NCBI GenBank assembly: GCA_948567375.1
Contig: OX419760.1
Span: 10,602,001-10,666,000, forward strand
Direction: 5' to 3'
Length of the DNA stretch: 64,000 nt
DNA from: Lunularia cruciata
Lineage: Eukaryota > Streptophyta > Marchantiopsida > Lunulariales > Lunulariaceae
Part shown: in pieces, positions 1 through 64,000 of the stretch
Layout: each line of letters starts with the position of its first letter
How positions within the stretch are numbered: position 1 is the first letter of the stretch
Position numbers and translations under genes: made by a program
Notes under the pieces: model-generated
What the model saw: only the letters and a program-made list of their open reading frames with translations
Databases searched by the model: none
Told to the model about the DNA's origin: nothing

Positions 1-155
1 GAATAGAGTCACTTTTATCTTAACTAGGACTAACTTTAGCTAGTCATGACTAACGTAGAAGCTTGGTTAAACTCCATCTAGATAATATTTCTCCATTATT
101 TGCAATACTAAACTTAATATCCTTATAGAGCATACATGCACCAATGGGTGTTACA
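1..155 (-). mobile_element. LTR end fragment (family of the 47.1-kb and 56.1-kb LTRs)
   Basis: The first 155 bases match the outer end of the LTRs at 47,144-47,832 (same orientation) and, reversed, 48,552 and 56,110. Shared landmarks are the run of paired 'gactaact..tagc' words followed by 'tgcaccaatgggtgttaca', the reverse complement of the LTR start TGTAACACCC. The rest of the LTR lies left of the window, so whether this is a solo LTR or part of an element cannot be seen. Flank after the end is TGACT. Confidence 0.75.
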
Positions 156-817
156 TGACTAACATCTTCCCTCACACAATTGTCAAAAGCTTAATTGAGT
201 TGTTAGATTAGACAAGAGAGAAGTTAAGACCGTAATTGTTGGTAGGTAAAGTAGTTCGGTTTGGCAAAGAACCCGCTTAGCCATCCAAGACCCTTTAGTG
301 CAAAGTGGAGTAGTGTGGAAAAACTATACATAAGGCTTTGGCATAATAATGAACAAGTCCACTTTTCCATACAACTTTGTATCCATCTTTAGAGTTGCAT
401 AACTTTGATTCGCATGAAGCCGGCCAGGAGAGATCTGATCTGATCAGACAAGAAGGAGATAATCAGAAGGATGGATCAGGATAGACTTAGGAACAGATTG
501 GACAGGGAAAGAGTTGGTGGAGACAAAGCTTCCCATTGATCTTTATAACCTATATTGAGAGGGAGTAAAATTCCTTGGTCTTTGTTGTGGTGGACAGAGG
601 AGCAAGTGACTCAGAATCGAATAATTCTTGTGCATGTATTGAGGTGTGTGAGTATATTTTTCTACTTTTGATTGTTATGTCCAGAGATGAGATTATACAA
701 AAGGTAATCCTGATTTGCTTCCCACCTTACCGTTAGGGTTTAGATGACCAAATGTCGGTCCTCCGACCTACGTTGCTACAGTAAATTTATCCTATATCTC
801 GCGAAGTGTCCCTGAGA
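156..817. other. Intergenic, no gene seen
   Basis: No reading frame, RNA gene or transposon signature recognised between the LTR fragment and the 84-bp tandem repeat. Exons 3-5 expected for the hydrolase pseudogene at 1,032-1,948 are not found here. Confidence 0.5.
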
Positions 818-985
818 CTACTAGTACTACTTCGAGCTGCTACCTGCAGTTATGATGTTTGGGATTCAAATTGTCTAAACTTGAACTCTGCTTCAAGAGA
901 CCTACTAGTACTACTTCGAGCTGCTACCTGCAGTTGTGATGTTTGAGATTCAAATTGTCTAAACTTGAACTCTGCTTCAAGAGAC
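818..985. repeat. Tandem duplication, two 84-bp units
   Basis: Bases 818-901 and 902-985 are near-identical copies that start 'ctactagtactacttcgag' and end 'cttcaagagac'; only a few substitutions separate them, and a third copy breaks off after five bases. The duplication lies just beyond the last remaining exon of the hydrolase pseudogene, so it may mark the scar where exons 3-5 were lost (inference). Confidence 0.9.
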
Positions 986-1031
986 CTACTGTAGGAGGCA
1001 AAACTTATGAATCCACATATATTGCACATAC

Positions 1032-1948
1032 CTTATTCACTTGTACGAAATAGAACAGTCCAATTATGTCCACGACAACATAAGGTGAGGTGTACTAATC
1101 AACAGACTCAGGTACTCCACTTTCACCAAAGCCACGAAGGTCCGGGACCACCACATGAAAACCTGCAGCAGCTAAAGCTGGAATCGTCCAAGTAATCCGG
1201 AAATCCATGCAGAAGCAAGACCGTTGGCCCTGTGACATGTAAGATGAGTTCACATACGGAACTTGAGTTCAATAGAAAGGAAACGAACATCACTGAAAAC
1301 ACATCACAAGATGCTTTTGCTGTAGAGCACTGAAAATACTGTAAGTCGGTTGAGACTTAAGCTAGATGATGTTCCTGAACTCCAAGAAGCTTTTCAAACC
1401 CTAATTTTCTATCAATCTACTAAAGCTCCAACTTCAAACAGGACAAGTTCAGATGTATCATTATTCCTCTGATGTATAAACGATGAACGCCTCGTCGAAA
1501 AAGAGAAACCTATTACAGACTGGTAAAGTCCCTGCCACTAGCATACATTTTTACAAACTTCCGAATTCAGCTGTAAAACCTCTGAGCTTACAGGAAGATA
1601 CACATATCACCTTAAAACTGGTACTCAAAACTAATTTCTTCTTCTATCGTTCACTGAATGTCACATGATTACAGAAGCGGTATCTAGCAGAGGCTAGGAA
1701 TCTAAAACTCTAAAAACAATGTTGAACCCCACCGTTAAGTCTAATTTCTTCTATCCTGAGCGGTATGTGACAGGATCCACTTAACTCCAAGCTTTCTTAC
1801 ATATATCTACTGACCGACTCCAGTCAAATATGTACGGGAATGTCAGCTAGTGGCCTACTTGATCCCGTTTCAACATAATGGAGTTTGATGCCGTTTGTGT
1901 CATAAACTTGTGAACAATTCTATCTACGGTGCTCGCTACACGCGCCAT
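1032..1948 (-). pseudogene. Epoxide hydrolase-like pseudogene, 5' fragment (exons 1-2)
   Basis: Two exons of an alpha/beta-hydrolase of the plant soluble epoxide hydrolase type are recognisable on the minus strand. Exon 1 (1,948 to 1,859) starts MARVASTVDRIVH and, after a frame break, reads NGIKLHYVETGS. Exon 2 (1,229 to 1,032) has the conserved TVLLLHGFPD segment, which carries the HGFP oxyanion-hole motif, and later HVVVPDLRGFGESGVPE. Junctions fit GT-AG (donors at 1,858 and 1,031, acceptor after 1,230) in the same phase as the neighbouring copy at 3,379-6,020. Lesions: a frame break in exon 1; a deletion with frameshift just after HGFPD; a TAG stop after PESVD. Exons 3-5, with the nucleophile, acid and histidine, are missing. 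It is a dead tandem copy. In the family such enzymes open epoxides of lipids; none is made from this fragment. Confidence 0.8.
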
Positions 1949-3378
1949 GATTGTTGCAGACAACCTGCACTGCTCAAAACTTGAGCAGGTTGCAAAGCAA
2001 CATCAGAAATTCAACTCAGTTCTGCAATAATCTTGCCAGAAGCACTTGTAAATGATGGGAACTCTGCTCACTTTGCACCAGGGTACCTCCAGAATACAAT
2101 TTGGACACTCAAAATTGTCGAAATTTCGATTCAACGCATCCAAAGCTAGCACTGGAAATGATCATTGACAGAAGGTGGCCTTGCAATTGATGCCGTAGAA
2201 TCCAGAAGTTCTGAGTTCAGTATCGAAAAGTTTTATGGCTGCAATTCCATCAAAGCCCGTAAGAAATCTTAAGTTCTACTCAACATCTTCGTGACCTGGG
2301 AGAATACCGGACAGAGCACCTACAACAGCAGGTCAGCTTCCGTCCTGAGGACCTGAAGTCCTACTGTCCTACAAAATTCCTACTGAAACCCTGCAGCCTG
2401 TCCCTTTCTGTCCTTCCTTCCGGTGAAATCTCTCTCGGTCTGAGGTACTGCATGCGGTGTTTACACTTTCCCGATGAGGAAAACTTTTAAGGGCTATTGA
2501 ATAATCTACTGACTGAAACTCGATATACATTTGAATGAATCTTCGTGGAAAATTTAGCTGTAAGGCTCTATAATTCTAACTGAAACGATTCGGACCTGAT
2601 TGAAGATGAACACATTAGAGTGTTCGTTTTCCCAATGTTGTCTCCCTGGTTCTGGGTTCGAGATGTTGCAAATGCTCCGGAGGAAGCTGACGATGGCTGT
2701 CAGTTTGTGGTTTCAACTCGAAACAGAATTTGGTGGTACTGATTTGGCCCCAAGGAGTGAGCAGCTCAATCTATTTTTATTTCTAGTTTCCTGAATTGTG
2801 TTCCCAGGATGAATCTTCCGTTCATGAAGCTGATATCCTTGGCTGACTCAAAGTAGTTCATTCCAGTCAGTTTCAAGGGTCCCATGTTTAGGATGAGGAA
2901 CCTTGAACATCTTGTCGGATGGATGCAGTACGATTTTGCGAAACTGCACGTGTGCCAAGCACATGCTCTGTCTCAATCTGTGGACCTCCCGATTCATATT
3001 CTACTTTTCATGATGTGCTTCTTTGTGCCACTTACTCTTCGTTGCAATAAACAGCAACTTTTCTCTACCGTAATGTCTATGTAACTCGTTTGTACGACGT
3101 TTGCTAGCCAGAGCTTTATTCCAGTTTCCAGTACTATTCTGTTATCGACTAAATGATTCTTATTTAAGGAGATTTTACATCGTGACAACCAGGAGCATTT
3201 GGTGACAAACAATTGCAACACGTCCAGAATTCATTCCATGGCTACGGGGAGGTAATATATTATATGCATTCAAAGAACAAACGTAATAGTAGTGTGGTAA
3301 GCAAGAGGACCCCTTAAAATCTGGATCCTCTGCACCTCTAACCCTGCTTGACGTTTGTTGCCCAACTTCTACTACCTT
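1949..3378. other. Spacer between the two hydrolase copies
   Basis: About 1.4 kb without a convincing gene. Short open frames at 2,600-2,794 and 2,884-3,084 have no recognisable domain. The part next to 3,378 should hold the 3' untranslated region of the downstream hydrolase copy. Confidence 0.45.
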
Positions 3379-6020
3379 TCAATCCCTGTATCGAGCCAAA
3401 AACTCAAGCAACACCTGATTCACTTCCTCGTGCTTCTCAAAATGCATGAAGTGTCTATAATCATTTAGTTTTACGAACTTCTGCTGGTTTATCAGAGCTG
3501 CTTTAACCGCTTCAGGATCACTTATGAACTCCGGAACACCAGGAAACCTGGTAACCATATCTCTGTCGGCGAGCCGAGTCATGGCTGGAGTGTCTATAGG
3601 TTTATGGAGCTCTCAGCTTAGAATTCCTGGTCAAAGTACCAGCACACCACACAGATATCAACAACGCGATGGAACTAGCATAACAAGTGAGGTTGCATGA
3701 TTGTCCATATAAACTTGTGTTCTACTGGACTCTACTCCTTGAAAAATACTCCATAACTACTTAAAGTGACATTCCAGTCTGCAAAGCCCATCCAGGATAT
3801 ACTGCAAGGTGCAAGATATAAGGAGACTACAGTGCTCTGAATGAAAGAAAGTACATGAATGAATTTTCTATTTTCAGTCGATCATACTGGCACGCAGTAG
3901 GTTATTATGTCTCAACAACCCTATGAGATAAAAGGTCGGCAGTGCTATTATAAGTTATGCAAGCGTAGCAGGGAAAAAAATTTACTGCACATTAGCAGAT
4001 GACAGTACACTAGATGATTATAATATTTTGAAAGATCAGGCAAATCGTGATTGGGGTGGAAGACGTACTGGGTGATTGCGCGGTAGTGATTGAAACCACC
4101 CGTAAAGCCCGTCTTGTCGAAGGTTTCAACATAGTACTTCAAGTCCTCCTCGGACAAATACTTAGGTAGAGGATCATCAGCTTCATTTGGTGAAAAGTCG
4201 GGTACTGCGAGCGTCTTGCAGTCGTGCCTCCTGAGGAGGAAGCTTTTCAGAACATTCGCGGTTGTTGCTTTCGCAAACAAGGCCTCCGCAACTCCTGGTT
4301 TCTGCGGAAGGTAGCCACCCGTGTAATCAGTTCAATAAGGTAATGATAATCCCAACTTGATAATCGGGACTTCACTAAACAAGCCGGTAACTTGGGATCC
4401 AGTACCGAAGAGATTTACTTATTCCCTTAAGAGATTCGCTCCAGAAGAAAGTCTCTTGACATCACGTTCTCATTTCGACGACATGCGATACAATTTAACT
4501 TTTAAAAACAATGGAGGTCAAACATCGTGTACGTAAAATGCAAAATTTTATGCGTTCGGTTCTAGGTATTATTGCAAATGTATGAAGTCCTGCACCAGTT
4601 TTAAAGGTGAAGCTTTCAATGATATGTACGCTTAAGCATAGTAAATGGAACTTCAATCATCAATCCACATATGCCAAGAACTCACTTCTACACCCACCTG
4701 GAACTGGTTGATGTAGAAGTGTTCGCCAACTTCCTTTGAGCTGTAAAGTAATGAACCTTGGAAACCACCAGCGTTTAAGTATGTACGGACAGGAACACAA
4801 CTGCTTTCACACGGTCAGGTCTCATATGGCAATTATCACCGGCGTAAACAGCACCCCAATCATGTCCAACCACCACAGCCTGGAACAAAATTAAGTTCAC
4901 TTTCCGTCACAATGTGAACTGTCTTGAGTGCAGTTTGCACAAGAATTAGAATGCATAGATCCCAACAACTCGACTGGTTATTATGATGTTTCTCATCCGC
5001 CCTCTTAGCTTTCACAGGAGAGCTCCAAACATAAAATGCCTGTCATTGCGCACGAATTCACCACTATCTCCAACCTTCACTTTTCAGGAGCCGACTAGTT
5101 GCGATTATCTCAAAATTTCACCAAGAATCTAAGAACCCCCTCCAAAGAGAAGTCATAATCTGTTCATAGTTGGTAGAACGATTACTGGCTTCGGAGCTGA
5201 ACTCCTATTATCTGGTGACCATAATTAGTACTGCACACGAACGCCTGGTGTAGGCTTAAAGCATCTACCTGCTTCACTTCTCAAAGGTCCAACAACGCTA
5301 TGAGTCTCCAACTTCATGAAGGGACGTATGTATACTGATCCACAGTTTCAGGTATTTCGCTTTCACCAAAGCCGCGTGGGTCCGGAACCACCACATGGTA
5401 ACCTGCATTAGCCAAAGCTGGCATCTGGTAGCGGTAGCTGTACCAAAAGTCGGGGAATCCATGTAGCAACAAGACAGTCGGTCCTGGTCAACGCGAAACA
5501 AGTTGAAGTCCATGACTTCCCAATTAGTAGGAAACAAAGAATGATCTTGAGATACTTCGTAAAATTTTGGTAATGCTGCACGTAACATGGACTCTTAAGG
5601 CAGATTTATGGGAATTAGTCTCTGGAAGAATCAAGATCATGGATCCAACAGAAACTGAGCCTAGGTTGATGTTCTAATCTCGGTGTGAAGTGGCAATTAA
5701 TAGGAACAAATCCTTCCGTCAAGAGCTCTCTCAAAAGTCATTTTCCTTGCATCAAATCATATGTCCTAGTAGCTGGCCAGGCCTGACATCTCCAGCTCTA
5801 CACACTTCTATTTACCCGGGACCAGTGTATGGCATCAAACCAAGTGCATATCAGTGGAATTATACCCACCAACTGTTCATAGTACAGAATGCAATTCGTC
5901 TTCTAAGCAGTCACGACTCGCGATCTTGTTTCGAATCCCTGAGCAAATACCTAACCTGAGCCCATTTCAACGTAATGCAACTTGATGTCATTGACCTCCA
6001 CATAGTTCGACGTTGCTCAT
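3379..6020 (-). pseudogene. Epoxide hydrolase-like gene, five exons, disrupted
   Basis: Near-complete plant-type soluble epoxide hydrolase (alpha/beta fold) on the minus strand. Exon 1 ends at 5,956 (NYVEVNDIKLHYVEMGSG); exon 2 5,484-5,269 (TVLLLHGFPDFWYSYRYQMP, then HVVVPDPRGFGESEIP); exon 3 4,879-4,698 (VVVGHDWGA, with the nucleophile Asp); exon 4 4,301-4,069 (cap region, LPKYLSEEDLKYYVETF); exon 5 3,626-3,379 (LADRDMVTRFPGVPEFIS to the C-terminus ARYRD). All four introns have GT-AG ends and junctions join in phase. Damage: the only nearby ATG (6,020) is out of frame with exon 1, two TGA codons sit at the end of exon 2, there are frameshifts after VKAVVFL in exon 3 and before the HKPIDTPAM segment in exon 5. 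The expected catalytic His region reads DYRHFMHFEKHEE. I call it a pseudogene; a sequence-error explanation would need at least four independent errors. With the copy at 1,032 it forms a tandem pair. Confidence 0.85.
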
Positions 6021-8945
6021 TTCACATGGGTCGACGCAAGCTGTGGCATCTTTCGTTGCTGATGAAGACAATCGGCTTTCCTGCGTTTTAGAAGGCCTGC
6101 ACACAGTAGAACGATTAAGCTCACATGCATATAATGAATACTTCAGCTCTTGTAGATTACATCCATCTCCTATTCGAGGCAGTGTCACTCACAGAAAGTA
6201 AGGCACAACCGTCGATAAGAAAAGGAGATGACCTGGTGAAATTGAGGTGCTAAATGTCTGAAGTAACTCGAAGTAGAGAACTTCCTTATAGAGGAACCCT
6301 CGCTTCTCACTCATCTGCAAGAGGAACTCCCAAGATGCTTAATACGTCGTATCCAGATCAATCCTTCTCTTCGTCCTCGAGCTAGAGTACACAATTTGCG
6401 TGTATGAGTCGTACAGTAGCTTGCACTCACAGAGACAGAAGTATCAATCAGCCCACGCATAGAAGCAGTGTCTACTCAGTCTGCCTGGAGGCATCGCTTG
6501 TGACAGTCCTCAAGCACCATTTGCAACTTTATTTGGGATCTTCTTGTAAGTGATTATACCTTCGAGTGTCCGAATATTGTTTCAGGGCAACTTGCATTTT
6601 CAGGTAGTCCATGCTTAAGCTTTGCTAGTTTCGACGTAAAGGCCTACAGCATACGAACACGTTCTCTCCGAAGACCCGGTCGAATGGCTTCGGACCATTT
6701 GACTTGATAGTGAATTTTGATTTGGTGAGACTTTGGTGGGGTTTATGAATTGATAAGATATTCTCTTACTTTTCGAGCAAGCCATCTGAATTGATCTGAG
6801 GAATTGCACGGCTCTGGAAAATCGTACCAAAGTAGGATAGATTGTACCAGAGTAAGTACCAATGAGTGAACTTTCGTTGTCTACGTACTATTTGCGGCCC
6901 AGGACTCAGTTGTAACCTTCTGGCGAAATTATCTTACAAGTTTGATCCACATGCGTCGCGTGGATATGGAACTTTATTATATTGGTGCAGGATGTTTTCC
7001 AGTGCATAGGGTTCAGTCTGCAGATCTCAGTTGTGACCAAGCAGACAAAGTTTGGTTGATGTGCACGGTTGAAGCGTACTGGAGAAGAAATGGACTGCAT
7101 TGCCTGAGTTTGTGCTCTACATGTAAGAAAAGAAAAGAAAATTATTCCAAACTCTTGGGGAATGAGACAGCTCCTCAGACTTCAGCGTACGGCATATCGA
7201 TGCGAAGAGCATTTTTGCACACTGTAGTTCGCTCTCAGCAATGCAATGGAAATTCCGTCTTGAATTCTGACGCTCGAGGAGTGAAGTGATCCGATATCTA
7301 CGTTGGTACCAACGTAGATACTAGGACCCCAAGACTTGTCTTCTTGAAATACAATATCGTTTCGAACAAATACATTACGTATTATATTGGAAGTGACCAA
7401 AATTCCTCTGTGCCGACTCAGTCGAGTAAAATTTGTAGCGTACAAGTATGTAGGTGGAATCTGATAAAGGAATACGTTCCGGAACCTATCAGTACAGTAT
7501 CCAGTTGCTGACATAATAGGTGCCTCATAGGACGGCTCGCAGCTTACCAATGCAAAATTTTGTACTCAAAGGTAGAGCTCACATTGAAACTGGGTATCTG
7601 GGTATTTCTCATGAACGACCAAATTGCTCGTAATTCTTCTCCGAAGTCTGAAATTTCACTTCTCGATTAGAAGGAGCGGGTCCATTCTTATCGGCTTCAG
7701 GTTCTCTTCAATTAAACAACACACCTCTTCGCTGTGGATCGTGTAGTGGACTCGTGATGTCTGTGTCATGAACTATAAAACGAAAAGAAACTGGTAACTT
7801 ATATAGAAAACACATCAGGGCCTCTCGCACTCAACCAGAGCTTCGAGATCTCGAATTCCGGTAGACCCGCCAAAGCCAAAGTCTGTCCACTAGCTCAAGT
7901 CCCTGGACGTTGGTTGTGATCTACGGTCAATAAGGGAAAATGTTTTCTGAACAGAATTCAAGGAAGCAGAAGCCTGTTGCCACGTTTGATCCGAGGTGTC
8001 CACTTCCAGCTTGGCCCAGTAAATGAAATGAAAGTAGATGATTCTCCTGACCGAGGTGCGATGTGGGACCAGGAATTGCAAGGTGCCACTTGTCGAGGAA
8101 AAGGCACGACGTTTTATCGACGAATATGATACTGTAGACGGACGCGAGCTTGTAACAAATTAAACATGTGGAACGCTTGAAGATTTTGGAGAAGTTCGAT
8201 GACCAATCGCGGGTGCATCCTCCTAGCGGATGGAGACTGCCTAATGAGTTTTCCCACTCGTTCCTCAGTCAAAGTGTGTGGAGATCGATGGAGGAAAAAC
8301 GTGCTGGACAACATTTTCATACTGACGCGGTGCAAAATGATATTACCAATGCTCGTGTAATTTTATTTCTTCCCTTGGTTTTACGTTTTGCTTGTTGACA
8401 ATAACTATCCAACACTTTGCGGTATCAGCTCAATGTTTGGAAAGATTCCTTGAATCTACTTCGACGTGGAGGTCAGTAGGCCTGTAACACAGAAATTGTA
8501 TTTGAATCGACGAAAGTGCATCTCTTCGGTTCTGTACTGTAGCCTCTATCGACCATCCTAAAACTTCCGTCGAGCTTCCTCGATGAAAGCTTAGCTTATC
8601 TTTATTGGAGACGCGTGAAAGCATTTCCGATTATACTTGAGATATCCAATCACAGAACAAGATACGCGCAAAATCTTGAATTCTCGTTTGGAGCGACTAT
8701 CATTGCATCCTCTAATCCACACTTACTGTATAGACTCTTGCCTCGAGGGTGCTCAACGGCTTGGACTTCAGAGATTTGTCGACAAAATTCGTAATCAATT
8801 AAATTATTGGGAAGCAATCCACCCCGCCCTAAACCCTCGCCCCTCATGTAAGATCTGTGGATTATAATGGCATACAGCTGATCGATTGTAATCGGTACTG
8901 TCCGGGCAAATTGCAGGCCATAGACAATGAATCCGTCCGCACAGA
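6021..8945. other. Long intergenic region, no gene recognised
   Basis: About 2.9 kb between the hydrolase pseudogene and the 512-residue gene. Several open frames of 60-120 codons occur on both strands (longest 7,182-7,550 minus, 122 codons) but none shows a domain, a family motif or consistent splice sites. The last part (about 8,700-8,945) presumably holds the promoter and 5' leader of the downstream gene. The palindrome at 7,295 is listed separately. Confidence 0.4.
7295..7320. repeat. Perfect 26-bp palindrome
   Basis: The arm 'tatctacgttggt' is followed without a spacer by its exact reverse complement 'accaacgtagata', with the centre on GGTACC. The pairing stops at 7,294/7,321. It could be a dyad binding site or a relic of an inverted repeat; no neighbour explains it. 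Confidence 0.9.
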
Positions 8946-10484
8946 ATGTCCTTCATCCCTTATGATCAATTGAACTACGGAAGTACAGAAATGGACCACC
9001 AGGCTATGTACGATGAAGGAGACCGGTACTTTGGGCACCAGCAAACAGACATCACTAAACAGTTCGAGACACCAATTCCTTCCCACTCTTACAACCCGAA
9101 AATCTTAAACGCGCCGGATCCCTACCATGTTATACCATATCACGATTTATCGGATAAATTCAGAATGGTCATCAGGGGTCCACGCCAGACGCAAAAGGAG
9201 GATTGCTATTACGGTAGAACAATCACTGAAATCTCAAGCCCCATAAGGTTCCCCGAATTGGCCACGGATGTACCTTTGCTGCCATGGCCAGAAACGTCGA
9301 AAGAAGTAGGAGATTTGAGGTTTACTCGATTTGAGTACTTGCATCCACTGGGGAAAGCAAAACCCGGCCCGATGGATGACTTCATCCTCATAAAGAGAGA
9401 TAAGAGCGGGCGAGTTAGAGGCACCCCATCGCCACCTCCGTGTCGGAAGGCAGCCAGACGGAGAATGCTTGGATTGCCGGTAGATGGATGTCATCGTCCT
9501 GGGAGTCCATGTAGATCAAGATCCCCATCACCACCGAGGGACTACGACGACGAAGCCATGGACGACGATCTCGGATCTCATCATAACCACCGAAAGCCTA
9601 GACCACATGGCCATGACAACAACAACAAAGACGACGACGACGACGTGGCATCTTCCCAAAGGTTTAGAAGTGACTCGGGTCCTCCGCAACATCCACCGAC
9701 GACAGCATGCTGCGGCCCCAGTGGTCGATCTCAGGGATCTAGCGGCTTTGAACAGAGGCCTTTAACGACTCCAACCCCGCGGAGGAGCTCGCAGATCTTC
9801 GCCACTTATGAAGAACCTCCGCCGAGACCGAGAGAACGGAAGAAATCGTACCAGGTTGGCTATGGAAGCAAAACGTTGCATGTCCAGCCTGTGGGTGGAC
9901 GGCCTCAACGGACTCATGCAGATGAGATGGAACTCCGGGGGCAAGAGCCTCCCCAATCCCCCACTTCGTATCAGACCCGCGAGCCGGAAGGCCCGCGCCC
10001 TATGAGATACAGTCTGGGAAGCAACAGCCATGACGCGCAGCCGGTTGGGGGACGGCCCTCTCGAATAAATTTGGAGGTGTTAGAGCGAGCTCGACAGACA
10101 TCTCCACTGTCTGATTACAACGATAATGCGAGTTCGTACCAGAGTAGATCGAGAGGTAAAGAGTATATGCATCACCACCCTTCGTTTATGCAGTCGCCGT
10201 CTCCCAGGGATGCAGAGGATGAAGCATTTAACCGACACAAATTCAAAACGCTGCAGGACGGTGATCGAAGCTCTGCTTCATCTCGATCCAGAAAGTTGTC
10301 GACTCCACCGAGGCATGATCCAAATCTGCCTCCGGAAAGTCAAAGGGGGAGATCGCACAGGAAAAGCAGCAATGCTTCGGGTGGGGAGTCTGGTAGACGT
10401 GGCCATTGTGGTTTTCACGGGACGAGCCCATGTCCTGCTCAGGCAGGCGCTTCTTGTAGGACCGGCAAGGGCCCTCGATCCTAG
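8946..10484 (+). CDS. Unrecognised 512-residue protein, conserved-looking N-terminus and disordered basic tail
   Basis: A single uninterrupted frame of 512 codons; an in-frame TGA at 8,928 lies 18 bases before the ATG, so this start is the first possible one without an upstream exon. I do not recognise the family. Residues 1 to about 165 look folded or short-motif rich (many aromatic and Pro residues, e.g. PYHVIPYHDLSDKFRMVIRG and RFTRFEYLHPLGK). Residues from about 165 on are low complexity: an RS/SP-rich stretch (SPCRSRSPSPPRDYDDE), a His/Asn/Asp run with five consecutive Asp, then Ser/Arg/Pro-rich sequence to the end with basic clusters. A motif QPVGGRP occurs twice (near residues 313 and 365), each after a GS.......H-type stretch, suggesting an internal duplication. 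No signal peptide or membrane segment is evident. The frame has clearly higher GC than the surrounding transposons and no lesions, so it is the best candidate for an active host gene here. Confidence 0.75.
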   Translation: MSFIPYDQLNYGSTEMDHQAMYDEGDRYFGHQQTDITKQFETPIPSHSYNPKILNAPDPYHVIPYHDLSDKFRMVIRGPRQTQKEDCYYGRTITEISSPIRFPELATDVPLLPWPETSKEVGDLRFTRFEYLHPLGKAKPGPMDDFILIKRDKSGRVRGTPSPPPCRKAARRRMLGLPVDGCHRPGSPCRSRSPSPPRDYDDEAMDDDLGSHHNHRKPRPHGHDNNNKDDDDDVASSQRFRSDSGPPQHPPTTACCGPSGRSQGSSGFEQRPLTTPTPRRSSQIFATYEEPPPRPRERKKSYQVGYGSKTLHVQPVGGRPQRTHADEMELRGQEPPQSPTSYQTREPEGPRPMRYSLGSNSHDAQPVGGRPSRINLEVLERARQTSPLSDYNDNASSYQSRSRGKEYMHHHPSFMQSPSPRDAEDEAFNRHKFKTLQDGDRSSASSRSRKLSTPPRHDPNLPPESQRGRSHRKSSNASGGESGRRGHCGFHGTSPCPAQAGASCRTGKGPRS

Positions 10485-11649
10485 CATTTCGACGAAACCA
10501 CACTCCATGCCCATTGCAAGTTTTACCTCATAGAATCAAATAATGGCCAATGAATTTCACTAAAGGTATATATTTTAATTTCAAGTGTACTGTCACTAAC
10601 CACCATCCCGCGTCCGGATCCAGTGAGATCATTAAGCCGATTCCAGCAGAGACAATGGTTGTAATTGCAGTCCGTTTCCACCAGGCTTCATAAGTGGCGA
10701 TTCGGCGGAGAAACCCCTCAACGGTGGTACTTAGCTATTTCGGCTACGCAAATTAGGGTTTATCGGTTTTCACAATGCCCTGCTTTATTTCTGAAAGAAG
10801 TCTCAACGACGATTTGGTATGATCTTAGAATTTCTCAACGATGTGCTTAATTTCTGAAGGGAGCCGTAACAACCATTAAGAATGCCTAGAGAATCTCATC
10901 CTTGACATGAGCATGAGAAGAAAGTCACAATCTGCCTATTGTGGTTCAAGTGAGTTGGATTGACAGCCGTAGTGTCAACATATCACCTCCTCCGTCACGA
11001 AGTAATGATTTAAAATTATTCTGGTCATCATAGCCGATCCCCACTTCGATGTTGAGTTTCCGTGGTGGTGTATCACACGCTTGATCAGAAGCCATGGGAG
11101 TTGGATCAATTTTGGGCATACCGTCTCTTACCGTATATTGTCGTCGTGTATTCTCAAGAAGATTTGATGACGACAAGATCTAAAAAGGTTTCTAGTGTTT
11201 CCAGAAAAATATTTATTTACTTATATGAATAACATCAGATAAAAGAATTTGTTATTATTTATCTTTAAAATAAGAGAGTCGCTTAGTATAGGAAGTCCCT
11301 CTGGTAGGAGCATACTATAATAGGAATATAGATACCCCAAATTGCTACTAGATGCAAAACGGAAAGGGCGATCGCGTAGAAGGATGGGAAGACCTCATCA
11401 AGCCTTACAAGGGAAAGACAAAAAAAAGAAGGTAAAATGGGACTAAGCCCCAATGGAATCCATATGAGAAATGTACCTTATTGCACCTAATATATTCGAG
11501 CTATGCAAGGCGTTAGGTCTACAAACAACTAGAGCATCCGTAGAAGCATCACCTATTGTGATTGCTCTCCTATGATTGCACCAGCCACTATCCTCTTTAG
11601 AGCAATCGACATACGTTGTCTAAAATATGCTTCAAAGTACAAGAGTGAG
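10485..11649. other. Intergenic, includes 3' flank of the 512-residue gene
   Basis: No gene recognised. AT-rich words such as 'aaataatgg' shortly after the stop could serve 3'-end formation, but no clear poly(A) signal can be assigned. Short open frames at 10,665 (plus) and 10,946 (minus) have no recognisable content. Confidence 0.4.
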
Positions 11650-12100
11650 AGTGGTACCCCTTGGCGCTAACATGATAAGCTCACGTGGAGTCCCTAACAA
11701 ATGTGTTGAACGTCATGTTCATCATTCCATAGAACTCCAAGGCTAGAGGAACAAAGAGGTGACCCCGCTGCATGCCTCTCTGCTTGGAGACCTTGCGACT
11801 TGTTGTTGTACTCACCGCCCATCCAAGGCAATGGGTAATCACTCCCTCCAAAACTGTATCTTGCGTAGGGTCTGTAACCATTGCATCCGCTATTGTCACC
11901 TGATCATCTCGGACCAAGTATAAGAGTGCCTTAACACGTGTCGTCTGCAAAGCATACAAACTCTCCCTCCAAGCCAAGTACCACTCTCTCGTGCCATAGC
12001 AACACTATGTCCCTAATAGCATCATGGGTAGCTATCCTCTATCCTCCAAAAGGACACCATGTCATATGGATTGTTGCTACATCAAGTGTAGAACCACACT
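11650..12100 (-). pseudogene. Probable fragment of a non-LTR retroelement protein
   Basis: A minus-strand frame at 11,977-11,681 (98 codons) reads ALLYLVRDDQVTIADAMV followed by DPTQDTV, later HLFVPLALEFYGMMN and TFVRDST. Across a frame break upstream, ATHDAIRDIVLLWHERVV continues it to about 12,100. From memory this order (a secreted-looking 'D.vv.DP' block, a Lys/Arg/Gln-rich stretch, then 'F.P.a.E.YG') is what follows the reverse transcriptase domain in some plant and algal LINE-like elements. The reverse transcriptase itself is not present. Could instead be an unrelated gene remnant. Confidence 0.4.
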
Positions 12101-13084
12101 CACAAGTGAGTAATGACGATGTAGATAGGTGGACCAAACCTAGGCAAAACCTCATCGTTATAGAAAAAGTAGCTTGTAAGAGTCAGAATGCCCTAATGCA
12201 CTATAGAGCTATGATCCAAGAGCCTACACCCTTGCCGGAGCAAGAGCAAACATGTGCTCTAGTAACCTAAGGAATGGATGAGTCAACTAAGAGAGAATGT
12301 AGCGTATGCTCACACTATCGCCCCATCAAGGAAGATTGTAAACCTCTAGTCATATCTAACAATAGTGAAGCAAAAGATGGAAAGTCCTTGTGTGCCCGTG
12401 GGGATAGACTATCTCTTGTTTGCTCCAATAACATCTAGAGAGAAAAGGATCGCTCGTCCACCTCTATCATATAAGTCTCCAAAAGCGGCCTATCAACAAC
12501 CACAAAACAAGAGGAAAGTAAGGATGCCGAGAGAGCAAAACTACCCAAAACACTATAGCTATCATCTCCTCCATAGATAGGAAGCCAACCCCTCCACACA
12601 AGATGAGGCAAACGGACAAAGACTATGGGAGAGGAAGGGAGGGTTCATGGATGGAGATGATGAATGGGACAACGGCGGGAATAGGGAACAAAGACTATCC
12701 TTGTGAGGAAGGGAGGGTTCATGAAAGAAATGACAATTGGGACTAAGGAGTAGGACGAGGTGGGTAGGTTCTTTATATCCATACGGGGTTTATTATAGCT
12801 TGGTATAAAATTATTAATTGAAATTTATTTTATTATTTTATATTTTTATAAATTATTTATTGAATAAGATAATTTTCAAAAACTCCAAAGATTCTTGAAA
12901 ATTTCATAAGATTTATCTTTTTAATTACAAGTCAAATGAATAAAAAGTTTTTTATTAGAAAATACCATTTTGACGTAACTATAGTTAGTCAAAAATATAA
13001 ACTATCAATTAAAAAATATTATTATAATAAACTTGAGTAGAAAATGAAACCACGAAGAGTGCACTCTACACAAAAGTTTGATTA
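12101..13084. other. Intergenic, partly very AT-rich
   Basis: No gene seen. 12,600-12,740 carries an imperfect direct repeat of 'acaaagactat...gaggaagggagggttcatg'. 12,790-13,030 is very AT-rich with many short A and T runs and may belong to the transposon remnant that begins at about 13,085. Confidence 0.4.
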
Positions 13085-13232
13085 TGGTAAATGAATCCAC
13101 TTCAATTAAACTTAGATGGAAAAGAAAACTTATGGGAATCTCTTTCTCAACTTCTAGAATGCACAAACGGCCATCTAGGAGTTTGAAGGTTCAATGGTGA
13201 CGAAGATATCACAAACTAGCGGTGGGGGAATA
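13085..13232 (+). mobile_element. 3' end of an older chromovirus copy (chromodomain tail and polypurine tract)
   Basis: The stretch matches 30,220-30,326, the end of the chromodomain region and the polypurine tract of the large chromovirus. It can be read in two frames as LWESLSQL and then NAQTAI, a stop, EFEGSMVTK, where the other copy reads WKPLSHLQNAQTAIQEFEAS. 'agcggtgggggaa' at 13,218 is the polypurine tract. It directly abuts the LTR at 13,233, so this LTR is at once the 3' LTR of this remnant and the 5' LTR of the next element. Confidence 0.75.
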
Positions 13233-13633
13233 TATAACTATATGGAGTTTAGAAACAAAGTTAGTTAGTGCTAACAAAGTAATTAATAGGCCAAATCAGC
13301 CTAGAATATTCCATAAGTATCTAAGAAGCATCTTGGGAAGCTTCACATCTAGCTTAGCTTGCACCCCAAGTAAGTAGCTTCTAGAAGCTTCCAACTAGTT
13401 TAGCTTGCAAGCCAAGTAGGCGGCTTCGAGAAGGAAGCTTCTTGGTTAACTTGGCTTGCACTCCAAGAAAGTGGCTAAAGGAAGCTTCTTGAGAGATTTC
13501 TCAAGAGCCTTGTATGTTCTCCATAAATATGAGAACCAAAGCTCATGCTAGGCATTTGGAGTTTACTCACATTCAAGTGTCCCAATGTGAGCTTCTATTC
13601 TCTTATTTCTCTCCTCATTCTTGGTCTTTCACA
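13233..13633 (+). repeat. 5' LTR of the chromovirus (shared with the upstream remnant)
   Basis: About 400 bp, colinear with 30,327-30,746. It begins TATAACTATATGG where the other copy has the canonical TGTAACAATATGG, and ends at 'ggtctttcaca'. It is full of AGAAGCTTCT-like dyads and paired 'ttagcttgca.ccaag' words, and has a TATA-like 'ccataaatatgag' near 13,531. Confidence 0.85.
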
Positions 13634-13650
13634 TGAGTATTAGAGCAGGA
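13634..13650 (+). other. Primer-binding site of the chromovirus
   Basis: 'tgagtattagagcagg' directly after the LTR resembles TGGTATCAGAGC, the initiator-methionine tRNA complement used by most chromoviruses, with a few changes. Confidence 0.65.
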
Positions 13651-13869
13651 ATTGGATGAATGGAATTTATGGAACACCAAATCCATATCTGCCAAACCAT
13701 TGGGATTTTCATATCCATGTACTACCCAAGCATTGTTTCACACAATTCATCACCTCACGCTTTGGGCAGGAATTTTTTTGCATGTGATCACCTTGTCTTA
13801 GGAACCATTGATACTTCCATTGTCATTGGGAAAATAATCTACAGGTTGCATTAGTCCTATTTGGTGTAA

Positions 13870-16475
13870 TAGAGAAACCGAGAGAATAATATGTAGATGT
13901 ATTTAAAAGTGCTAGTTGCAAGCAATATAAACTTCCCATATAGAAACTTGATAATTGCCAAAATAGTGAGACCGCTTCTGTTGGGCTGTAGCAAGAATTT
14001 TGAGAGTTGATAGAAGAGTAGTGGTAAAGGATGGGAGTTGGAAAATTATTCAAGACAAGAGTTGTAATGATCTTGAGTTTTGATGTGCCTCAGGAGTTTT
14101 TTTTAATGTTATTGTAAATAGGAGAAGAAAGGAAGAGGGAGGTTTTGTGACAAGAAGAAAACATGAGGTGAGACTTGTGTCCATGAAGGAAGGAGGAGGA
14201 AAAGAAAAATAAGGAAGGATTGCTTAACAAGGAGAATTTTGGTGGGGAAGGATAGGAGCAAAGGCCATTTTTGAGAAGGGAGGTCAACTGAAGACAAGGC
14301 AGTTTTAGAGAAGAGTTTTCTCGAAGGTGTTGGGGTCTGGACAGGAAGAAATCAAGAGAGAAAATTGGGTTGGACAAGAAGAATTTCTCAAAGGATAGAA
14401 GGGTTTTTTATGGAGGAGAGAGAAGACAGATTCATGAGCAAAGGGTTTTTGGACAAGAAGAGTGAAGGATTGAGGGGTTTTTTTATAGGAATACAACAAA
14501 GGGTTCTTAGACAAGAAGAGAGTAAAGGTATCAAAGGTTTTAGACATGAAGGCAGTGAAGGAGCAATAGTAGAAGAGAAATAAGAAAATATTGATCGAAG
14601 GGATTTTTCCGGAGTGATAGGAAAATCTTGAAGGAAGGGAATTTTCTTGAAGAACAGGAAAGTATCAAAGGAGGGTTCTAAGCATCAAAGGAGGGTTCTA
14701 AGTGACAAGGAATTATCAAAGGGGATTTTGGTTTTGAAGGGCAGAGAAGCATAGAATGAGGGTTTTGAGTAACAAAAAAGTATCAAGAGGAATTTGAGTG
14801 AGAGAGGTGTATTGAAAGGAATATGAGTGACCGTGAAGGAGTAGTCAAGAAGGTTCTTTGGGAATGGAGTGAAGGAATTGACAAGGAAGGGAAGGATTGA
14901 GATAGAGGAGACAAGAAAACGAGAGGTTGAAGGGAGATTTGACCAGGGATTTGAGGGATCAAAAATACAGAAAGGAGAAAAGGAATTGGATGACAAGGGA
15001 ATGATCAAAGGGTTTTACAAAGGAGGGAGTGAAAGGATTGTGGAGACAAGAAGGAGTGATGTATTTTGGAGTCAAAAAAAAGGAGAAGTACAAAAAATAC
15101 AAAAAGAAGTGAAGGATTGTCGAGACTGGAAAATGCAACGAGTTGAGAGAAGGTAGGGGATTTCTGAAAAATTGCAAGAAGAGAGAACATGTTTTTTTGT
15201 TTTGAGGATTGAAGGGAGTTGGTGATAGAAAAGGAACAAAGGACAAAGAGTTTTGGAAGAGAAAATATAGTATGATTAGTAGTTTCTTGGGTTCTCACGT
15301 CTTTGCCTCTAAATCAGGGGCCGCAGTATATGATTTTATGTTTGTTTTTTTCTTTCCCTCATTGAGCTGCAACATTGGTAGGTCCATTGAGTTATGAGGC
15401 ATTTATTTTGGTTAAAGAGATTCCAGTAGCTTGAGAGGAAGCAAGAAAGATTATAGAGTCAATGAAGAAGCTGAAGGTGAGAAATCTGAAAGTAATAGCA
15501 ATCATAATGCTACTACAACCAGGATTTGGCAATGCTGTTTGGACCGCTGAATCATCCTGGAGTGTGAAGAGAGAAGTGAGACACAACAATATGGTGAATT
15601 TTCAATAGGGAGTTAATCAAAGATGATCTCCACTGAGCACTATGCTTAGTATCAAAAATAGGAAATCAAGAGAATAGGAAAATCCATTGAGGGCAGAGAG
15701 AGGGAGAGGGAGAGGGAGAGAGAGAGAGAGAGAGAAACAAGGGACAAGAAAAACCATCAAAGGTAGAGTTTAGCAAGGGGGAGGGAGAAAGGCAAGTGGA
15801 AGTAACAAAGAAAATAGTGAGTTCAGGTTTCAAAAGGAAAACTTTCAAATGGAGGATCAAAGGAAGAGCAGAGAAGATCAAAGATAGAGGGATTTCAAGC
15901 AAGATTGATGGTAGAAACCAGTTTAGTTACAGATAAGGAGAGAAAGACTGACATGTCAATATAAGTCCGAGCAGATTTTGATGATGCTTAAAACTAAAGA
16001 ATTAAGAAGTGAAAAGATGGCGTGAGTGAATCTAGATGGATTGCATGTATGTGATATTTCATTGAACAAAGTGCTGAACGGTAGATCACAACTTGAATTA
16101 AGGAACTTGTAGAACACAACCTCTATAAATCTGGTATGTCTACATTATAGAATGTTGTCTTCTTACAAAAATCTGGTCAAAGTGGAGGCATAAGTGAAAG
16201 AAGGAAAAATTTGGAAGCCTTTAACAAGCGGATTGCATTACAAATGATAGCTTTGATAATAATACTGGAGCACATGGCATCAATTGTCCCAATCAAGGAG
16301 AAATAAAGGAAATGCAACAATAGGTTCTTTGTATAGGTTCAGTAGTCATTGACAGTTCACAATCCTATCCATTAGAGTTAGTGCATGCCACTTTTACCAT
16401 CTCAAATTGTAAAGTCTAGGTACAAGTAGCTAGGTGCCCGGTGCATTTTTGAGAGACCATACAATCCCCACGACA
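13870..16475 (+). mobile_element. Inserted long LTR-like unit, purine-rich (same type as 55.6-59.55 kb)
   Basis: The right end is sharp: 'aggtgcccggtgcatttttgag' then 'acaatccccacgaca' at 16,475 matches 'aagtgcccggtgcactcttgag' and 'aaattccccaaca' before the primer-binding site at 59,559. The body (14,080-15,300) is strongly purine-rich on this strand, built of 'aaggg.tttt..ggacaagaag' words like those at 55.8-57.1 kb. The left boundary is uncertain; a TGTTGGG at 13,978 is one candidate. No coding content. Its right flank CCAAT was not found as a clear target duplication on the left. Possibly a solo LTR. Confidence 0.55.
15693..15736 (+). repeat. GA-rich microsatellite
   Basis: (GGGAGA)n grading into an uninterrupted (GA)n run inside the purine-rich insertion. 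Confidence 0.9.
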
Positions 16476-16559
16476 CCAATTGTAACTAATGGAGAATGGT
16501 GGATGTGCTACATCTATGTGTTAATAAATTAGATAAATTGGGAATAGTGAGATAGAATA

Positions 16560-17440
16560 GAAGCCATGGCAGCAATACTCAACGTTATCATTGCTATGTA
16601 GCAACAAATTGAGTACCTTACTTGATTGTTGGATGAGATGAAACCATCAACAACAAGAACATGTAGAGAGAGCACCAGTTTGAGATGGAGAAGATCAAAT
16701 CCAATTTCCAAAACCCAAGGTGTTTGAAGGCAGGAATCTCTCGAGCATAATGGAGAATTTTTTGTTTGACTGCAAATGTTACTTTGAAGCTACCAATCTT
16801 CAAGATGAATAGAAATAGATTCTCTTGGCTTTTAGCCAACTGGATGGCATAGCAAAACTTTGGTGGCGATTCCAAGTGGAACAAGCTGAATGACAAATTG
16901 TTTCACCAATCTTGATGTGGATAGAATTCAAGAAATACAATGCTTGGTTGATTACAAGCTATAATTGTCATACAAGCTACATGAGATAAGTTAGTGAAGT
17001 TGAAGTAGATTGGCTCTATAAGGAGCTACATATGCAATTTTAGAACATCATCACGTAAATTCCAAATTTAGAAAAAGGTGAAGTTCTGGATCAATTTGTG
17101 AGGAGCTTGAAATCACAAACCAATTAGAGGTGACCATGTAGGAGCCACAAAATATGGAAAAAACTATGCAATTCACTTAGCGCTTTGATTCCTTGGTTGT
17201 CACAACTTGGTCTTGACCTTGACCTACACGAAACCTACTAGTACACTACACATGAGTGGAAGAACCGACACCAATGGGGATTGATGTTGTCCAACAAAGA
17301 CCACATGGTACAATAGATAGAGAAAGATTATGATAAAATGGTGATTATTTTTATTGTCACCAAGTTGGACATTGCATTGCTAAATGTCCACTTAGGAATG
17401 GGCAACCTCGACATTGCCTCGATGGAGTATGTGGAGCACA
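16560..17440 (+). pseudogene. Chromovirus gag (capsid part and zinc knuckle), degenerate
   Basis: Gag would form the virus-like particle core. Readable pieces are PKVFEGRNLSSIMENFLFDC, then FSQLDGIAKLWWRFQVEQAE, the central capsid motif of plant chromoviruses, and near 17,345 a nucleocapsid zinc knuckle YFYCHQVGHCIAKCP. The first Cys of the CX2CX4HX4C pattern has become Tyr. Several in-frame stops (e.g. in the stretch after NLQDE) and frameshifts break it. The N-terminal part is displaced by the insertion that ends at 16,475. Confidence 0.8.
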
Positions 17441-17495
17441 TTGATCAGGGAAACGACAAATCCTAGTAGGAGATTTTGAGCCACCTATTGAGAAC

Positions 17496-17852
17496 TTGAT
17501 TAGTTCCAATGGGATTGAAGGCTCGACCTATGCAAGTTTGCCTCACTTGCAAGGTGCAATATTTGATCGTGGTTGTAGGGTTCTGGTTGATTCTGGAAGT
17601 TTAGGGAATTGCATGCCTATGCAATTAGTAAAAGAATTGAGTATTCCTATCAAGCCAGTAATTGGAAGTAGATTGATGATGCCGGATGATAGAAAGAGTT
17701 CTGTATTCCATACCTTGCATCTTGTTACCTTTAAGATTAGGAAGGAGTATCTAGAGTGTATGAGGTTTGTAGTGGCATCTCTATATTATGATGTCATTTT
17801 ACAACTACCTTGGCTTGAATGTCATAAGGTTCAATTTCATTGGACCCAATGA
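17496..17852 (+). pseudogene. Chromovirus aspartic protease, open frame of 118 codons
   Basis: Retropepsin-like part of pol that would cut the Gag-Pol precursor. The active-site loop reads CRVLVDSGSLGNCM with an intact DSGS; downstream come SRLMMPDD and a C-terminal DVILQLPWLECHKV that matches the 'D.ILG..WL' end of gypsy proteases, with ILQLPWL instead of ILGM.WL. A stop at 17,850 separates it from the repeat-bearing linker. Confidence 0.85.
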
Positions 17853-17940
17853 CAAATTCAAGTACAACACCAAGGTAGGAATTTTTTATTAGGCTACTTG
17901 GCATCTTTGAGTAAGACATTTAAGAATAGCCAACCCCAAG

Positions 17941-18180
17941 ATGAGAAGTTTGTAAAGAAAACAGCCATAGAGCAAGCTTTGAAGGAACAAAAGTCCCAAG
18001 ATGGGAAGTTTGTAAGGAAAGTAGTCATAGAACAAGCTTTGAAGGAAGTGAAGTCCCAAGGTGGGAAGTTTGTCAAGAAAGCAACCATAGAGAAGACCTT
18101 GAAGGGAGATAAGCTCTTAGATGGGAAGTTTGTCAGTAAATCAACTATAGAGCAAGCTTTGGAAGAAGATAAGTCTATTT
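17941..18180 (+). repeat. Four 60-bp tandem repeats in the protease-RT linker (20-residue protein repeat)
   Basis: Units 17,941-18,000, 18,001-18,060, 18,061-18,120 and 18,121-18,180 are exactly 60 bases each and stay in frame. Each encodes a variant of DGKFVKKATIEQALKEDKSQ. The frame is open from 17,898 to 18,227. The encoded segment is highly charged and probably helical. It lies where the spacer between protease and reverse transcriptase normally is. Confidence 0.92.
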
Positions 18181-18239
18181 TTGCAATGTGGATCAAACTG
18201 ATTGCACCAAGACAATCTGAGGAGAGTTAAAAATCTCAT

Positions 18240-18869
18240 TGAGCAATGGTTGATCAAATAATTTAGGAGTTTGAGGACGTGTTTCTGGATGATCTACCAA
18301 AGGGATTACCCTCTGATCGTGGTATGCCCTTCAAGATTGAGTTATTACAAGAGAGCACTCTAGTGAGTAGACCAATCTATCGGCTCTCACCAAAGGAGTA
18401 AGCGGAGTTGCAAAAAGCACTCACGGAGTTGTTGGAGAAGGATTTCATACAACATAGTACATCTCCTTAGGGAGCATTGGTACTATTTGTTCCAAAGAAG
18501 GATGGACTACTTCATTTCTATATTGATTATCATGGGCTCAATAAAAAAAATAGTGAAGAATGCACACCCCTTGCCTTGAATTGATAACCTGCTTGATCAA
18601 TTGAGTGGACCACAACATTTCTCCAAGTTGGATCTTTGTAGTAGCTACTGACAAATCCTTATTGATAGGGAGGATGTGCAAAAGATTGCCTTTCATACAA
18701 GGTATAGACATTTTGAGTGGTGAGTTTTGCCTTTTGGGCTTACTAATGCTCCAATAGCCTTCATGGATCAGATGCATCAAGAGTTGGATGGACTGTTGGA
18801 TTAGTACGTGGTGGTGTTCTTGGATGATATCTTAATCTACAACAAGACAGAGGCAAAACATGTGAATCA
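18240..18869 (+). pseudogene. Chromovirus reverse transcriptase, first part
   Basis: Degenerate but legible RT fingers and palm: FEDVFLDDLPKGLP, SRPIYRLSPKE, LEKDFIQHS, FVPKKDG, RIDNLLDQLSGPQHFSKLDL, VLPFGLTNAPIAFMDQM, and the catalytic block VVVFLDDILIYN (the Asp pair is kept). Stops occur at several points, e.g. after SPKE and before YVVVFL. The frame is cut at 18,869 by the next insertion and resumes at 21,781. Confidence 0.88.
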
Positions 18870-21780
18870 TGTTATTGTACTTTTCCTTTCTTTCTCTAGG
18901 AACACATAGGGTACCTAGCTGTGGAGATTGCAGATTAGAGGCTATAGGTAAACCTATAACTTCTTATTTGAACACACGTGTTACCTAACAGTCGGAACTC
19001 TCCACTCTTGTAACTAGTATTCTTGCTATTGGGTAGGTGTAATACTCCGAGAAAAAGAGAAGGGAGAAAACAAAAATTACACACTCAAACATTTGGTGCC
19101 CCAAAGGAGCACCTTCTCTTTATTATATAGACAAAGAGGATCTCCTGCAAGGAAGCTCCACCCTAGGATCAGGCACATAGGTAGGTGACATGTCAGCAAG
19201 ATCCACTCTTGGATTACTTACTTTAATGGGTGATATGTTGGTCTAGGTCCTATCTGGTTGGTCAAACATGCTTTGACCAAAGGGAATCTTTTAGGGAATC
19301 TTCTTGTATGAGTCTCTGAATCACGTAAGGTACCATTGGAAAGCTCTCGACAAGAAAAACCAAGGGGGAGGGAAGGTCAGCCTTTCCTCCATTGGGGGGG
19401 CCTAGTTCATCTGTTTAGACCTCCAAAATTGCCTTCAAAGATTTCAGGCATGTTTTGGTTCCAACTCTATTAGTAGAAATCCCCTTTTGGTGATACCACT
19501 TTCTGATTTGTTTAGTCCATCATGTGTAACATCCTTCTAGATGTTACTAAACCAATTCTCATCTTTAAATCATATGTCTAGCTATTGGTTCTAAGGTTCT
19601 CAAGTCTACTTCGGTTTCTACCTTATTAGTAGAAGTACTCTTTTGGTGATACTTCTATCTGATCTATTTTGACCATCATGTATAATATAATTCTAGATGT
19701 TACTAAACCAGATTTCACATCTAGATCATATGGCTAGCTCTTGGTATTATAGTAGGGTAGTGACGGGCAACCTAACTTGTCATCACAACATGCACTCTTG
19801 GTCTGTTGGTCATCACTTCCAACATTACCAAGGAGAAACACACAACAATCCTAGAAGGAGAGAGCCTAAGTGCAATGCCCGCACACCAATCCAAACCAAC
19901 TAGGCGTACAAACAAGCATGCAAGCATAGAGAGGATCCAATCACAAGAATGCGGCAATAACTCTATGTGCTTTTTGGTCGGAAAAGAGCTTCAGAGCCTC
20001 CATGCTCTATCATGAAGCTAATTTCAACCTGTACTCCAAGTCTCCTCCAAGCTGTACTTCAGATCTCAACAAATTCCTACTCCATGTGAGGATTTCCTAT
20101 GTCTTCTTGATGGGGAAAACTCTATGCAGCTCATATAAATATAACTCTTTTTGTGTAGCTTGGATTCAAGTGTTCTAGGATTTAACAGAAAGCCTGTGAG
20201 ATAAGCTTTCTAATGATATAAAATAGACTTCAATTGGATTACTAAAACTCCCCTGAAAACTCTCAAAGTTGGCCAAATTTTGCAACTCTCACCCTAATTT
20301 TGAAATCTTCTTTTTAGATTTTTGCCCCTGATTCTTGCCAACTTTCCGCTAATTTCTTAAATCACATGTCCACTTGATCTTAAAAGAACACTCTAGAAAT
20401 CTGAACTCTCAATCATAGTCACAAAAGTGAGAGAATTGACATTCAATTAGGATTGAAGAAAGAAATGCTCCTCCGAGCTTATGATAGTCTTTTCAGCAAA
20501 AATTATTACATCAGATCTCACTCTTGATGAGCCCAAAGCCAACCAAATTCTCCATAGTATTTGTTCATGCTCTTCAATAACACTGTATAAATTTTGATGG
20601 CCTAATCCAACCCCAATCCCTAGATATAAATCAATATCTGAGCTAGGCTAACTTGTGAGCTCTGCAGACCCAGGTATACTTGATCCAAGACCCTAAATTC
20701 TCTATTCAAAGAATTCACATGAAACCTTTACAAAAAGGTGGACACCCTAACTAACAACAAGACTGGAAATTTTCATAAGGTATCTCGAGCCACAACTTGG
20801 GGAGTGACCAAAACTCCAAACCTGATCACTAGCTCTTCTCTATCACCTTACACCTCAAGAGATTCAACTCCAATCAACCAGATCTGATTTGAAATTGATC
20901 CAAGACTGAAATTTCTTGTAATCAGTATTGTATGCACTTTGTCTACTCTCCAATCCCATTAACAAATAGTGAAAATCTCTCAAATAGCTCCCTCAATTGC
21001 CTACTTTGTGTTCCTGGGTATTAATTTTACCCCCTTGATTCAATCAATCATATCCCTCTTAGAATCAGCTCAAATTGTGTTATTTCTATCTTCAGATTAT
21101 AGCCTGTTAGCTCCTCTTTCCAACCATGTCCTTCTTTCTCCAAATGGCCTTCCCAAACTCCTTTGATGGTTGAAAAACTCCAGCCTTCTCTCTTGGGACC
21201 CAATCTCTTGCACATTTGTCCTTTAGTCTTTCTACTTTTTGACAAATGGACCCCACAACTCCACCTTCAAGCTTATGAGCAAAAATTTAGGCATTCCCCA
21301 AAAATAGAAGTACATATATTTTCAAGTCCTAGACATGCTCATAAGTAAGCACTGGAAGGATGATAGGATCCGGGTTTCCCATCAACGACTCTACAAATAT
21401 CACCCCGAAACATGCCACCAACCAGTCCCATAAGCCATCCCGGTGAAAAATCTGAAGCCTAATGAGAAAAGAATTCAGGAGTGGCAGATCGGGAGCATGG
21501 AACATCTCATGCTGAAATGCTTCCTTTGATATTCTACCACTCACGCATTGCTACAACTCTCACTCCCAACATCCTCCTCTCCCTCGAGACTCCTCGACTA
21601 AAACACCCTCCTTGTCTCTCCACTTGCCCTAATCTTTATTCATCAAAGCCCTCCAACATGATAAGATTGTAAACCACGTGGCCAATCACATACATGTACA
21701 AAGATTGCTCACTTGGTAGCATCTCATCCGTTGGATCTAGCAAACAACCTACCCCACTAATGTGGAGATAAAAATGATCA
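18870..21780 (+). mobile_element. Inserted non-coding LTR-like unit, copy A
   Basis: 2.9 kb with no meaningful reading frame. It splits the reverse transcriptase immediately after the catalytic motif. The same sequence, inverted and shorter, occurs at 27,857-30,022: 'tctctaggaacacatagggtacctagctgtggag' at the start, 'acattaccaaggagaaacacacaac' inside, and 'caacctaccccac..aatgtggagataaaaatgatca' at the end all have counterparts there. The reverse strand begins TGAT and ends AACA, so it may be a minus-oriented solo LTR or a non-autonomous element; no convincing target duplication was found. Confidence 0.7.
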
Positions 21781-22509
21781 GTAGCTTTTTACGGGCTTTG
21801 TAAACCACAACACTACAACGTGTGAGAAGTCCTATGACAACTACCACAATGGAAGTTTTATTGTAAGAAGTCAAAGTGTACCTCTTGGCAAAAAGAAGTT
21901 ACCTTCTTGGGTCACAAGATCTTATTGAAGGGGTCAAGATGGAAGAGGAGAAAATCAAGGCCATCACTAATTGACCTACTCCAAAGGATGCTACTAAAGT
22001 ATAGGCATTTAATGGATTGGCTAGCTTTTACCAACGGTTCATCCACTATTATGCTCATGTGGCCGCACCATTGACCAATCTCTTGGAGAAGAACTTGAGC
22101 TTTCAATGGACCAATAAGCACAAAAAAGCATTTTATAAGTTGAAACATATGGTGTCTTCAAAACTAATTCTTCAACCGTATGATCCTCAACTACCATGTG
22201 TGGTTGATTTTGATGCTTCTAACTTTACAATTGGAGCCGTGTTACATTATGAATTCACATATGGATTGCATCCCATTGCCTTTGTGTCTTGTAGACTAAA
22301 GACAACAAAAAGGAATTACTTTGCTTGGGATTGGCAACAACTAGCGATGGTATATGTCACCAAGGTATGGAGGCATTATCTCTTGGGGAACAAGTGATCA
22401 TGCAAACTGACCACAAGCCCTTGTTGTAGACATACATTTGGAACACATGAAGAGTCAACATCATCAATGAGAGGAACAACTATAATTATTTGACATTAAA
22501 CTTAAGTAC
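21781..22509 (+). pseudogene. Chromovirus RT thumb and RNase H
   Basis: Resumes the pol frame: EVTFLGHKI near 21,895, then FNGLASFYQRFIHYYAHVAA (connection), PLTNLLEKNLSFQWT, and RNase H with VVDFDASNFTIGAVL (first catalytic Asp kept), IAFVSCRLKTTKRNYF (the Glu-containing segment reads RNYFAWDWQQLA, so the usual YPT/SEKELLA Glu is lost) and VWRHYLLGNK. A stop follows LLGNK and the end ('ttaagtacaaacc', K.YKP) abuts the ORF-bearing insertion. The protein continues on the other side as DWFYVILDALSQ. Confidence 0.88.
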
Positions 22510-22927
22510 AAACCTATGGTACCCACATTTTTGTTTATTTTTTATTTTTGAAGAAGAAGTGTATAGAAGAAGTTGCATTGCACCTATATGACATCAAAAG
22601 GCAAAGAATGGTGTATGTGGGTTGTAATCTGAGGTAAAGTGACTTTGTGTCAGAAGACAAAGTACTAAGATTGGCCCTATCAACATTCAATCCAAAGTAA
22701 GGAGACTTTGGCTCAGAGATGCTCAACCCAAGGTGAGGACAGTCTAACAACTTTCCTTCGGGGTTGGACATTCAAGAAGGTACCGCACACAAAAATGGAT
22801 GGCCTTTAAGTGGGAGAAAATTGACAGTGATAGGAGCATGAAGTAGGTGTGATTTCTTAGTAGAAACTCAAAGTGAAGAAAGATAGAGAAGGCGTGCAAC
22901 TATAAGACTCGGGATAGAGACGAAGAG

Positions 22928-25336
22928 ATGACAAGTAATTTTCCATCGCCATTAAGGAGTCATCTTGAGAGAGATCATGGGAAAGGAAGTGTAGTAAGAG
23001 ATGCATTGGTGTGTCAAGAGGAAGTTAGGAGAGTTAGTCCGAGAATCAGTCGAAAGAGTAGCCACCAATCCAAAGAAGAGGAGAGTAAGATAGGAGATGG
23101 GAAGAAGAACTCACAGTGAGAAATCATGCAATTCAGAGATTAGATGTGATTGCCAAAATCAAAGTCTTGAGCAGGCTTTGAATCACATTCCCGATATGGA
23201 ATTGAAACATTAGCTTTCCAAGTTTCATGACTGAGATCATTGAGAGTGAATGTCTCAATGGGCTCGAGTGAGAAGATAAGAGAGGAAATTTGGCTTGCTG
23301 GACAGAGTTGGATTGGAGGTTAGTACTTGGAGGAGAGGCAAGTGAAGATTAGAGAGCTACATTCTTGAGGAAAGGAGAGGTAGTTGAAGAAACCCAAGAG
23401 GTGAGAGATGCCTTTCCTTCAAAGTGCATGAAGTATGGTTATAAGGTCAAGAGCTATAAGGACCCTATGAGGAGAGGCATCATAGGAGCAATGATGGCTA
23501 TCTTGGAGCTGGAGCAAACCACTAATGTGATGAAACATCAAGCGGTGTTCTTCCATAAGATGTTTTCAAGGGAACCGTTCAATTGGGTGAAGTGTTTTCA
23601 TCAATGTACAAGAGAAATGGTGTGGAACTTGTGAGACAAGTTGCCTCCACACTACATTGTGCTGTTTGCAGCCCACTTCTACTTGGAACTGAATTTGCTA
23701 AATGTGGCGGAGAGACAAAAGATGGTGTCGTACTTCCACCCCAATTTGAGAAGAGATGATGATGCGCAGGAGCAGCAATACATCTTGCAGATAAGGAGCA
23801 GTGACATGTACAACATGCAGACTGGGCAGAGCATGCAGTTGAAGGTGAACACTCCAAAGTCAAAGAAGAGGAGTCGATAGGAAGGAGAAGAAGAAGTAAC
23901 GGCAACGAGACCTTGGAAGACTAGGAAGATGAACCCAAGGAAAGACTTGGTGGTAATCGCATTGTCAGGTGAAGAATCAAAAGGCAAAGCTGAGTACAAG
24001 TCAGAAGACTCAGAGAAGGAGGAAGAACTTGAACTCACGTTGCAGAGTGGTGAAGCAAAGCAGCGAGAGTGAAGATGGAGTAGAGATGCAATTGGTACCC
24101 AAGGAGGAAAAAGAAAAGCTGGAAATGGAGGAAGAATGTAACCCGAGACCCAAAGACAAAGTTCCAAAGGAGGAGAAGAGGGTGACCATTCAGAGAGGAG
24201 TCCATTCCTGAAGGAAAGCAAAGTATGAAGCGGGACCAAGTAGGAGAAGGGAAGTGGAGAGTGGGAGTTTGGGGAGCAAAGAATCCATTCCAATAAGGCG
24301 ATTGCGGCTAAGAAAGTGAGTTTCAAGTGAAGAAGAAGCAAAGAAGGAGAAAAGCCCCCATGTTGAGGTAAATCAGAGTGAAGGAGTAGAGTATCTATGT
24401 GAGGTTGTATGCTTGTTGTTAACAAAGTTGGAGCAGAAGAAGAAAGAGATGTAGTCGAAGTGTCCAGAAGGTAAGACTATGTTGCCAGTGTTAGCAAGAT
24501 TAGAGGAAGAGAACTCAGAGTTGAAGAAGAGTATAATCTAAGGTGAGAAGGAGAGGGAGGTACTACAAGTAGATGCAATAGTACAGAATCAAGTGATTGA
24601 AAACTTAAAGGAGGTGGGAAGTAGAGAGCAAGTAATAGAGTAGAATGTCATAGCAAGGGAAAGATAGATAGCGGAGTATGAAATCTTGAAATAGCAATTT
24701 GTTGATTCATGATTAGAAATTATCCATGCTATGGCACAAGTAGCAGAGAAGGAGCAAGAGCTTGATAGAGTGATGGAGAGTGCAAAAGAGAAGAAGCAAC
24801 TCTGGCAAAGAGAGTTGACAGTGAGATATAGAGAAGAAGAAAGATTAAGGGAGCTGCTTCGCAGTCTGGAGGAGAAGATTGTTCAAAAGGAGAAGGAGAA
24901 GGAGACTATGAAAGCCAAATTCAAGGCTGAACTGGCAAAGTATAGAGAAGATTGGCTGGCATATAGAGAACGTGAGAGCAGGATGAGACTCAAGCCATTG
25001 AAGGAGATTGTCACAAAGATGAATGTGATGTTGAGTACAGAAGCCAATGTAAGAATTGAAGAAACACGATTGCACAAGTTGAAGTTGTTGGTGCAGAAGA
25101 CAAGGAGGAGAAATGCAAAGGATAAAGATTTGAATGCCTTGCTGATTAGTCTCAGAACTCATGTAGATAGGAAGATATTAGAAGTAGAAGACAATATCAC
25201 AATAAAATTAGATTTAGTAAAGTTGGAGATAGATAAACTTTGGAAGGATGTAAGAGCAAAGCCCAAAGTAGATGACATAAGAGTACAGATATCTTTGGAG
25301 TTATCATTGGAGATATTAGAGAAGAGTGGTTTGTGA
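22928..25336 (+). pseudogene. Coiled-coil protein of the ORF-bearing unit, copy 1, degenerate
   Basis: Family not recognised. Order of pieces: an N-terminal region (23,365-23,634) with YGYKVKSYKDPMRRGIIGAM and HQAVFFHKMFSREPFNWVKC; after a TGA, same frame, PPHYIVLFAAHFYLELNLL and a basic stretch KSKKRSR ending at 23,880; an acidic, Glu/Lys-rich and frame-broken middle; and a long heptad-rich coiled coil (24,731-25,336, 201 codons, AQVAEKEQELDRVMESAKEK to SLEILEKSGL). Each piece has a counterpart in the same order at 42,577-44,912. At least two stops and several frameshifts make it non-functional. The FNWVKCFHQ...FAAHFYLELN part could be a globular domain; no cellular function can be inferred. 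Confidence 0.7.
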
Positions 25337-25512
25337 GATAAAGAGTCAGAAAGGTCACCTATGATGGGAATTGTAGATCAAGAAGAAGAAGTGTTAGAAT
25401 TGGTAGAAGAATTAGTAGTTGTGAAACTCAAGGATAGAGTAGTGTGTGAAGTTACTTTGGGGTTAAAAGCCGAGGAAGCGGTAGACATTGGATTGGAGTA
25501 GTAATAGTTTTG

Positions 25513-26045
25513 AGATTTGAAGAGGTAGATATGAAGAGGTGCGTTGTCATTTTGAATGTAAGGTAGGAAAAGTTGTTATAGAACGGTATAGTTATTAGCA
25601 ACTGTCTATTGTTTGACTATTTAAAGGTGGCATTCATAGTCATATGTTATTCAATACTCATAATTTCTGAAAATAGATAAAGAAAAGTGCTTTGAAGCAG
25701 TGTTCATTGCTTGAGCTTAATTCTGAGTATCAACATTGAGTGTGTTTTTGTGAGAGTGTGGAGAATTTTGATTGTGAGTGTGTGAAGATTTGAAGAGGCA
25801 AATATAAAGAGGTGCATTATCATTTCAAAGCTGCAAGTAGGAAAATTTGTTGTAGAATAGTATAGTTATTAGCAACTGTGGATTGTTTCACTATTTAAAG
25901 GTGGGATTTGTAGTCATATGTTGTTCAATACTCATAATTTCTGAAAATAGATAAAGCAGAGTGTTGTGAATTAGTGCTCATCACTTGAGCTTAATTCCAA
26001 GTATCAACAAGTGTGTATTTGTGAGTGTGTGGAGAATTTTGAAGT
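25513..26045 (+). promoter_or_regulatory. Duplicated TATA-type promoter region of the ORF-bearing unit
   Basis: Two tandem units of about 273 bp (25,513-25,785 and 25,786-26,045) both begin 'agatttgaagagg', both contain 'gttattagcaactgt..attgttt.actatttaaagg' and 'ataatttctgaaaatagataaag'. The TATTTAAA boxes lie at 25,618 and 25,892. The copy at 42,014 has only one such unit (TATTTAAG at 45,033). In an LTR this would be the U3/R promoter, with about 675 bp from box to end. Confidence 0.6.
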
Positions 26046-26572
26046 GCAAGTCAATGTGTTTGTTGGATGTTGGATTTTGTAGCCTTGATTTTCATTTTTG
26101 TGTTTGATATTGAATGAAGTGCAATCTGAGCAATGCCTTGATAGATCTGAGAAGAATTGTAGTATTGGTAGCATTCTGCATTTGTGAGTGTAGCATAGTG
26201 TTGATATGAAGCAATTTTGATTGAGGAAGTTGTGCCTTCAGTGAAGGGGTAGAACACAATTCTGAGGCAAAGTCGTTTTGCAATGAAGTGCCATTTTCAA
26301 GAGAGACTGAATCATCACAATCAAGATTGTTTGGAAAGATTTGATGGAGTTGTGATTATGTGTTACAAATTTTTGTGACAAGACTATGAGTCAATGCTTG
26401 TTACTCTCTTCTGGGTGTAGTTTCTACCTGAGAGATTAAAGACAAAATCAAGAAGGACTACATTGTGATATTTGACTTTGTATTTAACCAATTCTGACTA
26501 GTATCTTTGCAAGAACAAACTTTACTTACTTGATTACCGCAAAAGTGATATTTACTGGGTTGTCACAAAACC

Positions 26573-27856
26573 TGATTGGTTCTATGTCATCCTTGATGCC
26601 TTGTCACAATGACCTAATTTGAAGTCTTGGTGGCAATTACGACAATGTTAGTTCACTCCAAAGTTCAGACCCAGTTTAGGACAACTCTACAACAAGATCC
26701 ATTCTTTCATATAGTACAAGGTTGTCTTGCCATATGTGATAAGGAGAACAACACCTTCTCCTTCAAGGAAAGCCTTCTATTCCATGATGACCAAATCTAT
26801 GTTCCAGCCAAAGGTGATCTCTGACTTATGCACCTTGAAGAAGCTCATGATTTACCAATTGCTGGTCACATGGGTGTAGACAAGACCTTGGGCAGCCTCC
26901 AATGCCAATGGTGGTGTGCCCAACATGGCACAAGATGTTTGGTAGTTTTTCTGATCATGTGAGAGATGCAAATGCAACAAGGCCAGTAACTTGAAATCAA
27001 GTGGACTCCTTCAACCACTCCCCATTCCATCTACTCATTAGGAACATATGAGCTTGGATCTCATCACCTCCTTGCCCGAGACAAAGCAAGGTCACATAGC
27101 AATATGGTGTTTATGGATAAGCTTAGTAAGCAAATCCATTTGGCACCAACAGTTGATATTGTGGATGCTCCAACCTTGGTGTAGATCTACTTCAACAATG
27201 TATTCAAGCATCATGGGATGCCATGTGTATTCATCTCCAATAGAGATCCTCACTTCACTGGAAAGTTTTGGCAAGCACTCTTTTAGATACTCAGCACCAA
27301 GCTTACTTTATCCATGGCCTATCACCCTCAAATTGATGGACAAACCAAACGTGCAAATTTCTCCTTGGAGGATATACTTGATGCCTTCATCAATGTTCAC
27401 CATACCAATTGGGATGAATGTCTTGCAGTTGTGGAGTTTGCATACAATAATTTTAAACATGCAAGTATCAGATTCTCTTCTTTCTTCCTCAATTTTGGCC
27501 AAGATCCACTTATCCCAGATTCCCTCCTTGCTATCCCTCCATCTCATGTCCCTCATACTTCAACCTTCTTGACCACCATATCCCAATCCCTCCAACAAGC
27601 CAAACCTTACCTCCTTGTCACCCAAAATCATCAAAAACAATATGTAGATCACCATTGTCGTGATCTCACCTTTCAAGTTGGTGATAAAGTCATGCTCTCA
27701 TCTAGTAACCTACCTCTTCCACTTGATACCCAAGTACGTAAACTTACTCCTAATTAGATAGGACCCTTTGAGATCACACAAAGCATTTCTCTAGTTGTTT
27801 ATCAACTTGCCTTGCCTTGTCATGTAGTGATTTGCGTAGCCCTTGAAAGAGTAAAC
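26573..27856 (+). pseudogene. Chromovirus integrase
   Basis: Zinc-binding part with EEAHDLPIAGHMGVDKTL and a degraded Cys pair; catalytic core with LDLITSLPETKQGH (the first catalytic Asp), FKHHGMPCVFISNRDPHF (second Asp), MAYHPQIDGQTKRAN (the Gln-Thr block in which the catalytic Glu, normally QTE/QTER, is replaced by Lys), then NWDECLAVVEFAYNN and the C-terminal FQVGDKVMLSSSNL and IGPFEI of the GPY/F module. Frames switch at least once near 27,100 and stops remain. It is cut at 27,856 by the next insertion, after VICVALERVN. Confidence 0.85.
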
Positions 27857-30022
27857 TGATATGGTTTATCTTTGTAAAGATGGAGTAGGTTGTATTATGG
27901 ATCCCACGGTTGAGCTATTGCCATGTGAGCAATCTGTGTACATGTACACAATTGGCCACTTGGATTATGGTCTTGTCTTCTTTGTGGGTTCTTATGTATA
28001 TAGATGGTAGAGAGTTGGGTGGAAGGTGTTTTTAGTTGGAGGAGTCTTGAGCGGGAGGAGGACATTGAGAGTGAGAGTTGTAACAAAGCATGGAGGTCGG
28101 GCATTAGAGAGCAATTGATTAGGAGATGTCTCATGCTCCTGATCTGCCATTCCCAAATCCTTTCTCATCAGGCTTTAGATTATACACCGTGATGGCTTAT
28201 GGAATTGGATGGTGGCACGTTTTGGAGCGGTATTCATTGAATCAATGATAGAAAATCTAGATCCTATTATCCTTCTAGTGCTTACTTACAAGCAAGTATG
28301 GGACTTGATAATTTATGTGCTCTTGTAGTTAGAGAATTATTTAATTTTGCTCATGAGCTTCAAGATGGAGTTGTGGGGTCCACTTGTCAAAAAGTGAAGA
28401 GGCTAAATGACAAAATTGCAAGAGATTGGGTTCCAAGGAGAAAGTATGGAGTTTTTTTGGCCATAGAGGAAGTTCAGGGAGGGTATTCAAGAAGAGAAGA
28501 CCAGACTTGGAGAAAAGATCTGACACACTATAATTTGAAGACTAGAATTGAATGATTTGAGTCAATTCTCTAGGAGATATGATAGATTGAGTCAAGGCCA
28601 CAAAATAGGTTATTCAAAGAGCTTCATGAGACATTTTCATGATCTGTCAATTGGGTTTGTGATTTGACAAAGTGCTTGTAATGAGGAGCTCAAGAAATTT
28701 TAGATTTTGATCACTCTCAAATCAAATCTGACCAATTGAAGTTGGAGCCTTGGAAAGTGGGAGTTGGATGTTACATTCTGATCAGGTTTGAAGATTTGGT
28801 CACTCCTAAAGTTCTGGTCCAAATCACCTTGTGAAAATTTTCAATATTGTTGGTGGCTAGGGTTTGTAATTTTTTGTAGAGGTTTCATGTGAATTCCTCT
28901 AATAAACAATTCAAGGACTTGGATCAAATATACTTGGGTCTTTAGAGCTTGTAGGTTAGCCCAACTCAAGAATTGATCCATATTTAAGGTTTCGGATTGG
29001 ATTAGGGTACTAAAATTTATAGAGGATTAGACAAAGGCACAATAAGATACTATGAAAAATATAGTTGAATTTGGATCCATGGAGAGAGAGTTGATGCAAC
29101 AAACTCTATTGAAAATATTGTTGTAAGCTCGGGAGAGCATTTCTATCTTTTATCATGATTGAGTGTTTATTCTCCTATTTGTGTGTCTATGACTAAGGAT
29201 TTTAGGTCACTGGAGTTCTAATGAGGATTAGGTGCACCTCTGATCCAGAAATCTAAGGAAAATTATCCAGAACCAAGAGCAAACTCTAACTTAAGGATTT
29301 CAAAATTAGGGTAAAAATTACAAAAACTGGCCAAGTTTGCCAAGTTTTAGAGCTTGTCAAGGGAGTTGTAGTGATCAAATTGTAGCTTATTTTATATCAT
29401 TGGAAATTTTATCTCACAAGCTTTTCAGTGAATATTAGAAAATTGTAATAAAAGTTACATAAAGGAAGTTATGTCTATCTAAGTTACATATGATTTTCTT
29501 CATCAATAAGACATAGGATCACTCCACTTGGAGTACAAATTGGGTGAAAGCTGAAAAACATATTGGAGGAAGCTTGGAGTATAGGTTGAAACTGACTTGA
29601 TGATAGAGCAAGAGGGCTCTGAGCTCAATTTTGATAAAAGGCACCAAGAGTTGCTGGTGGATTCTTGTGATTGGATCCTGTCCGGCTTGCATGCCTGTTT
29701 GTACGCCCAATTGGTTAAGATTGGTGTGTGGGCGTTATGCTTAGGTTTTTCCTTCTAGAAGTGTTGTGTATTTCTCCTTGGTAATGTTAGAAGTGATGAC
29801 TAGCAGACCAGGAGTGCGGGTTATGATGATAGGTTAGGTTGCCCATTACCACTCTACTTGATAGCAAGAATACCAAAACCTAGAGTGAAGGGTTCTACTA
29901 GTTGAAATCTATGTATGCTCAAACTAGTAAGGATAGGTTTCCCTCCGAACTCTGATCTTTAGGCTCCACAGCTAGGCACCTTGTGTTTTCCTAGAGGGAG
30001 AAAAGCAAAGTATAACATTACA
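27857..30022 (-). mobile_element. Inserted non-coding LTR-like unit, copy B (inverted relative to copy A)
   Basis: 2.17 kb that separates the integrase C-terminus from the chromodomain. Reverse-complemented, it follows copy A (18,870-21,780) from start ('tctctaggaaaacacaaggtgcctagctgtggag') to end ('caacctactccatctttacaaagataaaccatatca') with internal deletions. It begins TGATATGG and ends TTACA on the plus strand, i.e. TG...CA. No reading frame of note. Two copies of one family in opposite orientation within one host element are about 6 kb apart. Confidence 0.7.
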
Positions 30023-30326
30023 TCCACCTTATTTTCCATATTTCCAAGTTGAAACTCTTTGTTCATAATCCATCTTCTTTTTCCTTTTGTGTCCAACCTC
30101 CTCCTCCTCCCATCCCTATCAACAATCATGAGGAATATGAAGTTGATTGTATCCTTGCATGTCGTCACCTTCAACACGACCGTCGACAACATACAAAGTA
30201 TAAGGTATCCCTATCATGATACCACATGGAAACCACTTTCTCATCTCCAAAATGCACAAACGGCCATCCAAGAGTTTGAAGCATCCATGGCGACCAAGAC
30301 GTCACCAACTAGCGGTGGGGGAAATA
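30023..30326 (+). pseudogene. Chromovirus chromodomain and polypurine tract
   Basis: After the insertion the pol C-terminus reads NNHEEYEVDCILACRHLQHD then, in another frame, YPYHDTTWKPLSHLQNAQTA and IQEFEASMATK: the aromatic cage-type chromodomain (E-Y-V..IL, then Y..TWEPL..L..A...I.EF) with a frameshift in the middle. The protein stop at 30,329 overlaps the LTR start. 'agcggtgggggaaa' (30,311-30,324) is the polypurine tract that primes plus-strand synthesis. Confidence 0.88.
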
Positions 30327-30746
30327 TGTAACAATATGGAGTTTAGCAATGAAGTTAGTTATGGCTAACAAAGTAGCAAATAAGCCAAATTAGCTTTGAA
30401 TATTTCAAAAGTATCTAGTTTCTTGGGAAGCTTCTTGGGAAGCTTCATGACTAGCTTAGCTTGCACCCCAAGTAAGTAGCTTTAGAAGCTTCTAACTAGT
30501 TTAGCTTGTAAGCCAAGCAAGCGGCTTCTAGAAGGAAGCTTCTTGAGAATCTTCTTGGTTAACTTGGCTTCCATTCCAAGAAACAGCCTCAAGGAAGCTT
30601 CATGAGAGGCTTCTCAAGAGCCTTGTATGCTCCCCATAAATATGAGAACCAAAGCTCATGTTAGGCATTTGGAGTTTACCCACATTCAAGTGTCCCAATG
30701 TGAGCTTCCATTCTACTATTTCTCTCCTTGGTATTGGTCTTTTAAA
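30327..30746 (+). repeat. 3' LTR of the chromovirus
   Basis: Begins TGTAACAATATGGAGTTTAG right after the polypurine tract and follows the LTR at 13,233 throughout, including the 'agcttcttggga' dyads and 'ccataaatatgagaacc'. The right end is slightly uncertain (about 30,746, 'ggtcttttaaa'). Confidence 0.85.
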
Positions 30747-32689
30747 CCTATTGTACCAAAGTAACGCATGGGACCTTTGGAGGTCCATAAATTTTATCCA
30801 TGTCCTACAACAATGGTGCTAACACACCAAGTGCACTCTCAATCGAATCAACTCTTGTATCAAACTCTAATTCATATTCAATTTCCTCCCTCACTAGGAC
30901 CTAAGATACAAGTTGATACTAAGTGCCATTCCAAATAAACCAACTATGTACTATAGCGCTATCTCCTCTAGAATCTCCAAAAAACTCTATCATAACAAAG
31001 TAATTGTGAATTGAAAATTGCAACTGTAACCTCTGCTTGTACCTCACCAAGAATCAACATCAAGTGCCAACACCACCAAGAGCCAATGTACCAACCAAAA
31101 ATCACACACTAATGTAGCTCTAACTATAATAACTACACTAAGGTAACTGGTGACTTGTAACTTACCATCACAACACCCACTCTCACTATTTGCAGGTTAT
31201 CACTTCTTGTCTCATCAGAGAGAAACACAAGTAGTCTGATTGGTCATCACTCTAGTCTCACTATTGAGAGCACTCCAGAGCACCAATGCTCTAAAGAAAA
31301 GGTACCTCACACAAACATGGTGCACAAACAAGAAGTAGAGAACGAGGGAGTCCAATCACAAGAAATCTAGACAAAACACTTTATCTCATAAATCGACACA
31401 AGTCGGGCTCTTCCACCATTTAGCATTTGACTTAATAGAAGTTGTTTATTTTCTAAGCTACCAAGATCACCAAAATGGTATCAAACTATTTCTCATAGCC
31501 AAAATTACATGTGTATATATATCAATGGAACAATCACTAGGACAACAAGTGAAGGTAGACCAATTAGCTAGAGCATCAATCTAACAATCAAATATTTAGG
31601 TTTCAAACCTAATTGCGCATAATCTAGCAAGATGGGCAGATTTTGCAAAATTATGACCAAAAACTACTCTAAACTAGTTAGCCTCATGCTAGCAAGCTAG
31701 CCTTCATAGCCCATAGCCCTATGCCTTGAAGCCTCTAAATGCCAAATGAGGACTTTCTTCTTGCCACTTCAAACCCTCTCTAAATTTGGCAAACCTCCTC
31801 CATATGTGGCCAAGCTCCTCCAACTTGAACCAAAATTTGACATAAATCTAACATAAATCCCTAGAGTTGGCTGACCACCAAATCCTCTGCTAAATCTCTA
31901 CTTGAGCCAAATTGAAAAGATAGGGATCTTCAAATCTCTAATTTGTGGGAATGGGTTCCCAACTCCACCTTCAATTTTTCCTTTGAGCTCAATTTGCACC
32001 AAATTGATCATGCTTGAGCTCCAAACAAACACCATTGTTTGAAATTGATTCTCTTCCCAACAAAATTTGGCCATCGCTTCTGCACACCGTCTGCCTTACT
32101 ATACATCTACATCAATTCAAAAGAGCTTTTATACATGATCACTCTTAGGGAAAATCTGAATCATGATCAAGCTACCAACGATCAGCAAGGCTTGGAGATA
32201 CCACCAACCTCAATTCCTACACCCAATTTCCCCCTTATCTCACTTCTCTAATGTAATCAATTTGTTCTCAACTCAAATCCCACTTAATCATATCAATACT
32301 TGATCTATCACTCAATAATTTACCAACAATTGGGCACTAATTATAGTCAAGCCACACCCACTCTAGCTAAGAGACTCCAAGTGATGCTCACCGGCCTCTG
32401 TCCACCATAACCAAGAACTTGAAGACTCAACATCAAAGAAGTGAGCTCTTTGGAGCTGCACTTCAAAAGTATACCCTTTGATCTTGACTAGGTCTCCAAC
32501 CCTAACGGTCCCATTGATGGTACACCTAATGTTGTGAATGGTGCAAGTGGCGGTGGGCTCTACCAAGAAATCAATACCCCAAACATGAAATCTGATTGTC
32601 GACAAGTAGCCTATGAGTAACTACCAAAATACCTCTGACTACCAATAGTACTACTCTAGATTTTAAGCAATCTAGGTGCAACATTACAA
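30747..32689. mobile_element. Non-coding, probably a third, diverged copy (C) of the A/B unit
   Basis: No gene. Between about 31,140 and 31,980 several words follow copy A in the same order: 'accatcacaacacccactctcac', 'gagagaaacacaa', 'gcacaaacaagaag..gag..agtccaatcacaagaa' and 'caactccaccttcaa'. The match is patchy, and ends cannot be placed. A minus-strand frame at 32,605-32,363 (80 codons) has no recognisable content. Confidence 0.4.
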
Positions 32690-33240
32690 ATGGCATGATA
32701 GTGCAAAGATGATCCCAAACCAATCACCTTTGGTGACCTCTAACTTTTCTAACATGATGTCATCCTCTTCATCTTCCTCCAAACATGAGCAAGATAGACA
32801 AGAGAAAAGTGGGCTGTTGGCCAATCTAAAGTAGTCTACCATAAAAAGAACGCTACTTAGCTAAGATCCAAGTTAGAAGAACTAATCAATGAGCTTGCTA
32901 ACTTTAAAGAGAAAATTGTTGGAGCTAGAGATAGGAGGAAGTTCCTTCCTACACTTGGCCTAATGTATGGTGTACCACTTGCACAAAGCCAAGACATGCT
33001 AACATTGAGTGTTTCTTTAATTGCATCTCTTCCTTGGTACATCAGATGGAGTGGCTCTAGGAGTGGAAGAAGTTAGAGAATTACATAAAGGAAGATGATC
33101 ATGTGTTTGCAACACAAGATGTACCTCCTATGCTACCCCAATTTCCCTTGGCAGCTATGTCACAATACAATCCCATTGGGTATGTTGCTAATGAACCTCA
33201 ACAAAAAGTATTCCATCCTAAGTAGACTACCCAAGCACAT

Positions 33241-33723
33241 GTGTGTTACAATTGTGGAGCAGTGCACCATTGGCCATCAAGTTGTCCAGAACCACAACAA
33301 TCACCTCCTTACAACTTGTTGTGTGGAAACTATAAGGCACCATGCCATATTAGGACAACTTGCTCATACCCACCTATGCCTCAACTCTTGGTGAGGTTTG
33401 TACCTTACACACTTCTGCCCAAGAGGGATGCGACTATTAACTTCTTGAACATGGAAGAATTAACACTAGAAGATGTTGTGTTCACAAATGATGAAAGATG
33501 GCTTGAGTTGGAGGTGAATCAAGTCACAACACGCTCAACCAAACGCCAAGGGAATAACACTTCCTCTTCTAATGCCTTGGTACTATCAAGATACATGAAA
33601 GCTAAGATGTATGGCTGCCTCAAAAAGATGGTATCTAATAAGGAGGTGAAGTTGCTAACTATGATGAAAGAAGAAGGGAGGTCAAATGGCCTATTGCCCA
33701 TGGTGCAACTAAAATTACAATAG
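33241..33723 (+). pseudogene. Gag C-terminus with two zinc knuckles
   Basis: Open frame of 160 codons starting CYNCGAVHHWPSSCPEP, a full CX2CX4HX4C knuckle (nucleic-acid binding nucleocapsid). Sixteen residues on comes LCGNYKAPCHIRTTC, which looks like a second knuckle in which the second Cys became Tyr and the conserved Gly became Cys. It continues MPQLLVRFVPYTLLPKRDA, typical of the proline-rich linker after such Gag proteins. The capsid part upstream (about 32,690-33,240) is frame-broken. Confidence 0.75.
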
Positions 33724-34097
33724 ACAATGGCTTGGAAAGAGGCAGTCTCTACTGGTCAGACCTCCAATTGGCCTTGATATTCCATGGATATTTGGAAGGA
33801 AGTTCAAGACTTGCTAGAGGAGGAGTTGTGGAAGATTGAACTAAAGCACAAATAAGCAAATGCAAAGCCCTCACAGACCATTGCACCTGTGCCAATTTTT
33901 GGAACCAACACCAATGAGATCATAAAGCCATCACTACCTACGGAACAGTCATGGCCAAGCAATAGTAAGAATGAGCAATTGTCACCAGAAGTTGTAGTGT
34001 TGGAAGGCCTAATCCCAACATGATGGGACAGAGTATGACAATTTAGAGAAGTGGATTCGAGAAGAAACAATGGAGGAAAGCTAACTCTCTTCTTAGA

Positions 34098-34553
34098 GTG
34101 TTCCCATTTGATATAATAGTGAATGTAGGAGCTTCCAAGGTGGATATTACATTCAAGCAGCTATGGGCAAACAACAAGCTCTATAAGAAACAATTAACCC
34201 TTGCCCTCCATTTCATACTGAAGAAGAATCAAACCAACCTATCGGCAATCTACAAAATCAAACTAGAATATCTAGGATCCTCAAAAGTGGAGTTAGAGAT
34301 AAATGAATGTATGATCTACTCTATTCTTATCAACTTGGGCTCAATAGTTAATGGCATGACAGAAGAAACAACCCTTAAGTTGTGCTATACCAAGTCTAAG
34401 CCCTATATACTTTGGTTAGCAGATCAAAGTAGGCAGCAATCACTAGGGATGTTATTGAAGGTGCTCACCATCATTGGTGGTGTGACCTTTGACATGGATT
34501 ATATTATTTTATGCTCCATAACTAAGACTGGTTATCCAATGTCAATAAGATGA
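34098..34553 (+). pseudogene. Aspartic protease part, catalytic Asp replaced
   Basis: Open frame of 151 codons. The second half has LEINECMIYSILINLGSIVN followed by GMTEETTLKL: this is the 'LIDLGS.VN.M' active-site loop of plant gypsy proteases with the catalytic Asp changed to Asn. The C-terminal IGGVTFDMDYIIL matches the usual end of this protease, but the 'YPILLGRPWL' block is reduced to GYPMSIR. The first half would be a DUF-like Gag/Pol linker. Confidence 0.7.
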
Positions 34554-34949
34554 CCCTAGCTATGTGGTGCATGAGTTTTGGTAGATAAGTACCAACACCA
34601 TTTGAGCTTCAAAGACCCCAAGACCTTGGATCTCAAACCTATTATGGTGTGATGGAAGAAGGTGCCTCACCTAGCAGAGACCTTTTCCTCATAAGTGGAA
34701 TACACCAAAGATTTTTGGATAACTTGGAATATTCTTTGGAAGAGGATGTGGTAAACGATCAAGAGTACTATGAGATGGATGATGGACTGATGATCTTGAT
34801 GGTCTTGAGGAAACCTTTGTACTCTTGGAAGTGAGCCTGATGAGTCATATTGAGGGTATTGTGAAACCCAATGACTGCCAAGATGTGATTGTGGGAGAAG
34901 GAAAATACTTAAAATTTCTAAGTTGGTAATCTGAGAAGAATGTCAAGCA

Positions 34950-35850
34950 TTTACCACCTTGTTTTAGGAGTATCAAGATGTCTTCACCTAGAACATTGAA
35001 GAATTGCCTAGCATCCCTCAGCAATTTGGTGAATGTTGAATTGACTTTGAAAAGAAAGCAGTCCCTATTCAACAATAGCAATACTGACTCAACCCCAAGT
35101 ACTCACTTTTGGTGAAGGGTGAGATTGACAAGTACCTACATTCAAGAATAATTTTTCCAGCACTTAGTAGTGAGTGGGTGTCCTCAATCATGGTAGTATC
35201 AAAGAAGAAGATTGGTAAGATCAAAGTCTGCTTAGACTTCTGAAAGCTAAATGCAGCCATGAAGAATGACCATCACTCTCTACCCTTCACTAACATGGTT
35301 CTAGACCAAGTAGCAAGAAACAAGTGCTATGGCTTTTTAGATAGGTTTTTGAGATATAACCAAGTTTCTATTTAGGAGGAGGACAAGAGAAAAACAATCT
35401 TCATGACAAACTAGGGAACTTATGCATATAACCACATGTCATTTGGGCTATGCAACACCCCTGACACCTTTCAATGGATGATGACCGCAATATTCAAAGA
35501 CTACTTGCAGAAATTCATGGAGATATTTATCAATGACTTTTGTGCCTTTGGACGGAGAGTGGACCAGTTGTCATTCCTATGCCAAACTTTTGAAAGGTTT
35601 TGATCAGTGGATATGTCTTTACATCCAAAAATATGAATTTTGGTAATGATAGAAGGGATCCTTTTTGGACACCATGTGTCTATATGTGGTGTGGGGAGGT
35701 CAATGCAAAAAAGGTGAAAGTGATCCAAGCACTGGAATCACCTGTAAATTTAAGGGAGTTGTGAGCCTTCCTAGGACATGTAGATTATTACAAAAAGTTT
35801 CATTAATAACTATGCAATCTTATCATCCCCTCTCACCAAACTACTAAAGA
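34950..35850 (+). pseudogene. Reverse transcriptase, degenerate
   Basis: Recognisable blocks: IIFPALSSEWVSSIMVVSKK, KIKVCLDF with a stop, KLNAAMKNDHHSLPFTNMVL, YAYNHMSFGLCNTPDTFQWM and the catalytic block MEIFINDFCAFG, in which the first Asp of the active pair is Asn. Stops follow CLDF, VSI and FMTN. RT activity is excluded as it stands. Confidence 0.8.
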
Positions 35851-35859
35851 AAAAGGTCA

Positions 35860-37680
35860 AGTACAACTAGATTGATGCGCAAGAACGAGCCTTTGCAATG
35901 ATGATGGAGATGTTACTAGGTGTGGCAATCATGAGATCCCCAAAATGGGGTGATACCTTTCATGTGTATTAGATAACTCCCCCATGTAAATTGGAGTGGT
36001 CCTTATTCAAAAGTATGTTGGCAAGTAAGATTACCCAATGTATTATGCTAGTTGTCAATTACCCCAAGTCGAGCACAACTACACCACTACAAAGAGAGAA
36101 GCTTTAGGAATGGTTTATGCTTGTAAAATTTTTTTCCACATTTGGTAGGACATGAGTTTGTCTTTAATGTAGACCATTATGCATTGCACTACTTGGTAAA
36201 GAAAGCAAACTTGTCGAGAAGAATTGCTAGGTAGATCCTCTTATTATAGGAATTTACCTATATATTACAAGTACAAAAGGGGCCGGCATGAGAATGCATA
36301 TTTCCTTTCCTGAATCAAAACAAAGGATCAACTGACCAATCTTAATCAAGATTTTCTAGACAATAATTTTTTCCATGTCTCAAATGTGTTATATACCTGT
36401 TATGCTGCACAATAAAGGTACTTTTGTACATTACAATGTCCAGGAGGCCTGGACCCCAAAAAAGGGTGGTTTTCTTACATAAGATCAGACCCTAGCAACT
36501 AAAGGGGAATATTTTGATCAATTTGGGAACAAATGAAGAACTCCATTGTTGTCTTGAAGCACATAAAGTGGGAAGAGTAATATCACTACATATGGAGGCA
36601 GCTTGAGACTCTTCTCCTTGACAAATGTAGTGAAGAAGATCCTATCAATGGCAATTTGGTGGCCTATCATGTATACAGATGTGCGTGTACACATCCAACA
36701 CTGTAATGCCTGCCAAAGAATGAGATGACCAACACCTTCTACATAGTGGCCTCTTTGCCCCATTCTGTCTTTGCCTCCTTTCAAGAAGTGGGGGATTGAT
36801 TTTGTAAGGCCAATCCAACTTGTCACTTGAACTACATGCAGGCATAACGTCTTAGTATGTACTGACTACGTAACAAAGATGGTGGAGGCAGAGGCTAGCA
36901 AGAAAGGATGATGTGGCTATAATGTCCAAAATTTTCTTTCATATCTTGATATAGCTATCGATTGGAATTAGTCAGTGGTTGCACTTCCTCAATAATCTGA
37001 TTGAGTCCTTGACAATGTACTTTCAAATCAAGCATAGGAAAACTATCCCTCACCCCTCACAACCCTAAGGGCAATGGCCTGAGCAAGAAGGCTAATGGTA
37101 TGTTGTGTAAAATCTTCAAGAAAGTCATGATCAATTATGCTTACAATTGGGATACCAAATTACCAATAGCATTGTTGGCCTATTGTACCATAGAGAAAAT
37201 CACCACATGAAAGGCCCCTTACTTCCTTACTTATGGGCTGCACCTAATTCTACATGCGGAGTTTGAGGTTCCCACCTATCAAATTGTCTTGGAGGATAGA
37301 ATGTTGCAAGAATATAGCCATGAAATCCGATTACACCAATTGATGTTTTTGGAGGAGAAACTAAAAGGCTCTAGCAAGTGAACAAAGACCAGTCAGCAAC
37401 AATAGAAGGAACACCACAACAAGCATATACATCTGATGCATGTAACTACAAGTGGCCTAATCTTGTTATACAACAATAGGCATAAATTCTTTGCATGAAA
37501 GTTGCATCTTCTTTGGATGGGGCCATATTGTGTTCAAGCCCTTTTTGACAATGGAACCCTGCACTTGGTAGATCTGGAAGGTAACATGTTCACCACCCAT
37601 ATCAATGGTTGGTATGTGCATAGGTGTTATGCTTTGATAGAATAGATAGGTAAAGGATTATATGAGTTTTTTTTGGCTTA
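35860..37680 (+). pseudogene. RNase H and integrase remains
   Basis: Short blocks in shifting frames: ALHYLVKKANLSRRIAR (RNase H end) near 36,190, IKTKDQLTNLNQDFLDNNFF near 36,315, then the integrase zinc-binding part with CQACQRT-like residues, WGIDFVGPIQP near 36,790 with the first catalytic Asp, NVLVCTDYVTKMVEAEA near 36,850. The rest to 37,680 contains integrase C-terminal remains without a continuous frame. It ends at the junction with the minus-strand element. Confidence 0.65.
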
Positions 37681-37690
37681 CAGAATGTAG

Positions 37691-38191
37691 TTACTCTATG
37701 TGTGATAAGAAATGTCGTAGCATGGCTGTAGTAATGCTTCCTATAAACTCTCCTCCTCTATCAAAAACAAACTCCAAATGGCATCCAAATCTAGTGATAA
37801 TGCGTTCATAAAGAAATCTACCAACTTCATCTTCATTCTTGTCCCTCAATGGTCTAGCCTCAACCCACTTGGTAAGATAATCAGTAACTACCACAATATA
37901 CTGATTGTTTTTTGGGGTTCTATTGAGAGGACCTAAAAAATCAATTCCCCACTTCTCAAAAGGTCCTAGCAATGGAATTGATCCAAGTGATAGAGTGGAT
38001 GTAGACTTTCTAGCAAAAGCTTGACAAACATGACAAGTTTTGCAATAATCAAAACAATCCTTGAAAATTCCTCTCCAATAGTAACCTGCATCTAGAATCT
38101 TGAAAGCAGTCACCTTTCCTACAAAGTGTCCTCCACACACTAAACCTTCATGAGAATCCTTTATGAGTAAGATAGACACTTCCTTACCCAT
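37691..38191 (-). pseudogene. Integrase, truncated
   Basis: Open frame of 166 codons. Zinc-binding HHCC: DSHEG, GGHF, and CKTCHVC. Core: KWGIDFLGPLNRTPKNNQYI with the first catalytic Asp, TDYLTKWVEA, and FVFDRGGEF with the second Asp (family form is usually SDRGTHF-like). The frame ends at HFLSHIE, upstream of the block that would bring the catalytic Glu, where the other element begins. It overlaps the stop of the RT-RNase H frame by one base in a shifted frame, as after a frameshift. Confidence 0.88.
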
Positions 38192-39342
38192 TACTCTTTG
38201 AAGTAGACCATCTCCTCCTTGGTGAAAAAGAATACCTCCACCATTGTGTAAGGTCTAGATCTTGCTGCAAGGGCCTTCCTCTCCCTCACATGCATCCCTT
38301 CTGGATAGTTACCTCTTGTTACAAAATCCACAATCTCCTTGTACTCCATTGGAACCTCTTGAGTGACTGAGATTGTCATGAGCTCCTCATCCGGGAAGGA
38401 ATCATCCACTGGCTCATCTCCATCATGATCATAGGCTCTAGATAACAAATCAGCATTTGCATGTTTCTTTCCTGGCCTATCCTCAATGGTGTAGTCATAC
38501 TCAAACAAGAGTATCATCCACCTTGCTAGTCTCCCTTCAACATTAGGCTTGTTAAAGATGTACTTCAAAGCCTTGTGATCCGTGACAATGGTGGCTTTCC
38601 CTCCAATCAAGTAGTGTCTAAACTTCTTGAGACCAAAGATCACTACCAACCCTTCTCTATCCGTGACAGAGTAATTCTTTTCTGCTGAAACCATCTGCCT
38701 ACTAGCATAAGCTATTGGATGATCATGCCCATCTTGGTCTAATTGACTAAGAGTGCATCCTATAGCTACATTAGAAGCATCGGTGTAGAGGATGAAAGGC
38801 TTACTCCAATCAGGTTCAGCAAGAATTGGAGCTACAACAAGGGATTGCTTGAGCTCCTCAAAAGCTTTGAGAGCCTCATTGTCCTCCAAAATCACCATGT
38901 AATCTACACACTTCTTCTTGGAGATGGTCAATGCATAAGCCTTGTTGGAAAATGAGAAGATGAACCTCCTATAGTATCCAACCATCCCCAAGAATTGGCA
39001 TAACTTGGTCAAGCTTGAAGGGAATAGAAGGTTTGAGATTTTCCTCACCTTCTCAGGATCAACTGCTATTCCATCCTTGGAGATGATGTGCCCCAAAAGT
39101 AGACCTTCTTCACATCCAAAAATGCACTTCTCTAGGTTGAGTGATGCATTTGCCTCATCCAAGCATTGCAAGACCTTGATTAGGTGCTCAAAGTGCTCCT
39201 CCTTGCTCCCATAGACACAAAAGTGATCAATGAAGTCTCTCACAAATTTCCCAATGAAAGGTTCAAATACCTTGTTCATGAACCGTTGGAATGTGGCTGG
39301 AGCATTGCAAAGCCCAAAAGGCATGACCTTGAAAGCGTAAGT
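38191..39342 (-). pseudogene. Reverse transcriptase palm to RNase H, long open frame with altered active site
   Basis: 377 codons are open from MPFGLCNAPATFQRFMNKVF onward. The RT catalytic block reads RDFIDHFCVYG: the second Asp of the DD pair is His, so polymerase activity should be lost. The rest is well kept: LGHIISKDGIAVDPEKV, QFLGMVGYYRRFI, and RNase H with FILYTDASNVAIG, EKNYSVTDREGL, TIVTDHKAL (three acidic catalytic positions present), ending HANADLLSRAYDHDGDEPVD. Upstream, a TGA (39,342-39,340) follows TTPW. The 70 codons after RNase H (EELMTISVTQEVPMEYKEIV) form the linker to integrase. Confidence 0.88.
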
Positions 39343-40157
39343 TCACCAAGGTGTGGTGAATGTGGTGAGTTGTTGATGCTCTGGTGCAATCTTGATTTGG
39401 TTATATCCACTATAACCATCTCCAAAACTATACCTCTCATGACCTGCAACCTCCTCCAAGACCTCATCAATGAATGGCAATGGGTAGTAGTCATTCTTGG
39501 TAACAAAATTGAGCTTCTTGTAATCCACACATACTCGAAGCTGCCATTTTTTTTCTTCACAATCACAATTGGAGATACCCATTCTGAATTCTCCACCTCA
39601 AAGATAAATCCAGCCTCCTTGAGCTTATCAATCTCCTCCTTCACAATCAAAGATATTGGTGGGCTAATGCGACATTGCTTTTGGCAGATTGGTCTTGCAT
39701 GTGACTCCACCTCTATCTTGTGCTCCTCCAAGGTGACTTCCTTCAAATCCTTGTAACTAAAAGCAAACACATGGATGAACTTGCAAAAAATCTCCTCAAA
39801 TCTCACCTTCTCCTCCTTGGTAACATTTGGACCATACTTGAGGGTAGATAACCTTCTCTCTACTTCCTCAAGTGTCAATGGTGATTTATCTGGCTCCTTC
39901 AAAACCTTTGGCTTAGGTGAAAAATCCATAGCACACAAGGGATACACATCTGAATCCAATTCAGATTCATCCTCCTCCATGCTTGTGTCCACACCTAAAT
40001 CTCCTTCTTTTGAATTTGATTCCAAATAATCAGAAGATGGTGTATCTAAATGTGAAGTGTTGGTGGTGTTAGTCATAGGAACTGTGACTCTATGGTTTGA
40101 TGGCCCAATCCTCAAGTACCCTTTGTGCCATCTATTTGTTGTGCATGATGCTCTCAA
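39343..40157 (-). pseudogene. Pol linker and reverse transcriptase N-terminal part
   Basis: From 40,157 the frame covers an acidic linker (MEEDESELDSDVYPLCAMDF) and the RT start: LKEVTLEEHKIEVESHARPI, ISPPISLIVKEEIDKLKEAG, FIFEVENSEWVSPIVIVKKK. A run of T (39,546-39,555, 'cattttttttcttc') marks a frameshift, after which another frame (39,582-39,343) continues with VCVDYKKLNFVTKNDYYPLP, FIDEVLEEVAGHERYSFGDG and YSGYNQIKIAPEHQQLTTFT. Only this slippage-prone run and the following stop break an otherwise complete RT. Confidence 0.85.
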
Positions 40158-40169
40158 CCATGGCCTCCC

Positions 40170-40420
40170 AAGAAGTCATAGCTTGAATCTTTCAAGACTT
40201 GGAAAGTCATGAGATTTTGAACTCTCGTAATTGAAACTACCACTTTATCCATCACCCCTATTGGTCAAACTTGTTGCTTATTTGCCATGCTCACCACAAA
40301 TGTTGAAGGTCTTGAGGGTATCATACCCAACTTCTTCATCAACCTTTCTGACATGGCATTCACTGCTGATCCTCCATCAACAAGTGCATCCTTGATGTTG
40401 TACCATTCACTCTCACATCA
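40170..40420 (-). pseudogene. Aspartic protease (DGGS type)
   Basis: After a frameshift near 40,400, the minus strand reads DALVDGGSAVNAMSERLMKK and then LGMIPSRPSTFVVSMANKQQ. This is the active-site loop of plant gypsy proteases of the D-G-G-S/A-x-V-N form. A stop follows KQQV; FLGRPWLRAS near 40,165 is the conserved C-terminal block. It would mature the Gag-Pol protein. Confidence 0.75.
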
Positions 40421-41880
40421 ATTTTGGAGGCATATTCACAAGCCTCCCATGGTGGTGGCTTGGCATCCACCACCCCCATTGATACTAGAGCTTTTGCCTT
40501 CTTCTTCCTCTTGCTCCTTGTAGAACTCAAACCACCTCTAAGCTCCTTTCTCAAGGTAGGGTTCAAAGCAATCAATTGGCCCATTGTGATGTTAGCCTTG
40601 TGACTACCAACATCCTCCAACACATTGTAGTTCCATTGTTGCTTTGAAATCAAGAAATCCTCCATCCCCAACTTCTTCCTTGGAGTCTTTGTTGTCGATG
40701 GTATTGAGGTGCAAGTGCTCCTAGTAGACATAGAAGTATCCTTGCTTGGAGTAAATCCTTGAGAAGAGTGAACATCCTCTACAAAATGAGCTCTCTTCTT
40801 CTCTTGTGCCAAAAGCTCCAAATTAAGACCCTTGAAGTTTGAGCACTCTCTCTTCTCATACTTGCTCTCCACCACATCTATGGATGTTATCCCCTTACCT
40901 ATGTTTGTATTAGGAGCCACTTGGGTTTCACTACCTCCTACTTTCTCTCTATTAGCTCCCTCATAACCCCTTCCTCCATAGTAAGTGGAATTTGGGCAAT
41001 TCCTTTGGATATGGCCTCTTCCTCCACAACCAAAAAAATTTCTATCATTGAAATTGTTGGCTGGTTGGCCTCCTCTATATGGATAGTTTCCATAACTCCT
41101 AGGCCCTCTCCCTACATTTTGATCCACCTCTCTCTTTTCCCATAGTTGCACCACATTGATCTTGAGATCCGCAAGTTGTTCTATGATGGTTTGAAGTGGA
41201 TCCTTTGGTGGAGGTGCAAGAATTGGAGCAACTCCTACTTGTGGTGCAATCCTTGCCACCAAAGTATCAGAAGTTCCACCATACTTGTAACCTTGAGGAG
41301 GATGCACAACCTCCTTCACCACTAAATTACTCTCATTCTCTTCCAAACTCTCCTCCATACGAATTGCGATCTTGATAGCTTCAACCTTGGAAGAAGGTTT
41401 CTCATATCTCACCTTACTTCTTATTTGTGGTCTCAATCCTCCCACAAAATTCTTGGTGAGTGTGGCCCCTATGCCAATCATAGTAGTCTCCACATCATCT
41501 CCACCCTTCCTCAACACTATGCAAAATCTGGACTCTAACTTTTCCACTCTTTCCACATAGACTCTCACTTTCTCTCCATCTCCTTGTTTGAGAAAGGTAA
41601 CCTCACTCATCAATCTCTCATAACTCTCATCTGGGAGAAAGTTCTCAATGAGTGTCAAACTCTCCCAAGACTCTTCTTCCCCATCTCTCCTCTTTCTTTC
41701 TTTTGGTATTCTGACTCATACCATGTAAGTGTTGCATCCTCAAAGAAATCTGGTAAAAATGAGGCCCACTCATTCTTCCTCCTCTCATTGTTTCCTATGT
41801 AAGCTCTCTTGAAGTCTCTCACAAAGGCCTCCACATCTTCTCCATCCTTGCCAAAGAAACCGGAAGTTTCCCTATCTTAA
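40360..41880 (-). pseudogene. Gag (capsid, zinc knuckle, Pro/Thr-rich tail)
   Basis: Capsid homology begins near 41,876: FFGKDGEDVEAFVRDFKRAY, NEWASFLPDFFEDATLTWYE, typical of the retrotransposon Gag fold. After one frameshift near 41,680 the main frame runs 41,658-40,360 (432 codons): LPDESYERLMSEVTFLKQGD, FVGGLRPQIRSKVRYEKPSS, then a spacer and a zinc knuckle FFGCGGRGHIQRNCP in which the first Cys of CX2CX4HX4C is Phe. The tail has TRSTCTSIPSTTKTPRKKLG and leads into protease (WEACEYASKIDVRVNG). Otherwise intact for a long stretch. Confidence 0.85.
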
Positions 41881-42576
41881 CCTCTCACTATCTTTCTTTC
41901 TCTCAATTTTTTTGCTCTTTTCTTTTCTCTCACTCTATAACTAATAGAGTATGTACATGACTAACACCATTTGAGAGTAATCCACCCTAGGGAGCACAAA
42001 AGGCTCAGGTTGCTGTGGTACCCACATTTTTTTGTTTTTCTATGGTTAGTCGTGTTTAAGAGATGAAGTAAGCACTGAAAGTCGAATTGCAGACAAAGAA
42101 TGGACGGAAGTAACTTCAGAGGAAATCTGAAGAAGATGACATTGGATCCGATGATTGAGGTACTCAGAAGAGAAGTATGCCGGAAAAAGTCCAAAGATCA
42201 CCATCTTTGGGTTGGAAGACGCAGGAGAGACGAAGACTGTTTAACAACCTTTGTACGTGGCAAGAAAGTACATTTCAAGAAATGGCGGGGGCAGAAGAAG
42301 CATGTCTTGACAGTGACCAGGAGTTGCATGCAGAAGAGAGAAATTTGTAGCTGAAATCGACTAAAGAATGACTGCAATTTGGGGTAATATAAAATTGCAA
42401 CTGTGCAGGGAAAAGTTGAATACACCAAGTAAATTTCCAATTCCTTTGAGTAGTCGCCCTGCAGTAATGCGTGTCCGGAAGCCCATCGAGAGTGAGATTT
42501 TCTGAAACCCTGAGGGAGTTAGAGTATCTCGTCCAGGAGAGAGTCTCATCTACATCATAGAACGAGAGAACAGATC

Positions 42577-44912
42577 ATGGCGAAGAAGGTGGCCAATGCG
42601 CTGGCGGTGCGAGGTTTTGCAATCCGAAAGGTAGATGTAGTAGCTAGAATCAAAGTCTTGATTAGACTTTGTATTACTTTTTTAGCATGGAACTGGAATT
42701 TCAATTTCTCGGGAGTGATGGTAGAGATTGTTGCTAGTAATTGTGAGGAGGGTCCCGAGGTGGAAGGGAAGAGAGGCAATCCGGCTCGATGGACTGAGTC
42801 GGATTGGAAGTTAGTATTGGGAAGAGAGCAAGAGAACCAACGAGGATCACCTTCTATTGGAAGTATGATGCTGCAGAGGAGACGTCGGAGATCCACAATT
42901 TGTTCTTTGCTCCAAGAACCACAAATAGCTACAAGGTGGAGTCCTATCGGGATCCGATCCAAAGAAGTATTGTGGGGGCGATGATGGCCATGTTCAAGCC
43001 AGAATGAACCACCTATGTGAACATGCAGCAAGTTGTCTTCTTCCATCAGATGTTTGCAGGAGCTCAAGTGAATTGGGCAAAATGCTTTCACCACCGAACG
43101 AGGCAGATGGTGGTGAATTGGCGAATGGGCTCGCCACCATATTATTTTGCACCATTTGCAGCCCACTTCTACTTCAGACTAAACTTACTAACCAAAGAAG
43201 AGTGTCATCGTATGGTGTCTCACATGCATCTTGATTCACGACGGGAAGCAGACAAGGAAGAGCGCCAATATATGCTGCATCTTCAAGAAAATGACAAATA
43301 CTTTGCGAGGACTGGACAGTGGAAAGTCAAAGAAATTACCAACCTGAAGACAAAGAAACGTGGCAAACCCAAAGAAGTAAGGTCACCTCCCACGCAAAGG
43401 AAGACTCAGCGGCTGATGTTGAAGATGGCGAAGATCGTAAAAGAGGCATCATGGGGATCGGAGTCTGGGGAAGAGACTGAGTTGCAAGAGGAGGAATCGG
43501 AAGAAGAGGAGCTCACATTGAAAAGTGAGGAGTCTGGGAGCGATAGTGATGGGAAACCAAAGGTCCAACAATCGGTAGCAATAAGTGAGGCTTGTCAGGC
43601 AATGTTGGTGAACAAGTCAAGACTAGAAGAGAAAGCAAAGAATCTCGCGGGGCCAAGTTCAAGAGGCCAAGACAAAGAAAGTGCCGAAACGATGAAGATC
43701 CAAAGATTGCAACTTTGGATGAAGGAGCCAATGATATAGGAGAAGACTCCAGACGAAGATGGTGATGAAGAGGAAGAAAAATTTGGTGGGATATCCTATT
43801 TGACAAAGGTGGTCATACCATTGATGGAGCTGTTGAAGGAGCATCGGAGAGTAATTCCCCAAGATTGCAGGAAGGGGAGGAACAAATTGCAGATGGTAAA
43901 GTATCTGTTGAGTGAAGTGAAGGAGTTGTAGGAGCAACAAGTCCGAAGAAGTGAGGAAGTGGAAGGACTTTGGAGGGAGGAAGGCTTGATGAAGAAAACG
44001 CTGACCATGCTACAAGAAAGCTGCGAAGTAAAAGAAAAAGAATTGCAAAAGCGAGCCGGAGAATTCAAGGAACAAGCGATGTGGCCCAACAAGATGAAGG
44101 AAGAAGTGAGTGATGTGCGCATCAAGAACATTCATTTGAAGGCGACAAACATCGTAATGGAGCAAGAGTTGGACAGTTTGAAGAAGAGTGCAGCAGCAAA
44201 AGATCAAGCATGGCAGAGAGAGTTGGCAGCCAGGCAAGAAGAAGAAGAGCGATTGCGAGAACTTGTCAGGAGCACGGAACAACAGAGCGTGCAGTATGCA
44301 GAGGAGAAGAAGATGCTTGCTGCAGAATACAAAGACGAGTTGAAGATGTATCGTGAGGAGTTGAAGGTGGAGCACTCTCGAGGATGTGCATCAAAATTAG
44401 TAGAGGAAGTAGTAGGAAAGTTAAGAGCAATCTTAAGCATGGAGGCTGAAGGGAGATTGGAGGAAGCTTGTCTACATGAGTTGAAATTACTTGTGCAGGA
44501 AACTTGGAAGAGAAAGGCCAAGGATGTGGACATGAACACCTTATTGATTCGATTGAAGGAACGTGTAGATAGGAAAATGTTAGATGTAGAGAACAATGTT
44601 AGTCTTAGACTAGATTTAGTCAACTTGGAGTTAGAGAAGATTTGGGATAGTGTGACAGGGGAGACAAAACCCGATGTCGTAGAAGTAGGAATACAAGTGT
44701 CATCAGACTTGATGATCGACACTTTAGAGAAGAGTGGGTCAGGAGATAAGGATGTAGATGGATTACCCATGAGCTCAATTGTAGATTATAGTGTAGAAGT
44801 AGTAGAATTAGTGAAGGAATTGGTAGAATCAGCTATACCCAAAGAAGGTGAAGTAATAAGAAGATCATCGAGTTTGGAAGCCAATGATGAGGTAGACATC
44901 GGATCAGGATAA
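42577..44912 (+). pseudogene. Coiled-coil protein of the ORF-bearing unit, copy 2, nearly complete
   Basis: Starts AKKVANALAVRGFAIRKVDV at 42,577; one frameshift near 42,810 leads into a single frame kept to 44,912 with only three stops (43,005, 43,737, 43,929), i.e. about 780 codons originally. Parts: N-terminal region ending ARWTESDWKLVLG; a probable globular domain with REPTRITFYWKYDAAEETSE, RSIVGAMMAMF, QQVVFFHQMFAGAQVNWAKC and PPYYFAPFAAHFYFRLNLL; a basic stretch TKKRGKPKEV; an acidic stretch EEESEEEELTLKSEESGSD; and about 320 residues of coiled coil (43,959-44,912, AARQEEEERLRELVRSTEQQ, LEEACLHELKLLVQETWKRK, RVDRKMLDVENNVSLRLDLV). Family unknown to me. Shared order with 22,928-25,336 in a unit at a different locus argues that the frame is a genuine part of the mobile unit. 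Confidence 0.78.
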
Positions 44913-45032
44913 AAGTCAATTTTGAGATAGGAAGAGGAAAATATGAAGAGATAGATTGACACTTGGGATCTGCAAGTAGGAAAAGATGTTAGGAAGCGGT
45001 GCTTAGGTAGGCAAGTCTACCGTTTGCTTCAG

Positions 45033-45040
45033 TATTTAAG
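45033..45040 (+). promoter_or_regulatory. TATA-like box of the ORF-bearing unit, copy 2
   Basis: TATTTAAG in a context shared with copy 1 (TATTTAAA at 25,618 and 25,892): followed by 'ttattcagtattcacatttctgaa.atagataaagca'. It lies downstream of the coiled-coil frame, about 675 bp before the unit's end, the place of a U3/R promoter if the unit is an LTR. Confidence 0.5.
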
Positions 45041-45712
45041 TGCAGCAATCGCAGGACAATGTTATTCAGTATTCACATTTCTGAAGATAGATAAAGCAAA
45101 GTGCTGCTCTCAGTACTCGTCGCTTGAGCTTAATTCCGATTGTCAATTTTGTGTTTGTAGTTGTGAGTGTGTGGAGCATTCCGAAGAGCAAGTCAGTGTG
45201 TATGTGGATGTTGGAATCTGCAGCCTTGATTTTCATTTTGTGTGTTTGATCTTGAGTGAAGTGCATCGGAGCAATGCCTTGACAGATCTGAGAGGAATTG
45301 TAGTGTTGGTAGTATTCTGCATTCGTGAATGCAACACAAAGTTGATGTGAAGCAATTTTGATTGAGGAAGTTGTGCCTTCAATGGAGGGGTGGAACACAA
45401 TTTTGAGTGAAATCGTTCTTTGCAGTGAAGTGCCGTCTTTGGGAGAATCTGAATCATCACACTAAAGAATTGTTTGGACAGAATTTGCTATGATATGATT
45501 ATGTGTGTATTCGTGACAAGTTGTCAAAATTGTGAGCTTGTTACTCTCTTCTGGGTGTAGTTTCTACCTGAGAGATTAAAGAAGAAACCAAGAAGAACTG
45601 CAATTGTGACTTTTGACTTTATATTTGACCAATTCCCGATAGTATCTCTATGGGAACGAACTTTACTTACCTGATTACCGCAAAGTGATATTTTCCGGGT
45701 TGTCACAGTTGC

Positions 45713-47119
45713 TCCAAGATTTCTATAGCAACATCAAATCCTAGAGTGCATATTAATCAAACCCTCATGGATAGTTTATCCATAAGTTGAAAGATTATCT
45801 CCGTCACTAATCTTGAGAACTAGCTGATGAAGGTGGTAGTATTTTTGTAGCTGTATTAAGACTCTCTCCAAGATCCTTCACCAAAGTCTCTAAAAGTGAT
45901 TTTACTCCACTACAATCATGTCTTTTTGGAAGTCCTTCAACTCCACAAACCTCACACAACTCCTTGGTCTTAGATCATCTCCCTTCCAATCTTGGTGAAG
46001 AAGGTCCAACATGCAAACCCAAGTCAAGTAAGCCTCTCATTTCCCTCAATCTCTTGCTCTCAAAGGTCAATGGACATGAACTTGCCTTATTTCCCTTCTC
46101 TCCACATAGAAAGCACTTAGACTCACTCTTTCTTCCAAGTGGTGTAGGTTTTTGGATCCTCTCAACACTCTCTTCAAATTCTATTGTAAACTCTCTTTTC
46201 CTCAAATCCACCCCTACAATCACCTCAAACCCTTGGGGAACCTTGCATAGTCTCAATTTCCACTCTTGGTGACCCTCCATGTTCCCAAGATGAATCTAAA
46301 CACTCAAACATGCTTTTTGTTGCTCTCAAACTCCTCATGCATGAGATCTCCACTCTGTAGAATTGACCCTTCCTCTTAATTTCACTCAGATATCTCAACT
46401 AATATGTGACAGTCCTCTGAAATTTTTCACACATAATCACAACTCTAGAGTGTCCATCCTTGCAAAATTTCAGATCTTTTCATTGAGCCATTTGGCCTAG
46501 ACACCTTTCTATTCAGCACACATATTTCAGATTTGGTCTGAAAACCACCCCCCTCACTTCAAAAACTCATAACTCCCTGCTCAAGAATGATCCCTCTCCA
46601 ATTTTTGTGTCAGCAGGTAGGATATAACGTTTGATATTTCTTAAAAATTTTCACAACAATCCACTGAAAATTAAAGAAATTACAAACTCTGTACAATTTT
46701 TGAGAGAGCATGCAGTTGCGGGAGTAGTTTACCCTATCAACTTTCAAAAGTTCTAGCCCAATGCGCATAATAGCTCTCACAATAATTAAAATTGTGCTAA
46801 CTGAAAGATAACCCAAGCTATCATATGTAGAAATTTCAAGTTCATATCTCAACTTGAGATTTCGGCCAAAATCACCTTAATCCCCAAAATCTGCAATCCA
46901 CCTCACACAATCTCTCCAATTCCTCTCATGTGTACAAGATGTACAAAATCACTTCAAAGACATCGTAATGAACTACAAGGTATAAAAATAGATCTTGGTT
47001 CTCTAACATAAGTTCAGCCCTCTCCTCTCCTCTCCTAATGTTATCTCCAAGTGAGCTCTCATAGTCTCCTTTTGTCTAATATAGAATTGAACGCGGAACA
47101 TTATCTTGCCTTCTAGAGA
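45713..47119 (-). mobile_element. Leader of the minus-strand gypsy element, with a small CCHN-knuckle frame
   Basis: Internal sequence between primer-binding site and the nested unit. A frame at 46,280-45,975 (101 codons) reads VPQGFEVIVGVDLRKREFTI and then a knuckle-like CFLCGEKGNKASSCP, i.e. CX2CX4NX4C with Asn in place of His. It lies upstream of and separate from the normal Gag. Extra frames before gag are known in some Tat-lineage elements (Ogre), which would fit the pol type; this is an inference. The remainder (46,290-47,110) shows no frame. Confidence 0.6.
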
Positions 47120-47138
47120 GGTCCCGACAATGGAACCA
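47120..47138 (-). other. Primer-binding site of the minus-strand element
   Basis: On the minus strand 'tggttccattgtcgggacc' follows the LTR end after five or six bases (CTCACATTTT). It starts with the TGG complement of a tRNA CCA end. The tRNA is not identified. Confidence 0.6.
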
Positions 47139-47143
47139 AAAAT

Positions 47144-47832
47144 GTGAGCCGGCCTGTCTCTTACTCAGGATGAACCTTTGATGGCTATTATTGTAACGCA
47201 CCATGGACTAAGAAGGCAAGGAACCCCAACTCCATCATACTCCTCCAAAGCTAACACTCCAAGACTCAAGACATTGCTCACTAGAGAACTCAATGAGAGA
47301 AAGATAGTTGCAAATGAAAGGATGATGAGTACCTCCTCACCCCTTGTTTATATACTTGTGAAATAGTTACGCACCAAAGTTACTAATTACCACAGTAACT
47401 TAAGTTACTAGACTAAAAGTCAAGCTAAGTCAAAAAGTAGAAAGAAATATCCATTCATATGGGCATATTCCACTAGCATGTGATCTTATCTTGACCCAAC
47501 CACTAAGTCAAGGATTCCTTCACATGGGCTATCCTTGGACTATAGAAGAATCCAAACAAAAAGGCTTGCGGGCCCAAGATTTCTCAACTCTTTCCTCAAA
47601 GCCAAACACCTAGGAATAATACCAAGTCAACACACTAGAATCCAAAATAGTGGTGCTCATCTTTTCCACTTCCTCTAAAGTAAGGTCCCCTCTATCTTAG
47701 CTATGACTAACTTTAGCTAATCATGACTAATGTAGAACCATCCTTTATCTCTATATAAATAATATATCTCAAGTACTTGTAATACCAAGCTTAATATCAC
47801 AATACCACACACATGCACAAATGGGTGTTAGA
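47144..47832 (-). repeat. 5' LTR of the minus-strand gypsy element
   Basis: About 689 bp; on the minus strand it runs from (TC)TAACACCCATTTGTGC to GCCGGCTCAC and is colinear with the plus-oriented LTRs 48,552-49,223 and 56,110-56,800 and the fragment at 1-155. The TATATAAA seen at 56,590 in the sister LTR corresponds to 'tttatatacttgtg' here. The first G of the TG start is lost. Confidence 0.85.
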
Positions 47833-48551
47833 GATCCTACTTGGTGCAACATGGTAACCTTGATCATAAAGTTTTTCTAATCCTCACGGACAACATACAT
47901 GAACAATGGGCAAGCAAATTTCTTCCAAGTATTGCACAAAAACCCATAGATTGGATGAAGATGTTCTATCATTGACCCAAGAACGCATGGACCAATTGCA
48001 AAAGGAGGACCTACTTCCCTCTCACCCTCCGTGTTACATTTTTATATTAGGATGAGACTACTACAAAATAAGAGGAAGCTTTCCTTGGCATATTACTATC
48101 TCTTGAGATATTATATGCGCCAACCAAGATATGAAAGAGAGATCAAGAAGTTGAAGGATGTCTTCATCAAATACAAGAAGAAGGGTATGTGGGTACCCAT
48201 AGACAAGGCTGCTAAAGAATGAACCAGCAAATGAAAGGTGGTCTTGACTCTACCAAAGAGCAAGAAGAGACCAAATCCTCAAGTAATTGACTCTTTGGAG
48301 GAGGAAGCTTCCAAGTTGATAACAAATAGTGATTGGGAAGTGATGGAGGAGCTGAGCAAGATTCACAAAATGCCCTAGTGAAGTTATGGTGCTTGTAGAA
48401 TGAGAGGGAACTTTTGCCGATTGTGGAATTAGCACCCCTAGAGCAAGAGAACTTCTTCTCCAAGGTAGAGGTGTCTTCCAACAATGCAAGAGGAAGAGAT
48501 GATGCAAGAATGAAGGTTCAATTTACTCTGGCAACATTGTTAGATTTGGAT

Positions 48552-49223
48552 TGTAACACCTATTTGTGCATGTATGTGCTATTATGATATATAAATTGAG
48601 ATTATAAGTACTATTATCTATATAGAGATGAAAGATGGTTCTAGATTAGTCGTGATTAGCTAAAGTTAGTCATAGTTAAGATAGAGGGAACCTTACTTTA
48701 GAGAAGGTGGAAAAGATGAGTACTACCATCTTAGATTCTAGTGAATTGCGTTGGTATTATTCCCAAGTGTTTGGCTTTGAGGAAAGAGTTGAGATCTCTT
48801 GGACCCACAAGCCTTTTTGCTTCAGATTTTTCTATAGTCCAAGGAAAGCCTATGTGAAAGAATCTTTGACTTAGTGGTTGGTTCAACATAAGACCATATG
48901 CTTAGGAGAATATTCCCATGAGTATGGATATTCCTTTAGAATTTAGACTTTATTAATTTTTTAGCTTAATAACTTGAGTTACTCTAGTAATCAATAACTT
49001 TGGTGCGTAACTATTTCACAAGTATATAAACTAAGGGTGTGGAGATATTCATCATCATTTCATTTGCAAGTATCTCTCTCTCTTTGAGTTCTCTAGTGAG
49101 CAATAGTTTGAGTTTTGGAGAGATAGCCTTGGAGGAGTATGGGTTCCTTGCCTTCTTAGTCCATGGTGTGCTACCATAATAGCCATCAGAGGTTCATCTT
49201 GGGTGAGAGACAAGTCAGCTCAC
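48552..49223 (+). repeat. Solo LTR, plus orientation
   Basis: 672 bp, TGTAACACCTATTTGTGC to GTCAGCTCAC, same family as 47,144-47,832 but opposite orientation and without a primer-binding site behind it. It interrupts a protein-like frame that reads ATLLDLD before and continues after it. Flanks (TGGAT / AAGAT) only partly agree as a target duplication. Confidence 0.8.
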
Positions 49224-49796
49224 AAGATGTGCCTAGCCAAGTTAGCCTTGACCAAAGCAACACTGTGGTGGGTGACAAGGAGGAGGCCTTGATATCATGA
49301 TTGTAGAAGAAGACTCCTCCCCCAACACCAATACACAAAGATGGGACAATTTAGGTTCCAACTATCCCTCAAGGAGAGAATCACCAAGTGGCAACTCCAC
49401 TTTAGGAACCAATGCTTGACATTGTCTTACCTTCACCATCCTAGGTGAGCAAAGGGAGACTTTTGAGTGACAAGAAAGGTAAGGGACCAAGGAGATATAT
49501 GTCCTTGGACCTAGATAGGATCATTGTGGAATTTAGCTCTCCTCCTAAAATTATTAGAACCAAGGAGATGGTGGTAAGTTACTCTAGACCCAAAGTAGGC
49601 TAGCTCATTGGGAGCACAAAGAGTACAAAGTACCCCAATGACCCCCACCCCAACTTGAGATCCTCTATAAGCAAGTGGAGCTATGTAGGCCCTACCACAA
49701 ATGGTACCATAGCCCAAGCCAAGTACACCGGTTTTCATGGAAGAGCTCTTCATGTACCCACTTAACCATAATCTATTGTCGTCTTAGGTTGTCTAT

Positions 49797-50795
49797 ATGT
49801 TGGAACCAATATTGAAGATCCTAGAGGAAGTCGTCCTTGCCTACCAAGAAATTGATCCTGTGGTGATGGACTGCAAGAGCTTGATTGATTTCTTGCACTT
49901 TCACATTCAGAAGGCCGTATGGGAAAAACAAGCAGTGGAGAGGGAGTTGGTCAAAGCCAACAACCATATTTTGCACTTGGAGACCCAATTCATGGAAATG
50001 AAAGGGTATGGTGCACATGAATCACTATACATTCTGAAAACTACAAGACTTGGATGCATGAAAATGACACCATGCATATAGAGCACAAGGTAGAATTATG
50101 GAGCATCAAGGCAGACCTTGCAATGATAAGGTAGGGTTTACCCAATGAGAGAAGGCCTTTACGGACTACAAGTCTGCACAAGAGGAGAGTATGGGGGGAA
50201 AAGGAGTGGGAGATGGCCAAAATGAAGGAGGAGATAGAAGGCTTGAGGTAGTGGGTTACCCAAATAGACTCCAACTTAACAACTATCAAGGGTAGATCCA
50301 AGCAGTGAGTGGAAGAGATGAAGAAAAAGCATACCAAAAAAGTTAATTGCTATGGACAAGGAGGTATCATCCTTGAAAAAGGAGCTAGATGGTCTTTGGA
50401 AGGAGAAGGTCATAGAAGAGCAATCTCTTTATGCCACCTTGGAGATCTTCAAGATGCATATCAAGGAGTTGTCCATGATTGTGACCAATGATGAAGACAA
50501 AACCTACATTCCCCAAGTACAAGTCAGATAAGAGGTGGAAATGGAGTTGCAATCCATCCATGATATTTTGGATGAGGAATGAAAGAGATTCCTTATAGTC
50601 ATGGAAGATGTTACCAATAGACTAAAGAACCAAGTGGAGTTGGCTATTACAACCCAAGCTCACTAGGCTAAGTTGTGAGAGCTGAAGTCAGAGATAAATG
50701 CATCAGAGGCCAAGACTTACTCCACTTGCCAACAATTGACCAAGTTGGCAGAGAAGTTGCACAAGCATGGTGATGCCAATTTTGAAAGTGCTTAA
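49797..50795 (+). pseudogene. Coiled-coil protein remains
   Basis: From 49,797: PILKILEEVVLAYQEIDPVV, KSLIDFLHFHIQKAVWEKQA and KANNHILHLETQFMEMKG are open; further pieces in changing frames read EMAKMKEEIEGLR, MKKKHTKKVNCYGQGG, YATLEIFKMHIKELSMIV, EVEMELQSIHDILDEE and KLAEKLHKHGDANFESA up to 50,795. Repeated stops. The heptad pattern and Glu/Lys richness resemble the coiled-coil part of the units at 22,515 and 42,014, without clear residue identity. Confidence 0.45.
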
Positions 50796-52084
50796 TCAAT
50801 ACCCACCATGAATTGGAGGAACACAAAAAACATATTAAGGAGTTATTTTGGAGGTGTAAAGATAACGGAAGGTCATGAAAGTAGATCAGGATGGACTAAA
50901 CTTATACAATTGTATAGTCTTGCACCATCAAGAGGTGGTCATCACAAAATGACCATCAGGTTGCCACTTCATCATGATGGGAACTTCATTTTGATGAGGA
51001 ATTCATCATGATGGGGAGTTCATTTTGTTGGAAGGTCTCCACATAATGACATTTATATGAATTTTTTGAGCAATTAAGGCTCTAAAAATTAATTTGATTC
51101 TTTTGTAATATCTTATCATCAAGACCACTCTCCTAATGTGTACCGAGAGTCATAAGAATGGTAGAATGTACAGTAAGTGCCTCTTTGCAAGTGGTGCCAC
51201 CATAGTTTTCAATCTCTAACAACCAATTAGGTAGAATAATGTTAGTCTTAATTCATAGTTATGGGACCATGACATCACACAACCATGGATGCACCCCATC
51301 TTGTTGTATTAGAGAGTATAATGGAAGTTAACCTGACTTAATATAGGTTCAGTCAGCATAGATTGGAGCTCCATCTCATACTTGTTTGTTCAAACTTGTG
51401 AATGTGAAAATTGCTTGTGAATGTGATTGCTTGTGGGTTTGCAAATTTGACTCTATTGAGGAGACAATGCCTAAGGACCTCTTAGATCTTAAGTGTATTA
51501 ATGTCACTATGTTGTATGTTTTGTGATTGCTAAGTCGAGCAGTGGTAAGAAACTTGTAGTTGGAACACAACTATTAAGGTGCGGGAGGGTAATCAAACTT
51601 GAAAGTTCAAAAGGATTATGATGCATTTAGATTTGTGATGTTTGTGATTGTCATAAAGTATCATGCATAATGAAAAACTCAAGGTATCACAAACCCATAG
51701 TATAGTGGTGAGGAGTGCCTTCTGGAAAGGATAGAATGCTCTGATTGGCACTTTGGTGTGCACTATATAGGTAACTGCAAGGGACATACCCTCAAGTCCA
51801 ATGACCAATATGAAAACCTAAATCATCACCTTCAAGAGCTCATGTAGTGAGATATCTTTTGTGAACATGATTTGGTGGTTTTATTTTGCTATAGTATGCC
51901 ATAGAAGAAAACCGTACTCTCTTCTAGAAATTGTCTTGCCCAAGAGTTTAGAAAAGTAATAATAGCCAACTTGTGACAAAGTGACACTTTCTCTTCCTTT
52001 CTAACCAATTCCAAGCCATGTCCTTATGGGAATGATATGTTCTTGCCAATTATAATATAAGTACATCAACATTGGGTTGTCATA

Positions 52085-55000
52085 GGGTTCTATTGAGAAG
52101 ACCTACAAAGTCAATTCCTACTTATCAAAAGATCATGGTAATGGAATTGATCTAAGAGGTGGAGTAGAGGTAGACTTCCTAGCAAAAGCTTGACAAATAT
52201 TACAAGTTTTGCAATAATCAAGAAAATCCTTGAACATTCCACTCCAATGATAATCTACATCTAGAATCTTGAAGGTAGTCACCTTTCTTACAAAGTAACC
52301 CTCACACACCAAACCATGATGAAACTCCTTCATGAGTAGGATATATTCCTCTTTACCCATTTCTCTTTGAAGTAGAGCATCTTCTCCTTAATGAAAAATA
52401 ATGTCCTTCACCATTATGTCAAGTCTAGATCTTGCTGCAAGGGCCTTCCATCTTCCTAGCATGCATCACATCAAGATAGTTACCTCTTGTAAAAAATTCC
52501 ACAATCTCCTTATACTCCATTGGAACCTCTTGAGTGATTAAGATTATTATGAGCTCCTCATCCAAGAAGAAATTATTGACTACCTCATCTCCATCATGAT
52601 CATAGGCCCTAGATAAAAAATCAACATTTGTATGTTTCTTTCTTGGCCCATCTTTAATTGTGTAATCATACTCAAACAAGAGTTTCATCTACCTTGCTAA
52701 CCTTCTTCCCACATTAGGCTTGTTGAAGATATATTTCAAAGCCTTGTGATCCATGAAAATGGTGGCTTTCCCTCCAATCAAGTAGTGTTGAAACTTTTTG
52801 GGACCAAAAACCACTACCAACCCTTCACTTTCCATGATTGAATAATTCCTCTTTGTTGAGACAATCTATCTACTAGCATAAGCTATTGGATGATCATGCA
52901 CATCTTGGTCTAATTGACTAAGAGTGCATTCTATAGCTACATTAGAAGCATCAATGTAAAGGATGAAAGGCTTACTCCAATCGCGTTTAGTAAGAATTGA
53001 AGCCATAACAAGGGATTGCTTGAGCTTCTCAAAAGCTTTGAGACTCTCCCTTGTCCTCAAAATCTCTATGTATTCTATCCATTTCTTCATGTAAATAGCC
53101 AATGCATAAGCCTTGTTGGAAAATGAGAAGATGAATCTCCTATAGTACCTAAAAATTCCTAAGAATTGGTGTAACTTTGTCAAGCTTAAAGGGAATGGAA
53201 GCTTTAAGATTTTCCTCATCTTTCTAGGATCCATTGCTATTCCATCCTTGGATCTGATACGCCCCAAATTAAACCTTCTTCAAAACCATATGCACTTCTT
53301 TGGGTTGAGTGATGCATTTGTTTCATCCAAGCATTGCAAAACCTTGATTAAGTGCTAAAAGTGCTCTTTCTTGCTCCCATAAACACAAAAATCATCAAAT
53401 CTCTCACAAATTTCCCAATGAAAGGTTCACACACCTTGTTCATGAACCTTCAAAATGTAGGTTAGAGCACAAAACCAAAAAGGCATGACTTTGAAAGCAT
53501 AAGATCTCCAAGTTGTGGTGAATTGTTGATGCTCTTGTGCAATCTTGGTTTGGTTGTAGCCACTATAACCATCTCTAAAAATTTATCTCTCATGACTCAC
53601 AACCTCCTCTAAGATCTTATCAATAAATGTGAAGGGATAGTACTTCTTGGTGGCAAGATTGAGTTTTTGGTAATCCACATATATCAAGAGTTTGCCATTT
53701 TTCTTTCTCACAATCACAATTAGAGACACCCATTCTAAATTCTCCACATCAAAGCTGAACTTTTCCTCCTTGAGCTTATCCATCTACTCCTTAATAACCA
53801 AAGCTGTAAGTGGGCTAATATGATATTTTTTTTGGCAAATAGGTCTTGCATGTGACTCCAATTCTATTTGGTGCTCCTTGAAAGTGACTACTTTGAGATC
53901 CTTGTAATTGAAACCAAACATATGAATGTACTTGCATAAAACCTCTTCACATCTTAACTTCTCCTCCTTGGTAACATTGGGACCATACTTAAGGGTAGAT
54001 AATCTATTCTATACCTCCTCAGTGGTAAATATTGATTTATCAAGATCCTTCAAAACCTTTGGCTTAGGCATAAATTCCATAGCACACAAGGGATGCACAT
54101 CTAAATTAGATTCAAATTCATTCTCATTTGGAGAGGTCTCTTCCTCCATGCTAGTGTTCACACTTGAAGTTGCTTTGTCTTAATCTGATTCCCAATAATA
54201 AAAAGATGGTGTATCTAAATGTGAGGTATGGTTGGTATTGGTTGTTGGAACTATAACCAAATGGTTTGATGGCCCAATTCTCAAGTACTCTTTGTGTGAT
54301 ACTCAAATAAATTCCATTATTTGAGAAACTCTCAACCATGGCCTCCCAAATAGCAAATCATAACTCGTATCCTTCAAGACTTGGAAAGTCATAAGATTTT
54401 GAACTCCCATAACCTATATTATCACCTTGTCTATCACACCCACTGGTCAAGCTTGTTGCTTGTTTCTCCTGCTCATTACAAATGTTGAAGGTGTAGAGGG
54501 TATCATGCACAACTTCTTCATCAACTTCTTTGACATGTGATTCATTGTAGATCCTCTATCAACAAGTGTTCATTGGTATTATGACCATTCACCCTCACAT
54601 CAATCTTAGAGGTGTACTCACAAGCCTCCTATGGTGCTAGTTTTTCATCCATCACTCCCATTGATATCAAAGCCTTTGCTTTCTTCTTTCTCTTGCTTCT
54701 TGAAGAACTCAAGCCACCCTTGAAATCATCCTCAAGGTAGGATTTAAAGTAATCAATTGACCCACCATGATGTTGGGCTTGTGACTACCAACATCTGCCA
54801 ACATATTGTAGCCCGATTGTTCCTTTGACATCACAAAATCATTCATCCTCAACTTCTTCCTTGGAGTCTTTGTTGATGGTGTTGAACTCGTAGTACAAGT
54901 ACTCCTTGTAGACATTGGACTATCTTTGCTAAGAGTGAATTCTTGAGAAGAATGTATACCATCTGCAAAATGGTTTCTCTTCTTCTCTTGTGCCAAAAAC

Positions 55001-55285
55001 TCCAAGTTAAGATCTTTGGAATTTGAGCATTCTCTCTTCTCATACTTGCTCTCCACCTATATTTATGGATGTTATCTCCTTACCTCTATTTTTCATAGGA
55101 GGAACTTGGACTTCACCACTTCTCCTTCTCTTTATTTTCCCCCTCATAACTCCTTCTTCCATGGTACATGGAATTTGAGCAACTCCTTTGGATGTGACAT
55201 CTACGTCCACAACCAGAAAAAATTCTATCATTGAATTTCTAGTTGTTTGCCTCCTTTATATGGATCTTTCCTATAACCCCTAGGC
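52085..55285 (-). mobile_element. Second copy of the minus-strand gypsy element, older and truncated at both ends
   Basis: Colinear with 37,915-41,100: it begins (right to left) in the zinc-knuckle region of Gag and ends inside integrase at the DFLGPLN-equivalent. Pieces: Gag tail 55,056-54,709 (ESKYEKRECSNSKDLNLEFL, TKTPRKKLRMNDFV), protease region near 54,600-54,480, RT 53,783-53,583 (NLEWVSLIVIVRKKNGKLLI, VDYQKLNLATKKYYPFTF), RT/RNase H 53,267-52,866 (QFLGIFRYYRRFIFSFSNKA, FILYIDASNVAIECTLSQ), RNase H end 52,688-52,425 and integrase zinc part 52,360-52,133 (YCKTCNICQ). More stops than the first copy. The first RNase H catalytic Asp is kept (YIDAS), but many frames are broken. Confidence 0.88.
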
Positions 55286-55618
55286 ACTATCATCAAGAAA
55301 TTGATTCATAGAGAGTTGGTGCCATTTGGTGAGCTCTAGAGTTTTCCTTTGTAATACTTAATATCAAGAGTTTCTTTGTGTTACACAACACTCGGAGCTC
55401 AACTTTGTGATACACCAACACTCGGAGCTCAACTTTGTGATACACCAACACATGACTTGTTTATGGAACTGGAATCTTTGCAATATTTATTTAGTGTCAT
55501 TTGAGAAAGTAAATCTTGAGAGAGTATTTAGTCTAGTGCCATTTGAGCAAATAAGTCTCATGTGAGTATTTCAGTTAGTGTTTTGAGCAAAAGAACCCTT
55601 TGAGAATTTCTCAAAAAT
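55286..55618. other. Spacer with a 30-bp duplication
   Basis: About 330 bp between the truncated gypsy copy and the repeat-rich LTR-like region, with no gene. It contains the exact 30-bp tandem duplication listed next and two more copies of 'agtgccatttgagcaaa'-like words. Confidence 0.5.
55391..55450. repeat. Exact 30-bp tandem duplication
   Basis: 'ctcggagctcaactttgtga' + 'tacaccaaca' occurs twice without a mismatch (55,391-55,420, 55,421-55,450). Confidence 0.95.
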
Positions 55619-55839
55619 GTTGGTTGGGAGTGTTTGATCTGTGAAGGGAATTCTCAAAGGGGCTTTCGAGAAGGCAGGGACAGACAATGGAAAAAGGGGA
55701 ATTTTTTCTTGCAAGAGGGGAGACAAGTGTGATAGAGGTGTGACGGGTGGACAGGGAAATGAGAGGAGAATCTTTGAATGAAGAGAAGGCAGTAGGGTGG
55801 ATCAAAAGGACAAGAGAATTGGGTTAAGAGAAATGCAGG

Positions 55840-57160
55840 ACAAAGAAATCTCAAAGGGTTTTGGCAGGACAAAGAAATCTTGAAGGGTTTTTGGTAGGAC
55901 AGAGGAGTGAAGAGGAAGAGGGAATTATCGAAAGGGTTTTGGCTTGGCAGGACAAAGAAGTGAAGAGGAAGAGAGAATTATCAAAGGGTTGGTAGAACAA
56001 AGGAAATCTTGAAGGGTTTTGGCAGGACAGAGAAATCTCAAAGGGTTTTTAGTAGGACAAGAGTGAAGAGGAAGAGGGAATTATCAAAAGGGTTTTGGCT
56101 TGGCAGGATTGTAACACCCATTTGTGCATGTGTGTGATATTGTGATATTTAGCTTGGTATTACAAGTACTTGAGAGATATTATTTATATAGAGATAAGGG
56201 ATGGTTCTACATTAGTCATGATTAGCTAGAGTTACTCATAGCTAAGATAGAAAGGACTTTACTTTAGAGGAGGTGGAAAAGATGAGCACCACTATTTTGG
56301 ATTCTAGTGTGTTGACTTGGTATTATTCCTAGGTGTTTGGCTTTGAGGAAAGAGTTGAGAACTCTTGGGCCCGCAAGCCTTTTTGTTTTGGATTCTTCTT
56401 TAGTCCAAGGATAGCCCATGTGAAGGAATCCTTGACTTAGTGGTTGGATCAAGATAAGATCACATGCTTAGGGGAATATGCCCATGTGAATGGATATTCC
56501 TTTCTACTTTTGGACTTTACTTGACTTTTGGCCTAGTAACTTGAGTAACTCTAGTAATTAGTAACTTTTGCACGTAACTATTTCACAAGTATATAAACAA
56601 GGGGTGAGGAGGTACTCATCATCCTTTCATTTGCAACTATCTCTCTCTCATTGAGTTCTCTAGTGAGCAATATCTTGGGTCTTGGAGTGTTAGCCTTGGA
56701 GGAGTATGATGGAGTTGGGGTTCCTTGCCTTCTTAGTCCATGGTGCGCTACCATAATAGCCATCAAAGGTTCATCCTGAGTGAGAGACAGGCCGGCTCAC
56801 AGGACAAAGAAGTGAAGAAGAAGAGAGAATTATCAAAGGGTTTTGGCAGGACAAAGAAATCTCAAAGGGTTTTTGGTAGGACAGAGGAGTGAAGAGGAAG
56901 AGAGGATTATCAAAAGGGATTTGGCTTGGCAGGACAAAGAAATCTCAAAGGGTATTGGCAGGACAGAGAAATCTCAAAGGGTTTTTTTTTGTAGGACAAA
57001 GAAGTGAAGAGGAAGAGAGAATAATCGAAGGGTTGGCAGAACAAAGAGAAATATCAAAGGGCTTGGCAGGAATAAAAAAATCTCAAAGGGTTTTTGCATG
57101 AAAGAGGGAGATAGAGAAATAACAAAAGTCTTTGTAGGAATAGAAACCTCAAAGGGTTTT
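55840..57160 (+). repeat. Short tandem repeats, 'caaagggtttttggcaggacaaagaa' type
   Basis: Many imperfect copies of a 30-50-bp unit made of 'ggacaaagaaatctcaaaggg', 'tttttggyagg' and 'gtgaagaggaagagagaattat', on both sides of the solo LTR at 56,110-56,800. The chance reading frames in it (e.g. 56,889-57,101) only reflect the repeat. Confidence 0.85.
56110..56800 (+). repeat. Solo LTR inserted into the short tandem repeats
   Basis: 691 bp, TGTAACACCCATTTGTGC to GGCCGGCTCAC, with TATATAAA at 56,590. Flanked by AGGAT (56,105-56,109) and AGGAC (56,801-56,805), a 5-bp target duplication with one change. The interrupted repeat 'ggcttggcaggacaaagaagtgaag' resumes behind it exactly. One-base ambiguity at the right end (CAC or CACA). 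Confidence 0.88.
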
Positions 57161-57389
57161 AGACAGTGAGGAGTTTTGGAAGATCAGTAGGGTCTGAGCA
57201 GGAGAGAATGCAAGTAAGTTTCCCGTAGGAATGGAGGAGTGCAATCTTGGATAGGGGAAGAGTGAATTTTTGAGTTGGACAGGTGGTCTGAGCAGGAGAG
57301 AAGGCAAGGAATTTTCCCTCAGTAATGGAGTGCAAGCTTGGACAGGAGAAGAGACAAAAGGGCTGGCAGGAAGTTTTTCGGGAATTGAG

Positions 57390-58270
57390 ACGGTTTTCAG
57401 GAGAAATGTTTGTGGAGTTTAGTCAGCAGGAGTTTTGAGAAGTGGAGTAGGGCTGGCAGTGGAGTTTCAGGAATTGAGAGGGTTTTCAAGAGAAATGTTT
57501 GTGGAGTTTAGTCAGCATGAGTTTTGAGAAGTGGAGTAGGGCTGGCAGGAATGTTTTAGGAATTGACATGAGGTTTTCAGGAGAAATGTTTGTGGAGTTT
57601 AGTCAGCAGGAGTTTCGAGAAGTGGAGTAGGGCTGGCAGGAAAATTTTGAGAATCGACATGAGGTTTTTAGGAGAAATGTTTGTGAAGTTTTAGTCAGGA
57701 GGAGTTTTGAGAAGTGGAGTAGGGCTGGCAGGAAGTTTTTGGGAATTGACATGGGGTTTTAGGAGAAATGTTTGTGAACTTTAGTCAGCAAGAGTTTTGA
57801 GAGAGACAGTAGGGCATGCAGGAAGTTTTTGGGAATTGACATGGGGTTTTAGGAGAAATGTTTGTGAAGATTAGACAGTGAGGAGTTTTGGAAGATCAGT
57901 AGGGTTTGAGCACGAGAGAAGGCAAGGAAGTTTCCCGCAGGAATGGAGTGCAAGCTTGGACAAGGGAAGAGTGAATTTTCGAGTTGGACAGGTGGTCTGA
58001 GCAAGAGAGAAGGCAAGTAAGTTCCCCGTAGAAATGGAGTGCAAGCTTGGATAGGGAAAGAGACCGTAGGGCTGGCAGGAAGTTTTTTGGGAATTCAGAG
58101 GGTTTTCAGGAGAAATGTTTGTGGGGTTTAGTCAGTAGGAGTTTTGAGAAGTGGAGTAGGGCTGGCAATGGAGTTTCAGAAATTGAGAGGGTTTCAGGAG
58201 AAATGTTTGTGACAATGAGGAGTTTCGGAAGATCAATAGGGTTGGCATGAAGTTTTGTGAATTGACATGG
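57390..58270 (+). repeat. About 90-bp tandem repeats
   Basis: The word 'gagaaatgtttgtg' starts at 57,401, 57,490, 57,581, 57,672, 57,763, 57,853 and again at 58,110 and 58,198: spacings 89, 91, 91, 91, 90, then a gap, then 88. The unit also holds 'gtttagtcagcaggagttttgagaagtggagtagggctggcagg'. The gap at 57,900-58,070 repeats 57,180-57,360 ('cagtagggt.tgagcaggagagaaggcaag'), i.e. a higher-order duplication. Confidence 0.9.
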
Positions 58271-59553
58271 GTTTGAGGAGAAGTGTTTACAGGAGAACAG
58301 TGACGGTTCCGAGGAGAAAAATAGGAGGTGAGTGACATGCTTTTGGGAGAAGAGAATGGAGTGACTTGTGTTTTTCTTGGCAAAGAATGTGTGGAGTTCC
58401 GGGAGAGAGAGAAATGCCTTGAGAGGGCTTTGGGCAGTGACATGACCAGGGAGAGAAATTTCAAAATTGAGGAGCTGATGGGTGTGGATGGAGAGAGAAC
58501 TTTCAAGGGAAAAGCTGACATGTGACATAAATGACTGAGCAAATGCTGGCACAAGAATTTGAAAATGGAGAGTCAAAGATAGTTGTGCACTTAACTGCTA
58601 ATAGAAGTTTTCTAAAAGGTAAGGTGCTTGCAACAACGAAAAAAAAAAGCAAAGAGGGGAAGTATTTTGTGGATGGAGTCTGAAGGAAGAAGAGGACTGG
58701 TTCGCAAGAACAGGAGATCGGGGAATGTATTGAGGGTTTTTTGAGAAGTGGAAAATTGAGGAGCTAAGTGTGTGGAGATAGGGTTTTTCACAAAAAATGT
58801 GGTTGAATTTTTTGGCAGTGACTGGAAAAGTTAAGAGGTCAAGAGTTGATTTATGTGAACAAGAGAGCTAAGGATGTTTCATGAAAGGATCTTTGGCTGA
58901 GAACAGAAACCTTTGCAAGGAAGCATTGATGGGAGTGATGTTGAGAGGTGAAGGAAGAGGTCCAGAGGGTGAGTTGTCTTTACTATTATTGGACAGAGTG
59001 TGTGTGAAGAGCGCCATCTGAAATGATTTTTTGTCATAATTAAGTGCAAACACTGTATGAACTGGAGTTGGCTGGCTTGTCCAAACTTGTGAACCTCATA
59101 GCTAAAATTTTATGAATGAAAAATCTTGAGAAGATGGTGTGTTTGATTTGTGACTAGCGACAAGGAAGCTCCATTTTAGGAGCTCTCAGTCCATCTATAT
59201 GAATGGTTTGATTCAATAGTCTGGGTGCAAGGTTGAGCCTGAATAGAGCCCAACTATTTGTTGTTTGTAAAATTCCCAGCCATTTCTAGGAACCAACAGG
59301 TCCAAAACCATAGCTGAACCCGCGTGAGCTACCCAGTTCTGTGAAGACCAAAGACAAACACAAAACCTCAAGAAACCCAACCTCAAGAAACAAAGAAAAC
59401 CCCAAATTCTTACAGAGCTGAGACTTCGAACACACCAGGAATAGGAAGAGAATGTCAATCTATGAGAAACTCTAAATCAACTTCAATAAAGACAAACTGA
59501 GCACAAGCAGCCAAGTGCCCGGTGCACTCTTGAGGCCAAACAAATTCCCCAAC
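58271..59553. other. Non-repetitive end of the LTR-like region
   Basis: No gene seen. Minus-strand frames of up to 156 codons at 58,576-58,106 reflect the purine bias of the plus strand. The part near 59,460-59,550 is the terminal segment shared with 16,380-16,475. Confidence 0.5.
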
Positions 59554-59558
59554 ATAAG

Positions 59559-59576
59559 TGGCAACCATGCTGGGGA
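59559..59576 (+). other. Primer-binding site of the third gypsy family
   Basis: 'tggcaaccatgctgggga' follows the LTR end (AACA TAAG) by four bases. It resembles TGGCGACTCTGCTGGGGA-type sites found in plant gypsy elements, with a few differences. Confidence 0.7.
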
Positions 59577-59683
59577 ATCTCGAGGCTTGTGCTTAGACAT
59601 TAGGACCAATTGGAGTTGGGGAAGGGAACAAGGACAAATTGGACTGATCTAAGTGGATAGTAGTTAGTTGTGTTGAGGTAGAG

Positions 59684-61145
59684 ATGGGGCTAGAGGCTTC
59701 ATCTATAGCTATGACAAGGGAACAGGAGATCTCATTGATTGTCATGGCAACCATGAGAGCCATGAAGGATCAGGACGAAGAAAGAGATAGGATGAAAGTG
59801 CAGTCTTCACAAGTCACAAAGTGTCTGCATGTTGTGGTAGACCAGAAAGGGGAGTTTGACGGTTAGGACGTGACCAAGTACTTGAATGTCTACTAGAGAG
59901 AGTTTAAAACTTCATGATCTGGATGAGAACATTGCCATTGCTAGGTTTCCTACATTGGCGGAGCTCAAAATCAGGAAGGTGGTTGAGAGCTTGGTGAGAG
60001 GGGCTGAGACATGGGAGGAGTTCTCCCATATGATGAAGGAAGACTTCTTGCTGCAAGATGCGGATCAGGTCACCCAGGCCATGTTCTTGGACTGGGTGAA
60101 CAATAGGGGTAAAGACCTAGGGCCTCAAGATCTCCTAATGGAGTTTGATAAGAGGCCGGGACATCTGTCAGCCTATGAAGCTGAGGCCATTAAGTTGTAG
60201 AGGTCTAACTATTTTTTGCGATCTGCAGATAGTTGTTTGCGGGATGAGTTGGAATACGCAATCGATCTGTTCCAACCTGATTGGTTGGGAGCGGTAGAGT
60301 GGGGAAAGATTGAAGATGTGGTTGTCTGGGTGAGTCGCAGGCGGAGGCAAAGAGAGCTGGATGAAGAAGCAATAGCCAAAGAGCCTATTCAGAGAAACGT
60401 GGTTGGGTCTATGGGAGAGAAGGTGGAACAGCAAATGAGCAAGGTGGCTAAAGAAGGAGCCATTGACGAGATATCACGACTAATGGAGGGGCTGAAAATT
60501 CTGACCACCAAGGTCGACCAGCTGCAAAGTGGGAGTAGCACTGCGAGAACAGTTGGGGAGAAGAGGCAGCTTTATGGGTGCATGTGGTGTGACAGTAAGA
60601 GTCATGCCAAGAGAGATTGCCAGGAGCTGTTAGAAGCGTTGCATAAGCAGCTGGTGAAATTTGTGGGAGAGCCCGGAATGAAGAAGGTTGCCTTCTTTGA
60701 TACAAGAGAGCCAATACCACTGAACTGGAACAGAGGAGGCATGAAGGCGCTGCTGGAGAGACACTTGGGCAAACATGAAGTAGGTATGGCAGCCGTTGCT
60801 TTTGAGCCTAGTGTGTATAGTGCAATGAGTGAAGTGAAACAATGTGCAGACCTAGGAGAAGCTGAGAAGAAGAGACTTGCAAAGCAGGTCCAGAGGAAGT
60901 TGGGGTGGGATGTGCCAGTGGCAATAACTACCATCACTGCAGAAGTTGGTGCTACTTGGGATGCTATGGTGGAAGAGAAACAAAAATTTGATCAGCGGAC
61001 AGAGAGTGAAGGGCAGGCAAGGGAAAAGCAGCAGCGAGTGCAACCGGAGAGGAGGCAGGTCAAAAGGAAAGAGGTGCAATTCAGCGATGCACAGAAGAGC
61101 AGGGATCAGAATTTGGGCATTAGAAAGAGTCCCGAATGGACATAG
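59684..61145 (+). pseudogene. Gag with one zinc knuckle, few lesions
   Basis: A first frame (59,684-59,866) reads ASSIAMTREQEISLIVMATM and ends at a TAG. Another frame from 59,886 to 61,145 is interrupted only by a TAG at 60,198: LDENIAIARFPTLAELKIRK, ETWEEFSHMMKEDFLLQDAD, LGPQDLLMEFDKRP, then ADSCLRDELEYAIDLFQPDW and a basic patch VSRRRRQRELDEE. The knuckle CMWCDSKSHAKRDC is a full CX2CX4HX4C. The C-terminal 150 residues are charged and Gln/Arg/Lys-rich (QQRVQPERRQVKRKEVQFSD). Joining the pieces gives a Gag of roughly 480 residues before the frame change into protease. Confidence 0.8.
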
Positions 61146-62023
61146 ATGGGGCAAAAAACCAAAAGCTGGGAGAGAGATCTCCTAGGAAAGGACCGGGTTG
61201 GCTGTTGAGCCGAGACATAGAAATGGAACTAGATCCTCAAGAGATCACCAAAAGGTGCTGGTGCCAAGAGGTGAGGGGTTTCACCAACAAAGAGTTCTTT
61301 GGTAGCTTGAGGAAGGATGTACAGGACCTTATCCTTCTCAAGGCAAAGAAGAAATGATTCTACAAGGAAGGACCACACACGTCTTTGTTGTGCGAGGATG
61401 GGAGTGAGGCTGAAGGAGAGGTGGGGACTTTCGGCCTAGAGCTTGAACAGGAAAAGCCAGAGGATGAGACCCAAGAAGCACGTGTCTATGATGCTGCTCT
61501 TGAGGATGAGAATTCTTTTGTGCCCTTGTCAGAAGAGGTGCATGACTCTTTTTGAGCGAGGAGTTGCAGTTGGTGCAAGATTGAGATACAAGGAGTGAAA
61601 AACCCAATGAGAGTGCTGATTGATTTAGGATCTGAGGTCAACCTCATGTCAAGGGCGGTCTATGATGAAGGGCGTTGGAAGGTGGACCATGACATTGACT
61701 GGAAGGTAAACTCAGTGAATAGAACCAGAAATGCGTTGTATGGAGCTTGTCCGGATGTCAGAATCAAGATAGGGAATGTGGTAGAGCCTATTAATGTGTT
61801 TGTGCATGATACCTTGCCCTACCCAGTGATCCTAGGACAGCCCTTCATTACTCAGTTTAGAATGGAGAGCAAAGTCTTGAATGATGGGACTCACGTGGCA
61901 AAGGTTAGAAGTCAGAACGGGACCCGAATAGTGCAATTCCCTATTGTGTTGCCGGGCAGCGACAGGAACAAGAGAGAGTTAAGAGATCTAGAGAAGCCTA
62001 CTGGAAGGTGGGGTTTCCACTAG
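61136..62023 (+). pseudogene. Linker and aspartic protease
   Basis: One frame with two TGA codons (61,355 and 61,552). The linker has DIEMELDPQEITKRCW and EDETQEARVYDAALEDENSF. The protease begins IEIQGVKNPMRVLIDLGSEV and continues NLMSRAVYDEG, with active-site DLGS as in many plant gypsy proteases, then DVRIKIGNVVEPINVFVHDT and the closing block LPYPVILGQPFITQFRM. It is intact from 61,595 to the stop at 62,023, where the pol frame shifts. Confidence 0.85.
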
Positions 62024-63554
62024 GCGTCTTGTCAGAGAAGGTGGGAGGACAAGGGGCCCTATGCTACATCCCACCGCAAGAGATCAGCAAGGAAGACTAT
62101 TTTGATAGGACCTATGTGGGAATCCAGAGTGGTAGAATTGTTTGCTTTGCACACATAGGGAGCACCTCGGGGAATTTTGCAGAAAAGAATGAAAGGGAAA
62201 GAGAGAGTTCTGAAAACAGCAAGGGAAATGGATGATAGCAAGACTATCATTGGAGTGTTGGAGGATTGGGGAGAAGGCAATGCAGTCCAAAAGGTGATTA
62301 GGGCAATGGAGAAAGGAGAACCCGTGATCGAAATAGGAAAGGAACTTCATGAAGCACTTTCAGAGTTGGTTCATGGAGTGGAGTGTAACACCAAGTACAA
62401 AACAATGGACAAGAAGGTTTGTCCTGTTGCTGTCTCATTGCCAGTGGATGCTTTTGAGTTGCTGCGTAGGACTAGAGAGGAACCAAGATTGAGACAAGAA
62501 AGGGATATCGGTCATTCATTTACTAAAGAGACCTTGACTGAACTTACAATTGGAGGGGATGGTTTGCTCACAGAGGTTGAGCGCCATGCATTTAAGGAGA
62601 TGATTAGTAAGTGTGGGAAAAAGCTTTTGCTTTCAAGATTGGGGAGATCAGGTGTGCAAACCCACAAGAAGTCACACCAATGATAATTTTCACAGTTCCT
62701 CATGTACCATGGGATTTGAGACCAATACCAATGCCGAAGGCGCTTCTGCCCTAGCTGACGGAACTATTGAACGAGAAAGTTCAAGCAAAGATTTTAGAAC
62801 CATCAGAAGCGCCATACTCAAATTGTTGGTTCATAGTCCAGAAGAAGAACAATAAGTTGCGGTTTATATAGGATATGCAACTGCCAAATAAGGTAACCAT
62901 CCAAAATTCTGGTGTAGGATTGGTTGTGGATGGATTTGCTAAGGAGTTTGTAGGGAGGGCAATCTACTCTATAGGAGATTTGTATTCAGGTTATGATCAG
63001 TTTCAGCTTGCTGAAGGGAGCCAAGACATAACCATGATGCGAACACCATTAGGGCTGATGCGTATGTGTACTCTTCCAATGAGGGCTACTTACTCTATGG
63101 CACATATGCAAAGTGTTATGAATCAAATCCTGCAGTCCTTTATCCCTGAGAAAACCCGTCCATTCCTGGATGATATACTTGTCAGGGGCTGCACAGAGAG
63201 CAAGAAGGATGAGACCTTGATGAATGGCGGCATTAGAAGGTTTGTTTAGGATCACATTTAAGATGTGGAAGTGATACTGAGAAGATTGATGGAAGCGGGG
63301 GTGAATCTCTCTAGGAAGAAGTTGGCATTTGGACTTGGAGAGATCCTTGTAGTGGGACACCTGTGTGGCTTATATGGAAGGAAGCCAAATCTGGAGAAGG
63401 TGGACATTATCCGGAGGATCAAGGACTGTTCCTTGGTTCAGGAGGTAAGACGGTTGTTAAGAGCATGTGTCTTCTACCGTATCTGGATCCCACATTTTGG
63501 TCATGTTGCAGAGCCACTCTACAAGCTTTGAGGAAAAGGATCAGGTTTGTCTAG
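62008..63554 (+). pseudogene. Reverse transcriptase with frame changes
   Basis: The protease-RT linker occupies 62,008-62,683 in two frames (LPVDAFELLRRTREEPRLRQ). RT blocks: VPHVPWDLRPIPMPKALLPQ, YSNCWFIVQKKNNKLRFIQD, GRAIYSIGDLYSGYDQFQLA, DITMMRTPLGLMRMCTLPMR, catalytic KTRPFLDDILVRG with the Asp pair kept, NLSRKKLAFGLGEILVVGHL and YRIWIPHFGHVAEPLYKL. Stops at 63,247 and after SEQ-type positions near 63,262 and at 63,529. This RT type has FLDDI rather than the YVDDI or FIDDI of the other families in the window. Confidence 0.85.
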
Positions 63555-64000
63555 AGACCGGAACATTTGGTTGCTATGGCAAAATTGAAGAAAGCACTTC
63601 AAAACCCGCTTGTGCTCCACCCGCTTGACTACCGCTGTGGGCGACCAATCATAGTTACGGTTGACTCAAGTCCCTATGCTACTGGTTGGGTTGTGGGCCA
63701 AGACAATGAAAATGGCAGCAATTTGTAGCTAGGTTTGGAGCAAGGATCTTCACGGAACGGCAACGGAGGTATCCTCAGATCAAACGGGAATTGTGGGGTG
63801 CCAAGATAGCGCTAAGACAAAATAGGAATTGCCTAATTGGTATCTATATCATCCTAGAGACAGATTGCTTGCCATTGCTAGGAATGGTGGCCAATTGTGA
63901 CACTACAAACATTGCCATGTTGCGATGGATAGCATTCATTTGGATGTTTAACCCAGAGCTTAGGTACACAGTTGGAAAAGACAATCCCATGGCTGATATG
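63555..64000 (+). pseudogene. RNase H, partial at the window end
   Basis: After the RT: LVAMAKLKKALQNPLVLHPL, then RPIIVTVDSSPYATGWVVGQ with the first catalytic Asp; after a frame change FGARIFTERQRRYPQIKREL with the Glu-bearing helix, IYIILETDCLPLLGMVANC with the ETD catalytic Asp, LRWIAFIWMFNPELRYTVGK and DNPMADM at the last base. The domain is nearly complete; one stop after GSNL. Confidence 0.85.

What the first reader, a model, noticed from the sequence alone, without database searches (positions are those of the whole stretch)
42009..45712. A 3.7-kb solo-LTR-like unit that carries its own long coiled-coil ORF
The unit has TG...CA ends (TGTGGTACCC...GGGTTGTCACA), a perfect 5-bp target duplication (GTTGC) and sits cleanly inside another retrotransposon, so it integrated as an LTR-type element. 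Yet it shows no pair of internal LTRs, no primer-binding site and no pol; it holds one reading frame of about 780 codons with a globular N-part, an acidic stretch and 320 residues of coiled coil. A TATTTAAG box lies after the ORF, 675 bp from the end, as expected for U3/R. If the unit is an LTR, the ORF sits in U3, an arrangement known from some retroviruses (an accessory gene overlapping the 3' LTR) but not one I know in plant gypsy elements. I cannot name the protein family.
Basis: partly seen in the sequence, partly recalled or inferred. Interest (0 to 1): 0.9.

Follow-up and report, generated by a model that had tools for sequence, protein, structure and literature searches.

The report
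Retrotransposon LTR carrying its own gene
An abundant plant jumping element carries an extra protein-coding gene inside its end repeats; selection preserved that protein while the element was active, so leftover end repeats are also (now broken) copies of a gene.

Summary
The 3.7-kb unit (window 42014-45707, target duplication GTTGC) is a solo LTR of a Ty3/gypsy retrotransposon. Three of three unit pairs examined in the same genome flank gag-RT-integrase, with a tRNA-Asp-type primer site after the 5' LTR and a polypurine tract before the 3' LTR. So the ~780-codon ORF lies in U3. In the window it is broken (one frameshift, three stops); the longest open run in 34 aligned copies is 440 codons. 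It was nevertheless a working gene: between subfamilies A and A2 net dN/dS is 0.11 (N-domain 0.03), against 0.44-0.45 between LTRs of one insertion and 1.3-1.8 in wrong frames; gag/pol pieces give raw 0.18-0.27. A second family (22515-26567) and a third, older one (~47840-52084; N-domain 25% identical, E 9e-16) share the layout. No Pfam, PDB or database relative was accepted. Most likely it is a trans-acting accessory protein. My seven literature searches listed no plant element with a gene inside its LTR. Function, expression and structure are untested.

The parts
42009..42013 (.). target site duplication GTTGC, left
42014..45707 (+). unit A: solo LTR, 3694 bp, TGTGG...TCACA
   Evidence: LTR pairs around gag-pol elsewhere
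45708..45712 (.). target site duplication GTTGC, right
42388..42394 (+). TATAAAA box 189 nt before the ATG: candidate U3-internal promoter of the LTR gene
   Evidence: TATAAAA in 23 of 29 A-lineage copies; TATAAG at the aligned place in 4 of 5 B copies; function inferred
42577..44912 (+). LTR-encoded ORF (~778 codons), broken in this copy by one frameshift and three stops
   Evidence: coding constraint
42577..43286 (+). N-terminal domain, the most constrained part (net dN/dS 0.03 between subfamilies A and A2); globular by inference
43287..43796 (+). acidic, variable linker
43797..44909 (+). E/K/R/Q-rich, G/P-poor C-terminal part, coiled-coil-like
   Evidence: only weak heptad periodicity in three natural fragments
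45033..45040 (+). TATTTAAG box: presumed promoter of the genomic RNA, U3/R boundary just downstream
   Evidence: TATTTAA in 31 of 34 copies
45041..45707 (+). R/U5 part, the best conserved DNA of the LTR between families (81.6% with B over 45059-45707)
22515..26567 (+). unit B: solo LTR of a second family, same layout, ORF decayed; duplication AAACC on both sides; tandem duplication of the promoter region that three other B copies lack
47840..52084 (+). unit E: remnant of a third, far diverged LTR family with the same ORF (5' end lost; a 677-bp LTR-like repeat lies inside at 48548-49224); ends GGGTTGTCATA. 51477-52084 is joined to it only by likeness of its tail to A's R/U5

Best explanation
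Unit A is a solo LTR of an abundant Ty3/gypsy element whose U3 carries a sense-strand accessory gene (shown). In the full element the order is U3[gene]-R-U5-PBS-gag-pol-PPT-U3[gene]-R-U5 (shown, on separate pieces; the R/U5 border is inferred). The gene lies between PPT and R, so reverse transcription copies it into both LTRs, and LTR-LTR recombination leaves it behind in solo LTRs (follows from the established mechanism). The protein was under purifying selection about as strong as on gag-pol while the families were active, and its N-domain stronger (shown between A and A2). I infer that it is a trans-acting, self-associating accessory protein: a conserved binding domain on a coiled coil, which helps the element's RNA or pre-integration complex or counters silencing. 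I infer that it is made from a short mRNA started at the TATAAAA box in U3 and ended at the poly(A) site of the same LTR, so that one LTR is a complete gene. Translation from a spliced genomic transcript through the 3' U3 is the alternative.
For: LTR pairs with PBS, PPT, gag, RT, RNase H and integrase between them: L002/L001, L003-L005, L022/L021; the gag match is below Pfam's cut-off (Ty3_capsid 20.8 against 29.1 bits). In the first 20 of 40 listed 5'-end hits: 11 solo units with an exact 5-bp duplication (window A included), 2 with one mismatch, 4 right after a PPT, 2 right before a PBS, 1 unresolved. Net dN/dS A vs A2: ORF 0.11, N-domain 0.03; frames +1/+2: 1.32/1.79. Neutral yardstick, two LTRs of one insertion: raw 0.44 and 0.45. 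Raw LTR-ORF ratio for L001 vs L021 0.17, beside raw 0.18-0.27 for five gag/pol pieces of the same two elements. ATG in 26 of 29 A-lineage copies, in a context (ATCATGGC) that suits plants by recall. Same layout in families B and E. U3 TATA box at the same place in A and B.
Against: All 34 aligned copies are broken: at least 3 in-frame stops each, longest open run 440 codons. No transcript or protein data. No relative of known function. Controls are not all clean: A vs B in frame +1 gives 0.70, and non-coding stretches, where net dS is small, scatter widely (R/U5 A vs A2: 0.23, 5.17, 0.65 in three frames; 5' U3: 1.58 for A-A2, 0.40 for A-A3). Within subfamily A the raw ratio is 0.29, so part of the neutral yardstick is low. 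The U3 TATA box lies where A and B align poorly (p-distance 0.51), so its match may be chance. Family E copies show no clear codon-position bias, so E adds homology but no proof of coding. Coiled coil rests on composition and weak periodicity. Structure prediction never ran.
Confidence: 0.75

Rival explanations
1. The ORF is a passenger: a host or foreign gene fragment captured into an LTR and carried along without use.
For: All 34 aligned copies are broken; no known function; capture by plant LTR elements is described (PMC7264820, part 1 read). No search for a host copy outside LTRs was possible beyond the 40 best places.
Against: Constraint between subfamilies (net dN/dS 0.11, N-domain 0.03) far below the 0.44-0.45 of LTR pairs; the same gene in three divergent families. 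Post-insertion decay explains the broken copies: 108 of 183 stop events are single C-to-T or G-to-A steps from CAG, CGA or TGG.
Confidence: 0.05
2. The protein is made only from a spliced or read-through genomic RNA whose 3' end includes the 3' LTR's U3, as MMTV Sag is thought to be (recalled); the copies in 5' and solo LTRs are silent by-products.
For: Position directly after pol: in L001 the integrase ORF ends 374 nt before the 3' LTR. Retroviral precedent (recalled). Spliced accessory mRNA in another LTR element, Cer1 (PMC10309623, abstract and section 6 read).
Against: A TATA box inside U3 at the same place in A and B suggests a separate start. No splice-site analysis was made.
Confidence: 0.35
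3. The unit is not an LTR but an independent non-autonomous element that merely looks like one and is mobilised in trans.
For: 15 of 40 units sampled stand alone with a 5-bp duplication of at most one mismatch (13 of 20 in the first sample, 2 of 20 in the second).
Against: Three same-orientation pairs with PBS, PPT and gag-pol between them; the two LTRs of both pairs that are in the tree are sisters.
Confidence: 0.02
4. The LTR gene is a displaced member of the Tat/Retand accessory-ORF family (Transposase_28 / Transposase_32 proteins), which in flowering plants lies between pol and the 3' LTR; a shift of the polypurine tract to a place upstream put it inside the LTR.
For: An N-part plus long coiled coil recalls those proteins (recalled). 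One of 12 members matches PF20167 at E 0.035 over 49 residues. tRNA-Asp-type PBS (by recall) and no chromodomain match in the INT ORF.
Against: 14.4 bits against a cut-off of 45, and Mab-21_C scores as well (E 0.013). Family search of the genome with PF20167 found nothing at E<=0.001, though its control rang nowhere either. The Retand ORFs described are antisense; this one is sense.
Confidence: 0.3

Closest known systems
Retroviral accessory genes overlapping the 3' LTR (MMTV sag, lentiviral nef, foamy-virus bel genes; recalled, not looked up)
   Same: sense ORF in U3, downstream of pol/env, duplicated into both LTRs by reverse transcription
   Different: Ty3/gypsy plant element; the whole ~780-codon ORF lies inside U3; 374 nt between INT ORF and 3' LTR in L001 leave no room for env; no protein relation found
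Retand/Tat antisense ORF with Transposase_28 (PMC11963269, passages seen)
   Same: conserved extra ORF after pol in plant gypsy elements, suspected DNA-binding or regulatory role
   Different: antisense and in the internal region; here sense and inside the LTR; no accepted sequence match
Sense env-like / eORF-3'F genes of Athila and SIRE (PMC7264820 parts 1-2 of 3 read; PMC6317226 passages)
   Same: sense ORF in the position after pol
   Different: described between pol and the 3' LTR, not in the LTR; no clear transmembrane stretch here
Retrosat2 ORF0 (PMC3485330, passages)
   Same: gypsy element with >3-kb LTRs and an orphan extra ORF
   Different: ORF0 is upstream of gag-pol
Cer1 CERV (PMC10309623, abstract and section 6)
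   Same: accessory protein of an LTR retrotransposon; a model for function (genomic RNA export)
   Different: animal element, spliced mRNA; no sequence relation tested

Membership tests
LTR of a Ty3/gypsy retrotransposon | two like units in one orientation flanking gag-pol | tested here: met
   3 of 3 pairs examined; gag by a match below Pfam's cut-off
LTR of a Ty3/gypsy retrotransposon | PBS after the 5' LTR, PPT before the 3' LTR | tested here: met
   tRNA-Asp type by recall, the tRNA gene search got no answer
LTR of a Ty3/gypsy retrotransposon | order RT-RNase H-integrase | tested here: met
   Pfam RVT_1, RT_RNaseH, rve in that order in L001
LTR of a Ty3/gypsy retrotransposon | TG...CA ends and 5-bp target duplication | tested here: met
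Retroviral-type U3 accessory gene (works like) | conserved sense ORF inside U3 under coding constraint | tested here: met
Retroviral-type U3 accessory gene (works like) | expressed from element RNA | not testable with these tools
   no RNA data
Tat/Retand accessory-ORF protein (PF04195 / PF20167) | profile match above the curated cut-off | tested here: not met
   best 14.4 bits against 45 for PF20167, PF04195 not listed
Tat lineage | second (archaeal-type) RNase H domain; RT tree placement | not tested
   no tree made
env-like gene | transmembrane segments | tested here: inconclusive
   best 19-residue hydropathy 1.76 in the N-domain of L010, with charged residues in it; 0.66-1.45 in three other fragments

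The most novel reading that the evidence does not exclude
Each LTR is a complete gene: its own promoter at the 5' end of U3, a 780-codon ORF, and the poly(A) site in R/U5. Solo LTRs (15 of 40 units sampled here) are then dispersed helper genes that can outlive their elements and, while intact, supply a trans-acting protein (for example against silencing or for RNA export) to the whole lineage. The gene is an ancient, lineage-defining feature of this plant gypsy group, swapped between families by recombination.
Probability: 0.35. Interest if true: 0.88.

Novelty: new variant of a known kind. Interest (0 to 1): 0.77.

Why it matters
LTRs are treated as regulatory DNA, and coding genes inside them are known mainly from a few vertebrate retroviruses (recalled). 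A long-conserved gene inside the LTR of a plant gypsy lineage would mean that solo LTRs, usually counted as dead scars, can start out as protein genes, and that a search for extra ORFs between the LTRs misses them. It also gives a route by which an accessory gene is copied twice per insertion and kept after the element is lost. The constraint on the N-domain (net dN/dS 0.03) marks an unknown but important interaction that can now be sought.

Tried and rejected
Independent non-LTR element: rejected by the LTR pairs. Frame kept by chance: rejected by wrong-frame and LTR-pair controls. Coding extension upstream of ATG 42577 (open in L010 from unit position 352): one frame of the stretch 42365-42576, the one open in L010, has net ratios 0.38, 0.22, 0.30 and 0.43 over 69 codons; too weak to claim. 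The 309-aa frame at 60216 as a relative: by eye the gag-like frame of another element, no search run. The 677-bp repeat at 48548 as a fourth LTR-gene family: the listed genome hits stop at its start; the gene-like stretch beside it belongs to family E. PF20167 as a family name: not accepted. Protein databases: nothing accepted (the 8000 candidates sharing most words scored, none E<=0.001; 6358 candidates, none E<=0.1). Viral contigs: 83 stretches matched a pattern, none a relative. Structure prediction: never started, queue full. Dating in years: not attempted, no rate for this plant.
Full report
What is there. Unit A spans 42014-45707 with ends TGTGGTACCC and GGGTTGTCACA and the duplication GTTGC on both sides. 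A second unit, B, spans 22515-26567 with the duplication AAACC. A and B are 81.6% identical in the last 650 bp and about 40-70% in 100-column steps over the ORF. The ORF of A runs from ATG 42577 to the stop at 44910-44912, but it has one frameshift and three stops. A lies beside a minus-strand RT-RNase H (38191-39324).

It is an LTR. The window lies in a 566-Mb genome of 74 contigs. With the first 587 nt of A as query there were 2182 first-look candidates, of which 40 were scored (89-100% identical); with the last 649 nt 6563 candidates (40 scored); with B's N-domain region 7554 (40 scored). First-look numbers are not copy counts. I fetched the first 20 of the 40 rows (19 plus the window). Of these 20 units, 11 have an exact 5-bp duplication, 2 have one mismatch, 4 follow a polypurine tract (AGGGAGGGGGTA or a near match), 2 precede a primer site (TGG-GCC--TGCCGGGGA), and 1 is unresolved. 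Of 20 of the 40 rows, 4 follow a PPT and 3 precede a PBS (one of each read by eye), 1 has an exact duplication, 1 has one mismatch, and 11 are truncated, chimeric or unclassified. So 15 of 40 are solo by this test. Three same-orientation pairs enclose gag, RT-RNase H and integrase: C1 41.85 Mb, C12 56.50 Mb and C2 13.68 Mb. Gag rests on a match below Pfam's cut-off. The PBS looks like the tRNA-Asp type, by recall; the check got no answer. In L001 the integrase ORF ends 374 nt before the 3' LTR, so no env-like space is left: the next long frame downstream is the one inside the LTR. Of five B copies fetched (of 40 listed), two have an exact duplication, one has one mismatch, and two lack one or both ends.

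The gene was under selection. I aligned 34 units (29 of the A lineage, 5 of B). Net divergence between subfamilies A (22 copies) and A2 (3 copies) is dS 0.549 and dN 0.058 for the ORF (ratio 0.11), and dS 0.673 and dN 0.020 for the N-domain (0.03). The wrong frames give 1.32 and 1.79. A against A3 (2 copies) gives 0.17 (wrong frames 1.30, 1.28). Between A and B the net ratio is 0.17 (N-domain 0.12), with dS saturated; the wrong frames give 0.70 and 1.45. Non-coding controls are noisy because their net dS is small: R/U5, A against A2, 0.23, 5.17 and 0.65 in the three frames; 5' U3 1.58, 0.40 and 0.48 for A-A2, A-A3 and A-B. A neutral yardstick is the two LTRs of one insertion: raw 0.44 and 0.45, below 1 presumably because transitions dominate and stops are left out; raw ratios within subfamilies are 0.29 (A), 0.42 (A2) and 0.40 (B). 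Five gag and pol pieces of the elements of L001 and L021 give raw 0.18-0.27 at dS 0.27-0.37 (wrong frames 0.49-1.54), and the LTR ORF of the same two gives 0.17 at dS 0.80. So the LTR gene is held about as tightly as gag-pol. Its larger dS suggests that its alleles are older than the pol they travel with, which points to recombination of the U3 module. Six loci carry the ORF tail and R/U5 of A joined at one point (A position 44669) to another upstream sequence, a visible recombinant family. R/U5 differs little between A and A2 (net 0.005-0.04 in 200-nt steps).

Decay after insertion. None of the 34 copies is open: 3-16 in-frame stops each, longest open run 440 codons. Of 183 stop events, 108 are CAG>TAG, CGA>TGA, TGG>TAG or TGG>TGA, which fits deamination of methylated cytosine (inference). 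27 further events are listed as CAA against TGA, probably columns in which CAA and CGA both occur.

How old and how wide. A weak match in the window (E 2e-4) led to a third family, E. In locus L047 the N-domain is 25% identical over 208 columns (E 9e-16), and the two copies fetched have GGTACCAC near their start. In the window a unit ends with GGGTTGTCATA at 52084; its tail aligns to A's R/U5 with score 36, against a maximum of 24.5 in 200 shuffles and 24.0 for the reversed sequence. The three E copies compared show little or no codon-position bias; they are old and prove homology only. So the window holds three solo or remnant LTRs with this gene.

The protein. A conserved N-domain of about 235 residues, an acidic variable linker, then a long E/K/R/Q-rich, G/P-poor stretch with weak heptad periodicity in places. 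No clear transmembrane segment. No Pfam match above cut-off, no PDB match at E<=1 for the N-domain of L010, no database relative. The only lead is PF20167 Transposase_32, E 0.035 for one of 12 members, no better than Mab-21_C.

How it probably works. Shown: gene between PPT and R, hence in both LTRs. Inferred: an mRNA from the TATAAAA box 189 nt before the ATG (23 of 29 A-lineage copies; TATAAG in 4 of 5 B copies) to the poly(A) site in the same LTR; a self-associating protein acting in trans. Rivals are given above. Which step of the cycle it serves cannot be told from sequence; nuclear RNA export as in Cer1 CERV (PMC10309623, abstract and one background section read) and anti-silencing are the candidates I would test first.

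What is known. The reviews and surveys I saw place extra ORFs of plant elements between the LTRs: PMC7264820 (parts 1 and 2 of 3 read), PMC6317226, PMC11963269 and PMC3485330 (passages). My seven full-text searches (listings seen) in the open-licence library listed no plant element with a gene inside the LTR; subscription papers are not covered. Retroviral examples are recalled. The plant is unnamed; genome size, chromosome-sized contigs of 60-85 Mb and gypsy abundance would suit a liverwort such as Lunularia (PMC9985172, passages), a guess only.

Noticed in passing
44669 (A) and L023, L025, L026, L031, L037, L038: A recombinant LTR family: all six share A's ORF tail and R/U5 from one fixed breakpoint, joined to a different upstream sequence.
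   Followed up: partly
25467-26042: Unit B has a tandem duplication of its promoter region (TATTTAA twice); three other B copies (L041, L042, L045) lack it.
   Followed up: partly
47143-47838 (-), 48548-49224 (+), 56105-56801 (+): Three copies of a short (~0.68 kb) LTR-like family with ends near TGTAACACC...CTCACA; by eye the minus copy is followed by a PBS-like site and may be the 5' LTR of the element in which unit A sits.
   Followed up: partly
37915-41104 and 52085-55285: Two minus-strand regions 81.6% identical, the first with RT-RNase H; the first also shows, by eye, the uninterrupted target site of the LTR remnant that ends at 52084.
   Followed up: partly
G000 C8:41.1-48.1 Mb and 64.36-64.48 Mb: Relatives of the family-E stretch cluster on one chromosome (16 of 41 listed rows), perhaps by local duplication.
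   Followed up: no
57159-58288: Array of ~90-bp diverged tandem repeats.
   Followed up: no
8946-10484: A 512-codon open frame, by eye low-complexity and arginine/serine/proline-rich; not studied.
   Followed up: no
42365-42576: In L010 the frame stays open upstream of the conserved ATG; a weak codon signal there leaves the true start open.
   Followed up: partly
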